NCBI RefSeq assembly: GCF_003852235.1
Contig: NZ_CP027732.1
Span: 3,720,001-3,784,000 of the forward strand
DNA: 64,000 nucleotides
Direction: 5' to 3'
Source: Pseudomonas sp. R4-35-07
Lineage (GTDB): Bacteria > Pseudomonadota > Gammaproteobacteria > Pseudomonadales > Pseudomonadaceae
Below, piece by piece: positions 1-64,000 of the stretch. Below the pieces are notes generated by a model. That model was not told where the DNA came from and made no database searches. It saw only the letters and a list, made by a program, of their open reading frames with translations. Numbering within the stretch: position 1 is the first letter of the stretch; every line of letters begins with the position of its first letter. Made by a program: the position numbers and the translations under genes.

Positions 1-90
1 TTTACCGCAGGGATCGATCGCTTCGATCCGGCGGAGCAGCCGTTCCTTGCCGAGCATCAAAAAACCATGGATGCGCGCGAGGACAAATAG
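1..90 (+). CDS. C-terminal end of an unidentified protein (partial)
   Basis: An open frame runs from the first base to a TAG at 88-90 and encodes 29 residues, ending in the acidic tail MDAREDK. The start lies outside the window. Codon use is typical of the neighbouring genes and the next gene begins 73 bases later on the same strand, so this is probably the real 3' end of a gene. The visible part carries no recognisable motif, so no function is proposed. Confidence 0.45.
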   Translation, partial: FTAGIDRFDPAEQPFLAEHQKTMDAREDK

Positions 91-163
91 CCCTTCGGCG
101 ACACACTGCCGTTTAATAGGTGGGAGAGGCCCGTGCCCTCTCACCTTGATCAAGGAGACAGCT

Positions 164-400
164 TTGATCGCGCAAATCATGATCGCCGCCCTCGGCGTCG
201 TCGCTATCTGGTTCAGCCAAAGCAAACGCCTGCACGTTCGCCGCTACGCCTGCCTGTTCGGCATGGCCGGCCAGCCGTTCTGGTTCTGGTCGTCGATCAA
301 TGCCGAGCAATGGGGCATCGTGCTGCTCAGCTGTTTCTATACGGTGGCGTGGGCCAAGGGCATCAAGACCCATTGGATTGATCGCAAGGCCGATGGGTAG
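164..400 (+). CDS. Small inner-membrane protein, unknown function
   Basis: A 78-residue protein is predicted from the TTG at 164, chosen because an AAGGAG site lies about 7 bases upstream. The same frame is open further upstream to an ATG at 47, but without a ribosome site. Two hydrophobic stretches are visible, residues 2-17 and about 50-65, with a Trp/Phe-rich segment between them (PFWFW). This suggests a two-pass inner-membrane protein. The family is not recognised with certainty. It lies 39 bases upstream of the phosphatase lipoprotein gene and could share its transcript. Confidence 0.55.
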   Translation: MIAQIMIAALGVVAIWFSQSKRLHVRRYACLFGMAGQPFWFWSSINAEQWGIVLLSCFYTVAWAKGIKTHWIDRKADG

Positions 401-439
401 CGCTTATGATTGAGCCTACCCATCGCTGAGAGCCTTTCA

Positions 440-1270
440 ATGCGCAACCTGATTTTCGCCAGCGCCTGCCTTTTATCCATTGCCCTCACCGGCTGCCAGC
501 AAACCCCACCGGCCAACGACCAGCTCGACGCCGTACTCTGGACCCAGACCTCCATCGAGCACGAGCTGATCTACCGCCAGCTGTTCGCCAATGCGACCCG
601 CCAACTCGATGCAGCGCTGGCCGATCCTACCTGGGACGCCCTGCCCTTGCGTGCCCGGGATTTGAAAGGATTGCCCCCGGCCGTGGTGGTCGATATCGAC
701 GAAACCCTGCTGGACAACGTGCCGCTCAATGCCCGTGACATTATCCATAACCAGGTCTATTCCTATGACCGCTGGAACACCTGGGTCGATCAAGCCAAGG
801 CCCAGGCGCTGCCCGGTTCGGTGGCGTTCCTGCAGGCGGCCCGGCAAAAAGGCATTGAGGTCTATTACCTCACCAACCGCGAACACAGCCAGGTGGCAGC
901 CACGGCGAGAAACCTGCGCTTGCGTGGTTTCCCGATCGAGCGCGACGAACAGATCCTGGCCGCCAGCACCCCCATCGGCCATTGCGAAAGCGCCGGCTAC
1001 GGCAAGACCTGCCGGCGCCAATGGGTCGCCAGCCACGCGCGCGTGCTGCTGATGGCCGGCGATTCCCTGGGGGATTTCGTACAGGCCGAGCACAACACCC
1101 TGGCGGCCCAACGCAAGGCAGTGGCGCCCTATGTGAACTGGCTGGGGCAGCGCTGGTTTCTGCTGCCCAATCCGACTTACGGCAACTGGTACAGCGCGCC
1201 GTATGGGGATAATGAAACGTTGCCATTCGAGCAAAAGCGCAGGCTTAAACAGCAGGCGTTGCAGTTGTAG
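440..1270 (+). CDS. HAD class IIIB acid phosphatase, lipoprotein e(P4)/5'-nucleotidase family
   Basis: The 276-residue product begins with a lipoprotein signal: a hydrophobic stretch, then LTGC with the acylated Cys at residue 19. An upstream in-frame start at 410 would add 10 residues before the signal and is less likely. The catalytic DIDET (D85, D87) is the DxDxT motif of HAD phosphatases. LTNR supplies motif II and GDSLGDF the paired acidic residues of motif IV, as in the DDDD acid phosphatases of family PF03767. Length matches the family. Family members remove phosphate from nucleoside monophosphates in the periplasm, in Haemophilus for NAD salvage. The substrate here is inferred only from the family. 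Confidence 0.9.
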   Translation: MRNLIFASACLLSIALTGCQQTPPANDQLDAVLWTQTSIEHELIYRQLFANATRQLDAALADPTWDALPLRARDLKGLPPAVVVDIDETLLDNVPLNARDIIHNQVYSYDRWNTWVDQAKAQALPGSVAFLQAARQKGIEVYYLTNREHSQVAATARNLRLRGFPIERDEQILAASTPIGHCESAGYGKTCRRQWVASHARVLLMAGDSLGDFVQAEHNTLAAQRKAVAPYVNWLGQRWFLLPNPTYGNWYSAPYGDNETLPFEQKRRLKQQALQL

Positions 1271-1372
1271 TCCGCCGGCTTGTCCATAGGTATCTACACA
1301 ACGTTGGCACGGCCCTAAACCTGTGACGGCTCAGGAGCCGAAGCCTTTCTAACTGATACCCCGCGACCTAAA

Positions 1373-1401
1373 TGTGGGAGGGGGCTTGCTCCCGATGGCG
1401 G
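1373..1401. repeat. REP-like palindromic element
   Basis: The sequence TGTGGGAGGGGGCTTGCTCC followed by CGATGGCGG is the typical Pseudomonas REP form, with a short stem from GGGAG...CTCCC and the trailing GCGG. It lies about 100 bases downstream of the phosphatase gene and inside the larger repeat. Confidence 0.7.
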
Positions 1402-1485
1402 CCTGACAGCCGACCAGGATGTTGGATCAAGGCAAGTACATATCCGTTGCTGCGGTAACGGCGGCTTAGGGTTCCGCCCTTACGG

Positions 1486-2907
1486 CCAGCCCTTTCAAGG
1501 TCTTTTGATTTTAGCGGCCTTGAGCACCCGATCCGTCGACACATGGGCATTCGCGGCTTTGCCTTCCAGCCATTCCTTGGGTTTAGGCACCTTCGGCCCC
1601 CTTTTGCTTTTGACGACCGCTTTGGGCTGGATATTTCGAGCAAGTGCAAGCAGGTATTGAGCCAGCCCCGCTGCGGGGATAGGGATGGATAAATATTCTG
1701 GCAAGGCTATTTGCATCCCCTCGTAACCGCTGCGTACCTGCACCGTCAGGTGAAAAATCGATGCTTCCCAATCGTCGGGCAGAGTTTGGCGATGAGCCTG
1801 TTCGACGCTGCGTTTGAGCACGGCCAGAACGTTGTAAGCCAACACCGCCGATGCAAATCCCAACAGGGCTGCCTTAGGGTTGCCCAAGGTTTCGATTTCA
1901 CTGTCCAACACCGCTTCCAGGCGCTGGAACATCCCTTCGATGCTCCAACGACGGCGGTACAAATCGGCGATTTGCTCAGCACTGATAGAGTCGGGCAAGT
2001 TGCTCCAGAACAGCAGCGTGGTGTCGCCGGATTCGGTGGGGTTTTGCAGGCTCAGTTCGACTCGCCGCCACTGGCGTCCACCTTTTACTTCGATGATTTG
2101 CTCACGCACGCTGCCTGCCGCGACCGCAACAGGCAGCTGCCAGTCGCTTTCCTTAAGCAGGCGTGGATGTTTGCTCTGTTCGCGAATGATGAACGAGGCC
2201 CCGGTATCTTCGCAGGCCTCCATGACTGGGAGCGTGCAGTAGAGTCGATCAGCCATCCACAGTTGCCCCGCGTTGGCCTTTTCCAGCAACGGCAGCACGC
2301 TGACGCGTTCGCTGGCATAGGCATCTTCACAAGGCTGAAGATCAACGACCTGGTCCAGATCGGGGTCGTAAACCACAACGGAAAAACCAGGCCGGGCGGC
2401 GCCTCGTTCACGGCGCAAAGCGCCCAGACGCTTTTCGCTGGAAGGCAGGTGGTTACCGTCAACGACCCGTAGTTGCCAACCAGGCAAAATGGCTGTGTGC
2501 CCCAGTTCTTTTATCGTCGGTGCCAAACGCTCTGCGCTACCGGTGACCAAGGCGCGCAGTAGCGCAGGCTCTGTACGACTGACCTTGTCATACAGCGCCG
2601 CCAAGCTGACAGGAAGATCTTCCATCTGTCGCGCGGCGGCATGCAGCGAAGGTCGCAAACCCAATGAAACAAGGGACATCAGTTCAACGATGGTTGAAAA
2701 CAAAAGCTCTCGTGGGTACTGCCGCTGACGGTGCTCTTCGAATATCTGGTCGACCCATTCAGCAGGAACAGCCTGCTCCAATATCACTCTGGTCATGACA
2801 CTGGCCGGTGCTTTTTTCTCAAACCGCGCTAGAACCTCTGCCCACATCGCTTTCGTCACCCTGATCGGAGTTTTGCGGGATTTTATCAAAGACCTTGAAA
2901 GGGCTGG
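1486..2907 (-). mobile_element. IS4-family insertion sequence, 1.42 kb, complete
   Basis: The ends are a perfect inverted repeat of about 20 bp, CCAGCCCTTTCAAGGTCTTT at the left and its complement at the right. The flanks carry a direct repeat: CCCTTACGG at 1477-1485 and 2908-2916. It can be extended to the 11-bp GCCCTTACGGC if the terminal bases are assigned to the target. A single transposase gene fills the element. Removing the IS and one target copy restores a continuous ...TTCCGCCCTTACGGCGGCTC... repeat, so the insertion site is precisely readable and probably recent. Confidence 0.88.
1495..2889 (-). CDS. IS4-family DDE transposase
   Basis: This 464-residue protein catalyses transposition of the surrounding IS. 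The N-terminal 100 residues form the helical domain of IS4-type transposases. The catalytic core (DDE_Tnp_1, PF01609) shows the first Asp in RVVDGNH, the second in MADRLYC, and the YRRRWSIEGMFQRLE block carrying the Y-(2)-R-(3)-E-(6)-K-like signature and the catalytic Glu. The frame is intact. The furthest start is TTG at 2889, only about 17 bp inside the right inverted repeat. An ATG at codon 15 is an alternative. No second ORF or passenger gene is present. Confidence 0.9.
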   Translation of the reverse strand: MIKSRKTPIRVTKAMWAEVLARFEKKAPASVMTRVILEQAVPAEWVDQIFEEHRQRQYPRELLFSTIVELMSLVSLGLRPSLHAAARQMEDLPVSLAALYDKVSRTEPALLRALVTGSAERLAPTIKELGHTAILPGWQLRVVDGNHLPSSEKRLGALRRERGAARPGFSVVVYDPDLDQVVDLQPCEDAYASERVSVLPLLEKANAGQLWMADRLYCTLPVMEACEDTGASFIIREQSKHPRLLKESDWQLPVAVAAGSVREQIIEVKGGRQWRRVELSLQNPTESGDTTLLFWSNLPDSISAEQIADLYRRRWSIEGMFQRLEAVLDSEIETLGNPKAALLGFASAVLAYNVLAVLKRSVEQAHRQTLPDDWEASIFHLTVQVRSGYEGMQIALPEYLSIPIPAAGLAQYLLALARNIQPKAVVKSKRGPKVPKPKEWLEGKAANAHVSTDRVLKAAKIKRP

Positions 2908-2995
2908 CCCTTACGGCGGCTCACTTTGGAAAAGCCCCAAAGTAAGCAAAGGGCTCTTGCCCCACCACTCGGCACCTCGCCTAGGCTCGGTGTGC

Positions 2996-3105
2996 CCGTA
3001 ATCCGACATTGATTTGGGGGGCCGCCGCCACGCGCCATCCATGGCGCGGGGCGGCTAAACCGGCATCCCTGCCGGTTTACCCCCCAAATCAATATCGGAT
3101 TACGG
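2996..3105. repeat. 110-bp near-perfect palindrome within the intergenic repeat
   Basis: Arms CCGTAATCCGACATTGATTT... (2996-3021) and its complement ending TCGGATTACGG (3080-3105) differ at one position. Inside are a smaller palindrome, CGCGCCATCCATGGCGCG, and an AAACCGGCATCCCTGCCGGTTT hairpin split by its loop. If transcribed it would fold into a branched cruciform-like RNA. It belongs to the larger interspersed repeat. Confidence 0.75.
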
Positions 3106-3245
3106 CCAGCGTGGTTTAACGGGGCGCCTAGATCAAAAGCAAGATCACGAGCAAGAGCGGCTCGCTTCGCATCGTGGTTACCGTAGGCTGCTAAAAAGTT
3201 GTGTAGATTACCTATGTCACTATGTCATTGACGAGGAAACGCGAA

Positions 3246-3803
3246 ATGCCCGCCCTGATACTCCAGCCCGCCATTCCGGGCATTGCGCTGCGCCGATGGC
3301 GCCTGTTACACCGCGTCAAGCAAACCCATGCCGCACAGATGTTCAACGTAAATCAATCGACGTTGTCCCGCTGGGAGAATGGCCTGCAAGCCATGGACGC
3401 CGCCGCGCACCAACAGCTGGAACGGTTGCTGTCCGCTCGGCTTGACACCGCAGCTGATCAGGCCCTGGCTGGGCTGGTCAGAGACAGCTCGCGCGCCGTA
3501 CACCTGGTGTGCGACCTGACGCACCGCCTCCTGGCTTGTTCGCCCTCCCGCGCCGCCCAGTTCAGCCGCCCATTGGTCGACTTGATGGGCCAATCGCTGT
3601 GGCGTTATGCGACAGCGGAAATCCGCCAGGTGGAAGCTGCGTTGGATCACACCGGCTGGCGCGAGAACCAGGCGCCGCCGGCGCTTCAATTCAGCACCGG
3701 CAGCAACGACTCCAGCCTCGTGCCGATCCGCCCGAGCCTGTGTCGCTGGACACGCCTGATCCTCAGCGATGGCAGCGCCGCGCGTCTGGTCGAGACGCTC
3801 TGA
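3246..3803 (+). CDS. XRE-family helix-turn-helix transcriptional regulator
   Basis: The 185-residue product has an N-terminal HTH_3/XRE domain at about residues 12-60, including the recognition-helix text NVNQSTLSRWENG. A C-terminal part of about 110 residues is not recognised and may sense a ligand, by analogy with other two-part XRE regulators. The start at 3246 is preferred over 3222 because GAGGAAA lies 8 bases before it. It lies immediately after the right terminal repeat of the interspersed element and 86 bases before the HD hydrolase gene. Its target is unknown. Confidence 0.8.
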   Translation: MPALILQPAIPGIALRRWRLLHRVKQTHAAQMFNVNQSTLSRWENGLQAMDAAAHQQLERLLSARLDTAADQALAGLVRDSSRAVHLVCDLTHRLLACSPSRAAQFSRPLVDLMGQSLWRYATAEIRQVEAALDHTGWRENQAPPALQFSTGSNDSSLVPIRPSLCRWTRLILSDGSAARLVETL

Positions 3804-3889
3804 CTGGCCTCGCGCATTTTTTATGCGTGGACGCACCGCGCCAGCGCACCTAGGCTTACCTGCATCATCAACCTGATGGAGGCAGCGTC

Positions 3890-4462
3890 ATGGACTTCGA
3901 GAAAATCAAAGGCCGCCTCGACTTTCTGCGCGAAGCCGAGAAGCTCAAGGACGTGCTCAGAAGCGCCCACACCGCTTCGGGACGCACGGAAAGTACCGCT
4001 GAACACAGTTGGCGCCTGTGCCTGATGGCGATGGTGTTCGCCGATCAACTGCCCGGCCTGGACCTGCTTAAAATCCTCAAGATGTGCGTGATCCATGACT
4101 TGGGCGAAGCCATTAACGGTGACATTCCAGCAGTCAGCCAGGCGGCGTTTCCCAACAAGGGCGAGCAGGAGCGGCGCGACCTGCTGCAGTTGACCCAAGC
4201 CCTGGATGAGCCGCTGAAAAGCCAGATCCTGGCGCTGTGGGATGACTACGAGAACGCGCTGTCGCCGGAAGCCAAAGCCGTCAAGGCGATGGACAAGCTG
4301 GAGACCCTGCTGCAGCACACCCAGGGCCTCAACCCGCCGGATTTCGATTACGCTTTCAACCTGGCGTACGGCAAGAAACATACGGATGCGGCGCCATTAT
4401 TCGAGGCGCTGCGCGCGTTGATCGACCGTTCTACCCAGGAACGCCTCGACGCCGCGCAGTAA
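3890..4462 (+). CDS. HD-domain phosphohydrolase (HD_3, YfbR-like)
   Basis: The protein has 190 residues. Metal ligands of the HD superfamily are visible: H39 in AEHSW, H69-D70 in VIHDLGE, and D135 in KAMDKLE. The DLGEAINGDIP stretch and overall length fit the HD_3 group (PF13023) that includes 5'-deoxynucleotidase YfbR, so a nucleotide monophosphate is a plausible substrate, though not shown here. GGAGG 8 bases before the ATG supports the start. It converges on ridA with only 6 bases between the stops, so the two genes belong to opposite transcripts. Confidence 0.85.
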   Translation: MDFEKIKGRLDFLREAEKLKDVLRSAHTASGRTESTAEHSWRLCLMAMVFADQLPGLDLLKILKMCVIHDLGEAINGDIPAVSQAAFPNKGEQERRDLLQLTQALDEPLKSQILALWDDYENALSPEAKAVKAMDKLETLLQHTQGLNPPDFDYAFNLAYGKKHTDAAPLFEALRALIDRSTQERLDAAQ

Positions 4463-4468
4463 CTGACA

Positions 4469-4891
4469 TCACCCGGCCCTGGCCGCCACCGCCTCCACTT
4501 CCACCAATGCCCCAGGCAGGGGCAGCGCCACCACCTGCAAAGCGGTGCGTGCCGGTTTGTTCGGTTGTTCGGGGGTGCCGAAGAACTGCGTGTAACCACG
4601 CTGCAGCCCGGCGAAATCCAGCTTGCCGTCGGTTTCAGCGGCGCCGACCAGAAACACCCGCAACTGCACGATATCGCCCAGGTCCAGGTCCTGCTGCTGA
4701 AGGATTTTGCGCAGTTTGTTGAACACCGAAACCGTCTGCACTTCGGTGTTGCCGTAAACCCCAGGGACGTTCGGGTCGGCAAGGTCTGGCAGTGTGCCGC
4801 TGACGAAGATCAGGCTGGCCGAGGCCGGTACGGTCACGGTTTGCGAGATGGGGAAATCGCCGACGCTGGTGCGTTGGATACTGTCGCTCAT
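4469..4891 (-). CDS. ridA: RidA/YjgF family reactive intermediate deaminase
   Basis: This 140-residue protein belongs to the RidA (YER057c/UK114) family, trimeric enzymes that hydrolyse reactive imines and enamines to keto acids and ammonia. The C-terminal block PARTALQVVALPLPGALVEVEAVA-like region (about residues 113-136) includes the Arg required for imine hydrolysis in active members. The start has AGGAG 8 bases upstream. It is the last gene of the operon, 11 bases after the FAD oxidase gene. Amino-acid oxidases release imines, so the pairing suggests that RidA hydrolyses the oxidase's product, an inference from context. Confidence 0.9.
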   Translation of the reverse strand: MSDSIQRTSVGDFPISQTVTVPASASLIFVSGTLPDLADPNVPGVYGNTEVQTVSVFNKLRKILQQQDLDLGDIVQLRVFLVGAAETDGKLDFAGLQRGYTQFFGTPEQPNKPARTALQVVALPLPGALVEVEAVAARAG

Positions 4892-4902
4892 GGTGTTGCT
4901 CC

Positions 4903-6486
4903 TCAAGAGGCGGCCACGGCCGCGATCTGTCGTTGTTGGGTGACGCGCTCGGCCAGTTGCGCAACCACATGCCGCGCCGAATTGGCCGCCGATTCCTGCC
5001 AGATGCCCACGCCGCTTTGCACCAGACCGTCGCCGGCGAAGTACACGCGGCCGTGGGCTTGTTCGAGCAGCGCGCTGGCATCGGCCGGGAAGTGTTCGCG
5101 TTGCAGCCACGGGCCTTCGCTGTAGGGGATCTGCTCCCAGGACACCGCCAACGGATGGCGCAGGTGCCCGGAATAACCGGGGTGCAGCAACTCCACGGCG
5201 TGCCGGGAGGTGGCGTATTGCGCGTCGAACGACTGCGCGCCGAACACGTCGGCGCCCTCCCCGGTGACGTAACCGGCCACCAGCACGCCTTCGCGGGTAT
5301 TGAGGTCGTTGCTCGGGTACCACAGCAAGCGCGCCGGGTGTTCGACCCAGGACAGGCCGCCATAAGTGCGGTAATCGGTTTCCCAGAAGCGCGGCGATTG
5401 CCACGCCACTTTGGTTGCCTGGTCGCTGCGGGTGCTGAGCAAGGCCGCCTTGATCGGGTCGCTGAAGTCGGTGTCGAGTTTGGCCAACAACGGCAGCGGC
5501 AAGGTGCAGACCAGGTAATCGGCGCGCACCACCTGTTCACGGCCGCTGTGCTGGTCGTGATAGGTCACCGCGACGCCGTCTTCCAACTGGCGAATCTGCC
5601 GTACCTGTGCGCCCAGCTGCACCTGCTCGCGCACGCGCCGGTAGAACGCCTCGGTGATCCGGTCCATGCCGCCCACCGGCTGGAACATGGTTGCCGAAAA
5701 CTCCGGGAATTCGGTGTGCAGCAGCGCGCCCCACAGCTCTGGATGCAGCAGGCGCTCAAGGTCGAGCGGCCGCGCGCTGGCCGGCAGTGCGCCGGGGTGC
5801 GCAGGCGATTCCAGGTGGCCGGAACGCAAGCTGCCCTCGTACGCCAGCGCTTGGGAAAGGTCGCCATACACCTGCAGGAACGCGAGCAACCGCGTGCGTT
5901 CATCAAGGGTCAAGACGTCGTCGAGCGCATCGCGCTGCACTGCCTTGGCGAGCAAGCCGGACAGATGCCCGCGTGCATCGTTGACCGCCTGGCCGACGGT
6001 GAACGCCGGTTGCTGCAAGTCGGGCCGCACCTGGGCGCCATGGCTGCTGTTGACCAGCACTTCCAGGGGCACGCCCAATTCGCTGCAATAGTCGAGGATC
6101 GTGCGATGCTGGCTGGGAATACGCGCAGGGCCGGCGTTGAAATACTGGCCCGGATCGAACGCCACAGTTTGCGAGCGGCCATCCTTGTAGTCCACGCGGT
6201 CGCCGTTGCGCAGGGTCCAAGTGCGCCCACCCACGCGGTCGCGCGCCTCCAGCACCTGCACGGTGAACCCGGCCCGGTTCAGTTCCAGCGCAGTGACCAG
6301 CCCGGCAATCCCGGCGCCCAGCACCAGCACGCGGGTGCCCTGGCCCAGGCCATCCTTGAGTTTCAGCGGTTGCGGCCGCCGGTGTGAAGACGGCCCCAGG
6401 CCCAATGCGGCCAGCGCATCCTTGACCGCCTTTTCGCCGCCGACTGCGGCGATGCTGGACAGCGCTTCACGTCGTGTCAGTGTCAT
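4903..6486 (-). CDS. FAD-dependent amine/L-amino-acid oxidase
   Basis: This 527-residue flavin oxidase has a Rossmann FAD-binding motif GAGIAG at 57-62, the acidic ribose-binding E80, and the [10 protein letters not shown] motif of the flavin amine oxidase family (PF01593). A second FAD-contact region lies near the C terminus, [22 protein letters not shown]. The N terminus begins [11 protein letters not shown], similar to a Tat motif but with no clear hydrophobic core, so the protein is probably cytoplasmic. It resembles L-amino-acid oxidases and tryptophan 2-monooxygenase-type enzymes, making an imino acid and H2O2. The substrate is unknown. Neighbours are an amino-acid ABC importer upstream and ridA downstream. 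Confidence 0.87.
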
Positions 6487-6497
6487 GTTCGCGACTC

Positions 6498-7421
6498 CTA
6501 ATCCGGCAGGCCCGGTGGGTTGATCAGCGATTTATCCACGCGCTCCACATCCAGCCCCCAGCGCTGCAGCACCTGCGCGTATTGCCCTCCGGCAATCGCA
6601 CCTTCCAGGGCGGTGTGGATCGGCTTGACCAGGCCGTTGTCCTTGCGCGTGGTCACGGCGATATCCGCCTGCAACGGCCAGCCGCCGTTGACGGTGCCGA
6701 CGCGCTTGATACCGCCGGTGATCGCCGCCGAATAGGCGTACACCGAGTTGGGCCCGAACAACGCATCGCTGCGCCCCGACTGCACCGCCAGCTGCGCGGC
6801 GGCCTGGTCGTCGAAGTACTGCAACAGCGCAGGCTTGAGGCCGGCCTTTTCATTGGCCTCGTTCCACGCCAGCAAGACCTTTTCCTGATTGGTCCCGGAG
6901 CCGACGATGATCTTCAGCCCGGCAATGTCGGCGGCCTGTTTGATCTCGCTGATCGGGCTGGTGCTCTTGACGTAAAACCCGAGCACATCCTGTCGATAGG
7001 TGGCGAAGTCAAAGCGCTTCTTGCGCGCCTCGGTCACGGTGACGTTGCTGATCACCGCGTCGTACTTGCCCGAGCTGACGCCCAGGGGCCAGTCCTCCCA
7101 ACTGGTCTGCACAACGTTCAGTTGCAGGCCGAGGCTGTCGGCGACCAACTGCGCGGTGTCGGCCTCACTGCCGATGGTGGTCTTGTCATCGCTGGCCAGC
7201 AGCGCCAATGGCGGCCCCGCCACACCGGACACGGCCACGGTGAACTTGCCCGCCTGGGCGAACTTGAAGCCCGGCGGAATTTGCGCGATGGCCGCCTCGT
7301 TACGTGGCGCATGAATGCGCGGGCGGTCGGGGCTGAGGTCGACCTGCTGCACAGCAAGCGCGTGTTGTGCGGTGCCGACGGCAAGCGCCAGCACGGCCAC
7401 GCGCAGGGGATGGTTAAACAT
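6498..7421 (-). CDS. Polar amino-acid-type ABC transporter, periplasmic binding protein
   Basis: The 307-residue protein has a Sec signal peptide, residues 1-23, with cleavage after QHALA. The rest is a type II periplasmic binding fold of the SBP_bac_3 family (PF00497), with typical blocks [21 protein letters not shown] and [16 protein letters not shown]. It should capture the substrate in the periplasm for the permease and ATPase encoded just upstream. It lies 18 bases after the ATPase gene and 11 bases before the oxidase gene. The family covers amino acids, opines and sulfur amino acids, so the exact ligand cannot be read. Confidence 0.92.
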
Positions 7422-7439
7422 GGGCAGTCACTCCTTGAA

Positions 7440-8213
7440 CTAAAGCACCTTGCCGAGAAAGGCCTGGGTGCGGGGATGTCGGGGTTGGCGCAAGATCTGT
7501 TCGGGCGGGCCTTCTTCGATCAACTGGCCGTCGCAGAGAAACACCACATGGTCGGCCACCTCGCGGGCAAAGCCGATTTCGTGGGTGACGATCACCAGGG
7601 TCACGCCCGATCGGGTCAGGCCCTTGATCACGTCGAGTACTTCGCCCACCAGTTCCGGGTCGAGGGCCGAGGTGGGTTCATCGAACAACAACACCTTGGG
7701 GTCCAGCGCCAGGGCACGCGCAATGGCGACGCGCTGTTGCTGGCCGCCGGAGAGCTGGCGCGGGTAGGCCTCGAGCTTGTCCGCCAGGCCGACCTTGGCC
7801 AGCAGCTCGGCGGCTTTGCCCTGGGCTTCGGCCCTGCTCCAGCGTTTGTGGGCCAACGGCGCTTCGGCAACGTTTTGCCAGGCGGTGAGGTGCGGGAACA
7901 GGTTGAAGTTCTGGAACACGAAGCCCACGTCGATGCGCCGCTTGAGAATCTCGCGCTCCTTGAGCTCGTAGAGCAGGTCACCCTTGCGCCGATAGCCGAC
8001 GTACTCGCCGTCGATGGTGATATGCCCGCTGTCGATCTTTTCCAGGTGATTGATGGTGCGCAGCAAGGTGGATTTGCCCGAGCCGGACGGCCCGAGGATC
8101 ACCGTGACTTTGCCCGGGTCGATCGTCAGGTCGATATTATCGAGCACCTGCTGATTGCCGAACCGCTTGCCCACGCCCTGGATCTGGATGCGCCCTGCGC
8201 GTGCTTCAGCCAT
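7440..8213 (-). CDS. Amino-acid-type ABC transporter ATP-binding protein
   Basis: A 257-residue ABC ATPase with Walker A GPSGSGKST, signature LSGGQQQR and Walker B VLLFDEPTSALD, close in arrangement to HisP/GlnQ. The start MAEARAG at 8213 overlaps the permease stop by 8 bases, which implies translational coupling. A longer frame to 8282 would lie fully inside the permease and add a non-family extension. The protein energises import on the cytoplasmic face of the inner membrane. Confidence 0.93.
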   Translation of the reverse strand: MAEARAGRIQIQGVGKRFGNQQVLDNIDLTIDPGKVTVILGPSGSGKSTLLRTINHLEKIDSGHITIDGEYVGYRRKGDLLYELKEREILKRRIDVGFVFQNFNLFPHLTAWQNVAEAPLAHKRWSRAEAQGKAAELLAKVGLADKLEAYPRQLSGGQQQRVAIARALALDPKVLLFDEPTSALDPELVGEVLDVIKGLTRSGVTLVIVTHEIGFAREVADHVVFLCDGQLIEEGPPEQILRQPRHPRTQAFLGKVL

Positions 8214-9177
8214 GGGATGTCTCCTTGAGCCAATGGCGCAAGCGTTGCAGCGGTGTCGGCGGCAGCACGCGCGCGGTGCCACGGGCGAAATGGCGCTCGA
8301 CGTAATATTGGGCGCTGGTCAGCACCGTGGTGATGATCAGGTACCACACCGTGGCCACGATCAGCAGCGGGATCACCGCCTGGGTACGGTTGTAGATGAC
8401 CTGCACGGTGTAGAACAGCTCCGGCAGGGCCAGCACGTAGACAATGGACGTGCCCTTGACCAGGCCGATGATCTCGTTGAAACCCGACGGCAGAATCGAG
8501 CGCAAGGCCTGGGGCAAGATGATCCGGAAAATCCGCCGCGAGGCCGGCAGCCCCAATGCCGCCGCCGCTTCATGCTGGCCGGCATCCACCCCGATCAAGC
8601 CGCCGCGGATGATCTCCGCCGCGTACGCCGCCTGCATCAGGCTCAAGCCCAGCACCGCCACGGTGAACTGGCTGAGCACATCCACGGTGGACCATTGCGC
8701 GAACACCTGCTCGGTGAACGGCACGCCGATTACGATGTGGTCGTACAGGTAGGCAAAGTTGTAGAGGATGATCAGCACCAGCAGCGCCGGCATCGAGCGG
8801 AAGAACCAGATATAACCCCAGGCCAACGCCGCCAGCAGCGGCGAGCCCGACAATCGCGCCAGGGCCAGCGCGGTGCCGAGAATGACGCTGAACAGCGTGC
8901 TCAGCAGCGTCAGCAACAGGGTCTGCCCCAGGCCGCGCAGCACCGACGGCGAGAAGAACCACTGGCCGAACACGCCCCACTCCCAACGCGGGTTGGTGGC
9001 CAGGGAGTGCACGATGGCGAGCAGCACCAGCGCGGCGAAGATCGACCCAGCCCAGCGCCACGGATGCCGGGCCGGCACCACCTGCAGGGCCTTGATCGGC
9101 GTGGAGGCGCGGCGCGTGCGGATCGGGTAATGGTTGACCTCATCGATCAGGTCGTAGGGTTTGGCGACAATGGGCAT
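8206..9177 (-). CDS. Amino-acid-type ABC transporter permease (HisM family)
   Basis: This 323-residue inner-membrane protein has a cytoplasmic N-terminal extension of about 45 residues, then several transmembrane helices. The EAA loop, EAAAALGLPASRRIFRIILP, which docks to the ATPase, begins near residue 215. Only one permease gene is present, so the pore may be a homodimer. HisM/GlnP-type systems often use a single permease this way. The gene lies between the TonB receptor gene, 19 bases upstream, and the ATPase gene. Confidence 0.92.
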   Translation of the reverse strand: MPIVAKPYDLIDEVNHYPIRTRRASTPIKALQVVPARHPWRWAGSIFAALVLLAIVHSLATNPRWEWGVFGQWFFSPSVLRGLGQTLLLTLLSTLFSVILGTALALARLSGSPLLAALAWGYIWFFRSMPALLVLIILYNFAYLYDHIVIGVPFTEQVFAQWSTVDVLSQFTVAVLGLSLMQAAYAAEIIRGGLIGVDAGQHEAAAALGLPASRRIFRIILPQALRSILPSGFNEIIGLVKGTSIVYVLALPELFYTVQVIYNRTQAVIPLLIVATVWYLIITTVLTSAQYYVERHFARGTARVLPPTPLQRLRHWLKETSHG

Positions 9178-9196
9178 GTTCTATTCCTCGCAGGCC

Positions 9197-11590
9197 TCAG
9201 AAGGCATAAGTCAGCCGGGTGTAGTAGTACCCGCCGGTAAAACCATAGGGCGAATAGGTGCCGTAGCTGGCGAGCATGGTGCTGCTCGGCACGCCTTGTT
9301 TCTTGGGGTAAATGTCGAAGAGGTTCTTGGCGCCGATGGCCAGGTTGAGGTCTTTGGTGAGGTTGTAGCCAAGGTCGAGGTCGGTGATCCATTTGGCGCT
9401 GTAGACGCGATCCAGGTCGCGATTGGCCGAGGCGTTGACTTCCTTGTAGGCGCCGTAGCGCGTCAGGGCCAGGTTGAGGTTCACGCGCCCGATGCTCCAG
9501 TCACCGCCGAGGATCAGCTTGGTGTTGGGTTGCACGTCGGTGATCAGGTTGCGCGCCTCGCGGTCCATCAGCTCGTAGGAGGTGCCGAGGATAGTGGTCG
9601 ACTCTTTGTAATTGAGGATCTTGGTCTGGTTCCAGTTGAACGCGGCCGTCCACTTCACGGCACCGAACGCGCCCAGGTCGTGGTTATAGCTGCTGACCAG
9701 GTCCAGGCCCTTGGTGCGGGTGTCGGCACCGTTGATGAAGTACTGGCCGCCAGAGGTGGAGTTGACGCCGTTGTTCTGCAACACCTGGGTAACTTCCGGC
9801 CCGAGCAAGGTGCCCGTGAGGGTGATGCGGTCGCGCAGGTTGATCACGTAGGCATCGGCGGTGAAGCTCAGGCGGTCGGTGGGGGTGAGGGTGAAACCGA
9901 GGCTGAAGTTGGTGGAGCGTTCGGGCTTGAGGTCCTCGGCGCCCAACGCCTTGGCCGCCGCCGAACCGACTGGCAATACGCCGTAGTTGATCGACTGGTA
10001 CACCCCGTCGACCACGCCATAGGTGGTCGAGCGCGCACTGAACAGGCTGTTGGCCAGGGACGGCGCACGAAAGCCATTGCTCACCGTGGCACGCACCGCG
10101 AATTGCGGCGTGAAGTCATAACGCGTGGTCAGTTTGCCGCTGCGAGTAGCGCCCACGCCCTGGTTGTAATGCTCATAGCGCACGGCGGTGCCCACGTACC
10201 AGTCCGGCAGCGGGTTGAAGCCCGCATCCACGTAACCGGCGACGCTGTTGCGCGAGGCGGTGCTTTCTTCGTCCGGGGAAATGCCGTTAGTGACCTGGGC
10301 CCCGGACGACGCGCAATTGCCCGGTGCCACGCAGTAGCCGCCGTTGGCATAGGACGCGTAGTCACCGGCTTGCACCTCATAGGTGTCGCGTCGGTGCTCG
10401 AGGCCATAGGACAGGTCCAGCGGCTTTTGCAGGCCGATATCGAAGCCGCGCTTGACGTCCAGGTTGGTGGTCAGCTCGGTAGAAATCCAGGTGCCGGAGG
10501 TGAAGCTGTTCGGCGTGGCCTCGCCCAGGGACGGGTTCTGGTTATGGGTGGTGCCCTGCTCCGCTTCGTTGCGCCCGTAGGTGGTGGACAGGTCCCAGTC
10601 CCACTCGCCCACGGTGCCTTTGCCGCCGAAGGCGGCCTGGAAATCGTCTTCGTCAATGTACCAGGTGGGCGTGTAGCCGGCCGGATAACCGTTGGGCCCG
10701 GCGGTGATGGTGTTGGTGATGGTCGGCAGGCGAAAGTTCTGGCCCTGCTCGGCCTTGCGCCGTGAGTAAGTGGTGAAGGAGTACAGGCTCAGGCTGTCGT
10801 CGAGCGGCAGTTCGGCGTTGTAGCCCAGGGTCAGCAGGTTGGTCTTGGGCGTGCCGTAGCCGCCGTAAGTGGACTTGCCGGCCAGGCCGTAGGCTTGTTC
10901 GTAGGTGTAGCCGTTGGCGCTGGCCTTGTTGTCGTCATTCTGGCTGCGCGCATCCAGGGCCAGTTGCACGATGCCGCCGTCGCCGATTTCAAAGCCTTTG
11001 TTGAGGCTTTGCTGCACGGTCTGCTTCTTGCCGTCATAGCCAAGGCCGGCGTTGGTCACCGAGGTGCCGCCGGTGTCGGCCTTGAGGATCACATTGATCA
11101 CCCCGGCGATTGCGTCGGAACCGTACTGGGCGGCGGCGCCGTCGCGCAGCACTTCCACATGGTCGATGGCGCTGATGGGGATCAGGTCCAGGTCAGCCGG
11201 TGCGGCGCCGGTGTTGATGCCGTTGATGTTCAGGGTCGCACTGGTATGACGCCGCTTGCCATTGACCAGTACCAGCACCTCGGCGGCGCTCAAGCCACGC
11301 AAGTTGGGCGCGCGGGCAATGCCGCTGGCGTCCCAGCCGGTTTTTTCCGGGAGTGTCAGCGATGGAATCACCGCACTGAGCGCTTCCATCAAACCGGGTT
11401 TACCGGTGCTTTGCAGTTGTTTGGCGCTGACCACATCGATAGGCACCGGGCTGCTGGTGACCGTGCGTTGCTCGGCGCCACGGTTACCGGTGACGACCAC
11501 GGTGGATAGGGTGCTGTCGCCCTGGGCCTGGGCCGCGGCGGCCAGCAGGGAAAAAGTCAAGGCTGCGGTGGGGGGTAGAACATGCTTCAT
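9197..11590 (-). CDS. TonB-dependent outer-membrane receptor
   Basis: A 797-residue receptor from the ATG at 11590, where a signal peptide (MKHVLPPTAALTFSLLAAAA, then QAQ) begins. The earlier in-frame codons to 11647 would put 19 residues before the signal. A TonB-box-like STVVVTGN follows the signal peptide. The plug domain spans about residues 35-160, with NLRGLSAAEVLVLVNGKRR and VEVLRDGAAAQYGSDAIAGVINVI, and is followed by a 22-strand-type barrel ending in the aromatic YTRLTYAF. It is the first gene of the six-gene operon, so it probably brings the ABC importer's substrate across the outer membrane. That would be unusual for a small free amino acid and suggests a scarce, larger or conjugated compound. 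Confidence 0.93.
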   Translation of the reverse strand: MKHVLPPTAALTFSLLAAAAQAQGDSTLSTVVVTGNRGAEQRTVTSSPVPIDVVSAKQLQSTGKPGLMEALSAVIPSLTLPEKTGWDASGIARAPNLRGLSAAEVLVLVNGKRRHTSATLNINGINTGAAPADLDLIPISAIDHVEVLRDGAAAQYGSDAIAGVINVILKADTGGTSVTNAGLGYDGKKQTVQQSLNKGFEIGDGGIVQLALDARSQNDDNKASANGYTYEQAYGLAGKSTYGGYGTPKTNLLTLGYNAELPLDDSLSLYSFTTYSRRKAEQGQNFRLPTITNTITAGPNGYPAGYTPTWYIDEDDFQAAFGGKGTVGEWDWDLSTTYGRNEAEQGTTHNQNPSLGEATPNSFTSGTWISTELTTNLDVKRGFDIGLQKPLDLSYGLEHRRDTYEVQAGDYASYANGGYCVAPGNCASSGAQVTNGISPDEESTASRNSVAGYVDAGFNPLPDWYVGTAVRYEHYNQGVGATRSGKLTTRYDFTPQFAVRATVSNGFRAPSLANSLFSARSTTYGVVDGVYQSINYGVLPVGSAAAKALGAEDLKPERSTNFSLGFTLTPTDRLSFTADAYVINLRDRITLTGTLLGPEVTQVLQNNGVNSTSGGQYFINGADTRTKGLDLVSSYNHDLGAFGAVKWTAAFNWNQTKILNYKESTTILGTSYELMDREARNLITDVQPNTKLILGGDWSIGRVNLNLALTRYGAYKEVNASANRDLDRVYSAKWITDLDLGYNLTKDLNLAIGAKNLFDIYPKKQGVPSSTMLASYGTYSPYGFTGGYYYTRLTYAF

Positions 11591-11957
11591 CGCTGATCCC
11601 GGTTTTTCAAATCGCAGGGTCGGGCAGGCACGCGTCAGACGCGGCATGGCCGGTGTTCAAGGTGTGGGTGCGGTTTGAACTAGGTGTGGGGCGAGCGAGG
11701 GGCTTGAAGGGGCAACATACGTTGAACTCCGTTCCAACGATTCTGCTGCCGGGGATTACCCGGTCAGGTGCGCAGAATCTGAATCACGCTGGGTACCATC
11801 CGGGGTCTGGGGTAGGCTGTTGAGACCAAACATAACGGAATGGATTTTAAAAATATAATGCTATTTGGGCATAAGCTAATATTTGTTAATTTCATTATTT
11901 ATAAATATCTTTATTCATATAAATAATGTCTCAGCCACATTGGTACGGCGTTCGAAA
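11591..11957 (-). promoter_or_regulatory. Upstream region of the TonB-receptor/ABC/oxidase operon
   Basis: This 367-bp gap holds a strikingly A+T-rich patch at about 11820-11930, while the surroundings are G+C-rich. On the minus strand, TATATT near 11855 could be a -10 box with TTAGCT 16 bases upstream as a poor -35. The CATTCCGTTATG text downstream of it is a possible regulator site. No canonical Fur box could be fitted. The promoter is an inference from composition and position. Confidence 0.35.
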
Positions 11958-12085
11958 ATCGTTCCCACGCTCCCGCGTGGGAATGCAGCCCGTGACGCTC
12001 TGCGTCACCTATACGCAGCAGCATCGGCCGGAAGCTGGACGCGGAGCGTCCCAGGAGGCGTTACCACGCAGAGCGTGGGAACGAT
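11958..12085. repeat. Interspersed palindromic repeat with 15-bp inverted ends
   Basis: Perfect inverted ends ATCGTTCCCACGCTC (11958-11972) and GAGCGTGGGAACGAT (12071-12085) enclose about 100 bp with further short palindromes (CGCGTGGGAATGC, GTGACGCTCTGCGTCAC). The type is familiar from intergenic regions of fluorescent pseudomonads. It lies between the end of gspD and the TonB-receptor promoter, and may help end transcription of the secretion operon. Confidence 0.7.
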
Positions 12086-12097
12086 CAAAATTCCAGA

Positions 12098-12119
12098 TGT
12101 GGGAGGGCTCGCTCCTACA
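12098..12119. repeat. REP-like palindrome overlapping the gspD stop codon
   Basis: TGTGGGAGGGCTCGCTCCTACA is an imperfect palindrome of the REP type. The TAG stop of gspD (12115-12117 on the minus strand) lies within its last bases, so the repeat abuts or replaced the end of the gene. Confidence 0.6.
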
Positions 12120-14238
12120 GGGGCCGCAACAGCTGCATCTGCTGGCGGTAATCATCCGTCACCTGCCGTGCCTGGCTGCTGCTGGTAATCACCCGTGGGG
12201 TAATCAGCACGATCAACTCCGTGCGGTCCTTGGATTTGCTGGTGTTGCCAAACAACCAGCGCAGGCCGGGGATCTTGCCCAGGTACGGCACGGCGCTGAC
12301 GCTCTCGGCGTTGTCCTGCTTGATCAACCCACCCAATAACACCGTCTGCCCGCTTTGCACGGCGACCTGGGTAGACACCGAGCGCGTGGAAATCCGTGGA
12401 TTGACCGGTGTTTCACTGCTGCTACCCGGGCTCTGTGCATCGCTGACCTGCTGCTGGATATCCATGTACACCAGGCCGCCCGGATTGATGCGCGGCACCA
12501 CGTCGAGGATCACGCCGGTCTGCACGTATTCGACGCTGCTCAAGGTGGTATCGGCGTCACCTGTGTTGACGGTGGTCTGGCTGATGGGAATGTTGTCACC
12601 CACCTGGATCTGCGCCGGCTGGTTGTTCATCACCACCAGCGACGGCGCCGACAGCACCTGGGTGCGGCCGTTGGTTTCCAGGGCGTGCAGGGCCACTTGC
12701 AGGTTGGAGCTGACGAAGGAATAGAACAACGAATCCGCCGCCCCCAGCCCTGCCCCGCCACCGCCCAATGCGCCTTGGCTACCAGAGGCGTTGGCCACTG
12801 TGGTACTGGTGGAGTTGCCGGCCAGGCGGCCGAGGTACCACTGCACGCCAAGGTCGAGTTCGCCGGTCAGTTTGACTTCGAGAATGCGCGTTTCGATCTG
12901 CACTTGGAGCGGTGGGTTGTCGAGGCGCTTGATCGCCGCTTCGATTTCTTTCCATTGCGCCGGACGCGTGCGCACCAGCAGTTGGTTGCTGCTTTTTTGC
13001 GCGGTGATGCGGGTGCCGGTTTCGAGGTCGCTGATGGGCGGCGCCGGAGTCTCCTCGCTGCTCTCCTGCGTGGGTTCCTCTGCGGCGGGCGCGGGGGTGT
13101 TGGCCTGCAGCCCTGCGCTGGTGGACGAGGACAGCGTAGTGGTGCGCAACCCCGGCGCGACCTTGGCCGGGGTGTCGTCCTTGATCGCGCCATTGCCGTA
13201 AATCTGCCGCAGGTACCTGGCCAGGTCCGCGGCCTTCATGTTGCGCACGTCGTACACGTACATCTGCGGCTCATTGCCGCCACCCTCGTCGATGGTGCGA
13301 ATCCAGTCACCCACTTCGCTGAGGTACTGGGGCTGGGAAGAAATCGCCACCACCGAGTTGGTGCGCTCCACCGGCAAGAACCGCAGCATGCCCGCCAGGG
13401 GCGTGCCGCTGTCGGCGCCGAACATGGCTTGCAGCTCGGGCATCAGCTCGGCCACCGAGGCGCGTTGCAGGCCGAACACGCCCACCGACATGCCCTTGAG
13501 CCAATCCACATCGAAGGTGTCGATGGTGTCCTGGTAGTTGGCCAGTTCTTCCGGGGTGCCGGCCAGGCTCAGCACATTGCGCGCCGGGTCCACCAGCAGG
13601 AAGGCGTTCTCCCGGGCGAAGGGCTTGAGCAGTTTCTGCATCTCGGTGGCGGAGATATAGCGCAGCGAGAACAGGCGTGCCGAGAGGCCGCTGGCGGGCT
13701 GCGCCACGCGCATCTGCGGCACCAGCTTGCCGGCCACCGCCTGATTGGCCGGTAGGATTACATAGCGGTTGCCCTGGCGGATCATGGCGTTATCGGTCCA
13801 GGACAACAGGGTTTCGAGGGTCGACAGCGCCTGCTGCTTATCCACCGGCCTGGAGGTGGAGAAGCTGACGTTGCCCTTTACGCCCTGGGCGATGCTGTAG
13901 TTTTCGTGCAGCAGGTCGCCCATTACGCTGTTGATCACCGCTTCGATGGGCTGGTCCTGAAAGTTGAACACGATGTCGCCGCCCGCCTCCTTCACCGCAG
14001 GCGTTGATGCAGGCGCGCGCAGGAACTGCTGGTTGCCGCGAATCAACTGGCGCGGCGCGGGTGACTTCGCCTCGGGCTGGGGGCTTTGCAGCACGGGCGC
14101 TTCGCTGGGCGGGCGTTGCGAACCGGTGCCCTGCAGGGCTTCGTGGAGCAGTTCTTTATCCGGGTCGAGGCGGTCGGGCAACGCACCGCAGCCGCCGAGG
14201 GCGACGGTGGTGGCCAGGCAAAACAACGGGGTGCGCAT
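12115..14238 (-). CDS. gspD: Type II secretion secretin GspD (liposecretin)
   Basis: The 707-residue product forms the outer-membrane channel of the type II secretion system. It starts with a lipoprotein signal, MRTPLFCLATTVALGGC, so it is probably acylated and self-piloting like HxcQ. An N0 domain (about residues 85-175) is followed by N1-N3 repeats. A Ser/Glu-rich insert near 370-400 interrupts N3. The C-terminal secretin domain has VPYLGKIPGLRWLFG and TELIVLITPRVI. A TTG at 14247 overlapping the gspN stop is an alternative start. It is the last gene of the operon, as in Xanthomonas xpsD. Confidence 0.95.
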   Translation of the reverse strand: MRTPLFCLATTVALGGCGALPDRLDPDKELLHEALQGTGSQRPPSEAPVLQSPQPEAKSPAPRQLIRGNQQFLRAPASTPAVKEAGGDIVFNFQDQPIEAVINSVMGDLLHENYSIAQGVKGNVSFSTSRPVDKQQALSTLETLLSWTDNAMIRQGNRYVILPANQAVAGKLVPQMRVAQPASGLSARLFSLRYISATEMQKLLKPFARENAFLLVDPARNVLSLAGTPEELANYQDTIDTFDVDWLKGMSVGVFGLQRASVAELMPELQAMFGADSGTPLAGMLRFLPVERTNSVVAISSQPQYLSEVGDWIRTIDEGGGNEPQMYVYDVRNMKAADLARYLRQIYGNGAIKDDTPAKVAPGLRTTTLSSSTSAGLQANTPAPAAEEPTQESSEETPAPPISDLETGTRITAQKSSNQLLVRTRPAQWKEIEAAIKRLDNPPLQVQIETRILEVKLTGELDLGVQWYLGRLAGNSTSTTVANASGSQGALGGGGAGLGAADSLFYSFVSSNLQVALHALETNGRTQVLSAPSLVVMNNQPAQIQVGDNIPISQTTVNTGDADTTLSSVEYVQTGVILDVVPRINPGGLVYMDIQQQVSDAQSPGSSSETPVNPRISTRSVSTQVAVQSGQTVLLGGLIKQDNAESVSAVPYLGKIPGLRWLFGNTSKSKDRTELIVLITPRVITSSSQARQVTDDYRQQMQLLRPL

Positions 14239-14243
14239 ATCAA

Positions 14244-14744
14244 TCAAGGGAGTGGCTCGCGAGAAGGAGAAATCGAGGGCAGCCGCTTGCCGTACAGGCT
14301 CAGGGTCTGGGTGCGTCCGTCCAGGGCGAAGCGCGCCGATTGCGGGGTGAGGTGTTCCAGGCGCCAGCCGTTGGGCAGGCTCTGACCCAGGCGCACCGTC
14401 AGGGGTGGGCCGTCGGCTTGTTTAAGCATGGCCATTTGCAGGTTGCCGGTGATCATGATGCCGCTGAGGCTCAGGTTCGACAGGCTGGTGACCCGCGCCT
14501 TGCCCGCCACACGGTCAGGGCTGCGATCCGGACTGAACAGCGGCGCTTGCCAGGTACCGGCGAGGTCGGCCAGGGCCACCGTGGGCGGCGCCTGCAGGTT
14601 GACAGAGGGCTGCGCCGGCGCGGGCTCCTCGGGCAACCACTGCGGTTCATCGCCGATGCTGCTGAGGATCACCGCCATCAACAGTCCCAGTAACCCGGCC
14701 AGGCCGAGCAAGCCCCACTCCAAGGGGCGCAGTGTGCCGTTCAT
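14244..14744 (-). CDS. Type II secretion protein GspC/XpsN-like (HR-domain protein)
   Basis: This 166-residue protein has one transmembrane helix (about residues 8-30) followed by a proline-rich linker. A periplasmic homology-region-like domain of about 100 residues (LSNLSLSGIMITGNLQMAML) resembles GspC. It lacks a PDZ domain. In the Xanthomonas xps operon the gene between M and D is xpsN, which links inner-membrane platform and secretin. Position and fold hint at the same role. The start overlaps gspM by 4 bases, and its stop overlaps the alternative TTG start of gspD. Confidence 0.75.
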   Translation of the reverse strand: MNGTLRPLEWGLLGLAGLLGLLMAVILSSIGDEPQWLPEEPAPAQPSVNLQAPPTVALADLAGTWQAPLFSPDRSPDRVAGKARVTSLSNLSLSGIMITGNLQMAMLKQADGPPLTVRLGQSLPNGWRLEHLTPQSARFALDGRTQTLSLYGKRLPSISPSREPLP

Positions 14745-15343
14745 GGTGCCACCCGCGCCGGTTGCAAGTAGCCGCGCACCAGCAGGTTGACCACCAACTT
14801 GCCCGCGCCGCCACGGGCGGGCGCTTCGCGACTGCGCCGGATGCGCAGCTCATCGACGAACAGATACGGCGGCGGATACTCCAGCGCATGCAGGATCGCG
14901 GTCAACGGTTCGATGGCGCACTCAAGGGTCAGGCTGACCTTGACCTGTCGATACGGCTCGCCAGCGTCCTGCCCGGCAGTGATGGGTTTGCGCTGGGTCA
15001 GGCTGCAACCGCCGCCACGACTGGCCTGGCTGGCGATGAGGTCGGCGAGGCGCTGCATCAGGTCGGCGGCGACCACGTCGGGGTCATCCCCCGGCAACAG
15101 GCTGGCGCTGCTGGCCGGGTCCTGCCGTGCCTGCTCAAGCTGCTGGCGCAGCGCATCGCCCTGGCGCAACAGGCTGGCATAGCGTTGCTGTTGTTCGCGC
15201 AACTGTTCGGCGTGGGCGCCCATGCTGCGCAGCGGCCCGGCGAACCAACTGTCGATCAACAGCCAGTAGGCCGCGCCCAGCACGGCGGCCAGCACCAGCA
15301 AGGCTGCCCCGCGACGTTCACGGGGTGTGAGGGGTCGGCGCAT
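14741..15343 (-). CDS. gspM: Type II secretion inner-membrane protein GspM
   Basis: The 200-residue protein has a short cytoplasmic N terminus, one membrane helix at about residues 12-32, a coiled-coil-like segment (HAEQLREQQQRYASLLRQGD) and a ferredoxin-like periplasmic domain. GspM binds GspL in the assembly platform. The start MRRPLTPRE at 15343 overlaps the end of gspL by 26 bases. A longer frame to 15403 is unlikely. Confidence 0.85.
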   Translation of the reverse strand: MRRPLTPRERRGAALLVLAAVLGAAYWLLIDSWFAGPLRSMGAHAEQLREQQQRYASLLRQGDALRQQLEQARQDPASSASLLPGDDPDVVAADLMQRLADLIASQASRGGGCSLTQRKPITAGQDAGEPYRQVKVSLTLECAIEPLTAILHALEYPPPYLFVDELRIRRSREAPARGGAGKLVVNLLVRGYLQPARVAP

Positions 15344-16310
15344 CGGCAGCCTCCTGGCGCAAGTGGGCACGCAGGGCAAACTGATCCTTGCCGGTGCGCG
15401 CATCGGGTTGAATCACCCCTTCGAACTGGGCGTTTTCCAAACGGTGGCAGCCTTTGATCCGGGTAATCAGGCCGCTGGCCTTGGCACTTTGACCGGCGAT
15501 GGAAATCTCACCGTCCTTGACGTCCAATTGCTCGAGCCAGGTGTCGGTCGGCAGGCAGCGGGTCAAGTCATTCAGCAGCCCGGCCAAGGGCGGCTGTGCC
15601 AGTTTGCGGCGAGTGAGGTACTGCGCCGCGCCCTGGGTGTTGAGCAGTTGCTGGCGCAGGGCATGCACCTGGGCCACCTGGGCTTTTTGTTGCTGGACAC
15701 TGTGCTGCATGGCATCGAGGACGCGCTGGCGGTCGTTGAGCCACAGCAGCATCGCCGCGATCAGCAAGGCGCCACACAGCCACGGCAAGCTACGTTGCAA
15801 GCCTAAGCCCTGTGCGCGTTGACGCGGACGCAGGCTGGCGGGCAACAGGTCGATGCCCATACCTGCCACATCCACCCGATGAGGCCGCAGGCCCAGGGTG
15901 GCGCAGTCGGCGAGAATCTGGTCCAGGCGTTCGCGCAGGATCGCTACCAGCGTCACCTCAAGGTGCGTAGCGGTGCGCTGTTCCTGGCGCACGACGAAGT
16001 ACAACTGCTCGGCATCGAACGGGGTATAGCGGTCCAGTTCATACCCCACCACATTGGCCAGGTTGCGCGCGGCGGCCAGGGGCAGGTGCACGGTTTGCCG
16101 CAGCACGTCGTCAGGGCCGAGCATCAGCACTTGGCGCGCTTGGCCCAGTTCGAGCGGCGCGCTCAGCGGCCAGTGATGGATGCGCTCCGGCGGCTCCTTG
16201 AGTGCCAGCCAGCCCGGCACACAGCCGCGCAACTCCGTGAGCCACAGGCGCCAGGCCTGTTGGGCCAGGCTGCCGCGCCAATGACGGGCGATAGGTTCGA
16301 GTCGATTCAT
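15318..16310 (-). CDS. gspL: Type II secretion platform protein GspL
   Basis: A 330-residue bitopic protein. Residues 1-175 form the cytoplasmic actin-like domain that recruits the ATPase GspE. A membrane helix (LPWLCGALLIAAMLLWL, about 185-203) and a periplasmic domain follow. The ATG at 16310 overlaps the gspK stop as ATGA, the usual junction in this operon. An upstream extension of this frame to 16661 lies inside gspK and is rejected. Confidence 0.87.
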   Translation of the reverse strand: MNRLEPIARHWRGSLAQQAWRLWLTELRGCVPGWLALKEPPERIHHWPLSAPLELGQARQVLMLGPDDVLRQTVHLPLAAARNLANVVGYELDRYTPFDAEQLYFVVRQEQRTATHLEVTLVAILRERLDQILADCATLGLRPHRVDVAGMGIDLLPASLRPRQRAQGLGLQRSLPWLCGALLIAAMLLWLNDRQRVLDAMQHSVQQQKAQVAQVHALRQQLLNTQGAAQYLTRRKLAQPPLAGLLNDLTRCLPTDTWLEQLDVKDGEISIAGQSAKASGLITRIKGCHRLENAQFEGVIQPDARTGKDQFALRAHLRQEAADAPTPHTP

Positions 16311-17008
16311 TCTTGCCACCGCAGCACCCGATAGGGCTGTGCGCTGTCCTCCGCTGGGCTCAGTGAAACGGTAATGCGCACGCGCGCCTGGTAACCGCCG
16401 GGGCGCTCGGCGCGGCTGTCGATTTCCACGACTTGGCCGGGGTCGGCGCCCTCGGCATTGCGGCTTGGCAGGTTGAGCGCGTTGCGCATCAAGGGGCTGG
16501 CGAACGCCGGATCGGGCCGATCCAGGTCGCTCCATAAGGTGATTTCGGGCAGCAGTTGGCTGTAGAGCGCCTGGGTCATGCCCGGCAGCTGGCGCACTTC
16601 TTCGAGCACCCGAAACGGCGCCAGGCCCTGGCGGCGCCGGGCCTCGAGCGCCTTGACCCATTGCTGCGCCTGGGCTGGCGTGGCGCCGCAGGCCAGGGCC
16701 AGGCGCGTGAGGTCATCGGCCGAGGCGTTGATCAGGTACAACTTGCCGCGCTCGCTGCGCAGGCTGACCTGCAGCCGCGCATCGTCAAAGCCCAGCGCCA
16801 TAGCGCGCCCATCGGCCACCCAGTGCGGCTGCGCCATCACCATGGCGATGCCGGCCTGGGCCGCCAATTGCGTCTGGGTGTGCTGTTTGAGCCACAGGGC
16901 CTGGCGGCTTTGCAACTGCACCCAACCGGCCAGGCCGCCGAGCAACACGCTGAGCAATGCCAGCACCCACAGCACCAGCAGCAACGCCGCACCGCGCTGG
17001 CGCTTCAT
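16307..17008 (-). CDS. gspK: Type II secretion minor pseudopilin GspK
   Basis: This 233-residue protein has the class III prepilin signal MKRQRG followed by AALLLVLWVLALLSV. It lacks the Glu at +5 of the mature protein, which is normal for GspK. The large alpha-helical domain of the family follows, including LYLINASADDLTRLAL. It sits at the pseudopilus tip with GspI and GspJ. ATGA overlaps join it to gspJ and gspL. Confidence 0.9.
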   Translation of the reverse strand: MKRQRGAALLLVLWVLALLSVLLGGLAGWVQLQSRQALWLKQHTQTQLAAQAGIAMVMAQPHWVADGRAMALGFDDARLQVSLRSERGKLYLINASADDLTRLALACGATPAQAQQWVKALEARRRQGLAPFRVLEEVRQLPGMTQALYSQLLPEITLWSDLDRPDPAFASPLMRNALNLPSRNAEGADPGQVVEIDSRAERPGGYQARVRITVSLSPAEDSAQPYRVLRWQE

Positions 17009-17613
17009 TCTTCCAGGCTCCCACTGGACAGGTCCAGGCGCAGCGCAATCACTTGGGTGACCCACGGCACCGGCCCGTTGACGTTGGCCACGATGCGCAC
17101 CGCATAAGGCAAGCGCCTCGGCCAGGGCCAGTCAGCGACCCAACCGGTCGGCTGGCCCAGGGGCGACAGGCCGCGGTAGCTGAACTGCAGCTGCTCGACG
17201 TGGTTGAGCAGCACCTGCGGTTCAACGCGGGCCGGGTTGATGTGGGATTCCAACTGTGCGAACTGCACCTGCAAGGCCTGGTCGACCCGCTGCAAGGTAA
17301 AGCGCTGGATACCGCCGCCGAGCACACCGGGCAAGGTCGACACAAACTGCAGGCGCTCGGCCGTGCCGCTGAAAAAGCCCTCGGCCTGGCTGTCGTCTTC
17401 CGTCACATCCAGAGGCAGCGCCTCGCTGATGGCGGTGCGCAGGAACTGCTGGGCGGCACGCATTTCGTCCAGGCTGACGGTGTAGCGCTGGGCCTTGGTC
17501 ACCGCACGATTGGCGCCCAGCAAGGCGCCGCCGACCAGCACCAGCAGCACCGCGAGCAAGCTGAGTACCACGAGGATTTCCAGCAAAGTGAAGCCCTGCT
17601 CGCGGCGCTTCAC
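17005..17613 (-). CDS. gspJ: Type II secretion minor pseudopilin GspJ
   Basis: From the GTG at 17613 the protein has 202 residues and begins with a prepilin peptide, VKRREQG followed by FTLLEILVVLSLLAVLLVLV, with Glu at +5. The GTGA overlap with the gspI stop decides the start, since the frame is open a further 35 codons inside gspI. It forms part of the GspI-J-K tip complex. The prepilin peptidase GspO that would process it is not encoded in the window. Confidence 0.9.
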   Translation of the reverse strand: MKRREQGFTLLEILVVLSLLAVLLVLVGGALLGANRAVTKAQRYTVSLDEMRAAQQFLRTAISEALPLDVTEDDSQAEGFFSGTAERLQFVSTLPGVLGGGIQRFTLQRVDQALQVQFAQLESHINPARVEPQVLLNHVEQLQFSYRGLSPLGQPTGWVADWPWPRRLPYAVRIVANVNGPVPWVTQVIALRLDLSSGSLEE

Positions 17614-17942
17614 AGGCGCGCCTTCAAGGTACTGAAATGCGCCTGGTGCGGGCCTTCGCTGACGGTCAGCTCGAGGCGATACAGCTGCGGCTGTTGGCGG
17701 CTGACGGTCAGTTGCCAATGGATGCCATCCAGTTCGCCCTGGCGCACACCGCTGTCGAGGCGGCCGGCGGTTTCCTGATCGAGCACCGTGAGCGCCGCAT
17801 GGGCCAGCCGATCACTGCGCGCCACCTGCGCCAAGGAACGCGCGCTCTGGCCGAAGGCGACCAGCAACACGCTGCTGCACACCGCCAGCAGGGTCAGGGC
17901 GGCGAGCATTTCGAGCAGGGTGAAACCGGCCTGGCGCTTCAT
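17610..17942 (-). CDS. gspI: Type II secretion minor pseudopilin GspI
   Basis: The 110-residue protein starts MKRQAG, then FTLLEMLAALTLLAV, a prepilin cleavage site with Glu at +5. The soluble domain is short, as usual for GspI. ATGA overlap with gspH upstream and GTGA with gspJ downstream indicate coupled translation. Confidence 0.9.
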   Translation of the reverse strand: MKRQAGFTLLEMLAALTLLAVCSSVLLVAFGQSARSLAQVARSDRLAHAALTVLDQETAGRLDSGVRQGELDGIHWQLTVSRQQPQLYRLELTVSEGPHQAHFSTLKARL

Positions 17943-18364
17943 GGCAACGCCTTGGACTGCACGCTGCCGGTCAGCCAGCCGATATCGATGCGCCAGCGCC
18001 GGGTGCCGCTGGTCAACAACAGGTTGCCGCCGGTGGAACTGCCGTCAGGGTAGAACTCAACCGCCGAGCCGGCTTGCTCGGCGGTGTGCATGCTCAGCTG
18101 CAGCGCTTGCGGCCAGTGCAGCGGTGGCCGGCCAGGCGCGCTGAACGCACGGTTGGGCAGATCGAATTCGGTACGCGCCGCCTGGCCGCTGATAATCGCC
18201 CCGGCGCGTGTAGCGCGCAGCGCCTCGACCATCTGCCCGACCACCCGACGCTCCTTGGCCGCTTGCAGGCCCTGGCGCAGCCCGACGCTGAGCAAGCCGG
18301 CAGCAAGGCTGATCAGCAGGATCACCACCAGCATTTCCAGCAGGGTAAATCCACGCTGGGCCAT
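17939..18364 (-). CDS. gspH: Type II secretion minor pseudopilin GspH
   Basis: A 141-residue protein from the ATG at 18364, beginning MAQRG then FTLLEMLVVILLISLAAGLL. The open frame extends to 18397 inside gspG, but that start would lengthen the leader beyond the usual 5-6 residues. The C-terminal beta domain, around TEFDLPNRAFSAPG, fits GspH. It is encoded 7 bases after gspG. Confidence 0.9.
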   Translation of the reverse strand: MAQRGFTLLEMLVVILLISLAAGLLSVGLRQGLQAAKERRVVGQMVEALRATRAGAIISGQAARTEFDLPNRAFSAPGRPPLHWPQALQLSMHTAEQAGSAVEFYPDGSSTGGNLLLTSGTRRWRIDIGWLTGSVQSKALP

Positions 18365-18371
18365 GGGCCGC

Positions 18372-18782
18372 TTATTCCCAATTGCCCAGGTCGGCACTGT
18401 AGCCCTCGCCGCCGGGTTGGCCGTCCTGGCCGTAGAAGATCAAGTCAAAGGCGCCATGCTCACCGGGAAAGCGATAGCCGAACGCGTGGCCGAACGGGTC
18501 TTTCAATTCCGACGGCTTGGCGTAGGGCCCGGCCCAACCGGAGGCCGTCGCGGGCTTGTCCACCAGTTGTTGCAGGCTGGCGGGCGGCGAGCCGACGTCC
18601 AGCGCGTAGCTGTCGATTTTCATGCTCAAGCCGGCGAGTTGGGCCTTGCCCGCGCCGTACTTGCCCTTGTCCACATTGCCGCCGACCTGGCGTACCACGA
18701 TGGTCGCGACAATGCCCAGCAGCACGATCACGGCAAGCATTTCCAGCAGGGTAAAACCGCTTTGGCGGCGTCGGGCATTCAT
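18372..18782 (-). CDS. gspG: Type II secretion major pseudopilin GspG
   Basis: A 136-residue protein with the prepilin peptide MNARRRQSG followed by FTLLEMLAVIVLLGIVATIVV. Near the C terminus are the LKDPFGHAFGYRFPG and DLIFYGQDGQPGGEGYSADL stretches of the calcium-binding loop of GspG. It is the pseudopilus shaft subunit. The gene follows gspF after 19 bases. Confidence 0.95.
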   Translation of the reverse strand: MNARRRQSGFTLLEMLAVIVLLGIVATIVVRQVGGNVDKGKYGAGKAQLAGLSMKIDSYALDVGSPPASLQQLVDKPATASGWAGPYAKPSELKDPFGHAFGYRFPGEHGAFDLIFYGQDGQPGGEGYSADLGNWE

Positions 18783-18801
18783 CGTTATAGCTCCTTGAAG
18801 T

Positions 18802-19998
18802 TCATATATGGCTGGTGAGGCTCATCAGCGGCAGCATGATCGCGAGCATGATCACCGCGACCAGCACCGCCATGACCACGGTCAGTGTGGGCACCAGTGC
18901 GGCGAGCAATCGGTCGATGCCGCGCTTGGCCTCGACGTCGAAAATATCGGCGACCTTGAGCAGCATGCTGTCCAGTTCACCGGCCTGTTCACCGACCTCG
19001 ATCATTTGCAGCGCCAGTTCGGGCAGCAAGGGTTGGCCGCCAAACGCCTGGCCGAGGCTGCCACCGGCTTTCACCGATTCGGCGGCCATCGCCACCTGCG
19101 CCTGCAGCGCTCGGTTGCTGCAGACCTGCCGGGCAATCACCAGCGCCGGCAGCAGCGCCACGCCATTGCTGAGCAAGGTGCCCAAGGTGCGCGTCAGCCG
19201 CGCCGCTTCGACCCGTTGCAGCAGCGGGCCAAGCACGCGCAGGCCGAGCACGCGGCGATCACAGCGCTCGCGGCGGCGCGGGTCGCGCAGGCCGATGACC
19301 ACCGCCCACAGCAGGGCGATCAACCCGGCCAGCACCAGCAGCCCATAGGCGCCGAGAAACTCGCCGAGCCCCAGGATCACTTCGGTGATCAGTGGGATCG
19401 GCACGCCCAGGTCCTGGAAAATCGGCACGAATTGCGGCACCACGTACGCCAGCAACAGCGCCAGCGAACCCAACACGCCCACCACCAGGAACGCCGGGTA
19501 GATCAGCGCGTTGATCACCTCGCCACGCAGGCGCTGGCTGCGCTCCAGGTAGTCGCTGAGCTGGCGCAGGGTCCGTTCCAACGCGCCGCCCGCCTCACCG
19601 GCGCGCACCATGCTCAGGTACAGCGGCGAGAAGCTGCCGCCCTCCTGTTCCAGCGCGGCCGATAACGGTTGGCCGGCCTTGACCTCATCGCGGATGCGTT
19701 CGATCAAACCGCGCACCTGGGGCGAGCCGGGCTGCTTGAGCAGCAGGCCGAGGCAGCGTTCCAGGGGCTGGCCGGCGCCGAGCAAGGTCGCCAGTTGTTG
19801 CGTGAAGCTGACCAGGCCCGCGCCTTTCAATGCTCCGCGCGCAGGGCTCAATAGCGGCCGGCCCGCTGTTTCGATCTGCAACAGCAGCAGGCCGCGCTTG
19901 TGCAACGCGGCGACGGCAGCGGCCTGGTCCTTGGCCTGCAAGGTGCCGTTGTGGGCGACACCCTGGCTGTCGAGCGCACGAAACTTGAACAGCGTCAC
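18802..19998 (-). CDS. gspF: Type II secretion inner-membrane protein GspF
   Basis: The 398-residue polytopic protein has two T2SSF domains (PF00482), about residues 65-190 and 270-390, each ending in membrane helices, with a third helix between them. It anchors the pseudopilus assembly machinery in the inner membrane. The GTG start at 19998 overlaps the gspE stop as GTGA. Motifs such as RAGEAGGALERTL and EVGEQAGELDSML are duplicated, as expected. Confidence 0.95.
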   Translation of the reverse strand: MTLFKFRALDSQGVAHNGTLQAKDQAAAVAALHKRGLLLLQIETAGRPLLSPARGALKGAGLVSFTQQLATLLGAGQPLERCLGLLLKQPGSPQVRGLIERIRDEVKAGQPLSAALEQEGGSFSPLYLSMVRAGEAGGALERTLRQLSDYLERSQRLRGEVINALIYPAFLVVGVLGSLALLLAYVVPQFVPIFQDLGVPIPLITEVILGLGEFLGAYGLLVLAGLIALLWAVVIGLRDPRRRERCDRRVLGLRVLGPLLQRVEAARLTRTLGTLLSNGVALLPALVIARQVCSNRALQAQVAMAAESVKAGGSLGQAFGGQPLLPELALQMIEVGEQAGELDSMLLKVADIFDVEAKRGIDRLLAALVPTLTVVMAVLVAVIMLAIMLPLMSLTSHI

Positions 19999-21692
19999 GC
20001 CGGTTCCCCACGGGTGACGCGCAGCACTTCTTCCAGGCTCGTGACGCCGGCCAGCGCCTGGCGCAAGCCCTCTTCATACAAGGTGCGCAAGCCTGCGCGG
20101 CGAGCGGCCTGCTCGAGGGTGGCGGCGTCGGCGTGGCGCATCAACAGGTCGCGCACCTCATCGTTCATCACCAGCAACTCGGTGAGGGCGCTGCGGCCAT
20201 GGTAGTCGCCGTGGTAGAGCAGAATCGGGCGCTGGTCGGTCAGACGGTCCAGGCCGTGTTCTTCGATCAACGCCGCTGGCGCTTCGAACGCCACGCGGGT
20301 GGCTGGGTCCAGGCGGCGCACCAGGCGCTGGGCAAGGATGCCGCTGACGGTCGAGGCAATCAGGTAACTTTCGACGCCCATGTCCAGCAGCCGCGTGATG
20401 CTGGCGGCGGCGCTGTTGGTGTGCAGGGTGGACAGCACCAGATGGCCGGTGAGCGCGGACTGGATGGCGATGCGGCAGGTTTCCAGGTCACGGATCTCGC
20501 CGATCATGATCACGTCCGGGTCCTGGCGCACGATAGAGCGCAGCACGCCGGCAAAGTCCAGACCGATGGCCGGTTTTACCTGGATCTGGTTGATGCCTTC
20601 GAGCTGGTATTCGACCGGGTCTTCGACGCTGATGATTTTGCGCTCAGGGGTGTTGAGGCGCGACAACGCGGTGTAGAGCGTGGTGGTCTTGCCGGAACCG
20701 GTCGGCCCGGTCACCAGCAGAATGCCGTGGGGCCGTTCCAGCAGTTCAAGAAAGGTGGCCAGGCGCTGACCATCGAAGCCCAGGCTGGGAAAATCGAACT
20801 GCACGGTCTGTCGGTCGAGCAAGCGCATCACCACCGATTCGCCGAAAGCGGTGGGCACCGTGGACACGCGCAAATCCAATTCCTTGCCCTGGATACGCAG
20901 CATGATGCGACCGTCCTGGGGCAGGCGGCGCTCGGCAATGTCCAGGCGCGCCATGATCTTCACCCGGGAAATCACCGCTGCCGAGGAGCTGGCCGGCGGC
21001 GCCTCGGCGTCGTGCAGCACGCCGTCGATGCGGTAGCGCACCTTGAGCTGGTGTTCGAAGGGTTCGATATGGATATCCGAGGCGCGCTGCTCCACGGCGC
21101 GCTGCAGGATCAGGTTGACCAGGCGAATCACTGGCGCTTCGGAGGCCATGTCCTTGAGGTGCTCGATATCTTCCAGCGCACCGCCCTGCTCGCCCAGGTT
21201 CTCCACCAGCGTGCCCATGGCGGATCGGCCCTGGCCGTAGTAGCGCTCGATCAGGCTGTCGACTTCCGTGCGCGGGCCGATGGCCAGCCAGATCGGCACC
21301 TGGCAGGCATAGGCCAAGGCCTGGAATGGATACAGCTGGGCCGGGTTGGCCGCGAGTACGCGCAACCCGCCATCGGCCCAACCGATGGGCACCAGCTGGT
21401 AGTGGCGCATGAAGCGCTCGGTCAACGCGGGGATCGGGTCGAGCAACGGCGGCGCCGCATCGGCGTGCACCAGCGGCGCATCGAGCAAGGCGGCCCAGGC
21501 GCGGGCCAGTTCGATTTCGCTGACCAACCCCAGGCGCGTGAGCAGACCGAGCAGGTCGCTACCCTCGGTGGATAAGCGTCTGGCGCGGTCCAGGTCGACG
21601 GTCTTCAGCCCTGCATGCACCATCAACCATGCGCACACCTGCTCGGTGTGCGGGACAGGCATCTGGCAGGCATTGATGGGGGCTGACGACAT
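19995..21692 (-). CDS. gspE: Type II secretion ATPase GspE
   Basis: This 565-residue hexameric ATPase drives pseudopilus assembly. An N-terminal T2SSE_N domain (about 1-150) precedes the catalytic domain with Walker A GPTGSGKTTTLY, the Asp box VEDPVEYQLEGINQIQV, Walker B DVIMIGEIRD and the His box LTGHLVLSTLHTN. The CxxC...CxxC zinc motif usual before the C-terminal domain is absent: the segment between QRLVRRL and GRSALTELL contains no Cys. This is the first gene of the operon, with the divergent cluster starting 632 bases away. Confidence 0.95.
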   Translation of the reverse strand: MSSAPINACQMPVPHTEQVCAWLMVHAGLKTVDLDRARRLSTEGSDLLGLLTRLGLVSEIELARAWAALLDAPLVHADAAPPLLDPIPALTERFMRHYQLVPIGWADGGLRVLAANPAQLYPFQALAYACQVPIWLAIGPRTEVDSLIERYYGQGRSAMGTLVENLGEQGGALEDIEHLKDMASEAPVIRLVNLILQRAVEQRASDIHIEPFEHQLKVRYRIDGVLHDAEAPPASSSAAVISRVKIMARLDIAERRLPQDGRIMLRIQGKELDLRVSTVPTAFGESVVMRLLDRQTVQFDFPSLGFDGQRLATFLELLERPHGILLVTGPTGSGKTTTLYTALSRLNTPERKIISVEDPVEYQLEGINQIQVKPAIGLDFAGVLRSIVRQDPDVIMIGEIRDLETCRIAIQSALTGHLVLSTLHTNSAAASITRLLDMGVESYLIASTVSGILAQRLVRRLDPATRVAFEAPAALIEEHGLDRLTDQRPILLYHGDYHGRSALTELLVMNDEVRDLLMRHADAATLEQAARRAGLRTLYEEGLRQALAGVTSLEEVLRVTRGEPA

Positions 21693-22324
21693 AATGAAGT
21701 GATATCTGATAGGGCGAAAAGTATGGCTATTTGGAACTACCGAACAATGCCATTAGTTCGCCATAGCCCTGCCGGGAGTTAGCCGGGGGTATCGACTGGA
21801 AGTTATAGCGCTAGTTCCTGTGCGAGGGAAATATAAATACAAAACATTGCTGAATGCACTGATTTAGAGCGTTGGCAGCCAATTGCCACTAGTTGCACAT
21901 AGCCATACGCCTTAATTATTCACGCACTTTCCCTTAAATAACCGGCAAGGAAAAACAGGCAAGCGTTTTACTGCGGCACTACGCGCGAAGGTGTTTCGCC
22001 GGGAAGGAATTTTTACCCCCTCTTTCGTAGCCAATACCGCTTTTTCCCATGGGCGTGCCCACGGAGCTGATCGAACGACTATTTCGGCCTAACGATGCTT
22101 ATAAAACGCTATTAGAGGCATTTAGCCACACCCAGCCCCATTGCAAAAAGCCATCTGATTACAGTCAGTTGGACGTTAAGAAAGCCACGCGCTCATCGCA
22201 AAACTGGCGAAAAAACGCACCAAATGCTGTTAACGCCCTTCCTTTACAGGCGAAGAAGCACGCCTAGACTCTCACTCGATTCAGCTCCCTGGATCATGAC
22301 CAACACTGGAAAAGGATATTCAAA
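21693..22324. promoter_or_regulatory. Divergent intergenic region between gspE and the five-gene unknown cluster
   Basis: This 632-bp region is clearly richer in A+T than either flank and must hold the promoters of both the secretion operon (leftwards) and the unknown cluster (rightwards). No single convincing -35/-10 pair or operator could be fixed by eye. An open frame of 72 codons at 22049-22267 lacks a ribosome site and is not called. A shared regulator is possible but not shown. Confidence 0.4.
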
Positions 22325-22660
22325 ATGAACGCCTTCACTTCGGTAAATACCGTCACCACGCCCCTCACCATCAACTGCAACTCCGTGACCACGTATAACG
22401 GCGATCCCAACGAAACCACCAAGGTCACGTTCAACTACCAGAACAACCTGCTGTGGGCGACCCAAGTCACTAACACTGCCTCAACGCAAATTCTCTCCGC
22501 CGACGCCCCTGCCGGACCGGTGAACCTGCGCGCGGGCGCCAAGGTGACGCTGCAAAACGTCGGCTCGGGGTTCAGCATCCTGTTCACTGGCGTCATCGTC
22601 GACAGCGGTTCCGAGACGCCTTTCACCAGCACCAACATCGGTACATTCAGCCTTTCCTGA
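22325..22660 (+). CDS. Small beta-type protein of unknown function (111 aa)
   Basis: A 111-residue protein with AAGGA 8 bases before its ATG. It is rich in Thr, Asn, Ser and Val, has one Cys and no signal peptide or membrane segment. Alternating hydrophobic and polar residues (TPLTINCNSVTTY, KVTFNYQNNLLWATQVTN, AKVTLQNVGSGFSILFTGVIV) suggest a small beta sandwich. It is the first gene of the cluster and is followed by a hairpin that may lower read-through, so it could be the most abundant product. I do not recognise the family. Confidence 0.72.
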   Translation: MNAFTSVNTVTTPLTINCNSVTTYNGDPNETTKVTFNYQNNLLWATQVTNTASTQILSADAPAGPVNLRAGAKVTLQNVGSGFSILFTGVIVDSGSETPFTSTNIGTFSLS

Positions 22661-22697
22661 TCCATACGGGTTCTTTAGCCAGACCCCATCCTTGAAG

Positions 22698-22724
22698 CCG
22701 GCGGACGCGCACGTACGCCGGTTT
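22698..22724 (+). terminator. Possible intrinsic terminator or attenuator hairpin
   Basis: The inverted pair CCGGCG...CGCCGG with a 12-base loop is followed by TTTCATT. The stem is short and the T-run weak. It lies 38 bases after the small gene and 37 bases before the next gene, where partial termination would separate their expression levels. Confidence 0.4.
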
Positions 22725-22760
22725 CATTAACGCAGTACGGGACATGGACGGTACCCTCGC

Positions 22761-23696
22761 GTGACAAAGCATCGGATGCTTTATACCCGGGTTTGCTGGT
22801 TAACACTGGGCGCGATTCTGGCAACCATCCTGTGGGTAATGGCGACCGGCAGACATGCGCCGACGGCTTTGCCTGACGGGTTCAGCCATACTTTTTCCAG
22901 CGTCGAGTACGCCTCCCTGACCTCGGGCTGCGCCGACCTCGTTCCCGCTCCTTCCGCCTCCTCGGCGACCCCGGCACCCTGCCTGCCTGGGCCGATACTG
23001 CTGCCCGGCATGAACGTCAGCCGTCAGGTGGGTCCGGTGCTGTTCATTCTGGTCGTCGACAGTCGCGAGGCCCGGGTGAACGCCGAACTGTCCATGGGCG
23101 GCGCTGGCCTGACCGGGTTGAGCATGACGGCCGACACACCCACTGCCACCTTTGACCTGGCCAGCGATGGGCAACGCATACGTGGCAGCCTGGGCGCATT
23201 TTTCTGTGCCCCTCCGAACACTTCGCATGTGCTCGCCGACTTCAATATCGAAGGTACGCACGAGGACAACAAGGACAGCGCGCAAGCCTATCGCGGCGAC
23301 CTTATCCGCTGGCAGAGCCCAACCACCAGCGTGATTGCCCAGTACCGCCAACCCTTGTTGCCGGACCTGCAAGTGACCGTGGAACTGCTTGATCCCTACA
23401 AGCCCGACAGCAGCAACGCGTTGACGGCCCAAGTGAGTTTCTACTACGCCACGAACCTGATCGACCGCTACACCGTGATGGCCACCGCCACCCCCGTGAC
23501 CCTGCGCAAATCCAGCGTCGGCCCGGTACATATCCAGGGTGGGGCCTTGTCGTTTCGTCCCGCCACCCAGGAACAGCGGGGGCAGCTCAGCCTCGATGGC
23601 ACTTTCCAGTCTGGCCATAACCTGCCCAACCACTACGCCGGCAGCATCGCCGACTGGTCGTGGATTCGTGGGCGTGCCGACAATTGCAGGGGATAG
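22761..23696 (+). CDS. Membrane-anchored protein of unknown function (311 aa)
   Basis: The GTG at 22761 gives 311 residues. ATG at 22776 is an alternative, and neither has a strong ribosome site. Residues 9-27 (VCWLTLGAILATILWVMA) form one hydrophobic helix after a basic start, so the remainder is probably periplasmic, either anchored or cleaved. A Ser/Pro/Ala-rich stretch with two Cys at about 56-75 is followed by a beta-rich domain to the C terminus. No family is recognised. It is encoded 2 bases before the next gene and so belongs to the same transcript. It is the only member of the cluster with an evident export signal. Confidence 0.75.
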   Translation: MTKHRMLYTRVCWLTLGAILATILWVMATGRHAPTALPDGFSHTFSSVEYASLTSGCADLVPAPSASSATPAPCLPGPILLPGMNVSRQVGPVLFILVVDSREARVNAELSMGGAGLTGLSMTADTPTATFDLASDGQRIRGSLGAFFCAPPNTSHVLADFNIEGTHEDNKDSAQAYRGDLIRWQSPTTSVIAQYRQPLLPDLQVTVELLDPYKPDSSNALTAQVSFYYATNLIDRYTVMATATPVTLRKSSVGPVHIQGGALSFRPATQEQRGQLSLDGTFQSGHNLPNHYAGSIADWSWIRGRADNCRG

Positions 23697-23698
23697 AC

Positions 23699-26600
23699 AT
23701 GACCAGCCGCGCCGCCACCCCGTCCGACTATCAGCAAATTGCCAACAGCGCGGCCTATGCGCTGCCCGATGACAGTGGTTATGGCTGGCGCGGCTACGTG
23801 ATGCCCCAAGGCACCCTACCAGCCGATTTGCCGGCCAGCCTGAGCCCCGCCGATGCGTTCGATAAGCAGGCCGGCCATTACCTGTTCGCCCCCAGCGAGC
23901 CGGTCAGCCTAAGCAGCGACCCGTCGACGTTTGTCACCGCCCTCTATGCCTTTCTTTTTGCCGTCGAGCAGCGCAACTTTGTCGGCAGGGCGCTGCTCTG
24001 GTTGCCGGGCAGCAACCTGCCGGCGCCCAAGAACTTCAACGAATATGGGCTGCGCATCAGCCTGGGGACATCCTGCCAAGTGCAGAACAACCTCAACATA
24101 AAGCTCGGCGACCGCCTGACCTTCTTCATCAACTTCGGCACCTTCGTCAAATACGATGCCGACCTCAACGCGTTACGCCTGAAGTCCAGTACCGGCATCA
24201 GCATGGGCTTCAACGACAAACTGCAGGCAGACAGCGGCCTGCAACTGACTCCCCCACTGCAGCCGTTGGCCTATGTACCGCTGGACGGTAGCCAGGCCGC
24301 AAGCCTGGTGTATGCCTTGACCTACAACCCCGTGGCTGCGCTGCGGTATTTCCAGACCGGCTTTGCCTATGTGGTCAACACCGGGAACGGCAACACCCTA
24401 CTCAACTACCCGGTGTTCAACCCGATCGGCATGCCGGCCACGTTGAACATGGGCGGTGTCCTCGACCCGCTGGACCGGCTGAACCAGCACATCAGTGCGA
24501 CGCAACTGGCCGCCGGGTTGATCCGAACCGGCCTGGCCTTTGCCGCTGCCGGCACCACCTCGCTGCCCAGTCAATGGCGCAGCACTGCCGGCAACCCCAT
24601 CAATCTGGTTCCGCTCAATGGCCTCGATGCCAATGGCTGGCCGCTGCCCCACGCGGCCAGCCTGGTGTTCTGCGATCATGGCGCGAGCTACAGCCTCACC
24701 CTGAGCGGTGACTATGGCTTGAGTGTGCCGACCGTTCCCGCCGCCGTCGGGCAATCGCTGTTGTGCGGCATCTTCGGTACCGAATGGCTGAGCTTTTCCA
24801 ACTACAATCCTGCGGCCAGCCCCACCGAAAATGACCGCATACGCCTGCTCGCCGCTCAATCGGCGTATGCACCCATCTTCCCATTCCCGACCAGCAGCCT
24901 GGTGTCCCCCACCAGCGGCGCGGTCACCGCCCTGCTGACCGGCGATTACCGGACCTCCTGGAGCAGCCTGATTGCCGGCGCCTCTATCCCGGCCTACAGC
25001 GCACAGCCCGACGGCAGCCCGCTTTATGGCCAGGCCGCGGCCGCTGGCGACACCGTGATGCTGGCCCCCGCCGCGCCACGCACACCGCTCCCGCAAACCC
25101 CAGGCTTCGCCTTCCCCCTGGTGCCGTATGCCGGCATGCCCAATACAACGGGCGTCAACCTGACCCAGTTCGAGAGCGAGATTCTTGCGGCCTCGCGCAA
25201 GAGCCTGATCAGCGCCGCCACCCTGCCGGGCAGGCGGGCCGCACGGCTCAAACGCCTGCAACGGGCCCCGGCTGGCGCGGCCGAAAAACCCGATCGAGCG
25301 ACCACACCGCAAGGCTTGCTGGTGGATCTGGACCCGGACGGTATCGGCTACCGCAAAGTGCTGCTGGCACGCTCGAAATCTGCCGAGAGCATGCTGGATT
25401 TTGCCTTCGAACAGCCCACAGAGGCACTGCACGAAGCGCTGCAAACCAATCAGTTATTTCTCGTCGGCGTCAACCCGCAACCGTTTTTCACCCAGGGCGC
25501 AACGTTCAGCAACCACCTGGAGATCGCCGACTGGCACTTCATCGCCAATATCGGTGCCGGCGTGCAAACCACCAGCTACCGCAACGTGCTGATCATGAAA
25601 TATTGCAGTGGCAGCCTGAAAGAGCGCATCGACAATCCCAACCGCTGGACCCTGCCCGAGACGTTCTCGAAAACCGCAGACCTGGTGCCGGGGCTTGAGA
25701 CCCTGGCCTACACCGGTTTGTCCCAGTGGCTGCAGGACTTCATCAGCGCCGCCGAGCTCAAGGCCGCCGCCACACCGGACAGCCTCTATGCGGACTTCGT
25801 CGCCCAGGTCAACGACCCCGAATGGAAAGGCTTTATGGTGCTCAACGCCGACCTGCCCTTGGACAGCCTCCCCGAGCAATTGGCCGGGATCGCCGCCGGC
25901 ATCGATTACAGCCGCTTTCTCGCCCACCACTTCGGCGCCAGCGTCAGTCGCATCAGCCATCAGGACGACACCTTGGATATCCAGGGCATTTCCAACCTCT
26001 TCGGACTGATCGACTATCAGAACCCGGCTTATGAACAGGCCCGGGCCAACGGCGCGGACGCCGACATGCCCATCGCCCTGGCCACGACCGAAGGTTATGC
26101 CTTCAGCGTCCTCCAGCTCCAGGCACTGTTTCGTCAGTCCAGGCTGGTGACCTTCAACAGTCGTATCCAACTGAGCCTGGACCGCCTGTTCGGTTCAGCG
26201 ATCCAGGCCACACGACGCGCCGAAAATCCGAGTGCCGTAAACGCCATGGTCCTCGACGGCAGCGCCCTGCAACAAAACGACACCACCACCTATGTCTTCG
26301 AACAAAGCCAGAGCTACCTGTTCAACCTGGACAGCAACGTGCTACCGGCCGCATCCGTCAATCGCATCCAGTTCAACACCCTGGGCAGCCCGGACAGCGG
26401 CGTCACCACCGCCAGTCGTTTCCTGTTGTGGGGCAAGCTGGATTTCGCCCTGCTCGATACCTCCGCCGGGCCATTCGACCTGTTGTCCTTTGGCAGCGAA
26501 GACGGCAGTCCGCGCAACGAGGGCCTGGCTTATACCAACCTGCAGATCGGCATGAGTTTTCCCAGCGCCACACCCAACGCCGTGAGCTTCAGCTTCAATC

Positions 26601-27274
26601 CCGGCAACCTGGGATTCGATCCGGTCACCAGCCAGGTTCGCGGCAAAAGCCTCTACAAGGGTTTGACCCTGCAGCTCAAGCAATTCATCCAGGCGCCGGA
26701 ACAGAAGAAACCTGCGGATTACGGTTTTCTCCCGGTCCTGCCGGAGAACCTGTCGCTCAAGCCTATGTCCGGAGCCTGGTCGGGCATTGTCTACAAAGTC
26801 ACCATGGGATCGCCCGGCGCCTTGGTCTCGGGCGCTGGTTTCGAGTCCGACCTGTTGGTTGCCTGGTCGCCCGACAGCCAGAGCACCGACGCCAACCCCA
26901 TGCTCTTCGTTGGCTTGAGCCTGCCGGGCGCCGCGCCATCCGCCAGCGTGTTTTCCCTGCAGGGAATCATCAAGGTGTCCACCGGACCGATCAAACTGCT
27001 CTACCAGACCATCCCGGGGCAGCCCGATCCGCAGGCGAAATTCTTCAACCTGCAACTGACCGATATCGGCATCAAGATCCTCGGCATCGCCAAGTTGCCC
27101 CCGGGGGCGACCCTGCAGTTTTTCCTGTTTGGCGACCCTCAGTCCTCCGGCAGCCTGGGCTGGTATGCCGCCTACGTCAAAGATCCGGACAGCGACACCG
27201 AACGCCTGCAGGCCCTGGCGCCGGATACGTCCACGCATCCGACACTGACCGGGCCATCGGAGATCGCCTCATGA
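23699..27274 (+). CDS. Large protein of unknown function (1191 aa)
   Basis: A 1191-residue protein, with GGGGA 6 bases before the ATG at 23699. An upstream in-frame codon at 23660 overlaps the previous gene and is less likely. There is no signal peptide or membrane helix. A short Arg/Lys/Ala-rich stretch near 498-538 (PGRRAARLKRLQRAP) divides the protein and could be a linker or cleavage site. The last 350 residues are beta-rich, with repeated patterns such as GLSLPGAAPSASVFSLQGIIKV. The general style, rich in Leu, Ser, Asp and Gln with few charges, resembles the N-terminal part of the 3470-residue protein. Its stop overlaps the next start as ATGA. Function unknown. Confidence 0.85.
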   Translation: MTSRAATPSDYQQIANSAAYALPDDSGYGWRGYVMPQGTLPADLPASLSPADAFDKQAGHYLFAPSEPVSLSSDPSTFVTALYAFLFAVEQRNFVGRALLWLPGSNLPAPKNFNEYGLRISLGTSCQVQNNLNIKLGDRLTFFINFGTFVKYDADLNALRLKSSTGISMGFNDKLQADSGLQLTPPLQPLAYVPLDGSQAASLVYALTYNPVAALRYFQTGFAYVVNTGNGNTLLNYPVFNPIGMPATLNMGGVLDPLDRLNQHISATQLAAGLIRTGLAFAAAGTTSLPSQWRSTAGNPINLVPLNGLDANGWPLPHAASLVFCDHGASYSLTLSGDYGLSVPTVPAAVGQSLLCGIFGTEWLSFSNYNPAASPTENDRIRLLAAQSAYAPIFPFPTSSLVSPTSGAVTALLTGDYRTSWSSLIAGASIPAYSAQPDGSPLYGQAAAAGDTVMLAPAAPRTPLPQTPGFAFPLVPYAGMPNTTGVNLTQFESEILAASRKSLISAATLPGRRAARLKRLQRAPAGAAEKPDRATTPQGLLVDLDPDGIGYRKVLLARSKSAESMLDFAFEQPTEALHEALQTNQLFLVGVNPQPFFTQGATFSNHLEIADWHFIANIGAGVQTTSYRNVLIMKYCSGSLKERIDNPNRWTLPETFSKTADLVPGLETLAYTGLSQWLQDFISAAELKAAATPDSLYADFVAQVNDPEWKGFMVLNADLPLDSLPEQLAGIAAGIDYSRFLAHHFGASVSRISHQDDTLDIQGISNLFGLIDYQNPAYEQARANGADADMPIALATTEGYAFSVLQLQALFRQSRLVTFNSRIQLSLDRLFGSAIQATRRAENPSAVNAMVLDGSALQQNDTTTYVFEQSQSYLFNLDSNVLPAASVNRIQFNTLGSPDSGVTTASRFLLWGKLDFALLDTSAGPFDLLSFGSEDGSPRNEGLAYTNLQIGMSFPSATPNAVSFSFNPGNLGFDPVTSQVRGKSLYKGLTLQLKQFIQAPEQKKPADYGFLPVLPENLSLKPMSGAWSGIVYKVTMGSPGALVSGAGFESDLLVAWSPDSQSTDANPMLFVGLSLPGAAPSASVFSLQGIIKVSTGPIKLLYQTIPGQPDPQAKFFNLQLTDIGIKILGIAKLPPGATLQFFLFGDPQSSGSLGWYAAYVKDPDSDTERLQALAPDTSTHPTLTGPSEIAS

Positions 27275-28629
27275 CGCGCGTCCTGTACTGGAACATCGAG
27301 AGCTTCGGCTATAACAAGATCCGCCCTTTGAGCACCAAGCGGAACCGCGCCGGGGCGTTTATTCCCGACCTGAACGCTGCCGACCGACTGGCGCTGATCC
27401 TGGCCCATATCACCGCGTTCAACCCGGACATCTTTGTGGTGGTAGAGACCGCCAGTGGCCCGAGCCACGGCCCAGGCTCACTGATTTCGCCAACCGGCGG
27501 CTGGCAAGGTTGCGTGGAGCTGTTGTTGCGCATCCGCAACCTGACCGGCCTTGACTGGAACCTGGTGCCGCCTCTGGTGGTCGGCCAGGCCGGGCGAGCC
27601 GAGGGTGTCGCGGTGTTCTACAAACCGGTGATCCCGGCGGGCCCCGGCGTGGCGGCCGGCAGACGCTTGTTCACCGGCCCCAACGCCTGGTCACCGGCGG
27701 CCAATGGCATCAGCTTCAACCCCACCGTTTTGCCCGCGCCCGCCGCCGGCAACTACCCGCCGCTGCAGACCAACGCTTGTTTTACCGTCGCCGGTCGCGC
27801 TATTCCCCCTACCGCCCTGAACCCCGGCAACCTGTCCGAAAGCCGGTGCGCGGCGCGGGTCGATTTCGTCGATAACCTCGGCGCGCCCCTCAACTATGGC
27901 GGCCTGCGCGAACCCTATATGGTGACGTTCTGTGAAACCGTCGACGGCCCGCCCGTGGTGGTGCAGCGCAACCTCACGCTGTTTGCCATCCATTCGCCCC
28001 CGCAGTACGTGGCGGCCAATGCCTACCTCAACGGTCTGGCCAACGTGCGTGACATCAGCGCCGCCCTGGGCGCGTTGGAAACCCGGGTCATCACCGGTGA
28101 TTTCAATGTCAACCTGCTGAGCCAGACCGGCAATGATCCACTGCGCTACGCCCCGCTCACGGGCCTGGGTTACGCCCTGCAACTGCAGCCACCGGCCGCG
28201 GCCCCGCCTCCAGCCCTGGATGCCTACATGGGCTATTTCGCCACCCACCTCAAGAGCAAGAAATCGACGATCTTCTGGTCGACCAACGTGGGCGCCGTGC
28301 CTTATCCGGGTTACCGCTACATCGGTTCGTCGAGCAGCAGCAACCTGTATTCGATCGACAACATCCTGGTACGTGGCGGCGCGGCCGGGAACTTCACCAT
28401 CGCCAATACCGTGGTCGGCACGCCGCTGAATGTGGTCAACCCCGCGCCTGGCGGTGCGCCCGTGGGCATGGTGGCCATCGCCAGCGATTTCCAGGCGCCT
28501 CCGCTCGGCTGGCCGCCATCACCGGCGCCGGCATTCGCCGCTGGCGACCGGCAACGTTTTCGTGGCTGGCGAAACATGGGGCACATCCGCTCCACCAGCG
28601 ATCACCTGGCCCTGTTCGTGACGGTCTGA
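27271..28629 (+). CDS. Endonuclease/exonuclease/phosphatase (DNase I-like) family protein
   Basis: A 452-residue protein whose start overlaps the previous stop as ATGA. The fold's catalytic landmarks are present in order: N8 in VLYWNIESFG, E59 in FVVVETASG, the AIHSPPQY block, ITGDFNVN near residue 275, and TSDHLALFV near 443. These match the EEP superfamily (PF03372), which cleaves phosphodiesters in DNA, RNA or lipids with Mg2+. No signal peptide is visible. Several Pro/Gly/Ala-rich loops make it longer than typical members (about 300). The substrate is unknown. Encoded between two giant proteins, it may be the enzymatic part of the cluster. Confidence 0.85.
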   Translation: MTRVLYWNIESFGYNKIRPLSTKRNRAGAFIPDLNAADRLALILAHITAFNPDIFVVVETASGPSHGPGSLISPTGGWQGCVELLLRIRNLTGLDWNLVPPLVVGQAGRAEGVAVFYKPVIPAGPGVAAGRRLFTGPNAWSPAANGISFNPTVLPAPAAGNYPPLQTNACFTVAGRAIPPTALNPGNLSESRCAARVDFVDNLGAPLNYGGLREPYMVTFCETVDGPPVVVQRNLTLFAIHSPPQYVAANAYLNGLANVRDISAALGALETRVITGDFNVNLLSQTGNDPLRYAPLTGLGYALQLQPPAAAPPPALDAYMGYFATHLKSKKSTIFWSTNVGAVPYPGYRYIGSSSSSNLYSIDNILVRGGAAGNFTIANTVVGTPLNVVNPAPGGAPVGMVAIASDFQAPPLGWPPSPAPAFAAGDRQRFRGWRNMGHIRSTSDHLALFVTV

Positions 28630-28645
28630 TTCAAGGAGAAGACAG

Positions 28646-31600
28646 ATGGCCAACAATCCACTGAGCAACCTCGCCGCGGCACTGACTCGCGATGCCGGCG
28701 CCCCGATCCTCCTCACCCGTGACTACCTGATCGCAGGCCTGGCGGATGCCGGCGTCAGCGTTTCCGACAATCTGGACAGCGACCTCAATGCGGCCTTCCA
28801 ATCGTCTGTCGCCGGGTTGTCGATCAGCCTGACCGCGCAAAGCGTGCAACCGCTGAACCCGACCAGCCAGACGTTCAAGGTCACGGGCGTCAGTGCGCGG
28901 TTTCTGCAACAGGACGTGCAGCAGGGGCTGGTGCTGACCTTCGGCCTGAGCGGCATCGACGGCGCGCAGGCCCTGAGCCTGGAGATCGTCACCACGCCGG
29001 CCAGTTGGAGCTGGTCCGATCTGTCGAGTTTTGCCACCGGGATTCCCTTCAAGTGGGCCGTGATCAGCAACGCGGTGTTCACCTTCAATGACAATCTGGG
29101 TCCCTGCCAGGGTTTTGCCGCCAACCTGACGCCGCCCGCCCAGCTCAGCAATGCGGTCGCGGTGGTGCAGGGCCTAGGCTTTCCAACCCTGGCCCTGCCC
29201 TTCAGCGGCAGCATGGATTTCGCCAAGGTCGACGGGATCGATATCTTCATGCCGACCACGACCCTGCAGGCGCCTTTCCTCGGCGCGGACAGCGGCCTGA
29301 AACTGTTGTACCTGAGTGTCGATGCGCCGGTTTTCGGGTTGATCATCGGCCCACCGGAACTGCAGGACGGCGACGACCCGGCGCAAGCCTTCTACGACCA
29401 GCAGGTCAGCCTGTATCTGGGCCTCGACCTGAGCCTGACGGACCAGCGCGGTCAATCCATCGACTACCAGATGCGCGCCCTGGCCCAGATCAACAATGGC
29501 AACGCGTTCAATTTCTACCTCGGTCACAGCGACGACGGCAGCGCGCTGTTGACCCCGGCCACGGTCATCGACCTGCTGGACAACAAAGGCAGTTTTTTCA
29601 CGGGAACGCCACCGGTCTTGCAGCAGTTCCTCTCCGGGATCGGCCTGCGCAGCCTCAGCCTCAGCGGCACCACCAGCCCCAGCCTGGCCCTGAGCAGCGC
29701 CAGCGTGACCTTGGGCGCAGACCCGACGGTGATCAATGTCGAGCACCCTTGGGTCCCCTTGCAGGACCCGACCAACCAGTTGGTTTTCGGCGTCACCGAT
29801 TTCGAGTTGGTATGGGGCATCAACTATCTTCCCCAGGGCAGTGCCTATAGTTTTCTGTTCCAGACCCAGTTCCTGTTGTTGCCCGAGGTGTTCAAGGGCA
29901 AGACCACCGGCGAAAACGGCCTGTTCTTCGTCCAATTCAATTCCGACCTCCAGTTGCTTGCACGTTTCGACGGTACCGCCAATCTCAACGACCTGATTGC
30001 CACGCTCACCCTGGGTTTGATCCGCATTCCCAAAAGCTTCGTCGATGCCTCGCTGTCCGACGTAGGCCTGAGCCTTGACGTGGGCGCCAAGAGCTACGCC
30101 TTCAACGCCGGCTTCGAACTGGACCTGAACCTGTTCACGCTCGACGGCCTGCCGATACTCTCGGTCACCGACGGTCAGCTTTATATCAAGGCCACCACCC
30201 CCACCAGTGCCAGCGGTGTCGCCAATACCGCGCCGGTCACCACTTACCAGGCAGGCATCGGCGGACTGGTCGGCATCGGGCCGTATTTCGCCAACGCCAG
30301 CATCGACTATGACGGCACCGAGTCCCCAGCCACCTGGACCGTCGCCGCACGGCTGGCGCAACCGGTGGATGTGCAACAGCTGGTCAGCCAATTCCTCAGC
30401 TTCGGTGGCGCCTTCACATTCCCCGACTTCCTGCCCGGCACCCTGCTGGTCGACACGCTTGAGGTGGACGCCACTCTTGCCACCGGTGCCACGCCGATCG
30501 ACCGCTACACCGTCGCCGGTAGCCTGCGCTGGACCTTCAACCTGGGCCAGGCCTTCAGCGTCGACACCCTGGCCACCCTGAGCCTGAGCTACGACGCCAG
30601 CAAACCCGCCCAGCAGCAGTACAGTGGCAGCGCCACTACGCTGTGGGATTTCAGCTTCCTCAACGACAGCGTGCTGCTGGGCTATAGCTTTGCGCCCGAC
30701 AATCAGGGCAGCAATGCCCAATTGAGCCTGTCCTGGGAAGGCTTGACGGCGATTTATCAGGTCGACAAGAAAACCCTGACCTTCACCCTGAAAAACTGGA
30801 GCCTGGGGCGTCTGATCCAGAAACTCATGCAGTCCCTGGGCGACCCCTACTTCACGCTCGACTCACCCTGGGACGTGCTCAACCAGGTTTCCCTCGACGG
30901 CCTGTCGCTGGTCATCAGCCTGGAAACCAGCAACGGCAGCACGCCGACCATCGCCGCCAAATACACCCTGGCGAGCAAGATCGACCTGGGCTTCATGAGC
31001 ATCGACGGTCTGGTGTTCGAACGCAAGAAGGTCGACGGCGTCGACAAAATCACCCTGGGCATCGACGGTTCCTCTGTGTTCAAAGGCAACAATCCCGAGG
31101 AACAACAGGACTGGAGCAACCTGCTGGATCCCCAGAAAGGTCAGCCCGTGGACAAGCTGCCTTCGGTTCCGGGCCAAGGTACGGACTATTTCAGCCTACC
31201 GTTGCTGGTACTTGGCCAACGCGTGGCCATCAGTGGCTACGACAGCTTCGCTAATACCAAAGCGGTGATCGACGCCTTGAAAGCGGTGCCTTCAACCACC
31301 GGCTCCAGCAACCCGCTGAACCCTGGCGACAGCGGTACCAAGGGCACGCCGTACTACAACCGCAACAGCGACTGGCTGATCGCCGGGCAACTGTTGCTGC
31401 TCAAGACCGGCAAGGACTGGACCGTCGACCTGATGCTGGTATTCAACGACCCCAACCTCTACGGCCTGCGCCTGGCCCTTGCCGGAGAGAAGGCCAAGGC
31501 GCTGGGTAATCTGGTGCTCGACATCCTCTACAAGAAAATCACCGACGATGTGGGCGTCTACCAGATCGAATGGACCTTTCCCGACAGCATCCGCAACCTG

Positions 31601-34600
31601 AACTTCGGTGCGGTATCGATCGTGCTGCCGGAGATCGGAGTGAAGATCTATACCAATGGCGATTTTTTCATCGACATCGGCTTCCCCTACAATCTCGACT
31701 TCAGCCGCTCGTTCTCGATTAGCGCGATCGTCTACGGCGTGCCAGTGCTGGGTGCCGGTGGTTTCTACCTGGGCAAGCTCTCGTCGGTCACCGCGACCCA
31801 GGTACCGAAGACCACCCAGGGCACTTTCGACCCGGTGATTGTCTTCGGCCTGGGCCTGCAACTGGGCCTGGGCTACAACTTCGTCAAGGGGCCGCTCAAG
31901 GCCGGCTTCGCGCTGACGGTATTCGGCATCCTGGAGGGCACTATCGCCGCTTTTCACGCCTATCGCCCGTCCACCGCGCTGGTCACGGCCAACGGCAGTG
32001 TGCAGGACGACTACTACTTCAAGATCCAGGGCACAGTCGGGGTCATCGGCCTGCTCTACGGCAGCATCGACTTCGCGATTATTTCGGCGGCGGTCAACGT
32101 GCGCATTACCCTGTCGCTTTCGCTGACGTACGAGAGCTACATGTCAATTCCTATCGCGGCCCGAGCCACGGTGGAAGTCAGCGTCAAGGTCAAGATCGAC
32201 CTGGGATTGTTCAGTTTCAGCATCAGCTTTTCATTCCATGCCGACGTCTCGGCGCGCTTTGAGATCAATGCCCTCAACAGCGGCCCGGCTCCCTGGGCCG
32301 AGCCGACCGCGCTGCTGGCTCGCCAGGCTCGGCATCTGCAGCTCGCCGGCCAGCGACGGGCCGTCACACCCAAGGCAATGTCGGTGCCGCGCAGTGCAAC
32401 CAAGCCGGCATTGAACCTGTACGCGACGCCGCAATTCACCGTGATGTGCAACGAAGGCGTGAACAGCTACAGCGGCCAGCAAGGTGCTTTCGTGTTCCTG
32501 TTGACCATGGACGCACCGTCCCCGACTCAACACACACGGCAGGCGGTTGGCTCCAGTAGTTTCGAGCGCTTGTGCGCCGATTACCTGCCGTGGCTGATCG
32601 GCACCCTGGGCTCAGCCAGAAGCGAGCAGGACACCCTGGCCGACATCCTCGGCACGTTGGTGGACAAGGCCCTGCTGGAGGTGGATATCGAACGCCTTGC
32701 CGACCTGGCCAACCCGCCGTTCGGCATCAGCGAGTTGTTGACGTTCCTGTCGTCCTTCGACGTCAGCATCACCTTGCCCGACGCTGCCAACCAGGCGCAG
32801 ATCAAGCAGGTGCTGGAGGCCGGCTCGGTGCTGTTCCCGGTCTTCGACGGCCTGTCCCTGGACGTCCCCCTGGCGAACGCCGGCAGCGCGACCCTGGACT
32901 TTCTCCAGTACGTGGGCACCAACAGCACCTATCGCAGCAACGTCGCGCAGTTATTCAAGGAACTGGCGGCCGTTGTCACGGCCAAGGATGAGCGCAGCGC
33001 GCCGCCGCTGCGCGCTGCAGACGATGCCAACGAATCGATGGCCGCCGTGATTTTTACCGATGCCTTCATGGTCATCGGCCGGCAACTGTTGCAGGTCGCC
33101 CTCAATGCCTTTGACGACTACGCCTATGCCACGGCCAACGGCAACTCCATCGAGCAGATTCTGCAATGGACCAATGAAGCACGTGGCAACAGCCTGACCC
33201 TCGACGATATTGTCCGGCCCAATGCCGAAGTCGCCTTGACCGGTGGGCTGACTCTGAACATCCCTCTGCCCGCCTATACCCTGCAAAGCAGCGACACCCT
33301 GGCAAGCGTCGCACGGGCCTGGTCCGACAGCGCCGTGCCAGCCCGTTGGACGACCACTGCGGCGGGTTTGATCCTGGCCAACGGCAACTCGACGGTGATT
33401 GCCGCCGGTCAACTCATCAGCCTGATGGTGGGCAACGACATTCACCAATACACCACGGGCCCCGGAGAAACGTTCAACAGCCTGGCCAGGGCCCTGGGAA
33501 TCGACCTGCCCGCACTGGCCATGGACAGCGCGCTGTACATCATGGCCGACCTGCTGTTGCCGGGCCAACCGTTGCTGCTGCCGAGCCTGGCGTACCAGAC
33601 CGCCGCCGGCGACAGCCTGAACAGCAGCGGCGCACGCTTTGGCGTGAGTGCCATGGCCCTGTTCAGCGATCCGCTGTCCGGCAACGTCAGTGTCGGGCCG
33701 CTATTTGCCACGCAACAGATCACCCTGACAGCCCTCAATAGCCTCTTTACCCAAGACCTGTGGGCCGTGGTGGTGGGCACCGATCAACTGGCCCAATTGG
33801 CCGGCATGCTTTCGCGCTTTTTGGCCTATGGCCTGCGCCTGCCGTCGAACCCGGCGGGCATGGGCGGCCTGAGCCTCGGCGCGCAATTTCTCTACCCAAA
33901 CAACCAGAGCGCCTATGGTCTCTATCAACTGACCGGCCAGCAGTTCCCCACGCCAACCGACCAGATGCCCGGGACTGACTTCCCCATCAGCCTGAGCCGG
34001 GACGCCAGCAGCCATGGTGTCGACTTGTCGTTCGTAACGATCGCCGGCGGCAGCAGCGGCTCAATGAACCTGAACGAGGCCTACAGCAACCTTTGCGTGG
34101 TGCTGGCCTACGCGCAAAACCGCAAGTTCCAGCCGGCACCGAGCATCAGCCTGCTGCCGACCGTTGCCCGCAGCCCGAAAGACTATGCGGTTAAAAGCAT
34201 CTCCCTGTGGTCGACCGCTGACCTGCAGCAGTTGCGTGACCTCTGCCAGCCGAACCTGCGAGCCTCAACCGAAGAGGCGCCCAGCGTGCAACCGATACTC
34301 TGGTCCCTGCCGGATGGCCTGGTCCGGCTGAGCAACCAGCGGGTGGGCTGTCTCGCCCCGCAACTGCCTGATCTCTCGCAGCAACTGCCCTACCTGCCGG
34401 CCTTCACCCCCTGGGAAGTTTCAACCGACCCCGCGACCCTCGAAACCACGCGCCGCGAAATAGCCTCCTACAGCTACGCGACCCGGGTTGACTTCACCAT
34501 CAAGCGGCTGCCCCAGGCCCAGCCCGGCGTCATTGCCAGCGATGGCAGCAGCCTGGCGTATACCTACCAACTGCTCGGCCCTTCGGCCACCGATGCGCAA

Positions 34601-37600
34601 TTACTGGAGCGCCTGTTGGGCGCGGTGAGCGAGCTGGGTACGTCAATCATCAGCGGCCAGTTCCTGCTGATGCCCCAGGGCAATGCCAAGGCCAGCAACC
34701 TGCTGAGTCAGGCACAGAGCGACTTCCTCGCGTTCCTGACGCAGACCAACCTGTCGACCGAAACCAACCCGCCACCCGACTTGATGACCCCGCGCACAGC
34801 CGACGACGCGGGGCCGCGTGGCATCCTCAATCCTCCCCAGGAAGTGGTAAAACTGCTCTGGGAACTGTCTACCGTCCGTTCGGGCGGCTACTACTTGAGC
34901 TATTACGACGTGATCGCCGCCAGCGGGTTGCCCGATGGGATTTTCGACGACAGTGGCACGGCGACCCTGACCCTGGTAATGACCTATCCACGGGGTGCCC
35001 TGCTAGGCCGCCTGTGCAACTTCATCAATGCCTTTGCCACCACCGATACGGTGATCCAGCAAGGCAGCCACATGGCCCTGCGCTCGGCCAGCACCGCCGG
35101 TGTCAGCCAGCCGACCCGCGCCAGTGACAGCCTGGAAAGCCTGGCGACGTTCTACGGTATAGGCTCCGGCCGCATTGCCGAACTCAATCCGGGCGCGACC
35201 CTGACCACGAACGCACAAGTACCGATAGACGGCATCATTCACTTGGTGACACCGGCCGACTCCAGCGCAGGCAATGGCGTGCCTGCGGCAATCCTCGACA
35301 ATCTGGCCCGCTACTACTCGGTGGGGGCACTGCAACCGGTCAGTGCAGCGCAGATCGCGGCCCTCAACCCCGGCGTCAGCGCCGCCAGCACCGTGGCGCT
35401 GTTCATCCCGGCACTGGTCTATGTTGTTGACGGCAGCCTTGCACCGGGTAACAGCCTGCGGTCCCTGGCCGACTACTACGGACTCGATCTCGATGCACTG
35501 GCGGTCGGCGCCGAGCGGGTAGTCGGGCTGCTGGCCAGCGGCAGTGCGTTGACGCTGAATACCCGGACCTTCGATTTGCAAGCGGTGTTCAACCAAGGCA
35601 ATGCCGCTTTCAGTGTCCTGCGTGACAACCCGCCACCGGTGGATTCCCCGAGCGTGGACCCGGACGGTTATGCCAGTGCCTACCTGTACAACCTTTACTC
35701 GGTGCTGAGTGCAGGCATCGATGGCTCGCCCTGGTACAGCGCCAGCGACCTGGCCCTGCCCTTCGGGCCACAGCGGCCGGACATTGGGGCGGATGAACTT
35801 GAGGCGCAAATCCATCGTCGAGCCATGCGCAACCCGCAGAGCCGACGCGAGGCCCTCAACGCTCTGGCCGAGGACAGCCAGTACTTCTATCAGCAAACCC
35901 TCGGCCTGGCCCGCCGCGCCACCAGCAATGCCGCCCCGCAGCCGGTGGACCCAGGCCTGCCGTCCGCCTCCGACAACCCCTATCGAGGTGTGGGCAGCTT
36001 CGCCCAGGTGAACCTCTCCTGGCTGGACATCTTTGGCAACATCACCGTGACGCCCTTCCAGCAGCCGCCGCCCGGCTACAGTGGCAGCCTCAACCATCCT
36101 CCGCTGCCGTTGCGCTACAACGATCGCCTGATCGCCCTGTCGGCCTGGCCCAACACCCGCGCCTTCTACACCTATGAAGCCGCTGCCGGCGGCGTGCAAC
36201 TGGTTATCCACCTGAGCCTCGACACCTCCAGCTACGACCCGGCCGGCGGCGGCGACATCAAGGTCCAGGCCGGTAAGGATCTGGAGATGTTCAACCTGAT
36301 CTACTACCAACTGAACCAGACCTACCAGGACTTGAACCTGCCCTGGTGCAACGGCCGCGCGGTCAGCGTGGAACTGGTCAACAGCCTGTTCGCCCAGCCG
36401 CTGAGCCAGCTTGACATCAGCCAGTCGCAGCCGTTGCTGGACTACATCAACGGGGTGATTCTGTACCTCGGGCAATTGACCCAGGGCGCCGCTGCAGCAC
36501 CACCCGCTACCGTGCGCCTGTGCCTGGCAGTGGATATCGATAACCTCGCGCCCGGCTCGATCCTGCCCCTGAGCCTGACCCTCAGCCTGCGGCGGGTCTC
36601 GACCCTGGTGGCGCCGGATGTCGCCGGCCTGGCAGGCGGCGTGGCGGTGACCAGTACGCTGCTGCCGGTTCCCGATCCAGTGACCGCCAGCACCAGTGGA
36701 TATAGCGTGTTCGCCGCAGCCTTCGAGGCGCTGTTCCTGCGCCCCGGCGCCTGGCTGACACGGGTCGGCAGCGGCACCGCAGACCCCGGCAGCACGCCGG
36801 ACGGACGCAGCCAGACGCTATGGGCCGTCCGTTTCGCCGAGCAGGACGGCGCGGCAGGTATTCGCTACCGCATCGATCCGGTCCCAGGCTACTTCGCAGC
36901 CCGGCCGATCGCTAACAGCCTGACCTCCGACAGCGTGCAGATCTACCCCACCTACCGGCCGGACCAGCCGTTCCCTGGCGATGACCTGGCGACACTCAAC
37001 CTCACGGGCGTCGATCAGAACCTCTGGTTCGAAACCGCCCTCAAGGCCATCGACGGCTTCCTGTCACCCACCTATGCCCCCTCGGTGTTCCTGCTCGACA
37101 CCCTGCTGGGCAGCAAGGACCCGCTCAAGGACGGTTATCTCGGCAAAATCCTCAGCGCCAAACAGGTGCTGGCTGACGATATCGCGTCCACCCTGGAACC
37201 GGTGCTATCGGCAGGTCCGCAAGACGGGGCAACCCGGGCCGCAGCGGCTGAAAAACTGCGCCAGGCCCTGCTCAACCAGCTGTACTCGGCCTACAGCACC
37301 ACCGCTATCGTCGGCTTCTGCGTGCAAGGCAGCGCGACCGACCAAACGTTGTCGCTGTACGGCCAGCCGACCGTTTCGGGTTCCAGTCAGTCAACGCCCG
37401 GCACAGGGAACGACAACTACGCCTTCGGCAGCGGCCGCATTCGCTTGCAGGCTTCGGTTGGCGAAAGCGCCCTTGCGTTTGTGTTCAATTCCCGCAACGA
37501 GGCAGCAAGGAGCTATGTACCACTGGAACTGGCGTTGCAGGTCAGTCACCTGGAACACGACATGCGCAGCGTCCCGGGGATCAGCGGCTACACCCAGTCG

Positions 37601-39058
37601 AACTGGATCTCATTGATCAGCGGGCCATTGCTGATCCCCTTGGCCGGAGGGCAGACCATGAACCTGCCGGTGCTGCTGCGATCCTTGCCTGAACCACCGA
37701 CGGTCCAGCGCCAGACGGCGACAGCCTGGGCACAGCCGGCGCAAAGTGCTTCGGACCTGAGCAAGTGGACTTATGCCTTTGACTCCCTGGTCCGGGGTGC
37801 CGCCCAGGACAGCCTCAACGTCGCCATAGCCCTGAACACCCCGACAACCAACGGCGCGTTGCGCAGCACCGGTAAAAGCCTGGTCGCGGCATTGGCCCAG
37901 TTCGTCACTGTTTACCCGAGCATCGAAGTGGCCATGCAGCAGAACCTCACCGGGATCAATGTCAGCCAGCCGACCGAAGTGCAAATCGCTGCGGCCCAGC
38001 ATGCAGTGGCGGCCTTCGTGTACATCGTCCAGGAGGTCACCGATGCCTACCATGCCTGGGCCAGTCCGATCCGCAGTAAAACCGCGTTTGTGCCCCCCCA
38101 AGCCCTGACCTGCGCCTTCAGCCAGGTGCTCACTTGGGTGATGGTCGACGGGCAAGAGGCGGCCCAGACCCTGCTGCTGGACATGACCATCAACGATGTG
38201 GCGGCCAGCTACGATCCAGGTACCGGCCGAATCAGCGCCACCCTGGCGCAATGGGGCGAGGTCAGCCTGCCGGCGCCACGGGTGGAAATAGATCCGACGC
38301 AGTACGAGGCGGTGAATGTCATCGATCCGGACATCCCCGGGGCGGTCGCCTACCGTTATCGCCTCAAGAATGTGGTACCGGCAGAATGGCTCGATTATGC
38401 GCAAGCGCTGCTGGTCAACGAGCGCTGTACCAGCCTGCCGGCCCTCAACGTGTTCGATCATCAGGACGCGTGGGCTTCGCTGTCGGTGGAGCGCAACCGC
38501 ATCCTGTTCCCCGCCGCGCAGATCGGCACCTTGCACACCAACCCGCTGTTCCGCTTCTCCACACCGGTCGTGCGTTTTGTCGACAGCATCAGCCCCCACA
38601 TCATCCAGGACAGCTTTTCCCTGGACAGCCTGCCAGTGGCGAAGGCGAGTCTGGAGGATTACTTGAATGTGTTTTTTGCCGCCCTGGGTTCAGGCAGCAA
38701 CGGCACTACGGTCCAGGTGGGCATGGAGGGGCGCTACAGCTACGACATCGCCGGGCAGGGAGTCGTCGCGCGCACCGTGCTGCCGGCCGCGCTGATGTTG
38801 CCGGTGAGCACTTCGCTGAATACCCCGCCCGCCTTCATCAGCACATTCAGCCAGGCCATCGATCGCTGGCGCCTGGCCGAAAAAGCCACGGTCCAGGGCA
38901 ACGCCCGGATCGACCTGACCCTGCGCGCATTCAGCGCCGACGATCCGGCCCAACTGGCCCAGGGAGCATTGCCCTCAGACAACCAGCCGCCGTTGCTGAG
39001 CATCGAAAATCTTTGGATATCGGCCAACAAGGTTCCCCCGGAACAAGGAGGTCTATGA
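28646..39058 (+). CDS. Giant protein of unknown function with degenerate LysM-like repeats (3470 aa)
   Basis: An unbroken 10.4-kb frame with AAGGAG 6 bases before its ATG. Residues 1-1205 are beta-rich with long amphipathic strands (about 1065-1200) but no signal peptide or clear membrane helix. An Ala/Arg/Pro-rich linker follows at about 1210-1255. Three LysM-like segments start near 1544, 1602 and 1650 (SDTLASVARAW, GETFNSLARALGI, GDSLNSSGARFGV) and three near 2158, 2212 and 2268 (SDSLESLATFYGI, LDNLARYYSV, GNSLRSLADYYGL). The C-terminal 1000 residues are mixed alpha/beta. LysM modules usually bind peptidoglycan or chitin. These are diverged, so that role is only a suggestion. It is last in the cluster. 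Confidence 0.88.
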   Translation: MANNPLSNLAAALTRDAGAPILLTRDYLIAGLADAGVSVSDNLDSDLNAAFQSSVAGLSISLTAQSVQPLNPTSQTFKVTGVSARFLQQDVQQGLVLTFGLSGIDGAQALSLEIVTTPASWSWSDLSSFATGIPFKWAVISNAVFTFNDNLGPCQGFAANLTPPAQLSNAVAVVQGLGFPTLALPFSGSMDFAKVDGIDIFMPTTTLQAPFLGADSGLKLLYLSVDAPVFGLIIGPPELQDGDDPAQAFYDQQVSLYLGLDLSLTDQRGQSIDYQMRALAQINNGNAFNFYLGHSDDGSALLTPATVIDLLDNKGSFFTGTPPVLQQFLSGIGLRSLSLSGTTSPSLALSSASVTLGADPTVINVEHPWVPLQDPTNQLVFGVTDFELVWGINYLPQGSAYSFLFQTQFLLLPEVFKGKTTGENGLFFVQFNSDLQLLARFDGTANLNDLIATLTLGLIRIPKSFVDASLSDVGLSLDVGAKSYAFNAGFELDLNLFTLDGLPILSVTDGQLYIKATTPTSASGVANTAPVTTYQAGIGGLVGIGPYFANASIDYDGTESPATWTVAARLAQPVDVQQLVSQFLSFGGAFTFPDFLPGTLLVDTLEVDATLATGATPIDRYTVAGSLRWTFNLGQAFSVDTLATLSLSYDASKPAQQQYSGSATTLWDFSFLNDSVLLGYSFAPDNQGSNAQLSLSWEGLTAIYQVDKKTLTFTLKNWSLGRLIQKLMQSLGDPYFTLDSPWDVLNQVSLDGLSLVISLETSNGSTPTIAAKYTLASKIDLGFMSIDGLVFERKKVDGVDKITLGIDGSSVFKGNNPEEQQDWSNLLDPQKGQPVDKLPSVPGQGTDYFSLPLLVLGQRVAISGYDSFANTKAVIDALKAVPSTTGSSNPLNPGDSGTKGTPYYNRNSDWLIAGQLLLLKTGKDWTVDLMLVFNDPNLYGLRLALAGEKAKALGNLVLDILYKKITDDVGVYQIEWTFPDSIRNLNFGAVSIVLPEIGVKIYTNGDFFIDIGFPYNLDFSRSFSISAIVYGVPVLGAGGFYLGKLSSVTATQVPKTTQGTFDPVIVFGLGLQLGLGYNFVKGPLKAGFALTVFGILEGTIAAFHAYRPSTALVTANGSVQDDYYFKIQGTVGVIGLLYGSIDFAIISAAVNVRITLSLSLTYESYMSIPIAARATVEVSVKVKIDLGLFSFSISFSFHADVSARFEINALNSGPAPWAEPTALLARQARHLQLAGQRRAVTPKAMSVPRSATKPALNLYATPQFTVMCNEGVNSYSGQQGAFVFLLTMDAPSPTQHTRQAVGSSSFERLCADYLPWLIGTLGSARSEQDTLADILGTLVDKALLEVDIERLADLANPPFGISELLTFLSSFDVSITLPDAANQAQIKQVLEAGSVLFPVFDGLSLDVPLANAGSATLDFLQYVGTNSTYRSNVAQLFKELAAVVTAKDERSAPPLRAADDANESMAAVIFTDAFMVIGRQLLQVALNAFDDYAYATANGNSIEQILQWTNEARGNSLTLDDIVRPNAEVALTGGLTLNIPLPAYTLQSSDTLASVARAWSDSAVPARWTTTAAGLILANGNSTVIAAGQLISLMVGNDIHQYTTGPGETFNSLARALGIDLPALAMDSALYIMADLLLPGQPLLLPSLAYQTAAGDSLNSSGARFGVSAMALFSDPLSGNVSVGPLFATQQITLTALNSLFTQDLWAVVVGTDQLAQLAGMLSRFLAYGLRLPSNPAGMGGLSLGAQFLYPNNQSAYGLYQLTGQQFPTPTDQMPGTDFPISLSRDASSHGVDLSFVTIAGGSSGSMNLNEAYSNLCVVLAYAQNRKFQPAPSISLLPTVARSPKDYAVKSISLWSTADLQQLRDLCQPNLRASTEEAPSVQPILWSLPDGLVRLSNQRVGCLAPQLPDLSQQLPYLPAFTPWEVSTDPATLETTRREIASYSYATRVDFTIKRLPQAQPGVIASDGSSLAYTYQLLGPSATDAQLLERLLGAVSELGTSIISGQFLLMPQGNAKASNLLSQAQSDFLAFLTQTNLSTETNPPPDLMTPRTADDAGPRGILNPPQEVVKLLWELSTVRSGGYYLSYYDVIAASGLPDGIFDDSGTATLTLVMTYPRGALLGRLCNFINAFATTDTVIQQGSHMALRSASTAGVSQPTRASDSLESLATFYGIGSGRIAELNPGATLTTNAQVPIDGIIHLVTPADSSAGNGVPAAILDNLARYYSVGALQPVSAAQIAALNPGVSAASTVALFIPALVYVVDGSLAPGNSLRSLADYYGLDLDALAVGAERVVGLLASGSALTLNTRTFDLQAVFNQGNAAFSVLRDNPPPVDSPSVDPDGYASAYLYNLYSVLSAGIDGSPWYSASDLALPFGPQRPDIGADELEAQIHRRAMRNPQSRREALNALAEDSQYFYQQTLGLARRATSNAAPQPVDPGLPSASDNPYRGVGSFAQVNLSWLDIFGNITVTPFQQPPPGYSGSLNHPPLPLRYNDRLIALSAWPNTRAFYTYEAAAGGVQLVIHLSLDTSSYDPAGGGDIKVQAGKDLEMFNLIYYQLNQTYQDLNLPWCNGRAVSVELVNSLFAQPLSQLDISQSQPLLDYINGVILYLGQLTQGAAAAPPATVRLCLAVDIDNLAPGSILPLSLTLSLRRVSTLVAPDVAGLAGGVAVTSTLLPVPDPVTASTSGYSVFAAAFEALFLRPGAWLTRVGSGTADPGSTPDGRSQTLWAVRFAEQDGAAGIRYRIDPVPGYFAARPIANSLTSDSVQIYPTYRPDQPFPGDDLATLNLTGVDQNLWFETALKAIDGFLSPTYAPSVFLLDTLLGSKDPLKDGYLGKILSAKQVLADDIASTLEPVLSAGPQDGATRAAAAEKLRQALLNQLYSAYSTTAIVGFCVQGSATDQTLSLYGQPTVSGSSQSTPGTGNDNYAFGSGRIRLQASVGESALAFVFNSRNEAARSYVPLELALQVSHLEHDMRSVPGISGYTQSNWISLISGPLLIPLAGGQTMNLPVLLRSLPEPPTVQRQTATAWAQPAQSASDLSKWTYAFDSLVRGAAQDSLNVAIALNTPTTNGALRSTGKSLVAALAQFVTVYPSIEVAMQQNLTGINVSQPTEVQIAAAQHAVAAFVYIVQEVTDAYHAWASPIRSKTAFVPPQALTCAFSQVLTWVMVDGQEAAQTLLLDMTINDVAASYDPGTGRISATLAQWGEVSLPAPRVEIDPTQYEAVNVIDPDIPGAVAYRYRLKNVVPAEWLDYAQALLVNERCTSLPALNVFDHQDAWASLSVERNRILFPAAQIGTLHTNPLFRFSTPVVRFVDSISPHIIQDSFSLDSLPVAKASLEDYLNVFFAALGSGSNGTTVQVGMEGRYSYDIAGQGVVARTVLPAALMLPVSTSLNTPPAFISTFSQAIDRWRLAEKATVQGNARIDLTLRAFSADDPAQLAQGALPSDNQPPLLSIENLWISANKVPPEQGGL

Positions 39059-39176
39059 GGCGAAAATGCTGCTGACCAGGCAGGTCGCTTTCAGCGGAGC
39101 AACGAGATGGTCATGAACCTGGCGTCGAGTCCATCCAGCTAGAACGTCCTGCCTATTGGGTCAAGTGGCGAACAGA

Positions 39177-39293
39177 TCAGCAAGCGCCAGGCGGAATGCC
39201 GTCTTTGTTGAAGTCCTTCAAGCGCTCACGCTCTTGCTCAGTGGAGTGCGCTGGGGTTTCCTGCTCGGGCTCTTTCTTCTTTTCTTCAGTCAT
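39177..39293 (-). CDS. Small charged protein (38 aa)
   Basis: A 39-codon frame encodes MTEEKKKEPEQETPAHS, then a Glu/Arg/Lys-rich stretch and the ending FNKDGIPPGAC. GAGGA lies 8 bases before the ATG, which with the frame and strongly biased composition supports a real gene. Short acidic proteins of this kind are common in pseudomonads, but no function is known to me. It lies in the junction zone between the giant gene and the tartrate module. Confidence 0.55.
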   Translation of the reverse strand: MTEEKKKEPEQETPAHSTEQERERLKDFNKDGIPPGAC

Positions 39294-39367
39294 CGCTATA
39301 TCCTCTGGGTGGTAGCTGTTTCGGCACCTAGTGGAATCAGCAGTTCAAATCAATCCACTTGTAGTGG

Positions 39368-39469
39368 TCAACTAATCCCGGACACGACGTTCAGTCTTTC
39401 TTCGGCCCGAGCTGGCGCCAGCCCTCCGTTGAACGGATGCGGTCGAATCCAGTTGTATCAATGCATCAA
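39368..39469 (-). pseudogene. Remnant of an IS3-family transposase (3' end)
   Basis: On the minus strand the frame reads YNWIRPHPFNGGLAPA and continues to LNVVSGIS before a TGA at 39368-39370. This is the typical C terminus of IS3-family OrfB integrases (HWYNWIRPH...). The Trp codon expected before YNW is TGA here, and nothing of the transposase is found upstream. Sequence after the stop (GTGGTCAACTAATCCCGGAC on the plus strand near 39364) resembles a terminal repeat of such elements. Confidence 0.65.
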
Positions 39470-39476
39470 AAGTTTT

Positions 39477-40349
39477 TTAGCCGAAGTCGTGTCCTGACTT
39501 CAAATAGGTTTTCGCCCACTCACAGTAATTGTCCGAGAGTGTGTATTTAGAAAGCAGATCAGGAAGCGAAAGCTCGCTTCCCTCTGTGCCGCTTTGTTCG
39601 CGCAGCGCCTCGTAACTCGCTTTGATAGCGGCCAAAAATGGAGCATGCCCATTGACCACGATCCTCACATTGGCTGCGCTCAGTTTCTCAACATCGCTCA
39701 GTGCCGGGTTTCCATAATTGATCAGCATGATCGGCACGCAAAGATGCGAGGTGAGTGCCTCCAAATGTTGGAAGTCCTTTACTCCGACAAGGCAAATCGC
39801 GTCAGCCCCAGCCTTTTGATAGGCCGTGGTGCGTGCAATGGAGTTTTCCAAAGTGGTAACGGCCGCATTCGTACGGGCGATGATGCTGAGGGCATCATCT
39901 GAACGGGCAAACCGCGCAGCGTAAATCTTGCTTGCGGCTTCTTCCATTTCAATAAGTACGTGCGACTGCTCGTCGTATCTGGCCGGTAGGTGGGTGTCTT
40001 CCAGCGTCAGGGCAGCAACACCGGCTTTCTGCAGCTCGGTCACTGTTCGCATTACATTGAGTGCGTTACCAAACCCATGATCAGCATCCCCAATGATTGG
40101 GATCTGGCTGGCCCGACCGACTCTGGAAACCTGCTCGACATATTCATCAAGCGTGATCAGAGAAATGTCCGGAGCTCCGAGCACTTGAAGCGAGGCGACG
40201 GAGCCACCTTGAATGGCAACCTCAAAGCCAAGGTCGTATGCCATACGAACCGAGATAGGATCGAACACGGAAGCAGCAAATTTGCAGATGGTTCCCTGGA
40301 GTAAATCACCAAACGCCTCGCGCAGTTCATGATGTGATCGCTCAATCAT
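39477..40349 (-). CDS. Isocitrate lyase/PEP mutase superfamily, probable oxaloacetate decarboxylase
   Basis: A 290-residue TIM-barrel protein with the metal-binding motifs of the superfamily: IIGDADHGFGNALNV, LTLEDTHLPARYD and IIARTNAA. It lacks the KKCGH catalytic-Cys motif of isocitrate and methylisocitrate lyases and is closer to the Pseudomonas oxaloacetate decarboxylase (PA4872 type). The ATG at 40349 is chosen because GGTGGAG lies about 7 bases upstream; the GTG at 40364 is part of that site. As third gene after the D-tartrate dehydratase, it would convert oxaloacetate to pyruvate and CO2. Confidence 0.82.
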   Translation of the reverse strand: MIERSHHELREAFGDLLQGTICKFAASVFDPISVRMAYDLGFEVAIQGGSVASLQVLGAPDISLITLDEYVEQVSRVGRASQIPIIGDADHGFGNALNVMRTVTELQKAGVAALTLEDTHLPARYDEQSHVLIEMEEAASKIYAARFARSDDALSIIARTNAAVTTLENSIARTTAYQKAGADAICLVGVKDFQHLEALTSHLCVPIMLINYGNPALSDVEKLSAANVRIVVNGHAPFLAAIKASYEALREQSGTEGSELSLPDLLSKYTLSDNYCEWAKTYLKSGHDFG

Positions 40350-40468
40350 TTTTGGCTCCACCAAGTTCTTACAAGTAATTTATTTTTCTCATTCGAGTTG
40401 AACGAAACCTGCAAGGCACTACCGGTCATATCCGTTTCTAAGGCGAGCTGACCGGCTCTCTTTGCAGG

Positions 40469-41776
40469 CTATTTCTGCGCCAGCAATGCCTTCCTGGCCG
40501 TCTTTTCGTGTTTCATTGCGGCAATCTCACGCTCGCAGGCTTCGGCGTCAAAGGAGTTGTCCCATTTGGCAATGGCGAGGGTGCCGATACCGTTGCCGAT
40601 CAGGTTAGTCACGGCTCGCGCTTCGTTGAGGAATCGGTCGATGCCCAAAAGCAGGACAAGGCCTACCAACGGAATGGAGTGGATGGTTGTTAGCGTTGCC
40701 GCAAGGGTTATGAACCCGGCACCCGCTACGCCAGCGGAGCCTTTTGAGGTCAGCAGGAAGACACCCAGCAGAATCATCTGATCCATAAACGTCAGGGGCG
40801 TATTGGTGGCCTGTGCGATAAAAATCGCCGCCATGGTGAGGTAGATGCAGGTGCCATCTGCATTGAAGGCATATCCAGTGGGTAGCACCATGCCCACCAC
40901 TGACTTCTTGCAGCCGAGCTTTTCAAGTTTCACCATCATTCGCGGAAGCACAGCCTCGGTTGAGCAGGTGCCAAGCGTGATGAGAATTTCATCTTTGAAA
41001 TAACGCAGAAATTGCATCAGCGGCATGCCCGACCATCTGGCAACCGCCCCCAGTACGACCACGATAAAAATCAAGGTAGTGATGTAGAGCGCGACCAGCA
41101 ACTGGCCGAGTGACAGCAAGGTACCAATGCCGTACTTGCCTATAGTGAACGCCATCCCGGCGCCGGCACCAAGGGGAGCCAGGCGCATCACCATTGCGAC
41201 GATCTTGAACAGCCCTTGCAGAAACAAGTCGATGGTATTGATCAGCGGTTTGCTGGTTTCGCCCATTTGAACGAGGGCAATGCCCATCAATACCGAAATC
41301 AGAATGACCTGAAGCATGACGCCATTGGAGAATGCGCCAATGAAGGTGCTCGGGATGATGTTGAGAAAGAAATCGATAGTGCCGCCCTGTTCACTGGCGG
41401 CTTGGCTGTACTTGGCGATAGCGCTGGCATCAAGCGTGGTAGCGTTGATATTCATCCCGGCGCCTGGCTTTACGACATTGACCACAATAAGGCCGATGAC
41501 CAGCGCAATGGTTGAAAGGATTTCAAAGTAGAGCAGCGCCTTGACGCCGATCCGCCCGACCTCCTTGATGCTGCCCATCTTGGCGATACCCACCACGACA
41601 GTACCGAAAATAATCGGCGCCAACAGCATTTTGATGAGTTTGATAAAGCCATCCGCAAAAGGTTGAAGCCTGGCTCCGAATTGCGGTTCAAAGTGACCAA
41701 TTGCAGCGCCGATGACGATACCGATCAGCACCTGCACATACAGCTGGCTGTACCAGCGGGACTTGGACATTTCCAC
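40469..41776 (-). CDS. dctA: C4-dicarboxylate:cation symporter, DctA family
   Basis: A 435-residue inner-membrane carrier of the DAACS family (PF00375), with about eight helices and two re-entrant loops. The substrate-binding signatures are visible: LGTCSTEAVLPRMM in HP1, GYAFNADGTCIYL in helix 7 and SKGSAGVAGAGF in HP2. The GTG at 41776 has GAGG 8 bases upstream and is favoured over the ATG two codons later. The gene lies between D-tartrate dehydratase and the oxaloacetate decarboxylase-like gene, so tartrate, a C4-dicarboxylate, is the likely cargo. Confidence 0.88.
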   Translation of the reverse strand: MEMSKSRWYSQLYVQVLIGIVIGAAIGHFEPQFGARLQPFADGFIKLIKMLLAPIIFGTVVVGIAKMGSIKEVGRIGVKALLYFEILSTIALVIGLIVVNVVKPGAGMNINATTLDASAIAKYSQAASEQGGTIDFFLNIIPSTFIGAFSNGVMLQVILISVLMGIALVQMGETSKPLINTIDLFLQGLFKIVAMVMRLAPLGAGAGMAFTIGKYGIGTLLSLGQLLVALYITTLIFIVVVLGAVARWSGMPLMQFLRYFKDEILITLGTCSTEAVLPRMMVKLEKLGCKKSVVGMVLPTGYAFNADGTCIYLTMAAIFIAQATNTPLTFMDQMILLGVFLLTSKGSAGVAGAGFITLAATLTTIHSIPLVGLVLLLGIDRFLNEARAVTNLIGNGIGTLAIAKWDNSFDAEACEREIAAMKHEKTARKALLAQK

Positions 41777-41878
41777 GGTAGCACCTCATTTTATTTTTGT
41801 GATGGGCATGTGGTTTGGCGTCAGTGGATGACGCCTGAGTCTGCGGCCCCTTTAAAAGGAACCGCAGATCGGGGTTGA

Positions 41879-43048
41879 TCAGCCTTCGCCTAACTCGCGC
41901 ATGACTGCGTACAAGGCGGACTTGGCTTCGAAACCAACACCTGGAATATCCGGCAGGCCGACATAACCATTTTCCACCTTGATTCCGTCGGCAAAGCCGC
42001 CGAAAGGCTGGAACACGTCGGGGTAAGATTCGTTGCCACCCAGGTGCAGACCGGCTGCGATGTTCAGGGACATCTGGTGGCCACCGTGCGGAACTACGCG
42101 GCGGGAAGACCAGCCCATTTCTTCCATCACTTTCAGGGTGCGCATGTACTCCACGAGCCCATAGGACAGCGCGCAGTCGAACTGAAGAAAGTCGCGATCA
42201 GGGCGCATGCCGCCGTGGCGCAGAAGGTTACGAGCATCCTGGTGGGAGAACAGGTTTTCCCCGGTCGCCATAGGCAGCTCATAGTGATTGGCAAGCTCAG
42301 CCTGAAGTGCGTAATCGAGCGGATCGCCGATTTCCTCGTACCAGAAGAGGTTGTACTTCTTGATGGCTTGCGCGTAAGCAATACCGGTCTGAAGATCGAA
42401 ACGACCGTTGGCATCGACCGCCAGTCGACGACCGTCCCCAACCACCTCGAGTACCGCTTCGATGCGACGGATATCTTCGTCCAGTGGCACCGCACCGATC
42501 TTCATTTTGACAACGTCGTAGCCACGATCCAGGTAGCTCTGCATTTCTGCTTTGAGTTTGGTCTGGTCTTTGCCTGGATAGTAGTAGCCACCTGCTGCGT
42601 AGACCCAGACCTTGTCATCGGCCACGCCGTTACGGTAACGATCAGCCAGCAGGCGATAGAGAGGTTTGCCTTCGATCTTGGCGACGGCATCCCATACAGC
42701 CATGTCGATAGTGCCAACTGCTACTGAGCGCTCACCGTGACCTCCAGGCTTTTCGTTGGTCATCAGGGCTTTCCAGATGGCAAACGGATCCAGGTTGTTG
42801 TTTTCATGATCGACGAGCGTGTCTGGATCAGCTTCGGTGATACGCGCCAGGAAGCGATCACGCATCAAAGCACCTTGACCATAGCGACCGTTGGAGTTGA
42901 AACCGTAGCCGATGACAGGTTTACCATCGCGAATTACATCCGTGACAACAGCGACGACCGAGCAAGTCATTTTGGAGAAATCGATATAGGCGTTGGCAAT
43001 TGGGGAGGCAATAGAAACAGTTTTTTCGCGGATGTCTACGATACGCAT
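41879..43048 (-). CDS. tarD: D-tartrate dehydratase, enolase superfamily (mandelate racemase subgroup)
   Basis: The 389-residue enzyme should dehydrate D-tartrate to oxaloacetate. The KxK base is at K181-M-K183, the metal ligands at D212 (VDANG), E238/E239 (YEE) and E264 (ATGEN), and the acid/base His in VVPHGGHQMS at 321-324. The GYGFNSNGRYGQ loop near residue 50 and these positions fit, within one residue, the Bradyrhizobium japonicum TarD I remember. GAGGA 7 bases before the ATG at 43048 supports this start. It is the first gene of a three-gene transcript divergent from a LysR gene. L-talarate/galactarate dehydratase is the less likely alternative. Confidence 0.85.
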   Translation of the reverse strand: MRIVDIREKTVSIASPIANAYIDFSKMTCSVVAVVTDVIRDGKPVIGYGFNSNGRYGQGALMRDRFLARITEADPDTLVDHENNNLDPFAIWKALMTNEKPGGHGERSVAVGTIDMAVWDAVAKIEGKPLYRLLADRYRNGVADDKVWVYAAGGYYYPGKDQTKLKAEMQSYLDRGYDVVKMKIGAVPLDEDIRRIEAVLEVVGDGRRLAVDANGRFDLQTGIAYAQAIKKYNLFWYEEIGDPLDYALQAELANHYELPMATGENLFSHQDARNLLRHGGMRPDRDFLQFDCALSYGLVEYMRTLKVMEEMGWSSRRVVPHGGHQMSLNIAAGLHLGGNESYPDVFQPFGGFADGIKVENGYVGLPDIPGVGFEAKSALYAVMRELGEG

Positions 43049-43147
43049 AACGGGTTCCTCTTGTTGTTTGTGGCCACACGTTATGCTTTGCGATGACACC
43101 CGCCCAATGCTATTAATGCCGCGCCCTATGCACAGGAGGCATTGCCC
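43049..43147. promoter_or_regulatory. Divergent promoter region, tarD and the LysR gene
   Basis: Ninety-nine bases separate the two starts, a typical arrangement for LysR control of the divergent operon. A short A+T-rich palindromic piece, GCTATTAATGC near 43109-43119, could be the regulator site. No consensus T-N11-A site stands out clearly. Confidence 0.4.
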
Positions 43148-44023
43148 TTGGAACTCGTTTGGCTTGAGGATTTTTCAGCGCTTGCGGAATACGGCAGCTT
43201 TGTTAGGGCGGCTGAAGCACGGCATGTTACGCAGCCAGCATTCAGTCGCAGAGTGCGCTCATTAGAGAATTGGATGGGGGTACAGCTGTTCGTTCGCACG
43301 CCTCAAGGTGCGACCTTGACCGAAGCAGGGAGGCAAATTCTGCCAAGTGCTCAGGAGGCCGCCAGGCGCTTGTACAGAATGCGCAACGAGGCTCAAGAAG
43401 TGGCGGGAATGGCCGCTAAATCGCTGCAATTCGCTGCAACCCACTCCTTGTCGTTTACATTTTTTCCAAGGTGGCTTCGAAGTGCAGAAAACGGCGCCCC
43501 AATCGAGGCTGTGCAATTGCACTCGGATAGTATGGCTGTCTGTGAGCAAATGCTAATACATGGACAGGTTCAGTTTCTGCTCTGCCACCGCCATCCCGAC
43601 GTTCCCCCCTTACTGGCTCCTGACCAGTTCATGGGTAAGAAAGTTGGAGAGGACGTTCTCGTTCCTTTGGCGAGTGCTTCTGCCAACTTCGGCACCTCCC
43701 CAGCGGCATTGCCATATCTGGCTTACAGCCATGAGTCAGGATTGGGGCGCATAGTCGCTCACCGACTGCGTGGCAAGGAAGATTACCTTCACCTCAAACC
43801 ACTTTTCAGCAGCCACCTCGCGGCAGTTCTGATGTCCATGGCACTGGAAAGCAAAGGAGTTGCATGGTTGCCCAAAAGTCTCACCGAGCAAGAAATACTG
43901 GATGGCCGCTTAGTCAGAGCACTCGACGAAAGCTGGGATATCCCCTTGGACATTCATCTGACCCGTCCGATAGCGCCACTCAGTCAATCTGCCGAAGAAT
44001 TCTGGGCGAGGATGGGCGGCTAG
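43148..44023 (+). CDS. LysR-family transcriptional regulator, probably of D-tartrate use
   Basis: A 291-residue regulator with the N-terminal winged HTH at residues 3-60 (EDFSALAEYGSFVRAAEARHVTQPAFSRRV) and a substrate-binding co-inducer domain. The TTG at 43148 is chosen because AGGAGG ends 8 bases before it. The TTG at 43142 is only 2 bases away from it. It is transcribed divergently from tarD-dctA-decarboxylase, which makes it the probable activator of that operon with tartrate or a product as inducer. Confidence 0.88.
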   Translation: MELVWLEDFSALAEYGSFVRAAEARHVTQPAFSRRVRSLENWMGVQLFVRTPQGATLTEAGRQILPSAQEAARRLYRMRNEAQEVAGMAAKSLQFAATHSLSFTFFPRWLRSAENGAPIEAVQLHSDSMAVCEQMLIHGQVQFLLCHRHPDVPPLLAPDQFMGKKVGEDVLVPLASASANFGTSPAALPYLAYSHESGLGRIVAHRLRGKEDYLHLKPLFSSHLAAVLMSMALESKGVAWLPKSLTEQEILDGRLVRALDESWDIPLDIHLTRPIAPLSQSAEEFWARMGG

Positions 44024-44390
44024 ATCCATTTAGCTACCTACAGTTCTCATTCATCAATGGCATTCTAGTGGCTAACAAAACCAGATACGTCACGTATTCG
44101 TGAAGTATCTGATCACTGAATCGCCATTGTTTGAAGTCAGCAACCTGATTCATCAGATTATCGCCAAATTGAACCCCTACTGTGGGGCACTGCGAAGCAT
44201 TGACGCATGCGCGACCGTGAAACAGACCTAATCCCAGGTGCAAAGTATCCGAGGTGCTATTCAGTGCATCGGCCACCTGTTCTTTGCGCGGCTGATTGAT
44301 TCACAGATAACGGTAGGGCCTTGGGTGAACCTCGAGTGGTACTTCCTGCGCCCTGTTCTCATGCCTCTCCAGAATTTATGCGCCAGCTAA
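44024..44390. other. Intergenic stretch without a supported gene
   Basis: This 367-bp region between the LysR gene and the left tRNA-derived repeat contains only a doubtful minus-strand frame (44034-44276, 80 codons) with no clear ribosome site or family resemblance. Composition is intermediate. It is the sequence expected to have lain downstream of tRNA-Pro before the island inserted. Confidence 0.5.
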
Positions 44391-44528
44391 GATTCCACCT
44401 AGAGCTAGCGGTTTTGCAGGGGTGAAAACTAATAAAAATAAAAAAGGGTCGCGAGATAAAATCTCGCGACCCTTTGAAATATATGGTCGGGACGGAGTGA
44501 TTCGAACACTCGACCCCTAGCACCCCAT
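44391..44528. repeat. Left copy of the 138-bp tRNA-Pro-derived direct repeat (attachment site)
   Basis: This stretch aligns without gaps to 55845-55982. Bases 44484-44528 repeat exactly the last 45 bases of tRNA-Pro, from the CCA end to the anticodon loop. The remaining 93 bases, covering the tRNA terminator and beyond, show 12 differences. Sequence beyond 44528 departs completely. This is the pattern of site-specific insertion into a tRNA 3' end. Confidence 0.88.
44446..44472 (-). terminator. Duplicate of the tRNA-Pro intrinsic terminator
   Basis: A hairpin with arms GGGTCGCGAGAT and ATCTCGCGACCC, followed on the minus strand by a T-run. It copies the terminator downstream of the intact tRNA-Pro at the other end of the island, with one base different. 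Confidence 0.8.
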
Positions 44529-45051
44529 CTCCTTTTTCATACTTCTTGAAAGCTTCCAAAATTTTACTCTGGATTTTTCCAAGCGAGTATTTACTTGAGC
44601 TCCAGCGGTGTTCTGCTCTACGAGAGTCCAGTAACGTCCATCAAGAGCCGACGTTTTTGTGGGGGGAAAAGTAGGGGGAGCACCAGCTCAAGCTATGATC
44701 CAACCGAGAATAACTGGTGGAGTGAATAGGGTTACCGATCGGTTATCCTTTCAAAACACCCTGCCAAAAATCGAACCGCCAATACTGAATTTCATACAAC
44801 TGGAATGCTTGTGATCGAAGGAAATGCACTTGTGGCAGGGTCTGCCTTGCGATTCATTTACGTTTCGCGATAAGCTCAGTCACCAGCGCCGCTCATGGTC
44901 GGCGCGCTGCCCACCCCAAGGGCCCTAGAGGCCGCAGCTAAGTGGATATCAACCATGTATCTATAGAAGCCTCTGGCCGCTCCTGTTTCGGGCACCGGGG
45001 AATGTGGGTGGGCGTCTCCGGTGTAGCTCTTCGAGAGCAACGGAAATCACC
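44529..45051. other. Island left end, no supported gene
   Basis: These 523 bp hold no open frame with coding support. Short G-rich strings (GTGGGGGGAAAAGTAGGGGG near 44660) and broken minus-strand frames entering the repeat could be the wreck of an integrase end, but this is not demonstrable. Confidence 0.4.
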
Positions 45052-46722
45052 ATGGCATTGCTGAAAACCTCCTATCTTCGTGAAAACATCGTTCGTCAAT
45101 CCAAACGTCTTAGCGAGAAACTTGCCGTCCCGCTAACTACCGCCAAAGAGATACTCGCTTCAGGGCCTTACGGTTGCGCGAGCTGGGCGGATTTAAACGC
45201 CCGACTGGAGTCACCTTCCCCACACGACGAATCATTGATCCTTGCGGCTTTACCGCACGTGGACGCGGCACAAGCTTATTTTGCCAACAACATACGTGAG
45301 CTGGCGAAGGGGCTCAGCCGCCGCATTTTGACAAACACCAATTTGGCCGGTTTGTACGAAATACTCAGGTACGTCTTTGTTATATCCCAAGTACCAGTAT
45401 CGCTCAGTGATATTGCTACGAAGATAGAGGCCAGTGCCTGGCAGCCAAGTCACATCGGCCCCGATCCTGCCGCTGTTATTCATGCTTATACGAGAATCAA
45501 TGACACTTATATCAAACTCATTGCGACTCGCGTCTACCTTCCAGAATATTACGATCTCGGAGAGCACTACCAACCTCTCGCAAAAATAGCCGAGCCCTAC
45601 AACGAGAATATCAAAATCATTTGGTCCGACCCGATGGGTTGGTACAAGGCAACCTGCGACTATCTGGAGGCCTTTGACCGTACAGCGGATGACGATGAAT
45701 ATGACGTCGAGCTGATATTGCCTGAGGAACATTTGGATGAGGCCATGCGCATTCACCAACGATGGTTCGACAATGCCTTGAACGTATGGCGTGACGAAAG
45801 CCGTTATGGTGAGAGTGACCAATATTTTGTGCCCTATGCTCTTCCACTAGGGTGTTACCTAGTGCTCGGCGTACCCTGTACCGCTCCTGCCAATCTCCCT
45901 GTGCTCAACAGTACTTCAGTCGCGTTTGACTCAGAGTGGGACAACGACACCACTCTGGTGACGCTCGGCAAGCAGCCTGTGTGTATTGAATGGATCAACA
46001 TCAACAACCAGACACGGCAGCATGATGGTGAACACCATGAGCATTTCAAAAGTCTAATGGATGGCGTCTTTTCTCACTCGGATTGCGAACTTGATCAATT
46101 TCAATCCGAAGGCCGTTACCACAAGTTGTTCTACATCACGCCTGCCTCGAATTTTGCGATCGACAGTTATTTGAAGGTCGAACTCAAACCGTCTGGTGAC
46201 GAAGAGTTCTTTGTGCTTCAAACCGACAATCCCTTCCTTGCCTCGAAAATCGTGGATTACGCATCAACGCGACAACTCATGGGGTATCAATCGAAACTTG
46301 GGACCTCCAATTTCCTTATGAAAATTGAGGCTAAAGAGTCGCTCCTTGAAAAGGCTAGCTTAGCCTTGATCGCGTATCGGGCGGGTAACAAAAAAAGCTA
46401 TAACTTGATCACCCAATCCCTGCTAACCAGAAGGGCTGAAAACTCCACGGTGGTCGTGAATATCCAGGCCGCCCTGCTGTCACTTTGCGACCTGATTGAC
46501 AAGCGGGTGCTCAAGGATGCTATTCATCATGGGATCGTGGTGTACTGCGATCCGGGGTTTCTCGATGATCTCGATGTATCGTCAAAGCGCAGTAAAGGCT
46601 TACAGGTCGCACCACAATCACTGATTGAAACGCTTGAGCAACCGTTCCAGGAAAAAGACTTTTCTCTCCACGATTTATTCTCAAACCTAACGCTGGCCCA
46701 CTACACCCGACGAAATCACTAG
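45052..46722 (+). CDS. Unknown island protein (556 aa)
   Basis: A 556-residue soluble protein from the ATG at 45052, with GGAAA 9 bases upstream. The first 50 residues (ENIVRQSKRLSEKLAVPLTTAKEILASGPYGCASWADL) look like the small helical module found at the N terminus of several plasmid and island proteins, where a run of KxLAxxLG is followed by a G-x-x-x-W signature. The rest is mixed alpha/beta with many acidic and aromatic residues and no catalytic motif I can name. No membrane segment. It lies 158 bases before the GIY-YIG gene on the same strand. Confidence 0.72.
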   Translation: MALLKTSYLRENIVRQSKRLSEKLAVPLTTAKEILASGPYGCASWADLNARLESPSPHDESLILAALPHVDAAQAYFANNIRELAKGLSRRILTNTNLAGLYEILRYVFVISQVPVSLSDIATKIEASAWQPSHIGPDPAAVIHAYTRINDTYIKLIATRVYLPEYYDLGEHYQPLAKIAEPYNENIKIIWSDPMGWYKATCDYLEAFDRTADDDEYDVELILPEEHLDEAMRIHQRWFDNALNVWRDESRYGESDQYFVPYALPLGCYLVLGVPCTAPANLPVLNSTSVAFDSEWDNDTTLVTLGKQPVCIEWININNQTRQHDGEHHEHFKSLMDGVFSHSDCELDQFQSEGRYHKLFYITPASNFAIDSYLKVELKPSGDEEFFVLQTDNPFLASKIVDYASTRQLMGYQSKLGTSNFLMKIEAKESLLEKASLALIAYRAGNKKSYNLITQSLLTRRAENSTVVVNIQAALLSLCDLIDKRVLKDAIHHGIVVYCDPGFLDDLDVSSKRSKGLQVAPQSLIETLEQPFQEKDFSLHDLFSNLTLAHYTRRNH

Positions 46723-46880
46723 CGCCAACATAACGAGAAATGCCCCTTGAGTTTTGCTCCGGGTCATTTTTATTTCACGTAGGCGTTGAGGTGGGTTGAG
46801 CACTCTGCCGTTCAAAAAGCACACGCAGAGCGCGCCCCATACAACGATTGATTCATTACGTAGCTCAAGGAACCCCAACA

Positions 46881-47534
46881 ATGAGCGCAGGTTTCGTTTA
46901 CTTGATCATCAATCCCAGCATGCCCGGACTGGTTAAAATCGGCCAGTCAACACGCTCATCCAAACAACGGGCGAGGGAGGGAAAAGGAACTTGGGTACCT
47001 GATAATTTTGAGGTCGTCTACGATGAACTTGTCACCGACTGCCGGCAGGTAGAAATCCTGATGAAGCAACGTTACCTGGACTACCAATACAAACCCAACC
47101 GAGAGTTCTTCCAACTCCCCATTCGCGAGGCCATTCGAGGACTGATGGAGGAGGCACTGAACTTCCGCGTGCCTCAGGTGGGCTCTAACAGCGGCGTGGA
47201 AATTCTTCCGGACTTGAAGCGCAAGTACCCGACTTATCTGGATCCTGCTTTTCACTCGATCAAAATCGTCCACCGCGATAATATTGTTTATCTAGAGTCT
47301 GTAAGATTTCGCCACACCACTAGCCGGGACGAGATCGTCGAGCGCACCGATTTGGCGTTTATTTCCGATGGGGAAATAGATATGTTTATAGCCAATCGCA
47401 GCCCTGAGGATAACGCCCGACTTTTCGTGCATGAACTGGACGAGTATTCGATGATTCACTGCACTGATCTTTTCACTCAGCAAGCGTGCTCATACATCGC
47501 GGAAACACGTGAGAAAAATCGCTGCCTTTCTTAA
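46881..47534 (+). CDS. GIY-YIG/T5orf172-domain protein
   Basis: A 217-residue protein whose residues 4-95 match the T5orf172/MUG113 branch of the GIY-YIG nuclease fold: FVYLIINPSMPGLVKIGQSTR supplies the G-x-Y-like strands and the catalytic Arg region, and NREFFQLP the Glu. The C-terminal 110 residues are not recognised. AAGGAA lies 9 bases before the ATG. GIY-YIG proteins of this branch are frequent in phage and defence regions. Whether it cuts DNA here is not known. Confidence 0.8.
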   Translation: MSAGFVYLIINPSMPGLVKIGQSTRSSKQRAREGKGTWVPDNFEVVYDELVTDCRQVEILMKQRYLDYQYKPNREFFQLPIREAIRGLMEEALNFRVPQVGSNSGVEILPDLKRKYPTYLDPAFHSIKIVHRDNIVYLESVRFRHTTSRDEIVERTDLAFISDGEIDMFIANRSPEDNARLFVHELDEYSMIHCTDLFTQQACSYIAETREKNRCLS

Positions 47535-47775
47535 ACGCTTGTGCCAACCGGATCAAAGATGGCACCGCGCTCTTGACCAAAATAACTCAGCACTCCCCGC
47601 TCGCTACTTTGCTGGTAGCAGGCGGGACACTGCTGTGCGGTCACCGACCGTGGGTATGCGATCCACGAAGTACACCTACCGCCAGGAGCGTTTCGTGTTT
47701 ACCGTGACATCTCTGGTGCGCAGTTCCACGGCAACAACTCTTCATAGTCGGCCACCGACTGCGCATGCGATTCAG

Positions 47776-48780
47776 TTACACGGTTACGGCGAAACGCTGA
47801 GCATCAAGGGCGGCAACGGCCGAGAATCCAGCGCCCTTCTTGAAGCTCATGTTATGGACGAAATTCTTCATCGCATCAGACGGGTCGATGGTTTCGAGGT
47901 TAAGTCCGTCAACAGTTGGCCTAGAGAACGCAGCACTCAGAATTGGCTGCTCCTCCATATGACCTGTCGAGCTGTTGAGCACATTGTCCAGAGCGGTGAC
48001 GATGACTAGGTCATCCGGCAGGATTGCCAACAACTCTCGACCTACTCGCAGAGCGCAGCTGCACACGTAGTCCTGGTGAAGCTCGTTGAACCGCCCAGCA
48101 GGCATAGCTTTAGTCGACAGCTTGCCGCTTTTGAGTAGAGATTTGATTTCAGTCGGAATCACGTCGGAGCCATGGATAGCGAGTCTTGCTTCTAGGACAC
48201 CACCTTCATGAACAATCATCTGAATGGCTGAGCCGAGGTGCGAGATTTCTGCAAACGACTCGAAAGCTTCGATGGCATCGAGCTTGGCTTGACGGTCACC
48301 ATCAAGGATACGGATCGCAATGTCCCGCTCCTCTGCCCACTCGGTATTGGCAGTCTTCCATTCATCAAGCTGAGCCTGATACTGCCTTTCATCTTCCGCC
48401 TGTGCGGTGCCAATCTTGCCGAGCAGGACTGCGCGTTGACGAGCCTCTAGCTTGAAAAGGCGAGCCCAGAAATTGGGGCGATATGTAGCGGCCGCATGCG
48501 TGGCTTCTTGCTCAAGTGTACCGCTCTTCAGTGGCTGTCTAGGTTCGGGGTTGGAGAGAAGCCGTTTCCATTTCACAGGCTCGGCACACTCCTTGTGCAT
48601 CGAAAGGAGGATATCTATGTGATTTTCGTACACATCGACTTCATACGCTGCTTGCTCCAGCGCTTCCATCTTTGCGTACTCTTTCTGTTGCTTTTCGAGC
48701 TCACGCTGCCGGCGATGAGCGTTGCGCTCTGATCTCCGCGCAGACGCTTGCAGCGAACGTACAGTCCCTTTCCAGCCCAT
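47776..48780 (-). CDS. Unknown island protein with N-terminal coiled coil (334 aa)
   Basis: The 334-residue protein starts at the ATG 7 bases after GGAG. Residues 5-45 are a charged helix (ARRSERNAHRRQRELEKQQKEY), probably a coiled coil, followed by a helical region with a second charged helix near 130-165. The last 140 residues form a globular alpha/beta domain (ALRVGRELLAILPDDLVIVTALDNVL). No family or catalytic motif is recognised. It converges with the GIY-YIG gene. Confidence 0.68.
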   Translation of the reverse strand: MGWKGTVRSLQASARRSERNAHRRQRELEKQQKEYAKMEALEQAAYEVDVYENHIDILLSMHKECAEPVKWKRLLSNPEPRQPLKSGTLEQEATHAAATYRPNFWARLFKLEARQRAVLLGKIGTAQAEDERQYQAQLDEWKTANTEWAEERDIAIRILDGDRQAKLDAIEAFESFAEISHLGSAIQMIVHEGGVLEARLAIHGSDVIPTEIKSLLKSGKLSTKAMPAGRFNELHQDYVCSCALRVGRELLAILPDDLVIVTALDNVLNSSTGHMEEQPILSAAFSRPTVDGLNLETIDPSDAMKNFVHNMSFKKGAGFSAVAALDAQRFAVTV

Positions 48781-49092
48781 CACGATTCTCCATACCGTTC
48801 ATGTGATGGCACATTAGCATAGCTCGTAGCTTTGTCTGAATCACCTAAGAACCTGGAAACTGAAAATACCAGGTAACCCAGATGGAGCGCATTTGTACTC
48901 CACGCGTCACAGAACGAGGGCAGGGTCAACTACGCACAAAAAAAGGGGCGCCTCCAACGACTGCAGTGTAAACATGTCGAGTCTCAAAACAGATGGAACA
49001 CCCCTTTCCCGTCGACAACATCGTTGCATGAACTTAGATCGCCTCACAGCCGAAACGGACCCGTTGGAAGCGTCTTCACTGAAATTTACCCA
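48781..49092. other. Intergenic stretch within the island
   Basis: This 312-bp gap lies between two minus-strand genes. It should hold the promoter of the 334-residue protein near its right-hand side of the gene start (48790-48850) and the end of the NACHT transcript. A run of seven As at 48940 and no strong hairpin were seen. The plus-strand frame at 48893-49096 has no ribosome site. Confidence 0.4.
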
Positions 49093-52000
49093 TTAAGAAA
49101 CCAATCCTCTAGAGCCGGCTGAGAGACGCGGTCGAAGGTCAAGCACCTTAATCAGTAACCGGAGACTGTTGCCCATCTCGCTGACAACTCTAGAAGCTTC
49201 GAATTCAAGCAGTTCTCGCAGCCCCTCAATGCCAATTAATTCTCCAGTTTCCGGATGCTCCCATCTACGTTCGCTCACAACAGTCACGAGTAGACAGCCC
49301 GAACGGCAGCACTCAGCCGCCATGTATCGAGTAACAAGCTGGTTTTTTATCGTGTCACGCAGTACACGTCCTGACCAATTTTCGCCAAGTTTGAGTTCAA
49401 CCGTAGCCTGCTGCCCCGATATTGCCCGCATTCGAATATCCGTCTCCTTCTCGTCAGCGGTAGCCGCTTCTTGGTCGACCGTGTAGACATGATTGGACGC
49501 GTTTCGTAGTTCCCGAGCAATTTCCCGGCGCATTACTTTCTCTTCACTGATCAAAACCCAAGCATCTCGTGGCGTAACATCCTGAAGCAGCAAATCATCG
49601 AGGTCTTCGAAGCGGTCGACAAGAACGGCGAACATGTCATCGCGCGTGGTCGGCGGTGCCTCACCGTAGCTATTGAGTGTCGCCACCTCTGACTCGGTGA
49701 GCACGGCTCCATCAACTTCTTCAGCCGCCTTTTCGCGAGCAAGCAATGCGAGGCGGTCACGAAAATGAGCGAAAAGTGGATCTGCGAGCATCTCGATTTT
49801 GACCATCCAAGCTTCAGCACCTTGAGTGTCAAGAATTGCAGTGAGGAGCGCGTTTCTTGCGTTTTGCGCATCGTCTCGAGGACCTGGTGAAAAGGTACCC
49901 TCATGAGTAATGTCGTCGGAGGGACGAACATGCTGATATGCAAGTCGGAGTAACCGCAGGAGCAACTGGGGGGTGAAGCCAGATGTACTTAGATCGACGC
50001 GCAGACTCGCGAAGCGGTCCCCAAACAAAGTACTGAAGGCATTGATAGCGATACCAGTTGGCATGGGCTCATGCAGTGCCAGTAATAGCTCCAAGGCGTC
50101 GGCCCCTGCTCCTGGATCGAGACGCATCAATGTAGTGAGCCAAACCTGAGTAAAGGGACCGTTGTCGGCAACGCTCAGCTGTTTCGCAGCCAAAGTGTGA
50201 ATCTTGCCACGCGTTTCGCCGCCGCCGTGCTGAAGGAGAATTTTTAGTACCCGCTCAAGTCGACCTAACGCAGCGGCCTCGTCTTCGTCACGACAAGGAT
50301 TATCGACATAAGCATCAAGCCAGCGTAGTAATCGAGGCACAAACAATTGCGCCACGATGTCCGAGGCATAACTCACATCCTGAAGTAACATGGCAAACGA
50401 ATTTGTCTTAGCGACTTCATTGAGTTCAGCGGTCAAATCGGGACCTAGCGTCTGTTCGACCGCGTCAGGAAACTCCCGCGCCAGGGATTCGAGCCATGCT
50501 GGAAAACCGTTGCACTCAACTCGAGCGTAGCGCGCGGCCAGTTTAGCCTCAACTACGGAAAGGTTCCGCGCCCAGTCAGGGTCTTCAGCTTCGGCGGCAA
50601 TCGCGGCCAGCCCGAGCTGCCACCTAATAAGAAATGTCCCCTTTTGCTCCGCGGGTCTCTCGTAGCGAAGCGTTGGATGATCGCCGCGCCAAATAGCGCG
50701 CATGCTGGTACGTAGCCGGTCGGCGGTCGTTTTGCCAAAATGCGCCTCAAGAAAACGACGATCCCAACCGGATGCACGGCTTTCGTTTCCAGAGCGCTGC
50801 ATCGCCTGCCACAAATTCCAAGCGGTATTTCCTTCGCGATCGGGTGTAAAAGCTTCCTCGGGGTGCTCAACAACCTCACACCAGAATGCCACCCAGTCCG
50901 CATGCTGAGTTGCTTGGCGCTCTTCGCTTGCTCTGCGCTGATGATCTATTCGAGCCTCTAGCTTGACCATTTCCGGATCGATTTCCGGTGGAGCGAGATA
51001 CTGATCTATCAGGGCGATCAGCACAGGCTTATCGAGAACATACTGCTTGAGGCCTTCGATATGATCACGAGAATCGCCGACACCGTCCCAGATACCACGC
51101 ATCGAGGCATGGAGCATCATTGCACGCTCCGACAACGGGCGATCAGCATCAGCCAAAATGCGTCGCACCCACGCAGCATCTTGTTCGTAATTTAATTGGA
51201 TGGGACCGCGGAATGAAGCCTGGCAAAATCGCGCCCAAGAGTCAGCTCGCGGGTGCAGACTTTCATTGAACGCATCATCAGACCAGAAAATTGCCTCGCG
51301 CTGTATTGAGTTCAGTTCCGAAAGTGCTTTGCGTAGGTTCTTCAGCGGCTCGTCGTGGGTATGATCATCGGGCAGGAGCCGCAATGCGATCGTAGATGAG
51401 CGAAGGACTTCTAGCCGACACTCGTCCCCACGAATAAGTCTTAAGCAAACCGCTGCGAGCGCTGAGAGCAATTGGGAGCGTTTACTGACGAGATGTGGCC
51501 ACTCACTCACCCAAGCCAAATCCTCGGTGACCAAGTTGGTCAGCCCCTCGCGCAGCGTCTCCAGATAGCCTGGAGCGAATTCAAGCTCTGCAATACTGTA
51601 CGGTAGCGGCCATCCTAGCTCGTGCCCCGTACTTGATGACTCCGAGAGCCCCCTCAAAATCCCACAGAGTCGATCAGGTGTAAAAAATAGAGGAAACAAT
51701 CTGACGACCGCACCACGCACCACGGAGTCGGGCCAGAGTGCCTGTGCCTCCTCCATCGACTGTGTGAGTAACTCGACCCGAGAGTCACCAAGACGAGCGA
51801 GTGCCGTAATCGCATCAAGACGCTCACCGTCCGTAGCCAATCCATCGATTGCGACTGTATGAGCAATATCCGCACATGCTGGCATCGGCCCTGCACCAAT
51901 TAGATCGAGCAACAGCTCACGGATCTCGGGATTCTCAATACCCTCCCCCCACAGCTGTAAAACTTGTCCTTCCAAGTCAGGTGAAGCAAAACGATGGATC

Positions 52001-53436
52001 TGCACCTGCGGAGCTTGCAGCCCACGCCATCCTCCAGGTCCGTAAAGCCTCACATAGGATCGCAATGCGTCTAAGCGCTGAGAAAGTGTGAGCGATTCGG
52101 GGTCAGCGTGGTCCAGCAATACGTTGGGCTCGCGATCACGAACTTCGGAAAAAATAGTTGGCTGTGATGCAGCTAGCCATGCCGCGACCGGACGCATTGT
52201 CGGCCGGACTACCTTATAGTTCTGTTGAGTCTCAGCGAAGAGCAGTCGCTTGACCGCCTTGATTGGCATTCCCTGGCTCAATCGACGGTCAAGATACTGT
52301 GCCGCAAGAAATTCGAGCACCGAGCGGTGATGGAACCGGACTCGACCGTAGCTCGCAAAACCGAACAGCGCTCGCTCCAGCAATGTCTCCCGCTCCTGCG
52401 GAGTCCAGTCATGTAGTAGCACTTCGGGTTCTAGCGCCCCACCAGGCTCCCCGCCACGATCTGCCTCCACACTGAGGCGTATGGTCAACTTCCGGGTAAG
52501 CAGAGCAGCGAGCGCAAGCCGGCTTGCTCCCTCCAATGCCTTGTCGGGTGAGAGTTGCGCGGGCTCACCACGATCGGTACGAGGCTTGAGTTTGATGCGG
52601 ATATTTTGCTCCACCTGCTCTCGATGGGTGCGAATGCGGCGGTGCTCGCGCCAATCAGAGCAAAGCTCGACAAGGTCCTGCGGTCGGCGTGCAAAATCCT
52701 CCGCGTTCCGCTTACGAATGTCCGCAAGTAGGACATCGGCATCGTTGACCCCCTCAATTACCGCCATCTCACGAATCTGCTGGTCGGACAACGGCATCAA
52801 TGCGACGTTACGCCATACAGGAGCCACGTCCTCCTTCTTGGCGGAATCACGCCGCAAACGGCCCGTCGCGATGTCTGCGAAATTATCTCCGCTCGATACC
52901 AGTTCAACCTGATCAGGGACTGGTAAATATCGCTGGATCAGTTTCTGATCCACAGCGACCGGTCGGGTTGTTATAACAATCTGAACCCTTCCGAGCTGAC
53001 TGCCAATGGCCTTACCCAAGCGCTTGAGAGCAACCTCAAAAGAACCGAGGGTCAGTTTCAACTCATCAATCGAATCCAGAAAAAACGTGGCAATTTCTGA
53101 TTGAGCAGCCTGCCAAGCCTCAAGCCGCTCCTCCTCTTCTAGCGACAGTAAGTCCGGTAGATTGGCTGTTGCGAGCTGCGATAGCTCCAGAAAGAACGCA
53201 GGCTCGCCTTTCTCCCACAATGCCTGCTGCTGTGCTCGACACTCATAGGTCTTTCCGGCGCCGGCTTCTGAAACAATCAGAACACGCTGCGATTCAAGCA
53301 ACGTTTCCCAGCCAACATCTTTCGCCCACCCCAATCGCGACAGCAGTGATGCCTGCTCAATGTCGGCGATCTCCTCCTGAGATAGATTGCGGAAGGTACG
53401 CTGAATACGCGGGTTGGATTTGTGTGGTGATTGCAT
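49093..53436 (-). CDS. NACHT-type STAND NTPase with probable C-terminal PD-(D/E)xK nuclease domain
   Basis: A 1447-residue protein, with AAGG 8 bases before the ATG. The NTPase core lies near residues 45-330: Walker A SEAGAGKTYE at about 56-65, Walker B FFLDSIDEL at 117-125 with the Asp-x-x-Asp/Glu pattern of NACHT proteins, and an ITTRP sensor. A long helical region of about 900 residues, like HEAT or TPR sensor arrays, follows. Near the end, a D (TDIR, about 1333) and ExK (VELKLGE, about 1346) with NQLVTRYM behind form a PD-(D/E)xK-like set. STAND proteins of this layout sense phage products and act by nuclease or other effectors. The defence role is inferred. Confidence 0.8.
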   Translation of the reverse strand: MQSPHKSNPRIQRTFRNLSQEEIADIEQASLLSRLGWAKDVGWETLLESQRVLIVSEAGAGKTYECRAQQQALWEKGEPAFFLELSQLATANLPDLLSLEEEERLEAWQAAQSEIATFFLDSIDELKLTLGSFEVALKRLGKAIGSQLGRVQIVITTRPVAVDQKLIQRYLPVPDQVELVSSGDNFADIATGRLRRDSAKKEDVAPVWRNVALMPLSDQQIREMAVIEGVNDADVLLADIRKRNAEDFARRPQDLVELCSDWREHRRIRTHREQVEQNIRIKLKPRTDRGEPAQLSPDKALEGASRLALAALLTRKLTIRLSVEADRGGEPGGALEPEVLLHDWTPQERETLLERALFGFASYGRVRFHHRSVLEFLAAQYLDRRLSQGMPIKAVKRLLFAETQQNYKVVRPTMRPVAAWLAASQPTIFSEVRDREPNVLLDHADPESLTLSQRLDALRSYVRLYGPGGWRGLQAPQVQIHRFASPDLEGQVLQLWGEGIENPEIRELLLDLIGAGPMPACADIAHTVAIDGLATDGERLDAITALARLGDSRVELLTQSMEEAQALWPDSVVRGAVVRLFPLFFTPDRLCGILRGLSESSSTGHELGWPLPYSIAELEFAPGYLETLREGLTNLVTEDLAWVSEWPHLVSKRSQLLSALAAVCLRLIRGDECRLEVLRSSTIALRLLPDDHTHDEPLKNLRKALSELNSIQREAIFWSDDAFNESLHPRADSWARFCQASFRGPIQLNYEQDAAWVRRILADADRPLSERAMMLHASMRGIWDGVGDSRDHIEGLKQYVLDKPVLIALIDQYLAPPEIDPEMVKLEARIDHQRRASEERQATQHADWVAFWCEVVEHPEEAFTPDREGNTAWNLWQAMQRSGNESRASGWDRRFLEAHFGKTTADRLRTSMRAIWRGDHPTLRYERPAEQKGTFLIRWQLGLAAIAAEAEDPDWARNLSVVEAKLAARYARVECNGFPAWLESLAREFPDAVEQTLGPDLTAELNEVAKTNSFAMLLQDVSYASDIVAQLFVPRLLRWLDAYVDNPCRDEDEAAALGRLERVLKILLQHGGGETRGKIHTLAAKQLSVADNGPFTQVWLTTLMRLDPGAGADALELLLALHEPMPTGIAINAFSTLFGDRFASLRVDLSTSGFTPQLLLRLLRLAYQHVRPSDDITHEGTFSPGPRDDAQNARNALLTAILDTQGAEAWMVKIEMLADPLFAHFRDRLALLAREKAAEEVDGAVLTESEVATLNSYGEAPPTTRDDMFAVLVDRFEDLDDLLLQDVTPRDAWVLISEEKVMRREIARELRNASNHVYTVDQEAATADEKETDIRMRAISGQQATVELKLGENWSGRVLRDTIKNQLVTRYMAAECCRSGCLLVTVVSERRWEHPETGELIGIEGLRELLEFEASRVVSEMGNSLRLLIKVLDLRPRLSAGSRGLVS

Positions 53437-53736
53437 CAGCGACCTTTAGCCATTTCAGTTGTACCTGCACGTTTCTGCCAAAAGGTATCGTATTAAATAC
53501 GAAGACACATTGATGCTAGCCACGATAGTCGGCTGGCAGCGATCTACTGTCATTCACGCGTTCGGCATTTTTCGATTTTCGGTTCCAAGGCGAAGCTCAA
53601 GCATCGATTCCAGCGGCGACGCCGCTCCTGGCCCAAAAGCTCACCACTTTTGTCATTTCTGTTAGTCATAAACATAGTCGTTTGACTATCCCTCATCGTA
53701 AGAGAGAAACGGTGTCCTGTCTTTCATGGGGCTCAT
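53437..53736. other. Intergenic stretch upstream of the NACHT gene
   Basis: Three hundred bases separate the NACHT gene start from the end of the truncated nuclease. It must contain the NACHT promoter and the deletion or rearrangement point that cut the nuclease. No gene is supported. Confidence 0.4.
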
Positions 53737-54561
53737 TCATGCCCCGCGCGACGGCCTCCATGGAAGCGGAACCGGCATTGCTGCTAGATCCGTCATGGTT
53801 TCTATGCCGTGCCGTTTTAACTCATCGATATGGACTTTGGTGATCCCGGCCACAAGCGAGAGATAGTCATCCTCTCGACGTTTCCGGTCGCAACGACTCT
53901 GCCAACGACAGATGTCGCAATGCTCCTTCGGTTCAGGATAGATCACCTCCCCCGCGTGCTCGATAGCAGCTACAAGGCTGCTTTTGACTCGTCGGAAGTA
54001 CGTTGCGTAATCGTCCATTCGATACATCTGTGGCTCATACCCAGACCATGGGGCAACTACATAGCTATGCGTCGGGCAACCCCCTTGGATGGTGCCGACT
54101 AGATCCGCATACAAGCAAAGCTGCAAGACAGTTCCACCTTTGGTCTCACGAGCGAGCTTGGTATCAATCACCTCATAAGACCATGCTCCGAGATCGCTCT
54201 CGGCCTCTATTCGCCTGAGGACATCCGTGCGACCCAACCAACCATTCGCGCGAAACGCGCCTTGTACTATGATCTCGTCCCCAGCGACCATGGCGCTCCT
54301 TGTGCGCTCGACCGATTCGTCATCAACTCCGACACCATCAATGATTGTGACGGATAGACCTTGAGATCGTGGGTGCTCGACAAAGCCTTGTTCATGTCGC
54401 GCGCCACGCTCCCAAAGAATCTGCAGCAATGGGTCCCAGATAGCGGGGCGTTCTAGCTCGCCATTTACCACCGCTAAGTCAAGGCTCGTTAAGTGCCGGC
54501 AGTTAAGATGTCCAACCAAGTCAGAAGCACTAAGAAAAATCGAATCGCCTAGCCTTTGCAT
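53737..54561 (-). pseudogene. Truncated TM0106-family RecB-like nuclease
   Basis: The 274-residue product matches the N-terminal part of TM0106-type proteins, which normally exceed 1000 residues and carry a helicase after the nuclease. The RecB-type core VIDTKLARETKGGTVLQLCLYADL is present. So are the Cys of LNCRH and the cluster HCDICRWQSRCD, which would hold an Fe-S cluster. The frame stops after PLPWRPSRGA, where full-length relatives continue, and nothing of the helicase follows. GAGG upstream of the ATG is preserved. The piece may still fold as a nuclease, but it is most likely a remnant. Confidence 0.72.
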
Positions 54562-54775
54562 TTGATTCCGACCTCATCAAAAGTCCATTCAGATGCTCTG
54601 TCGTCCAAATGCCAGCTCTAGTGACTTTTAGGATTAGCCAAAGCGAATGCCCGCTCGTCGAGTGTAGTCAATAGTGAAAGATCCACTGCGGATCGAAAAA
54701 CAGGCACTCAAACATACCCCGTCGTGCGCTACCTTAGAGCTTCATCCTCATCACGACGCGGCTAGGAACCATGGA

Positions 54776-55681
54776 ATGAATCGCAAGCAGTTTCTCGAGC
54801 AACCGGACGTGCTCGGCCTCATCGAGTGGCTAATCGAAAACCTCCCCACTCTGCCAGTGCATCTGAAGGTCGCGCGCAGCAGGTTCGTGCGCAAAGCGAT
54901 CGACTGCAAGGTTCAAGGTATTGAAGCGGTTCAGGCGGAATACCAGTGGGGCGGGAACTGGGAGACGGTCAAGGCGGAGCTGCGCCGGCTGCGCATCCGC
55001 TTGCGCCTTGCGGTTCGAGCCCGCGATGAGTTCGCCACGCATGAGGCCTGCGAAGCGATCCTAGCGTGGGGAAATGTCGATGGCGCCGTCGGATTCCTCA
55101 AAGAGCAAATGCACGACAAGAACTTGGTGAATTACCTAAAGCAGTGCCAGGCGCTTCTCGCGCTGGACCGCAAGCAGCAGCTCAACCACCTCACCAAGCA
55201 GAACATCCTAAGATTCGACTCGGGCATGACTAAGATCCATGCCCTGCTCGACACCACTGGCTCTCCCATCTATGACGGCCGGGTCGGTGCCGCCATCGCG
55301 CTGCTCTACCGCCTGTACCGCCAAGGCACCGGCACCACTGCGCCGCAGGCACTGGACTTCGCCTGGGGGCCAGGGATCGGCGACCAGATTCGAAACCCAA
55401 AACACTTAAAGCTTGGCTACAACGGTACACCGCAACTCTCCACCACCAGTCGCCACCTTTGGGCACGGCGCCAGCTCCAATTAGGTTGGATCATCCGCGC
55501 GGTACTAGAAGGGTCCGAACTATTCGCCAAGCAGCCTCAGCTGGTAGACCGCTGCCACGCCTTTGAAGCTGGATTGTTCATGATGGGCTATGACCTACGC
55601 AGTCTAGTCCCCGACGGCTATACGATCCCAGTGCCGCCCAAGCCTAACTACCGGGTACGTAGGATGACCCGAGCGACCTGA
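54776..55681 (+). CDS. Unknown island protein (301 aa)
   Basis: The ATG at 54776 has AGGA 8 bases upstream and is preferred to the open frame start at 54674. The 301-residue protein is basic and helical, with a repeated RLRIRLRLAVRARDE-type helix near 75-95. Its C-terminal half is Gly/Tyr-rich. A conserved-looking stretch, YDGRVGAAIALLYRLY, occurs near residue 160-175. It has no integrase Tyr/Arg signature. It lies next to the intact tRNA end, where an integrase would be expected. Function not recognised. Confidence 0.7.
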   Translation: MNRKQFLEQPDVLGLIEWLIENLPTLPVHLKVARSRFVRKAIDCKVQGIEAVQAEYQWGGNWETVKAELRRLRIRLRLAVRARDEFATHEACEAILAWGNVDGAVGFLKEQMHDKNLVNYLKQCQALLALDRKQQLNHLTKQNILRFDSGMTKIHALLDTTGSPIYDGRVGAAIALLYRLYRQGTGTTAPQALDFAWGPGIGDQIRNPKHLKLGYNGTPQLSTTSRHLWARRQLQLGWIIRAVLEGSELFAKQPQLVDRCHAFEAGLFMMGYDLRSLVPDGYTIPVPPKPNYRVRRMTRAT

Positions 55682-55844
55682 GATAAACAAGCTGATGGTT
55701 GACCTGTATGTAGTTCTCAATACGCAGGAAAATAGTCTTAAACACTCAAAAACGTCAGGACCTGAAGAGAAAGACCAATCAACATTGGTAAAGAGACCAC
55801 GCGTGAGCGCCGGAGCCTGCGTCCGCCCACGCGGAAGCCGTGAG

Positions 55845-55982
55845 GATTCCACCCAGAGCCGGTGGTTTTGTAGGGGTAAAAACGACCAAACATAAAAAAG
55901 GGTCGCGAGATAAAATCTCGCAACCCTTTGAAAAATATGGTCGGGACGGAGTGATTCGAACACTCGACCCCTAGCACCCCAT
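55845..55982. repeat. Right copy of the 138-bp tRNA-Pro-derived direct repeat
   Basis: Gap-free partner of 44391-44528 with 12 mismatches, none in the 45 bases of tRNA sequence. It contains the tRNA-Pro terminator and the 3' half of the intact tRNA gene. Confidence 0.88.
55900..55926 (-). terminator. Intrinsic terminator of tRNA-Pro
   Basis: The hairpin with arms GGGTCGCGAGAT and ATCTCGCAACCC lies 11 bases beyond the tRNA 3' end and is followed on the minus strand by TTTTTT. One pair is a G-U wobble in the RNA. Confidence 0.85.
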
Positions 55983-56014
55983 GCTAGTGCGCTACCGGAC
56001 TGCGCTACGCCCCG
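55938..56014 (-). tRNA. tRNA-Pro (GGG)
   Basis: The minus strand folds into a complete 77-nt cloverleaf: acceptor CGGGGCG pairing with CGTCCCG, anticodon stem CTAGC/GCTAG with loop ATGGGGT giving anticodon GGG, T arm with GTTCGAATC, and an encoded CCA end. It serves as the insertion site of the island to its left. Confidence 0.96.
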
Positions 56015-56104
56015 ACTAGGCGTGTTACTGGGTTTGCTTCTTAACGAAGCGAACCGGAATATACCGCAAGCTTTTGAAATGTGGAAGTATTTTTAAAGCC
56101 TGAA

Positions 56105-56461
56105 TCACTTCTTCAGCACCACCAGCACATCTTCGAGTTCGGAGATCATCTGGCGGATCATTTGCTTGTATTGGGTGGTGTCGTCTTTGGCTTCATCACC
56201 GGACATGCGCTGGCGTGCGCCGCTGATGGTGAACCCCTGGTCGTACAGCAACGCGCGGATCTGCCGGATCATCAGCACATCCTGGCGCTGATAATACCGG
56301 CGGTTCCCAGTGCGTTTGACGGGGTTGAGTTGAGGAAACTCCTGCTCCCAGTAGCGCAGCACGTGCGGTTTTACCGCACACAGCTCGCTGACTTCACCGA
56401 TGGTGAAGTAGCGTTTGCCCGGGATGACGGGTAGTTCGTCGTTATGACTTGGTTCCAGCAT
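56105..56461 (-). CDS. MerR-family transcriptional regulator
   Basis: A 118-residue protein with the MerR winged helix at about residues 17-85 ([30 protein letters not shown] and [12 protein letters not shown]). A short coiled coil ends the protein, and there is no effector domain. In pseudomonads a gene of this kind follows ihfA. The ATG at 56461 is chosen and overlaps the ihfA end by 20 bases. A TTG at 56470 is the alternative. Its target is unknown. Confidence 0.9.
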
Positions 56462-56744
56462 AAGCCTCAACTCGGGCCTTCAACTTCTGCCCTGGACGAA
56501 AGGTGACCACACGGCGAGCCGTGATCGGGATTTCTTCTCCCGTTTTTGGATTGCGGCCAGGCCGCTGGCGTTTGTCCCGCAGGTCAAAATTGCCGAAACC
56601 GGACAATTTGACCTGTTCGTTGTCTTCCAGAGCGTGCCTGATCTCTTCAAAAAACAGCTCGACCAATTCCTTGGCCTCGCGCTTGTTCAGACCCAACTCT
56701 TCGTACAGACGTTCCGCCATCTCAGCTTTCGTCAAAGCCCCCAT
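56442..56744 (-). CDS. ihfA: Integration host factor subunit alpha
   Basis: A 100-residue HU/IHF-fold DNA-bending protein. It contains the DNA-binding arm signature [26 protein letters not shown] with the Pro that intercalates in DNA, and the family start [25 protein letters not shown]. It pairs with IHF-beta encoded elsewhere. It is 3 bases downstream of pheT, the standard gene order in gammaproteobacteria. Confidence 0.97.
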
Positions 56745-56747
56745 ACG

Positions 56748-59126
56748 TCACTTCCTTAACGTGGCGTTCAACCTTTGTTCGAGCGAGGTGAGGATATTTT
56801 GTGTCGTGGTATTCACCTCATCGTCATTAAGAGTGCGCGATGGATGCTGCCAGGTCAAGCCAACCGCAAGGCTTTTTCTATGCGGATCAATGCCTTTACC
56901 CTGATAGACGTCAAATAGCCTGAGGTCTGTCAGCCATTCCCCTGCATTTTCTCGGATTACATCCAGAACGGCAGAGGCGGCGACTTCACGGTCGGCGATC
57001 AGGGCCAGGTCGCGGCGTACTTCAGGGAAGCGCGAAAGCTCGCTGAATTTGGGCATTTTGCCCGACGCAACTTCAGCCAGGACCAGTTCAAAAACGAAGA
57101 CTGGACGGTCCAGGCCCAGGGTTTTCGACAGCTCCGGGTGAATGGCACCGACAAAACCGACCAAACGACCTTCGCGCTCGATACGCGCCGTCTGGCCTGG
57201 GTGCAGCGCAGGGTGTTTGCCCGGCAGGAACGTGAAGGCGTCCAGCGCACCGGCAAAGCCCAGCACTGCTTCCACGTCAGCCTTGACGTCAAAGAAGTCC
57301 ACGGCATCGCGGCCTTGTGCCCAGCCTTCCGGCAGGCGGCTACCGCAGACCACACCCGCCAGCATCGGCTCTTGTTTCAAGCCATCGAGCTGACCGACAA
57401 AGCGCAGGCCGCTTTCGAACATGCGCACGCGATCTTGCTGACGGTTCAGGTTATGGGACAACGCCTTGATCAACCCTGGCCACAGCGACGAGCGCATGGC
57501 CGCCATGTCGTTGGAAATGGGGTTGGCCAGCAACAGCGGCTCGACGCCTGGGTTGAACAGTTCGAACTGTTTTGGATCGATGAAGCTGTAAGTCACTGCT
57601 TCCTGATAACCACGCGCAACCAGCAGGCGACGCAGTTCCGGCAGATGTGCACGGGCTTCAGCTTTCGGCTGCGGGGCCAGACGCGCTTGCGGGTAACGAA
57701 CCGGCAGACGGTTGTAGCCGTACAGGCGGGCCAGTTCTTCGATCAGGTCAACTTCCAGGCTGATATCGAAGCGATGGCTTGGCACTTCAACGTGCCACTG
57801 CCCTTCCCCATCCGTCGAAATGGCGAGGCCAAGGGCTGACAGCAGTTGCTCGATCTCGGCAGGCTCGATCACCAGGCCGAGCATTTGCTCAACGCTTTTG
57901 GCGCGCAACGTGATTGGCGCAACGGACGGCAGGTACTGTTCGCTGACAGTCTCGGTGATCGGGCCGGCTTCGCCACCGGTGATTTCCAGCAGCAGGCCGG
58001 TGGCGCGCTCCATGGCTTCACGGGCCAGTTTCCAGTCCACGCCACGCTCATAACGGTGCGACGCATCGGTGTGCAGGCCGTATGAACGGGCCTTGCCGGC
58101 GATGGCGATCTGGTCGAAGAACGCGCTTTCAAGGAATATGTCGCGAGTGGTCGCCGATACGCCACTGTGCTCGCCGCCCATAACGCCGGCAATTGCAAGG
58201 GCACGGGAGTGATCGGCGATGACCAGCGTGTCCGCACGCAGGCTGACTTCCTGGCCGTCGAGCAGTACCAGCTTCTCGCCTTCTTCTGCCATACGCACGC
58301 GGATGCCGCCATTGATTTCGGCGAGGTCAAACGCGTGCAGCGGCTGGCCTAGCTCCAACATCACGTAGTTGGTGATATCGACGGCTGCATCGATGCTGCG
58401 TACGTCAGCGCGGCGCAGGCGTTCGACCATCCACAGCGGAGTCGGCCTGGACAGGTCGACGTTACGGATCACGCGCCCCAGATAACGTGGGCAGGCGTTT
58501 GGCGCCAGCACTTCAATCGAGCGCACGTCGTCGTGCACGGCAGGCACGCTGGCAATCACCGGGCGCGTAACAGGCACGTTGTACAGCGCGCCCACTTCAC
58601 GGGCCAGACCGGCCAGGGACAGGCAGTCGCCACGGTTTGGGGTCAGGTCGACCTCGATGCTGGCGTCTTCCAGCTCCAGGTAAACACGGATGTCCTGGCC
58701 CACTGGCGCGTCGACCGGCAGTTCCATCAAGCCGTCGTTACCCTCGCCTACCTGCAGCTCGGCCTGGGAGCACAGCATGCCGTTGGACTCGACGCCGCGC
58801 AGCTTGGCCTTCTTGATTTTGAAGTCGCCCGGCAATTCGGCACCGATCATGGCGAACGGAATCTTCAGGCCCGGGCGCACATTGGGCGCTCCGCACACGA
58901 CCTGGAAGGTTTCGGCGCCATTGCTGACCTGGCACACCCGCAATTTGTCGGCATCCGGGTGCTGCTCGGTGCTCAGCACCTCGCCCACTACCACGCCGCT
59001 GAATACACCGGCGGCCGGGGTAACGCTATCGACCTCAAGACCGGCCATCGACAGACGAGCAACCAGCTCGTCGCGATCTACCTGCGGGCTTACCCAGCCA
59101 CGCAGCCATTGTTCACTGAATTTCAT
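56748..59126 (-). CDS. pheT: Phenylalanyl-tRNA synthetase beta subunit
   Basis: The 792-residue beta chain of the alpha2-beta2 synthetase contains, in order, the EMAP/tRNA-binding domain (about 40-150, with VCQVSNGAETFQVVCGAPNVRPG), the B3/B4 editing domain (about 210-400, with DASHRYERGVD), the B5 domain, and the C-terminal anticodon-binding FDX-ACB domain. Full length and intact. It follows pheS by 26 bases. Confidence 0.98.
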   Translation of the reverse strand: MKFSEQWLRGWVSPQVDRDELVARLSMAGLEVDSVTPAAGVFSGVVVGEVLSTEQHPDADKLRVCQVSNGAETFQVVCGAPNVRPGLKIPFAMIGAELPGDFKIKKAKLRGVESNGMLCSQAELQVGEGNDGLMELPVDAPVGQDIRVYLELEDASIEVDLTPNRGDCLSLAGLAREVGALYNVPVTRPVIASVPAVHDDVRSIEVLAPNACPRYLGRVIRNVDLSRPTPLWMVERLRRADVRSIDAAVDITNYVMLELGQPLHAFDLAEINGGIRVRMAEEGEKLVLLDGQEVSLRADTLVIADHSRALAIAGVMGGEHSGVSATTRDIFLESAFFDQIAIAGKARSYGLHTDASHRYERGVDWKLAREAMERATGLLLEITGGEAGPITETVSEQYLPSVAPITLRAKSVEQMLGLVIEPAEIEQLLSALGLAISTDGEGQWHVEVPSHRFDISLEVDLIEELARLYGYNRLPVRYPQARLAPQPKAEARAHLPELRRLLVARGYQEAVTYSFIDPKQFELFNPGVEPLLLANPISNDMAAMRSSLWPGLIKALSHNLNRQQDRVRMFESGLRFVGQLDGLKQEPMLAGVVCGSRLPEGWAQGRDAVDFFDVKADVEAVLGFAGALDAFTFLPGKHPALHPGQTARIEREGRLVGFVGAIHPELSKTLGLDRPVFVFELVLAEVASGKMPKFSELSRFPEVRRDLALIADREVAASAVLDVIRENAGEWLTDLRLFDVYQGKGIDPHRKSLAVGLTWQHPSRTLNDDEVNTTTQNILTSLEQRLNATLRK

Positions 59127-59152
59127 CCTGCTCTCCTAAAGATTCGTTACGA

Positions 59153-60223
<1,071 letters not shown>

Positions 60224-60278
60224 ATGACGTTTACCACCTTGGGCTACAGGAGTAACCCAGGGTGACTGTCGGGGGTAC

Positions 60279-60635
60279 TTAAGCCAAAGAGGCTTTAGCT
60301 TTCTCGACAATCGCAGCAAACACCGCTTTTTCGTTCACGGCCAGTTCAGCCAGAACCTTACGGTCGATTTCGATGGACGCTTTTTTCAGGCCAGCGATGA
60401 AACGGCTGTAGGACAGACCGTTAACACGTGCACCAGCATTGATACGAGCGATCCACAGGGCGCGGAACTGACGTTTTTTCTGACGACGGTCACGGTAGGC
60501 GTATTGGCCTGCCTTGATTACCGCTTGCTTGGCAACACGGAATACGCGTGAACGCGCGCCGTAGTAGCCTTTAGCAAGTTTCAGAATTTTTTTGTGACGC
60601 TTACGGGCAATGACGCCACGCTTTACACGAGCCAT
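60279..60635 (-). CDS. rplT: 50S ribosomal protein L20
   Basis: The 118-residue L20 sequence is complete, with the family text [43 protein letters not shown] N terminus and [18 protein letters not shown] near the C terminus. L20 binds 23S rRNA early in assembly and represses its own operon in E. coli. It lies 29 bases after rpmI. Confidence 0.98.
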
Positions 60636-60664
60636 GAGTTACTTCCTCTATTCTTGATCCAAAA

Positions 60665-60859
60665 TTAACGAAGGCGCAGCATGCGCTCGACTTTTGCCAC
60701 GTCAGACGGATGCAGCAAGCTGCTACCGCGCAGTTGACGCTTACGCTTGGTCGACATTTTGGTCAGGATGTGGCTCTTGAAAGCGTGCTTGTGCTTGATA
60801 CCGTTAGCAGTTTTCAGAAACCGCTTAGCAGCACCACTTTTAGTCTTCATCTTTGGCAT
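60665..60859 (-). CDS. rpmI: 50S ribosomal protein L35
   Basis: A 64-residue basic protein, beginning [17 protein letters not shown] and ending VERMLRLR, full length for L35. It lies 60 bases downstream of infC. Confidence 0.98.
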
Positions 60860-60919
60860 GTTCGGATACTCCGCATTCAGTTGATAAACATAATCAGAAG
60901 GCCTGCCGTGCCCTGTTGA

Positions 60920-61468
60920 TTACTTCTTCTTTTTCGGGGCGATGACCATGATCAGCTGGCGTCCTTCCATCTTAGGATGCTGTTCGACCGAACCGTACTC
61001 GAGCAAGTCAGCTTCAACCCGCTTGAGGAGTTCCATCCCCAGCTCCTGGTGGGCCATCTCACGGCCGCGGAATCGCAAGGATACCTTGGCCCTGTCCCCA
61101 TCACTCAGGAAACGTACCAGGTTGCGCAGTTTTACCTGGTAATCCCCTTCCTCCGTCCCTGGACGAAACTTGATTTCTTTTACTTGAATCTGCTTCTGGT
61201 TCTTCTTCGCTGCGGCAACCTGTTTCTTCTTCTCGAAGATCGACTTGCCGTAGTCCATCACCCGGCAAACGGGTGGGATTGCATCGGCGGAAATTTCCAC
61301 CAGGTCCAGCTTGGACTCTTCTGCAATACGAAGCGCTTCATCAATCGAGACGATGCCAATCTGCTCGCCATCAGCGCCAATTAACCGAACCTCGCGTGCC
61401 GAGATATTCTCGTTGATCGGGGCTTTCGGTGCAGCTCGTTTATCTTGTCTCATTTCACGCTTAATAAT
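60920..61468 (-). CDS. infC: Translation initiation factor IF-3
   Basis: IF-3 has an N-terminal ubiquitin-like domain, a helical linker ([27 protein letters not shown]) and a C-terminal 16S-binding domain. The first ATG is at 61453 and gives 177 residues, but no ribosome site precedes it properly. GGAG at 61474-61477 is followed by ATT ATT ATT AAG. IF-3 genes classically start at the rare codon ATT, which IF-3 itself discriminates against, giving autoregulation. The ATT at 61468, 5 bases after GGAG, is chosen (182 residues). The gene overlaps or touches the thrS stop. Confidence 0.93.
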
Positions 61469-61470
61469 AA

Positions 61471-63393
61471 TTACTCCGAATCTGGGCGACCACGCCGGGA
61501 AACCGCTTGCGCGAGGAACTCAGCGAACTGGGCGACGGGCATCGAGCCCAGGTCAGCACCTTCACGAGTACGCACAGCGACAGTCTGCATCTCGACTTCC
61601 CGATCTCCGATAACCAAAAGATAGGGAACCTTGAGCAAAGTATGCTCGCGGATTTTAAAGCCGATCTTTTCATTTCTCAAGTCGGACTTGGCACGAAATC
61701 CGCTTTCGTTGAGTGTTTTTTCAACTTCAGCGGCAAAATCTGCCTGTTTATCAGTGATATTCATGATCACTGCCTGAGTCGGAGCCAGCCACGCCGGGAA
61801 TGCACCCTCGTAGTGCTCGATCAGGATCCCGACGAACCGTTCGAACGAGCCGAGGATCGCCCGGTGCAGCATAACCGGGTGTTTACGGCTGTTGTCTTCG
61901 GAGACGTATTCGGCTCCCAGACGGATCGGCAGGTTAAAATCGAGCTGCAGGGTACCACACTGCCAGACGCGGCCAAGGCAATCTTTCAGCGAGAACTCGA
62001 TTTTGGGACCGTAGAACGCGCCCTCTCCCGGCTGCAGGTCGTACGCAAGGCCCGCGCTGTCGAGTGCGGCGGCCAGTGCAGCTTCGGCGCGATCCCAGAG
62101 TTCGTCGGAGCCGACGCGCTTTTCCGGACGAGTGGACAGTTTCATCTCGACCTCGGTGAAACCGAAATCGCGGTAAACGTCCATGGTCAACTTGATGAAC
62201 GCGGCGGACTCGGCCTGCATCTGCTCTTCTGTGCAGAAGATATGGGCGTCATCCTGGGTGAAGCCGCGCACACGCATGATGCCGTGCAGCGCACCCGATG
62301 GCTCGTTGCGGTGGCAGGCACCGAATTCGGCCAGGCGCATCGGCAACTCGCGGTAGCTCTTCAGGCCCTGGTTGAACACCTGCACGTGGCATGGGCAGTT
62401 CATCGGCTTGATGGCGTAGTCGCGGTTTTCCGACTGGGTGGTGAACATATTGTCGGCGTAGTTGGCCCAGTGCCCGGATTTCTCCCACAGACTGCGATCA
62501 ACCACCTGCGGGGTCTTGATCTCCAGGTAACCGTTTTCACGCTGAACCTTGCGCATGTACTGCTCGAGCACCTGGTAGAGCGTCCAGCCGTTCGGATGCC
62601 AGAACACCATGCCCGGCGCTTCTTCCTGGAGATGGAACAGGTTCAGGCGCTTGCCGATCTTGCGATGGTCGCGTTTCTCGGCTTCTTCGATACGCTGGAT
62701 ATAGGCGGCCAGCTGCTTCTTGTCGGCCCAGGCGGTGCCGTAGATCCGTTGCAGCTGCTCGTTCTTCGCGTCGCCGCGCCAGTAGGCGCCGGACAATTTG
62801 GTCAGCTTGAACGACTTGAGAAAGCGCGTGTTCGGCACGTGCGGGCCACGGCACATGTCGACGTATTCTTCGTGGTAGTACAGGCCCATGGCCTGCTCGT
62901 CCGGCATGTCTTCCACCAGGCGCAGCTTATAGTCTTCGCCACGGGCGGTGAACACATCGATCACTTCGGCACGCGGGGTGACTTTCTTGATGACGTCGTA
63001 ATCTCTTTCGATCAGCGCGTGCATGCGCTGCTCGATCGCCGCCAGGTCGTCCGGTGTAAAAGGACGCTCATAGGCGATGTCGTAATAGAAGCCTTCGTCG
63101 ATGACCGGGCCGATCACCATTTTCGCGGTGGGATACAGCTGCTTGACCGCATGGCCAATCAGGTGTGCGCAAGAGTGGCGAATGATCTCCAGCCCCTCTT
63201 GATCCTTGGGCGTGATGATCTGCAGGCTGGCATCGGCGGTGATCAGGTCGCTGGCGTCAACCAGCTTGCCATCAACCTTGCCGGCCACGGTGGCCTTGGC
63301 CAGGCCGGCACCAATGGATGCGGCGACCTCGGCTACGGAAACCGAATGATCGAACGAACGTTGACTGCCGTCGGGTAGAGTAATAGTTGGCAT
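61471..63393 (-). CDS. thrS: Threonyl-tRNA synthetase
   Basis: A 640-residue class II synthetase, with the TGS domain (1-62), the editing domain with [16 protein letters not shown] and the SAD motif, a catalytic core with the zinc-binding Cys of [10 protein letters not shown] (about residue 335) and HR of [21 protein letters not shown], and the C-terminal anticodon domain. The ATG at 63393 has AGGAGG 7 bases upstream; the frame extends to 63426 without need. It is the first gene of the core operon. Confidence 0.98.
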
Positions 63394-63757
63394 GGCGCCT
63401 CCTCTCCTAGTGGTGACCCCTACCAAAGGTCACGTGGGTTGGGATGAGCCAGTACAAGATCCAACACCAGGCCGCTCAATGCTGAACGCCTGCCTTACAG
63501 CGGCAGGAGCCTTTCGGCCAACCGATAATCGAACCAGAGTGACTGGATTAAAAAAAATAACTTGGCAAGGCGGCAAATGGCGCACCTGGAAAAAGCCAAG
63601 CCCAGGATGCTAGCACAGATGAACGGTCATCGCGCCGACACGACCTGCGGTAGAAGTAAATTCGATGCCTTATGGTCGCAAAAGTGAACTTGAGCTGTAC
63701 GTCACGCCTCAAACACCCCGAGAATCGCCGTTCGTCCTCGACCCAAAGGAGCATCCC
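63394..63757. promoter_or_regulatory. Divergent intergenic region upstream of thrS
   Basis: These 364 bp separate thrS from a rightward gene. They must hold both promoters. A poly-A stretch (AAAAAAAATAAC) lies near 63550 and no tRNA or clear hairpin was found. The thrS leader could fold on its own mRNA in an operator as in E. coli, but no such structure could be verified by eye. Confidence 0.4.
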
Positions 63758-64000
63758 ATGATGCGTTTTACCTCGACACTCGCCCTCGCCGCTTCCCTGG
63801 CGTTCCTTTCGTTTGGCGCGCAAGCCGCAGCACCATCGAACTGGCCGGAAGGCGCCCGTGACGCCTTCGTCAAAGACTGCAGCGCTGCGGCCAGCCAGAA
63901 CGTGGACGTCAAAACTGCCAAAGATCATTGTGAATGTGGCGCCGACAAGATCAACGCCGAATTGAGCACTGCGGAAATCAAAGAATTGATGACCAACCAG
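63758..64000 (+). CDS. Small secreted (periplasmic) protein, partial
   Basis: The start is well supported by AAGGAG 7 bases before the ATG at 63758. The first 81 residues show a Sec signal peptide of about 24 residues (TLALAASLAFLSFGAQA) followed by a soluble segment with three Cys, one at KDCSAAA and two in HCECGADK. The gene runs past the window end. Pairs of Cys in this spacing suggest disulfides. Function not recognised. Confidence 0.8.
   Translation, partial: MMRFTSTLALAASLAFLSFGAQAAAPSNWPEGARDAFVKDCSAAASQNVDVKTAKDHCECGADKINAELSTAEIKELMTNQ

Follow-up and report, generated by a model that had tools for sequence, protein, structure and literature searches.

A five-gene cluster beside a divergent secretion operon

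The window, i.e., the whole stretch of 64,000 nucleotides from Pseudomonas sp. R4-35-07 that was analysed, carries five open reading frames on its plus strand at positions 22325-39058, where the initial annotation had placed them. Gene A (22325..22660) encodes a soluble protein of 111 aa, judged beta-rich by eye, while gene B (22761..23696) starts with GTG and encodes 311 aa with an N-terminal hydrophobic stretch (peak of 2.18 at residue 11 in a hydropathy scan). Gene C (23699..27274) encodes 1191 aa from the ATG at 23699. It is followed by gene D (27271..28629), encoding a hydrolase of 452 aa of the endonuclease/exonuclease/phosphatase (EEP) type, and by gene E (28646..39058), encoding a giant protein of 3470 aa. 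Genes A and B are separated by 100 bases, B and C by 2 bases and D and E by 16 bases, and C and D overlap by 4 bases (ATGA); the last three spacings agree with the initial annotation. With P. protegens FD6 (L001) as reference, dN/dS values of 0.16 (A), 0.25 (B), 0.18 (C), 0.15 (D) and 0.18 (E) indicated purifying selection on all five genes, which are thus more than chance reading frames.

The full five-gene order was found again in G061, P. protegens FD6 and P. chlororaphis PCL1601 (L002), with 72-87% protein identity, and the homology of the window to these loci ends at the edges of the cluster, as at the edges of a cassette. The suggestion that the genes move as a unit was therefore borne out, and, judged by sequence, the five genes are one self-contained unit. 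Homology to the three loci begins at 22240-22246, and the leader segment at 22246..22324 (plus strand) is strongly conserved up to the ATG. A putative promoter region of the cluster's own may lie within this segment. A remnant of the cluster in G108 has likewise retained the conserved upstream segment.

The divergent gspE gene (19995-21692, minus strand; PF00437, E 1.9e-140) of a type II secretion operon lies head-to-head with the cluster, and joint control had been suggested. The conserved DNA upstream of gspE ends at 21966 or earlier in 7/7 relatives examined and is separate from the conserved segment of the cluster, which speaks against joint control. Orthologues of gspE (threshold E<=1e-200) were present in 73 of 298 Pseudomonas genomes and gene C matches in 6 of 298. 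Both occurred together in 2 genomes only, that of the window and G017, versus about 1.5 expected by chance, and in G017 they are 1.6 Mb apart. The cluster was encoded in none of the seven gspE neighbourhoods examined (7 of the 73 gspE genomes), where homology ended before the cluster, and no gspE was found beside the cluster in G061, G017, L001 and L002 within the DNA compared. Thus, the proposed link to the secretion operon did not hold, and the operon seems to lie next to the cluster by chance.

Gene C and the giant are conserved partners

Gene C and the giant matched one identical set of 8 among 72,556 plasmid records, from four phyla. In these 8 records, the two genes adjoin with at most one gene between them; the intervening reading frame in L024 is the N-terminal part of the giant. 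The order of C and giant was identical at 16/16 loci carrying both, and in G658 the two are fused in one ORF of 1731 aa. Homologues of the giant occur in Bacillota (Lysinibacillus, Paenibacillus) and Actinomycetota (Embleya). Thus, C and the giant are close, conserved partners in distantly related bacteria, and to this extent the initial interpretation was supported.

None of the large proteins had been assigned to a family by the initial annotation. This still applies to the 1191-aa protein, since 0/15 members of the gene C family had a Pfam match at E<=0.1, but not to the giant, which contains LysM (PF01476, 25.3 bits versus a cut-off of 20.9; best stretch at residues 2161-2183). LysM was the only Pfam family matched in the giant of the window and was found in 11/13 giants scanned by Pfam. 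A profile built from 20 giants matched solved LysM chains (best E 4.4e-10) at profile positions ~1540-1700, and by this profile, whose numbering is nearly identical to that of the protein, LysM-like repeats are located at residues ~1540-1700 (33263..33745, plus strand). A second LysM-like stretch, with more repeats discernible by eye, spans residues ~2155-2300 (35108..35545, plus strand). Several giants bear the public name 'LysM peptidoglycan-binding domain-containing protein'.

The giant has 101 homologues out of 1810 scored candidates, mostly of ~3400-3600 aa. Its most conserved core, residues 847-1200 (31184..32245, plus strand), is predicted to form a long-stranded beta barrel or groove. 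The structure model of gene C had a mean pLDDT of 59, with better values for residues ~670-1130. A hydropathy scan, which is not a dedicated signal predictor, revealed no Sec/Tat-like N-terminal hydrophobic signal on C, the giant or the EEP protein of the window.

Gene A shares 79-85% identity with its counterparts in G061, L001 and L002, and about 29% over 76 aa with a 127-aa gene at the equivalent place in G017. Gene B shares 27% identity over 159 aa (E 2.7e-5) with the gene at the equivalent place in Azospirillum lipoferum (L026), and A-type and B-type proteins show weak similarity in blastp (best E 0.002). The upstream neighbours in L028 and L030 carry laminin-G (E 1.5e-19) and FN3 (E 1.8e-11) domains, and N-terminal hydrophobic stretches were found in related loci, namely in the EEP-like and B-type proteins of G083 and in a lipoprotein-like protein of G658. 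A and B may be surface or adaptor modules, a role that FN3, laminin-G or lipoprotein-like neighbours would fill in other bacteria.

An interchangeable hydrolase slot

Gene D matched PF03372 (Exo_endo_phos) with 25.3 bits versus a curated cut-off of 24.5 (E 1.5e-5). It possesses N8, E59, H241, D277, N279, D363, D444 and H445, which we take to be the EEP catalytic positions. Among six aligned EEP proteins, D277, N279, D363, D444 and H445 were found in 6/6, N8 and E59 in 5/6 and H241 in 4/6, with the G083 row being poorly aligned at its start. Profile and catalytic positions together argue for membership in the EEP superfamily (DNase I, sphingomyelinase C), although a search with the single sequence of gene D matched no solved EEP member.

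At the 16 loci with both C and the giant, the position between the two genes (the slot) is occupied by an EEP gene in seven cases (the window, G061, L001, L002, G017, L026 and L028 from Nostoc) and by a gene for a metallo-beta-lactamase-type hydrolase in two (L029 from Tistrella and L030 from Embleya); it is empty in six and fused away in one. The slot protein of L029 matched PADLOC models of metallo-beta-lactamase proteins (best E 2.4e-5), and that of L030 shares 23% identity with it (E 4e-10). Thus, the slot gene is interchangeable, being one of two unrelated hydrolases or absent. The idea that a hydrolase beside very large LysM-like proteins denotes a toxin, surface or effector assembly fits this swappable slot.

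Possible functions of the assembly

The reading that we favour, at somewhat less than an even chance, is that the cluster, as a self-contained and mobile operon, encodes an assembly of several proteins in which a beta-rich scaffold with LysM is combined with an interchangeable hydrolase. The predicted long-stranded sheets suggest that C and the giant could build a large beta-structured scaffold. Through its LysM repeats, the scaffold would be attached to peptidoglycan or chitin, i.e., to N-acetylglucosamine polymers, belonging either to the producer or to some other organism, and the slot hydrolase would be the activity positioned or delivered by the scaffold, possibly outside the cell.

Tc (ABC-type) toxin complexes resemble the cluster in that their very large proteins lack a signal and are made in the cytosol, their enzymatic part varies and their gene order is kept between distant bacteria. 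As regards the hollow cocoon fold of Tc toxins, TcdB2-TccC3 appeared in row 6 (E 1.9e-3, prob 0.12) and row 8 (E 2.7e-3, prob 0.16) of the giant's Foldseek list, below significance. In contrast to Tc toxins, the hydrolase is encoded here by a separate gene and the giant has LysM repeats; Tc/Rhs/SpvB-type domains were absent from C and the giant (Pfam E<=1), from 13 giants (E<=0.01) and from 15 C proteins (E<=0.1). The cluster shares a conserved carrier with interchangeable enzymatic activity with polymorphic toxins and T6SS Rhs effectors, but lacks Rhs repeats (Pfam), a recognised immunity gene and internal secretion genes. LysM repeats are also shared with peptidoglycan/chitin-binding LysM proteins, but they make up a small part of the 3470-aa giant, whose conserved core (620-1220) belongs to no family.

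Several core strands of the giant alternate strongly between hydrophobic and polar residues (e.g., 1146-1163 and 1170-1185), while other strands do not. Such amphipathic strands would suit a lipid-handling assembly, in which C and the giant form beta-grooves that bind or carry lipids and the slot enzyme is a phospholipid/sphingolipid phosphodiesterase (an EEP enzyme like sphingomyelinase C, or a phospholipase of the metallo-beta-lactamase fold). ApoB100 (E 1.3e-3) and LptD (E 2.2e-3) are among the first ten Foldseek rows of the core, and sphingomyelinase C is the best solved match of the EEP profile (E 0.0034). We consider lipid handling unlikely, since ApoB100 (prob 0.21) and LptD (prob 0.28) match with tiny TM-scores, VIA-align puts porin barrels first, the sphingomyelinase match is short, weak and confined to the GD(F/M)N region, and the LysM repeats are left unexplained.

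Defence systems typically have swappable effectors and a mobile, patchy distribution, as seen here, and C, the giant and the EEP protein lack export signals. A cytosolic sensor of giant and C could let loose the slot hydrolase as a nuclease effector upon phage attack. Genes with defence-like names within 20 kb in L026 (SIR2, Cmr) and in L025 (nucleotidyltransferase, E2, Mov34/PAD-1) and the PADLOC match of the L029 slot protein are consistent with this. Intracellular defence is nevertheless quite improbable, since A, B, C, EEP and giant gave 0/5 PADLOC matches at E<=0.1, the presence of LysM, laminin-G and FN3 modules rather suggests an outward orientation, and N-terminal hydrophobic stretches occur in proteins of the related loci G083 and G658. 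That the giant is an outer-membrane beta-barrel with LysM reaching to peptidoglycan is very unlikely, given that no signal peptide was seen on it and that its Bacillota and Actinomycetota homologues live without such an outer membrane. Type II secretion substrates require an N-terminal signal, and despite the head-to-head arrangement in the window it is scarcely credible that C and the giant are cargo or co-regulated partners of the gsp operon, with the adjacency absent from the other loci examined, Sec-like signals missing and the upstream DNA separate.

Since the giants carry no Sec-type signal, type II secretion is less likely than either release by lysis or an intracellular action. The favoured LysM scaffold with its exchangeable hydrolase might accordingly be freed by lysis, by analogy with Tc toxins, or act inside the cell. 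A fixed carrier with exchangeable enzymes usually proves to be a weapon, a defence or a delivery device, and here one partner of roughly 1200 residues and another of up to 3500 or more have stayed together in bacteria as different as Pseudomonas, cyanobacteria and Gram-positives. It is conceivable, if doubtful, that the cluster represents an undescribed class of bacterial machine in at least four phyla, in which two signal-less, beta-rich giants assemble into a LysM-bearing tube or shell, and a modular hydrolase, taken from among unrelated enzyme folds, is carried, anchored or delivered by this structure. The P. protegens giant has 101 member sequences in its 90% cluster, and P. protegens is a tractable laboratory host for testing the assembly reading, which, if true, would reveal a novel type of large protein device.

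Organisation and conservation of the five genes

The five ORFs A to E occupy 22325-39058 on the plus strand and encode proteins of 111, 311, 1191, 452 and 3470 aa. They are separated by 100, 2, -4 and 16 bases, in order; thus, apart from the 100 bases before B, the tight same-strand spacing described in the initial annotation was recovered. D is an endonuclease/exonuclease/phosphatase (EEP) hydrolase (PF03372, E 1.5e-5, Pfam), and E, the giant protein, contains LysM. Against P. protegens FD6, the dN/dS values of A to E were 0.16, 0.25, 0.18, 0.15 and 0.18, and all five genes are under purifying selection.

The order A-B-C-D-E was repeated, with 72-87% protein identity, in genome G061, P. protegens FD6 and P. 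chlororaphis PCL1601, where the giant is incomplete, ending at the contig end. Nucleotide homology of these three to the window was confined to 22240/22246 through 39059/39061 (stopping at 36804, the contig end, in PCL1601), with one short repeat-like match elsewhere. About 80 bp 5' of A were highly conserved. Thus, as anticipated, the genes move as a unit, and the cluster is a self-contained cassette. Genome G017 has counterparts of C, D and the giant (39%, 33% and 36%), as well as an A-like gene and, picked out by eye, a B-type reading frame. In genome G108, a cluster remnant of about 550 bp (L021:10157-10834), with both cluster ends and a visible internal-deletion scar, retains the segment 5' of A, some 120 residues from the start of B, a small piece of C and the giant's last 36 residues. 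Since the remnant sits by the same 3' flank as in P. protegens FD6 and G061 (read by eye), the cluster was probably lost in G108.

The neighbouring secretion operon and the tRNA-Pro region

The divergent type II secretion operon (12115-21692, minus strand) comprises gspE, F, H, L, M and D and a sub-threshold gspC match (Pfam, among the ORFs scanned). Among 298 tool-drawn Pseudomonas genomes, gspE (E<=1e-200) matched 73 and C matched six, including the G108 remnant and one truncated C (G196); the giant query matched the remaining four, window included. Both gspE and C were found in only two genomes, that of the window and G017, where they lie 1.6 Mb apart. Seven of the 73 gspE regions were fetched. 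In all seven, window homology on the gspE side stopped between 21686 and 21966, and none of the five cluster proteins was encoded in the 15.5-16.3 kb beyond gspE (tblastn, E<=1e-5). The expectation that the cluster stays beside the secretion operon was therefore not borne out, and the operon looks like a chance neighbour.

Two fetched regions (L044 and L047) continue into the window's tRNA-Pro region (window 55922 on), which marks the DNA between gspE and the tRNA-Pro gene as variable. Window 21820-55930 is unlike these relatives and is a variable insertion region, here holding the cluster. The end of the tRNA-Pro(GGG) gene recurs as a copy of ~55 bp, 11.5 kb away from the gene (44474-44528 and 55929-55987). 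The intervening segment, of low GC (about 0.50-0.56), is likely a tRNA-integrated island; it encodes a GIY-YIG-type protein (T5orf172), a PD-(D/E)XK nuclease and a 1447-aa protein with no Pfam match at E<=0.01.

Pairing of C with the giant and the slot between them

Searched separately by tblastn against 72,556 plasmid records, C and giant residues 1-1666 matched the identical eight records, from Azospirillum (two), Mycetohabitans and Tistrella (Pseudomonadota), Lysinibacillus and Paenibacillus (Bacillota), Nostoc (Cyanobacteriota) and Embleya (Actinomycetota). C lies 5' of the giant on the same strand in 16/16 loci with both (window, G061, P. protegens, P. chlororaphis, G017, G083, G658, L023-L030 and L043), P. 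protegens and G061 being closely related and not independent. The giant forms two adjoining ORFs in L024, L027, L029 and L043, and the first of those in L024 matches the L023 giant (E 7e-48). In G658, the giant's core comes after C-like sequence within a single 1731-aa ORF. C and the giant are partners across phyla. In a phylum survey of 398 genomes, C matched six and giant residues 1-1000 matched three. Counter to strict pairing, three of these genomes, G383 (901 aa), G596 and G534, have C-like proteins or fragments but no match to the giant. Since proteins like parts of C (254-901 aa) occur without a giant match at L038:9396-12101, L039 and L040, C includes a domain that may be able to exist alone.

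The slot between the two genes holds an EEP in 7/16 loci (window, G061, P. protegens, P. chlororaphis, G017, A. lipoferum L026 and Nostoc L028; PF03372 E 2.4e-4 and 1.2e-4 in the last two, both under Pfam's cut-off). In an alignment of six EEPs, of the positions that we take to be catalytic, five were kept in 6/6, N8 and E59 in 5/6 and H241 in 4/6. Two loci, in Tistrella (L029) and Embleya (L030), have a metallo-beta-lactamase-type protein, assigned by motifs. The Tistrella protein has no Pfam match and matched the PADLOC models RTasMBL, LmuA and PDC-M48B (best E 2.4e-5); that of Embleya shares 23% identity with it (E 4e-10). The slot is empty in six loci (G083, L023, L024, L025, L027 and L043) and fused away in G658. 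In two empty-slot loci, a hydrolase-like gene lies just 5' of the pair: G083 encodes an EEP-like protein (blastp E 8e-7 against the Nostoc EEP) that has a hydrophobic stretch at its N-terminus, and the Paenibacillus plasmid a NAL1-type, presumably trypsin-like protein (E 1.1e-7; L027:18514-19494), whose gene overlaps the C gene start. Upstream neighbours carry laminin-G in Nostoc, FN3 in Embleya (sub-threshold in Tistrella) and a lipoprotein-like start, read by eye, in G658. A 203-aa gene upstream of C and the giant (L043:4224-4835) encodes what we take to be an L,D-transpeptidase-like motif, without Pfam support.

Possible function and novelty

Pairing, fusion, a swappable slot, mobility, selection, LysM and the absence of N-terminal hydrophobic signals are established. 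C and the giant would join in one assembly, attached by LysM to peptidoglycan or chitin, with the slot hydrolase as cargo or working part and release by lysis; we consider this tentative, at a little under an even chance. For Tc toxins, controlled lysis can free large cytoplasmically folded toxins, as described in PMC10847048. Rival readings are an assembly that handles lipids, a defence system acting inside the cell and a barrel in the outer membrane.

The five proteins gave nothing in PADLOC or PHROGs and nothing near NCBIfam cut-offs, and no paper on the cluster was found, judged by title or abstract start. Homologues are publicly named 'hypothetical protein', 'LysM (peptidoglycan-binding) domain-containing protein', 'peptidoglycan-binding protein' and once 'lytic transglycosylase'; one C homologue is named 'Hemagglutinin protein'. 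This kind of system was rated as new, since none of those already known passed its tests, and the function is one that we infer.
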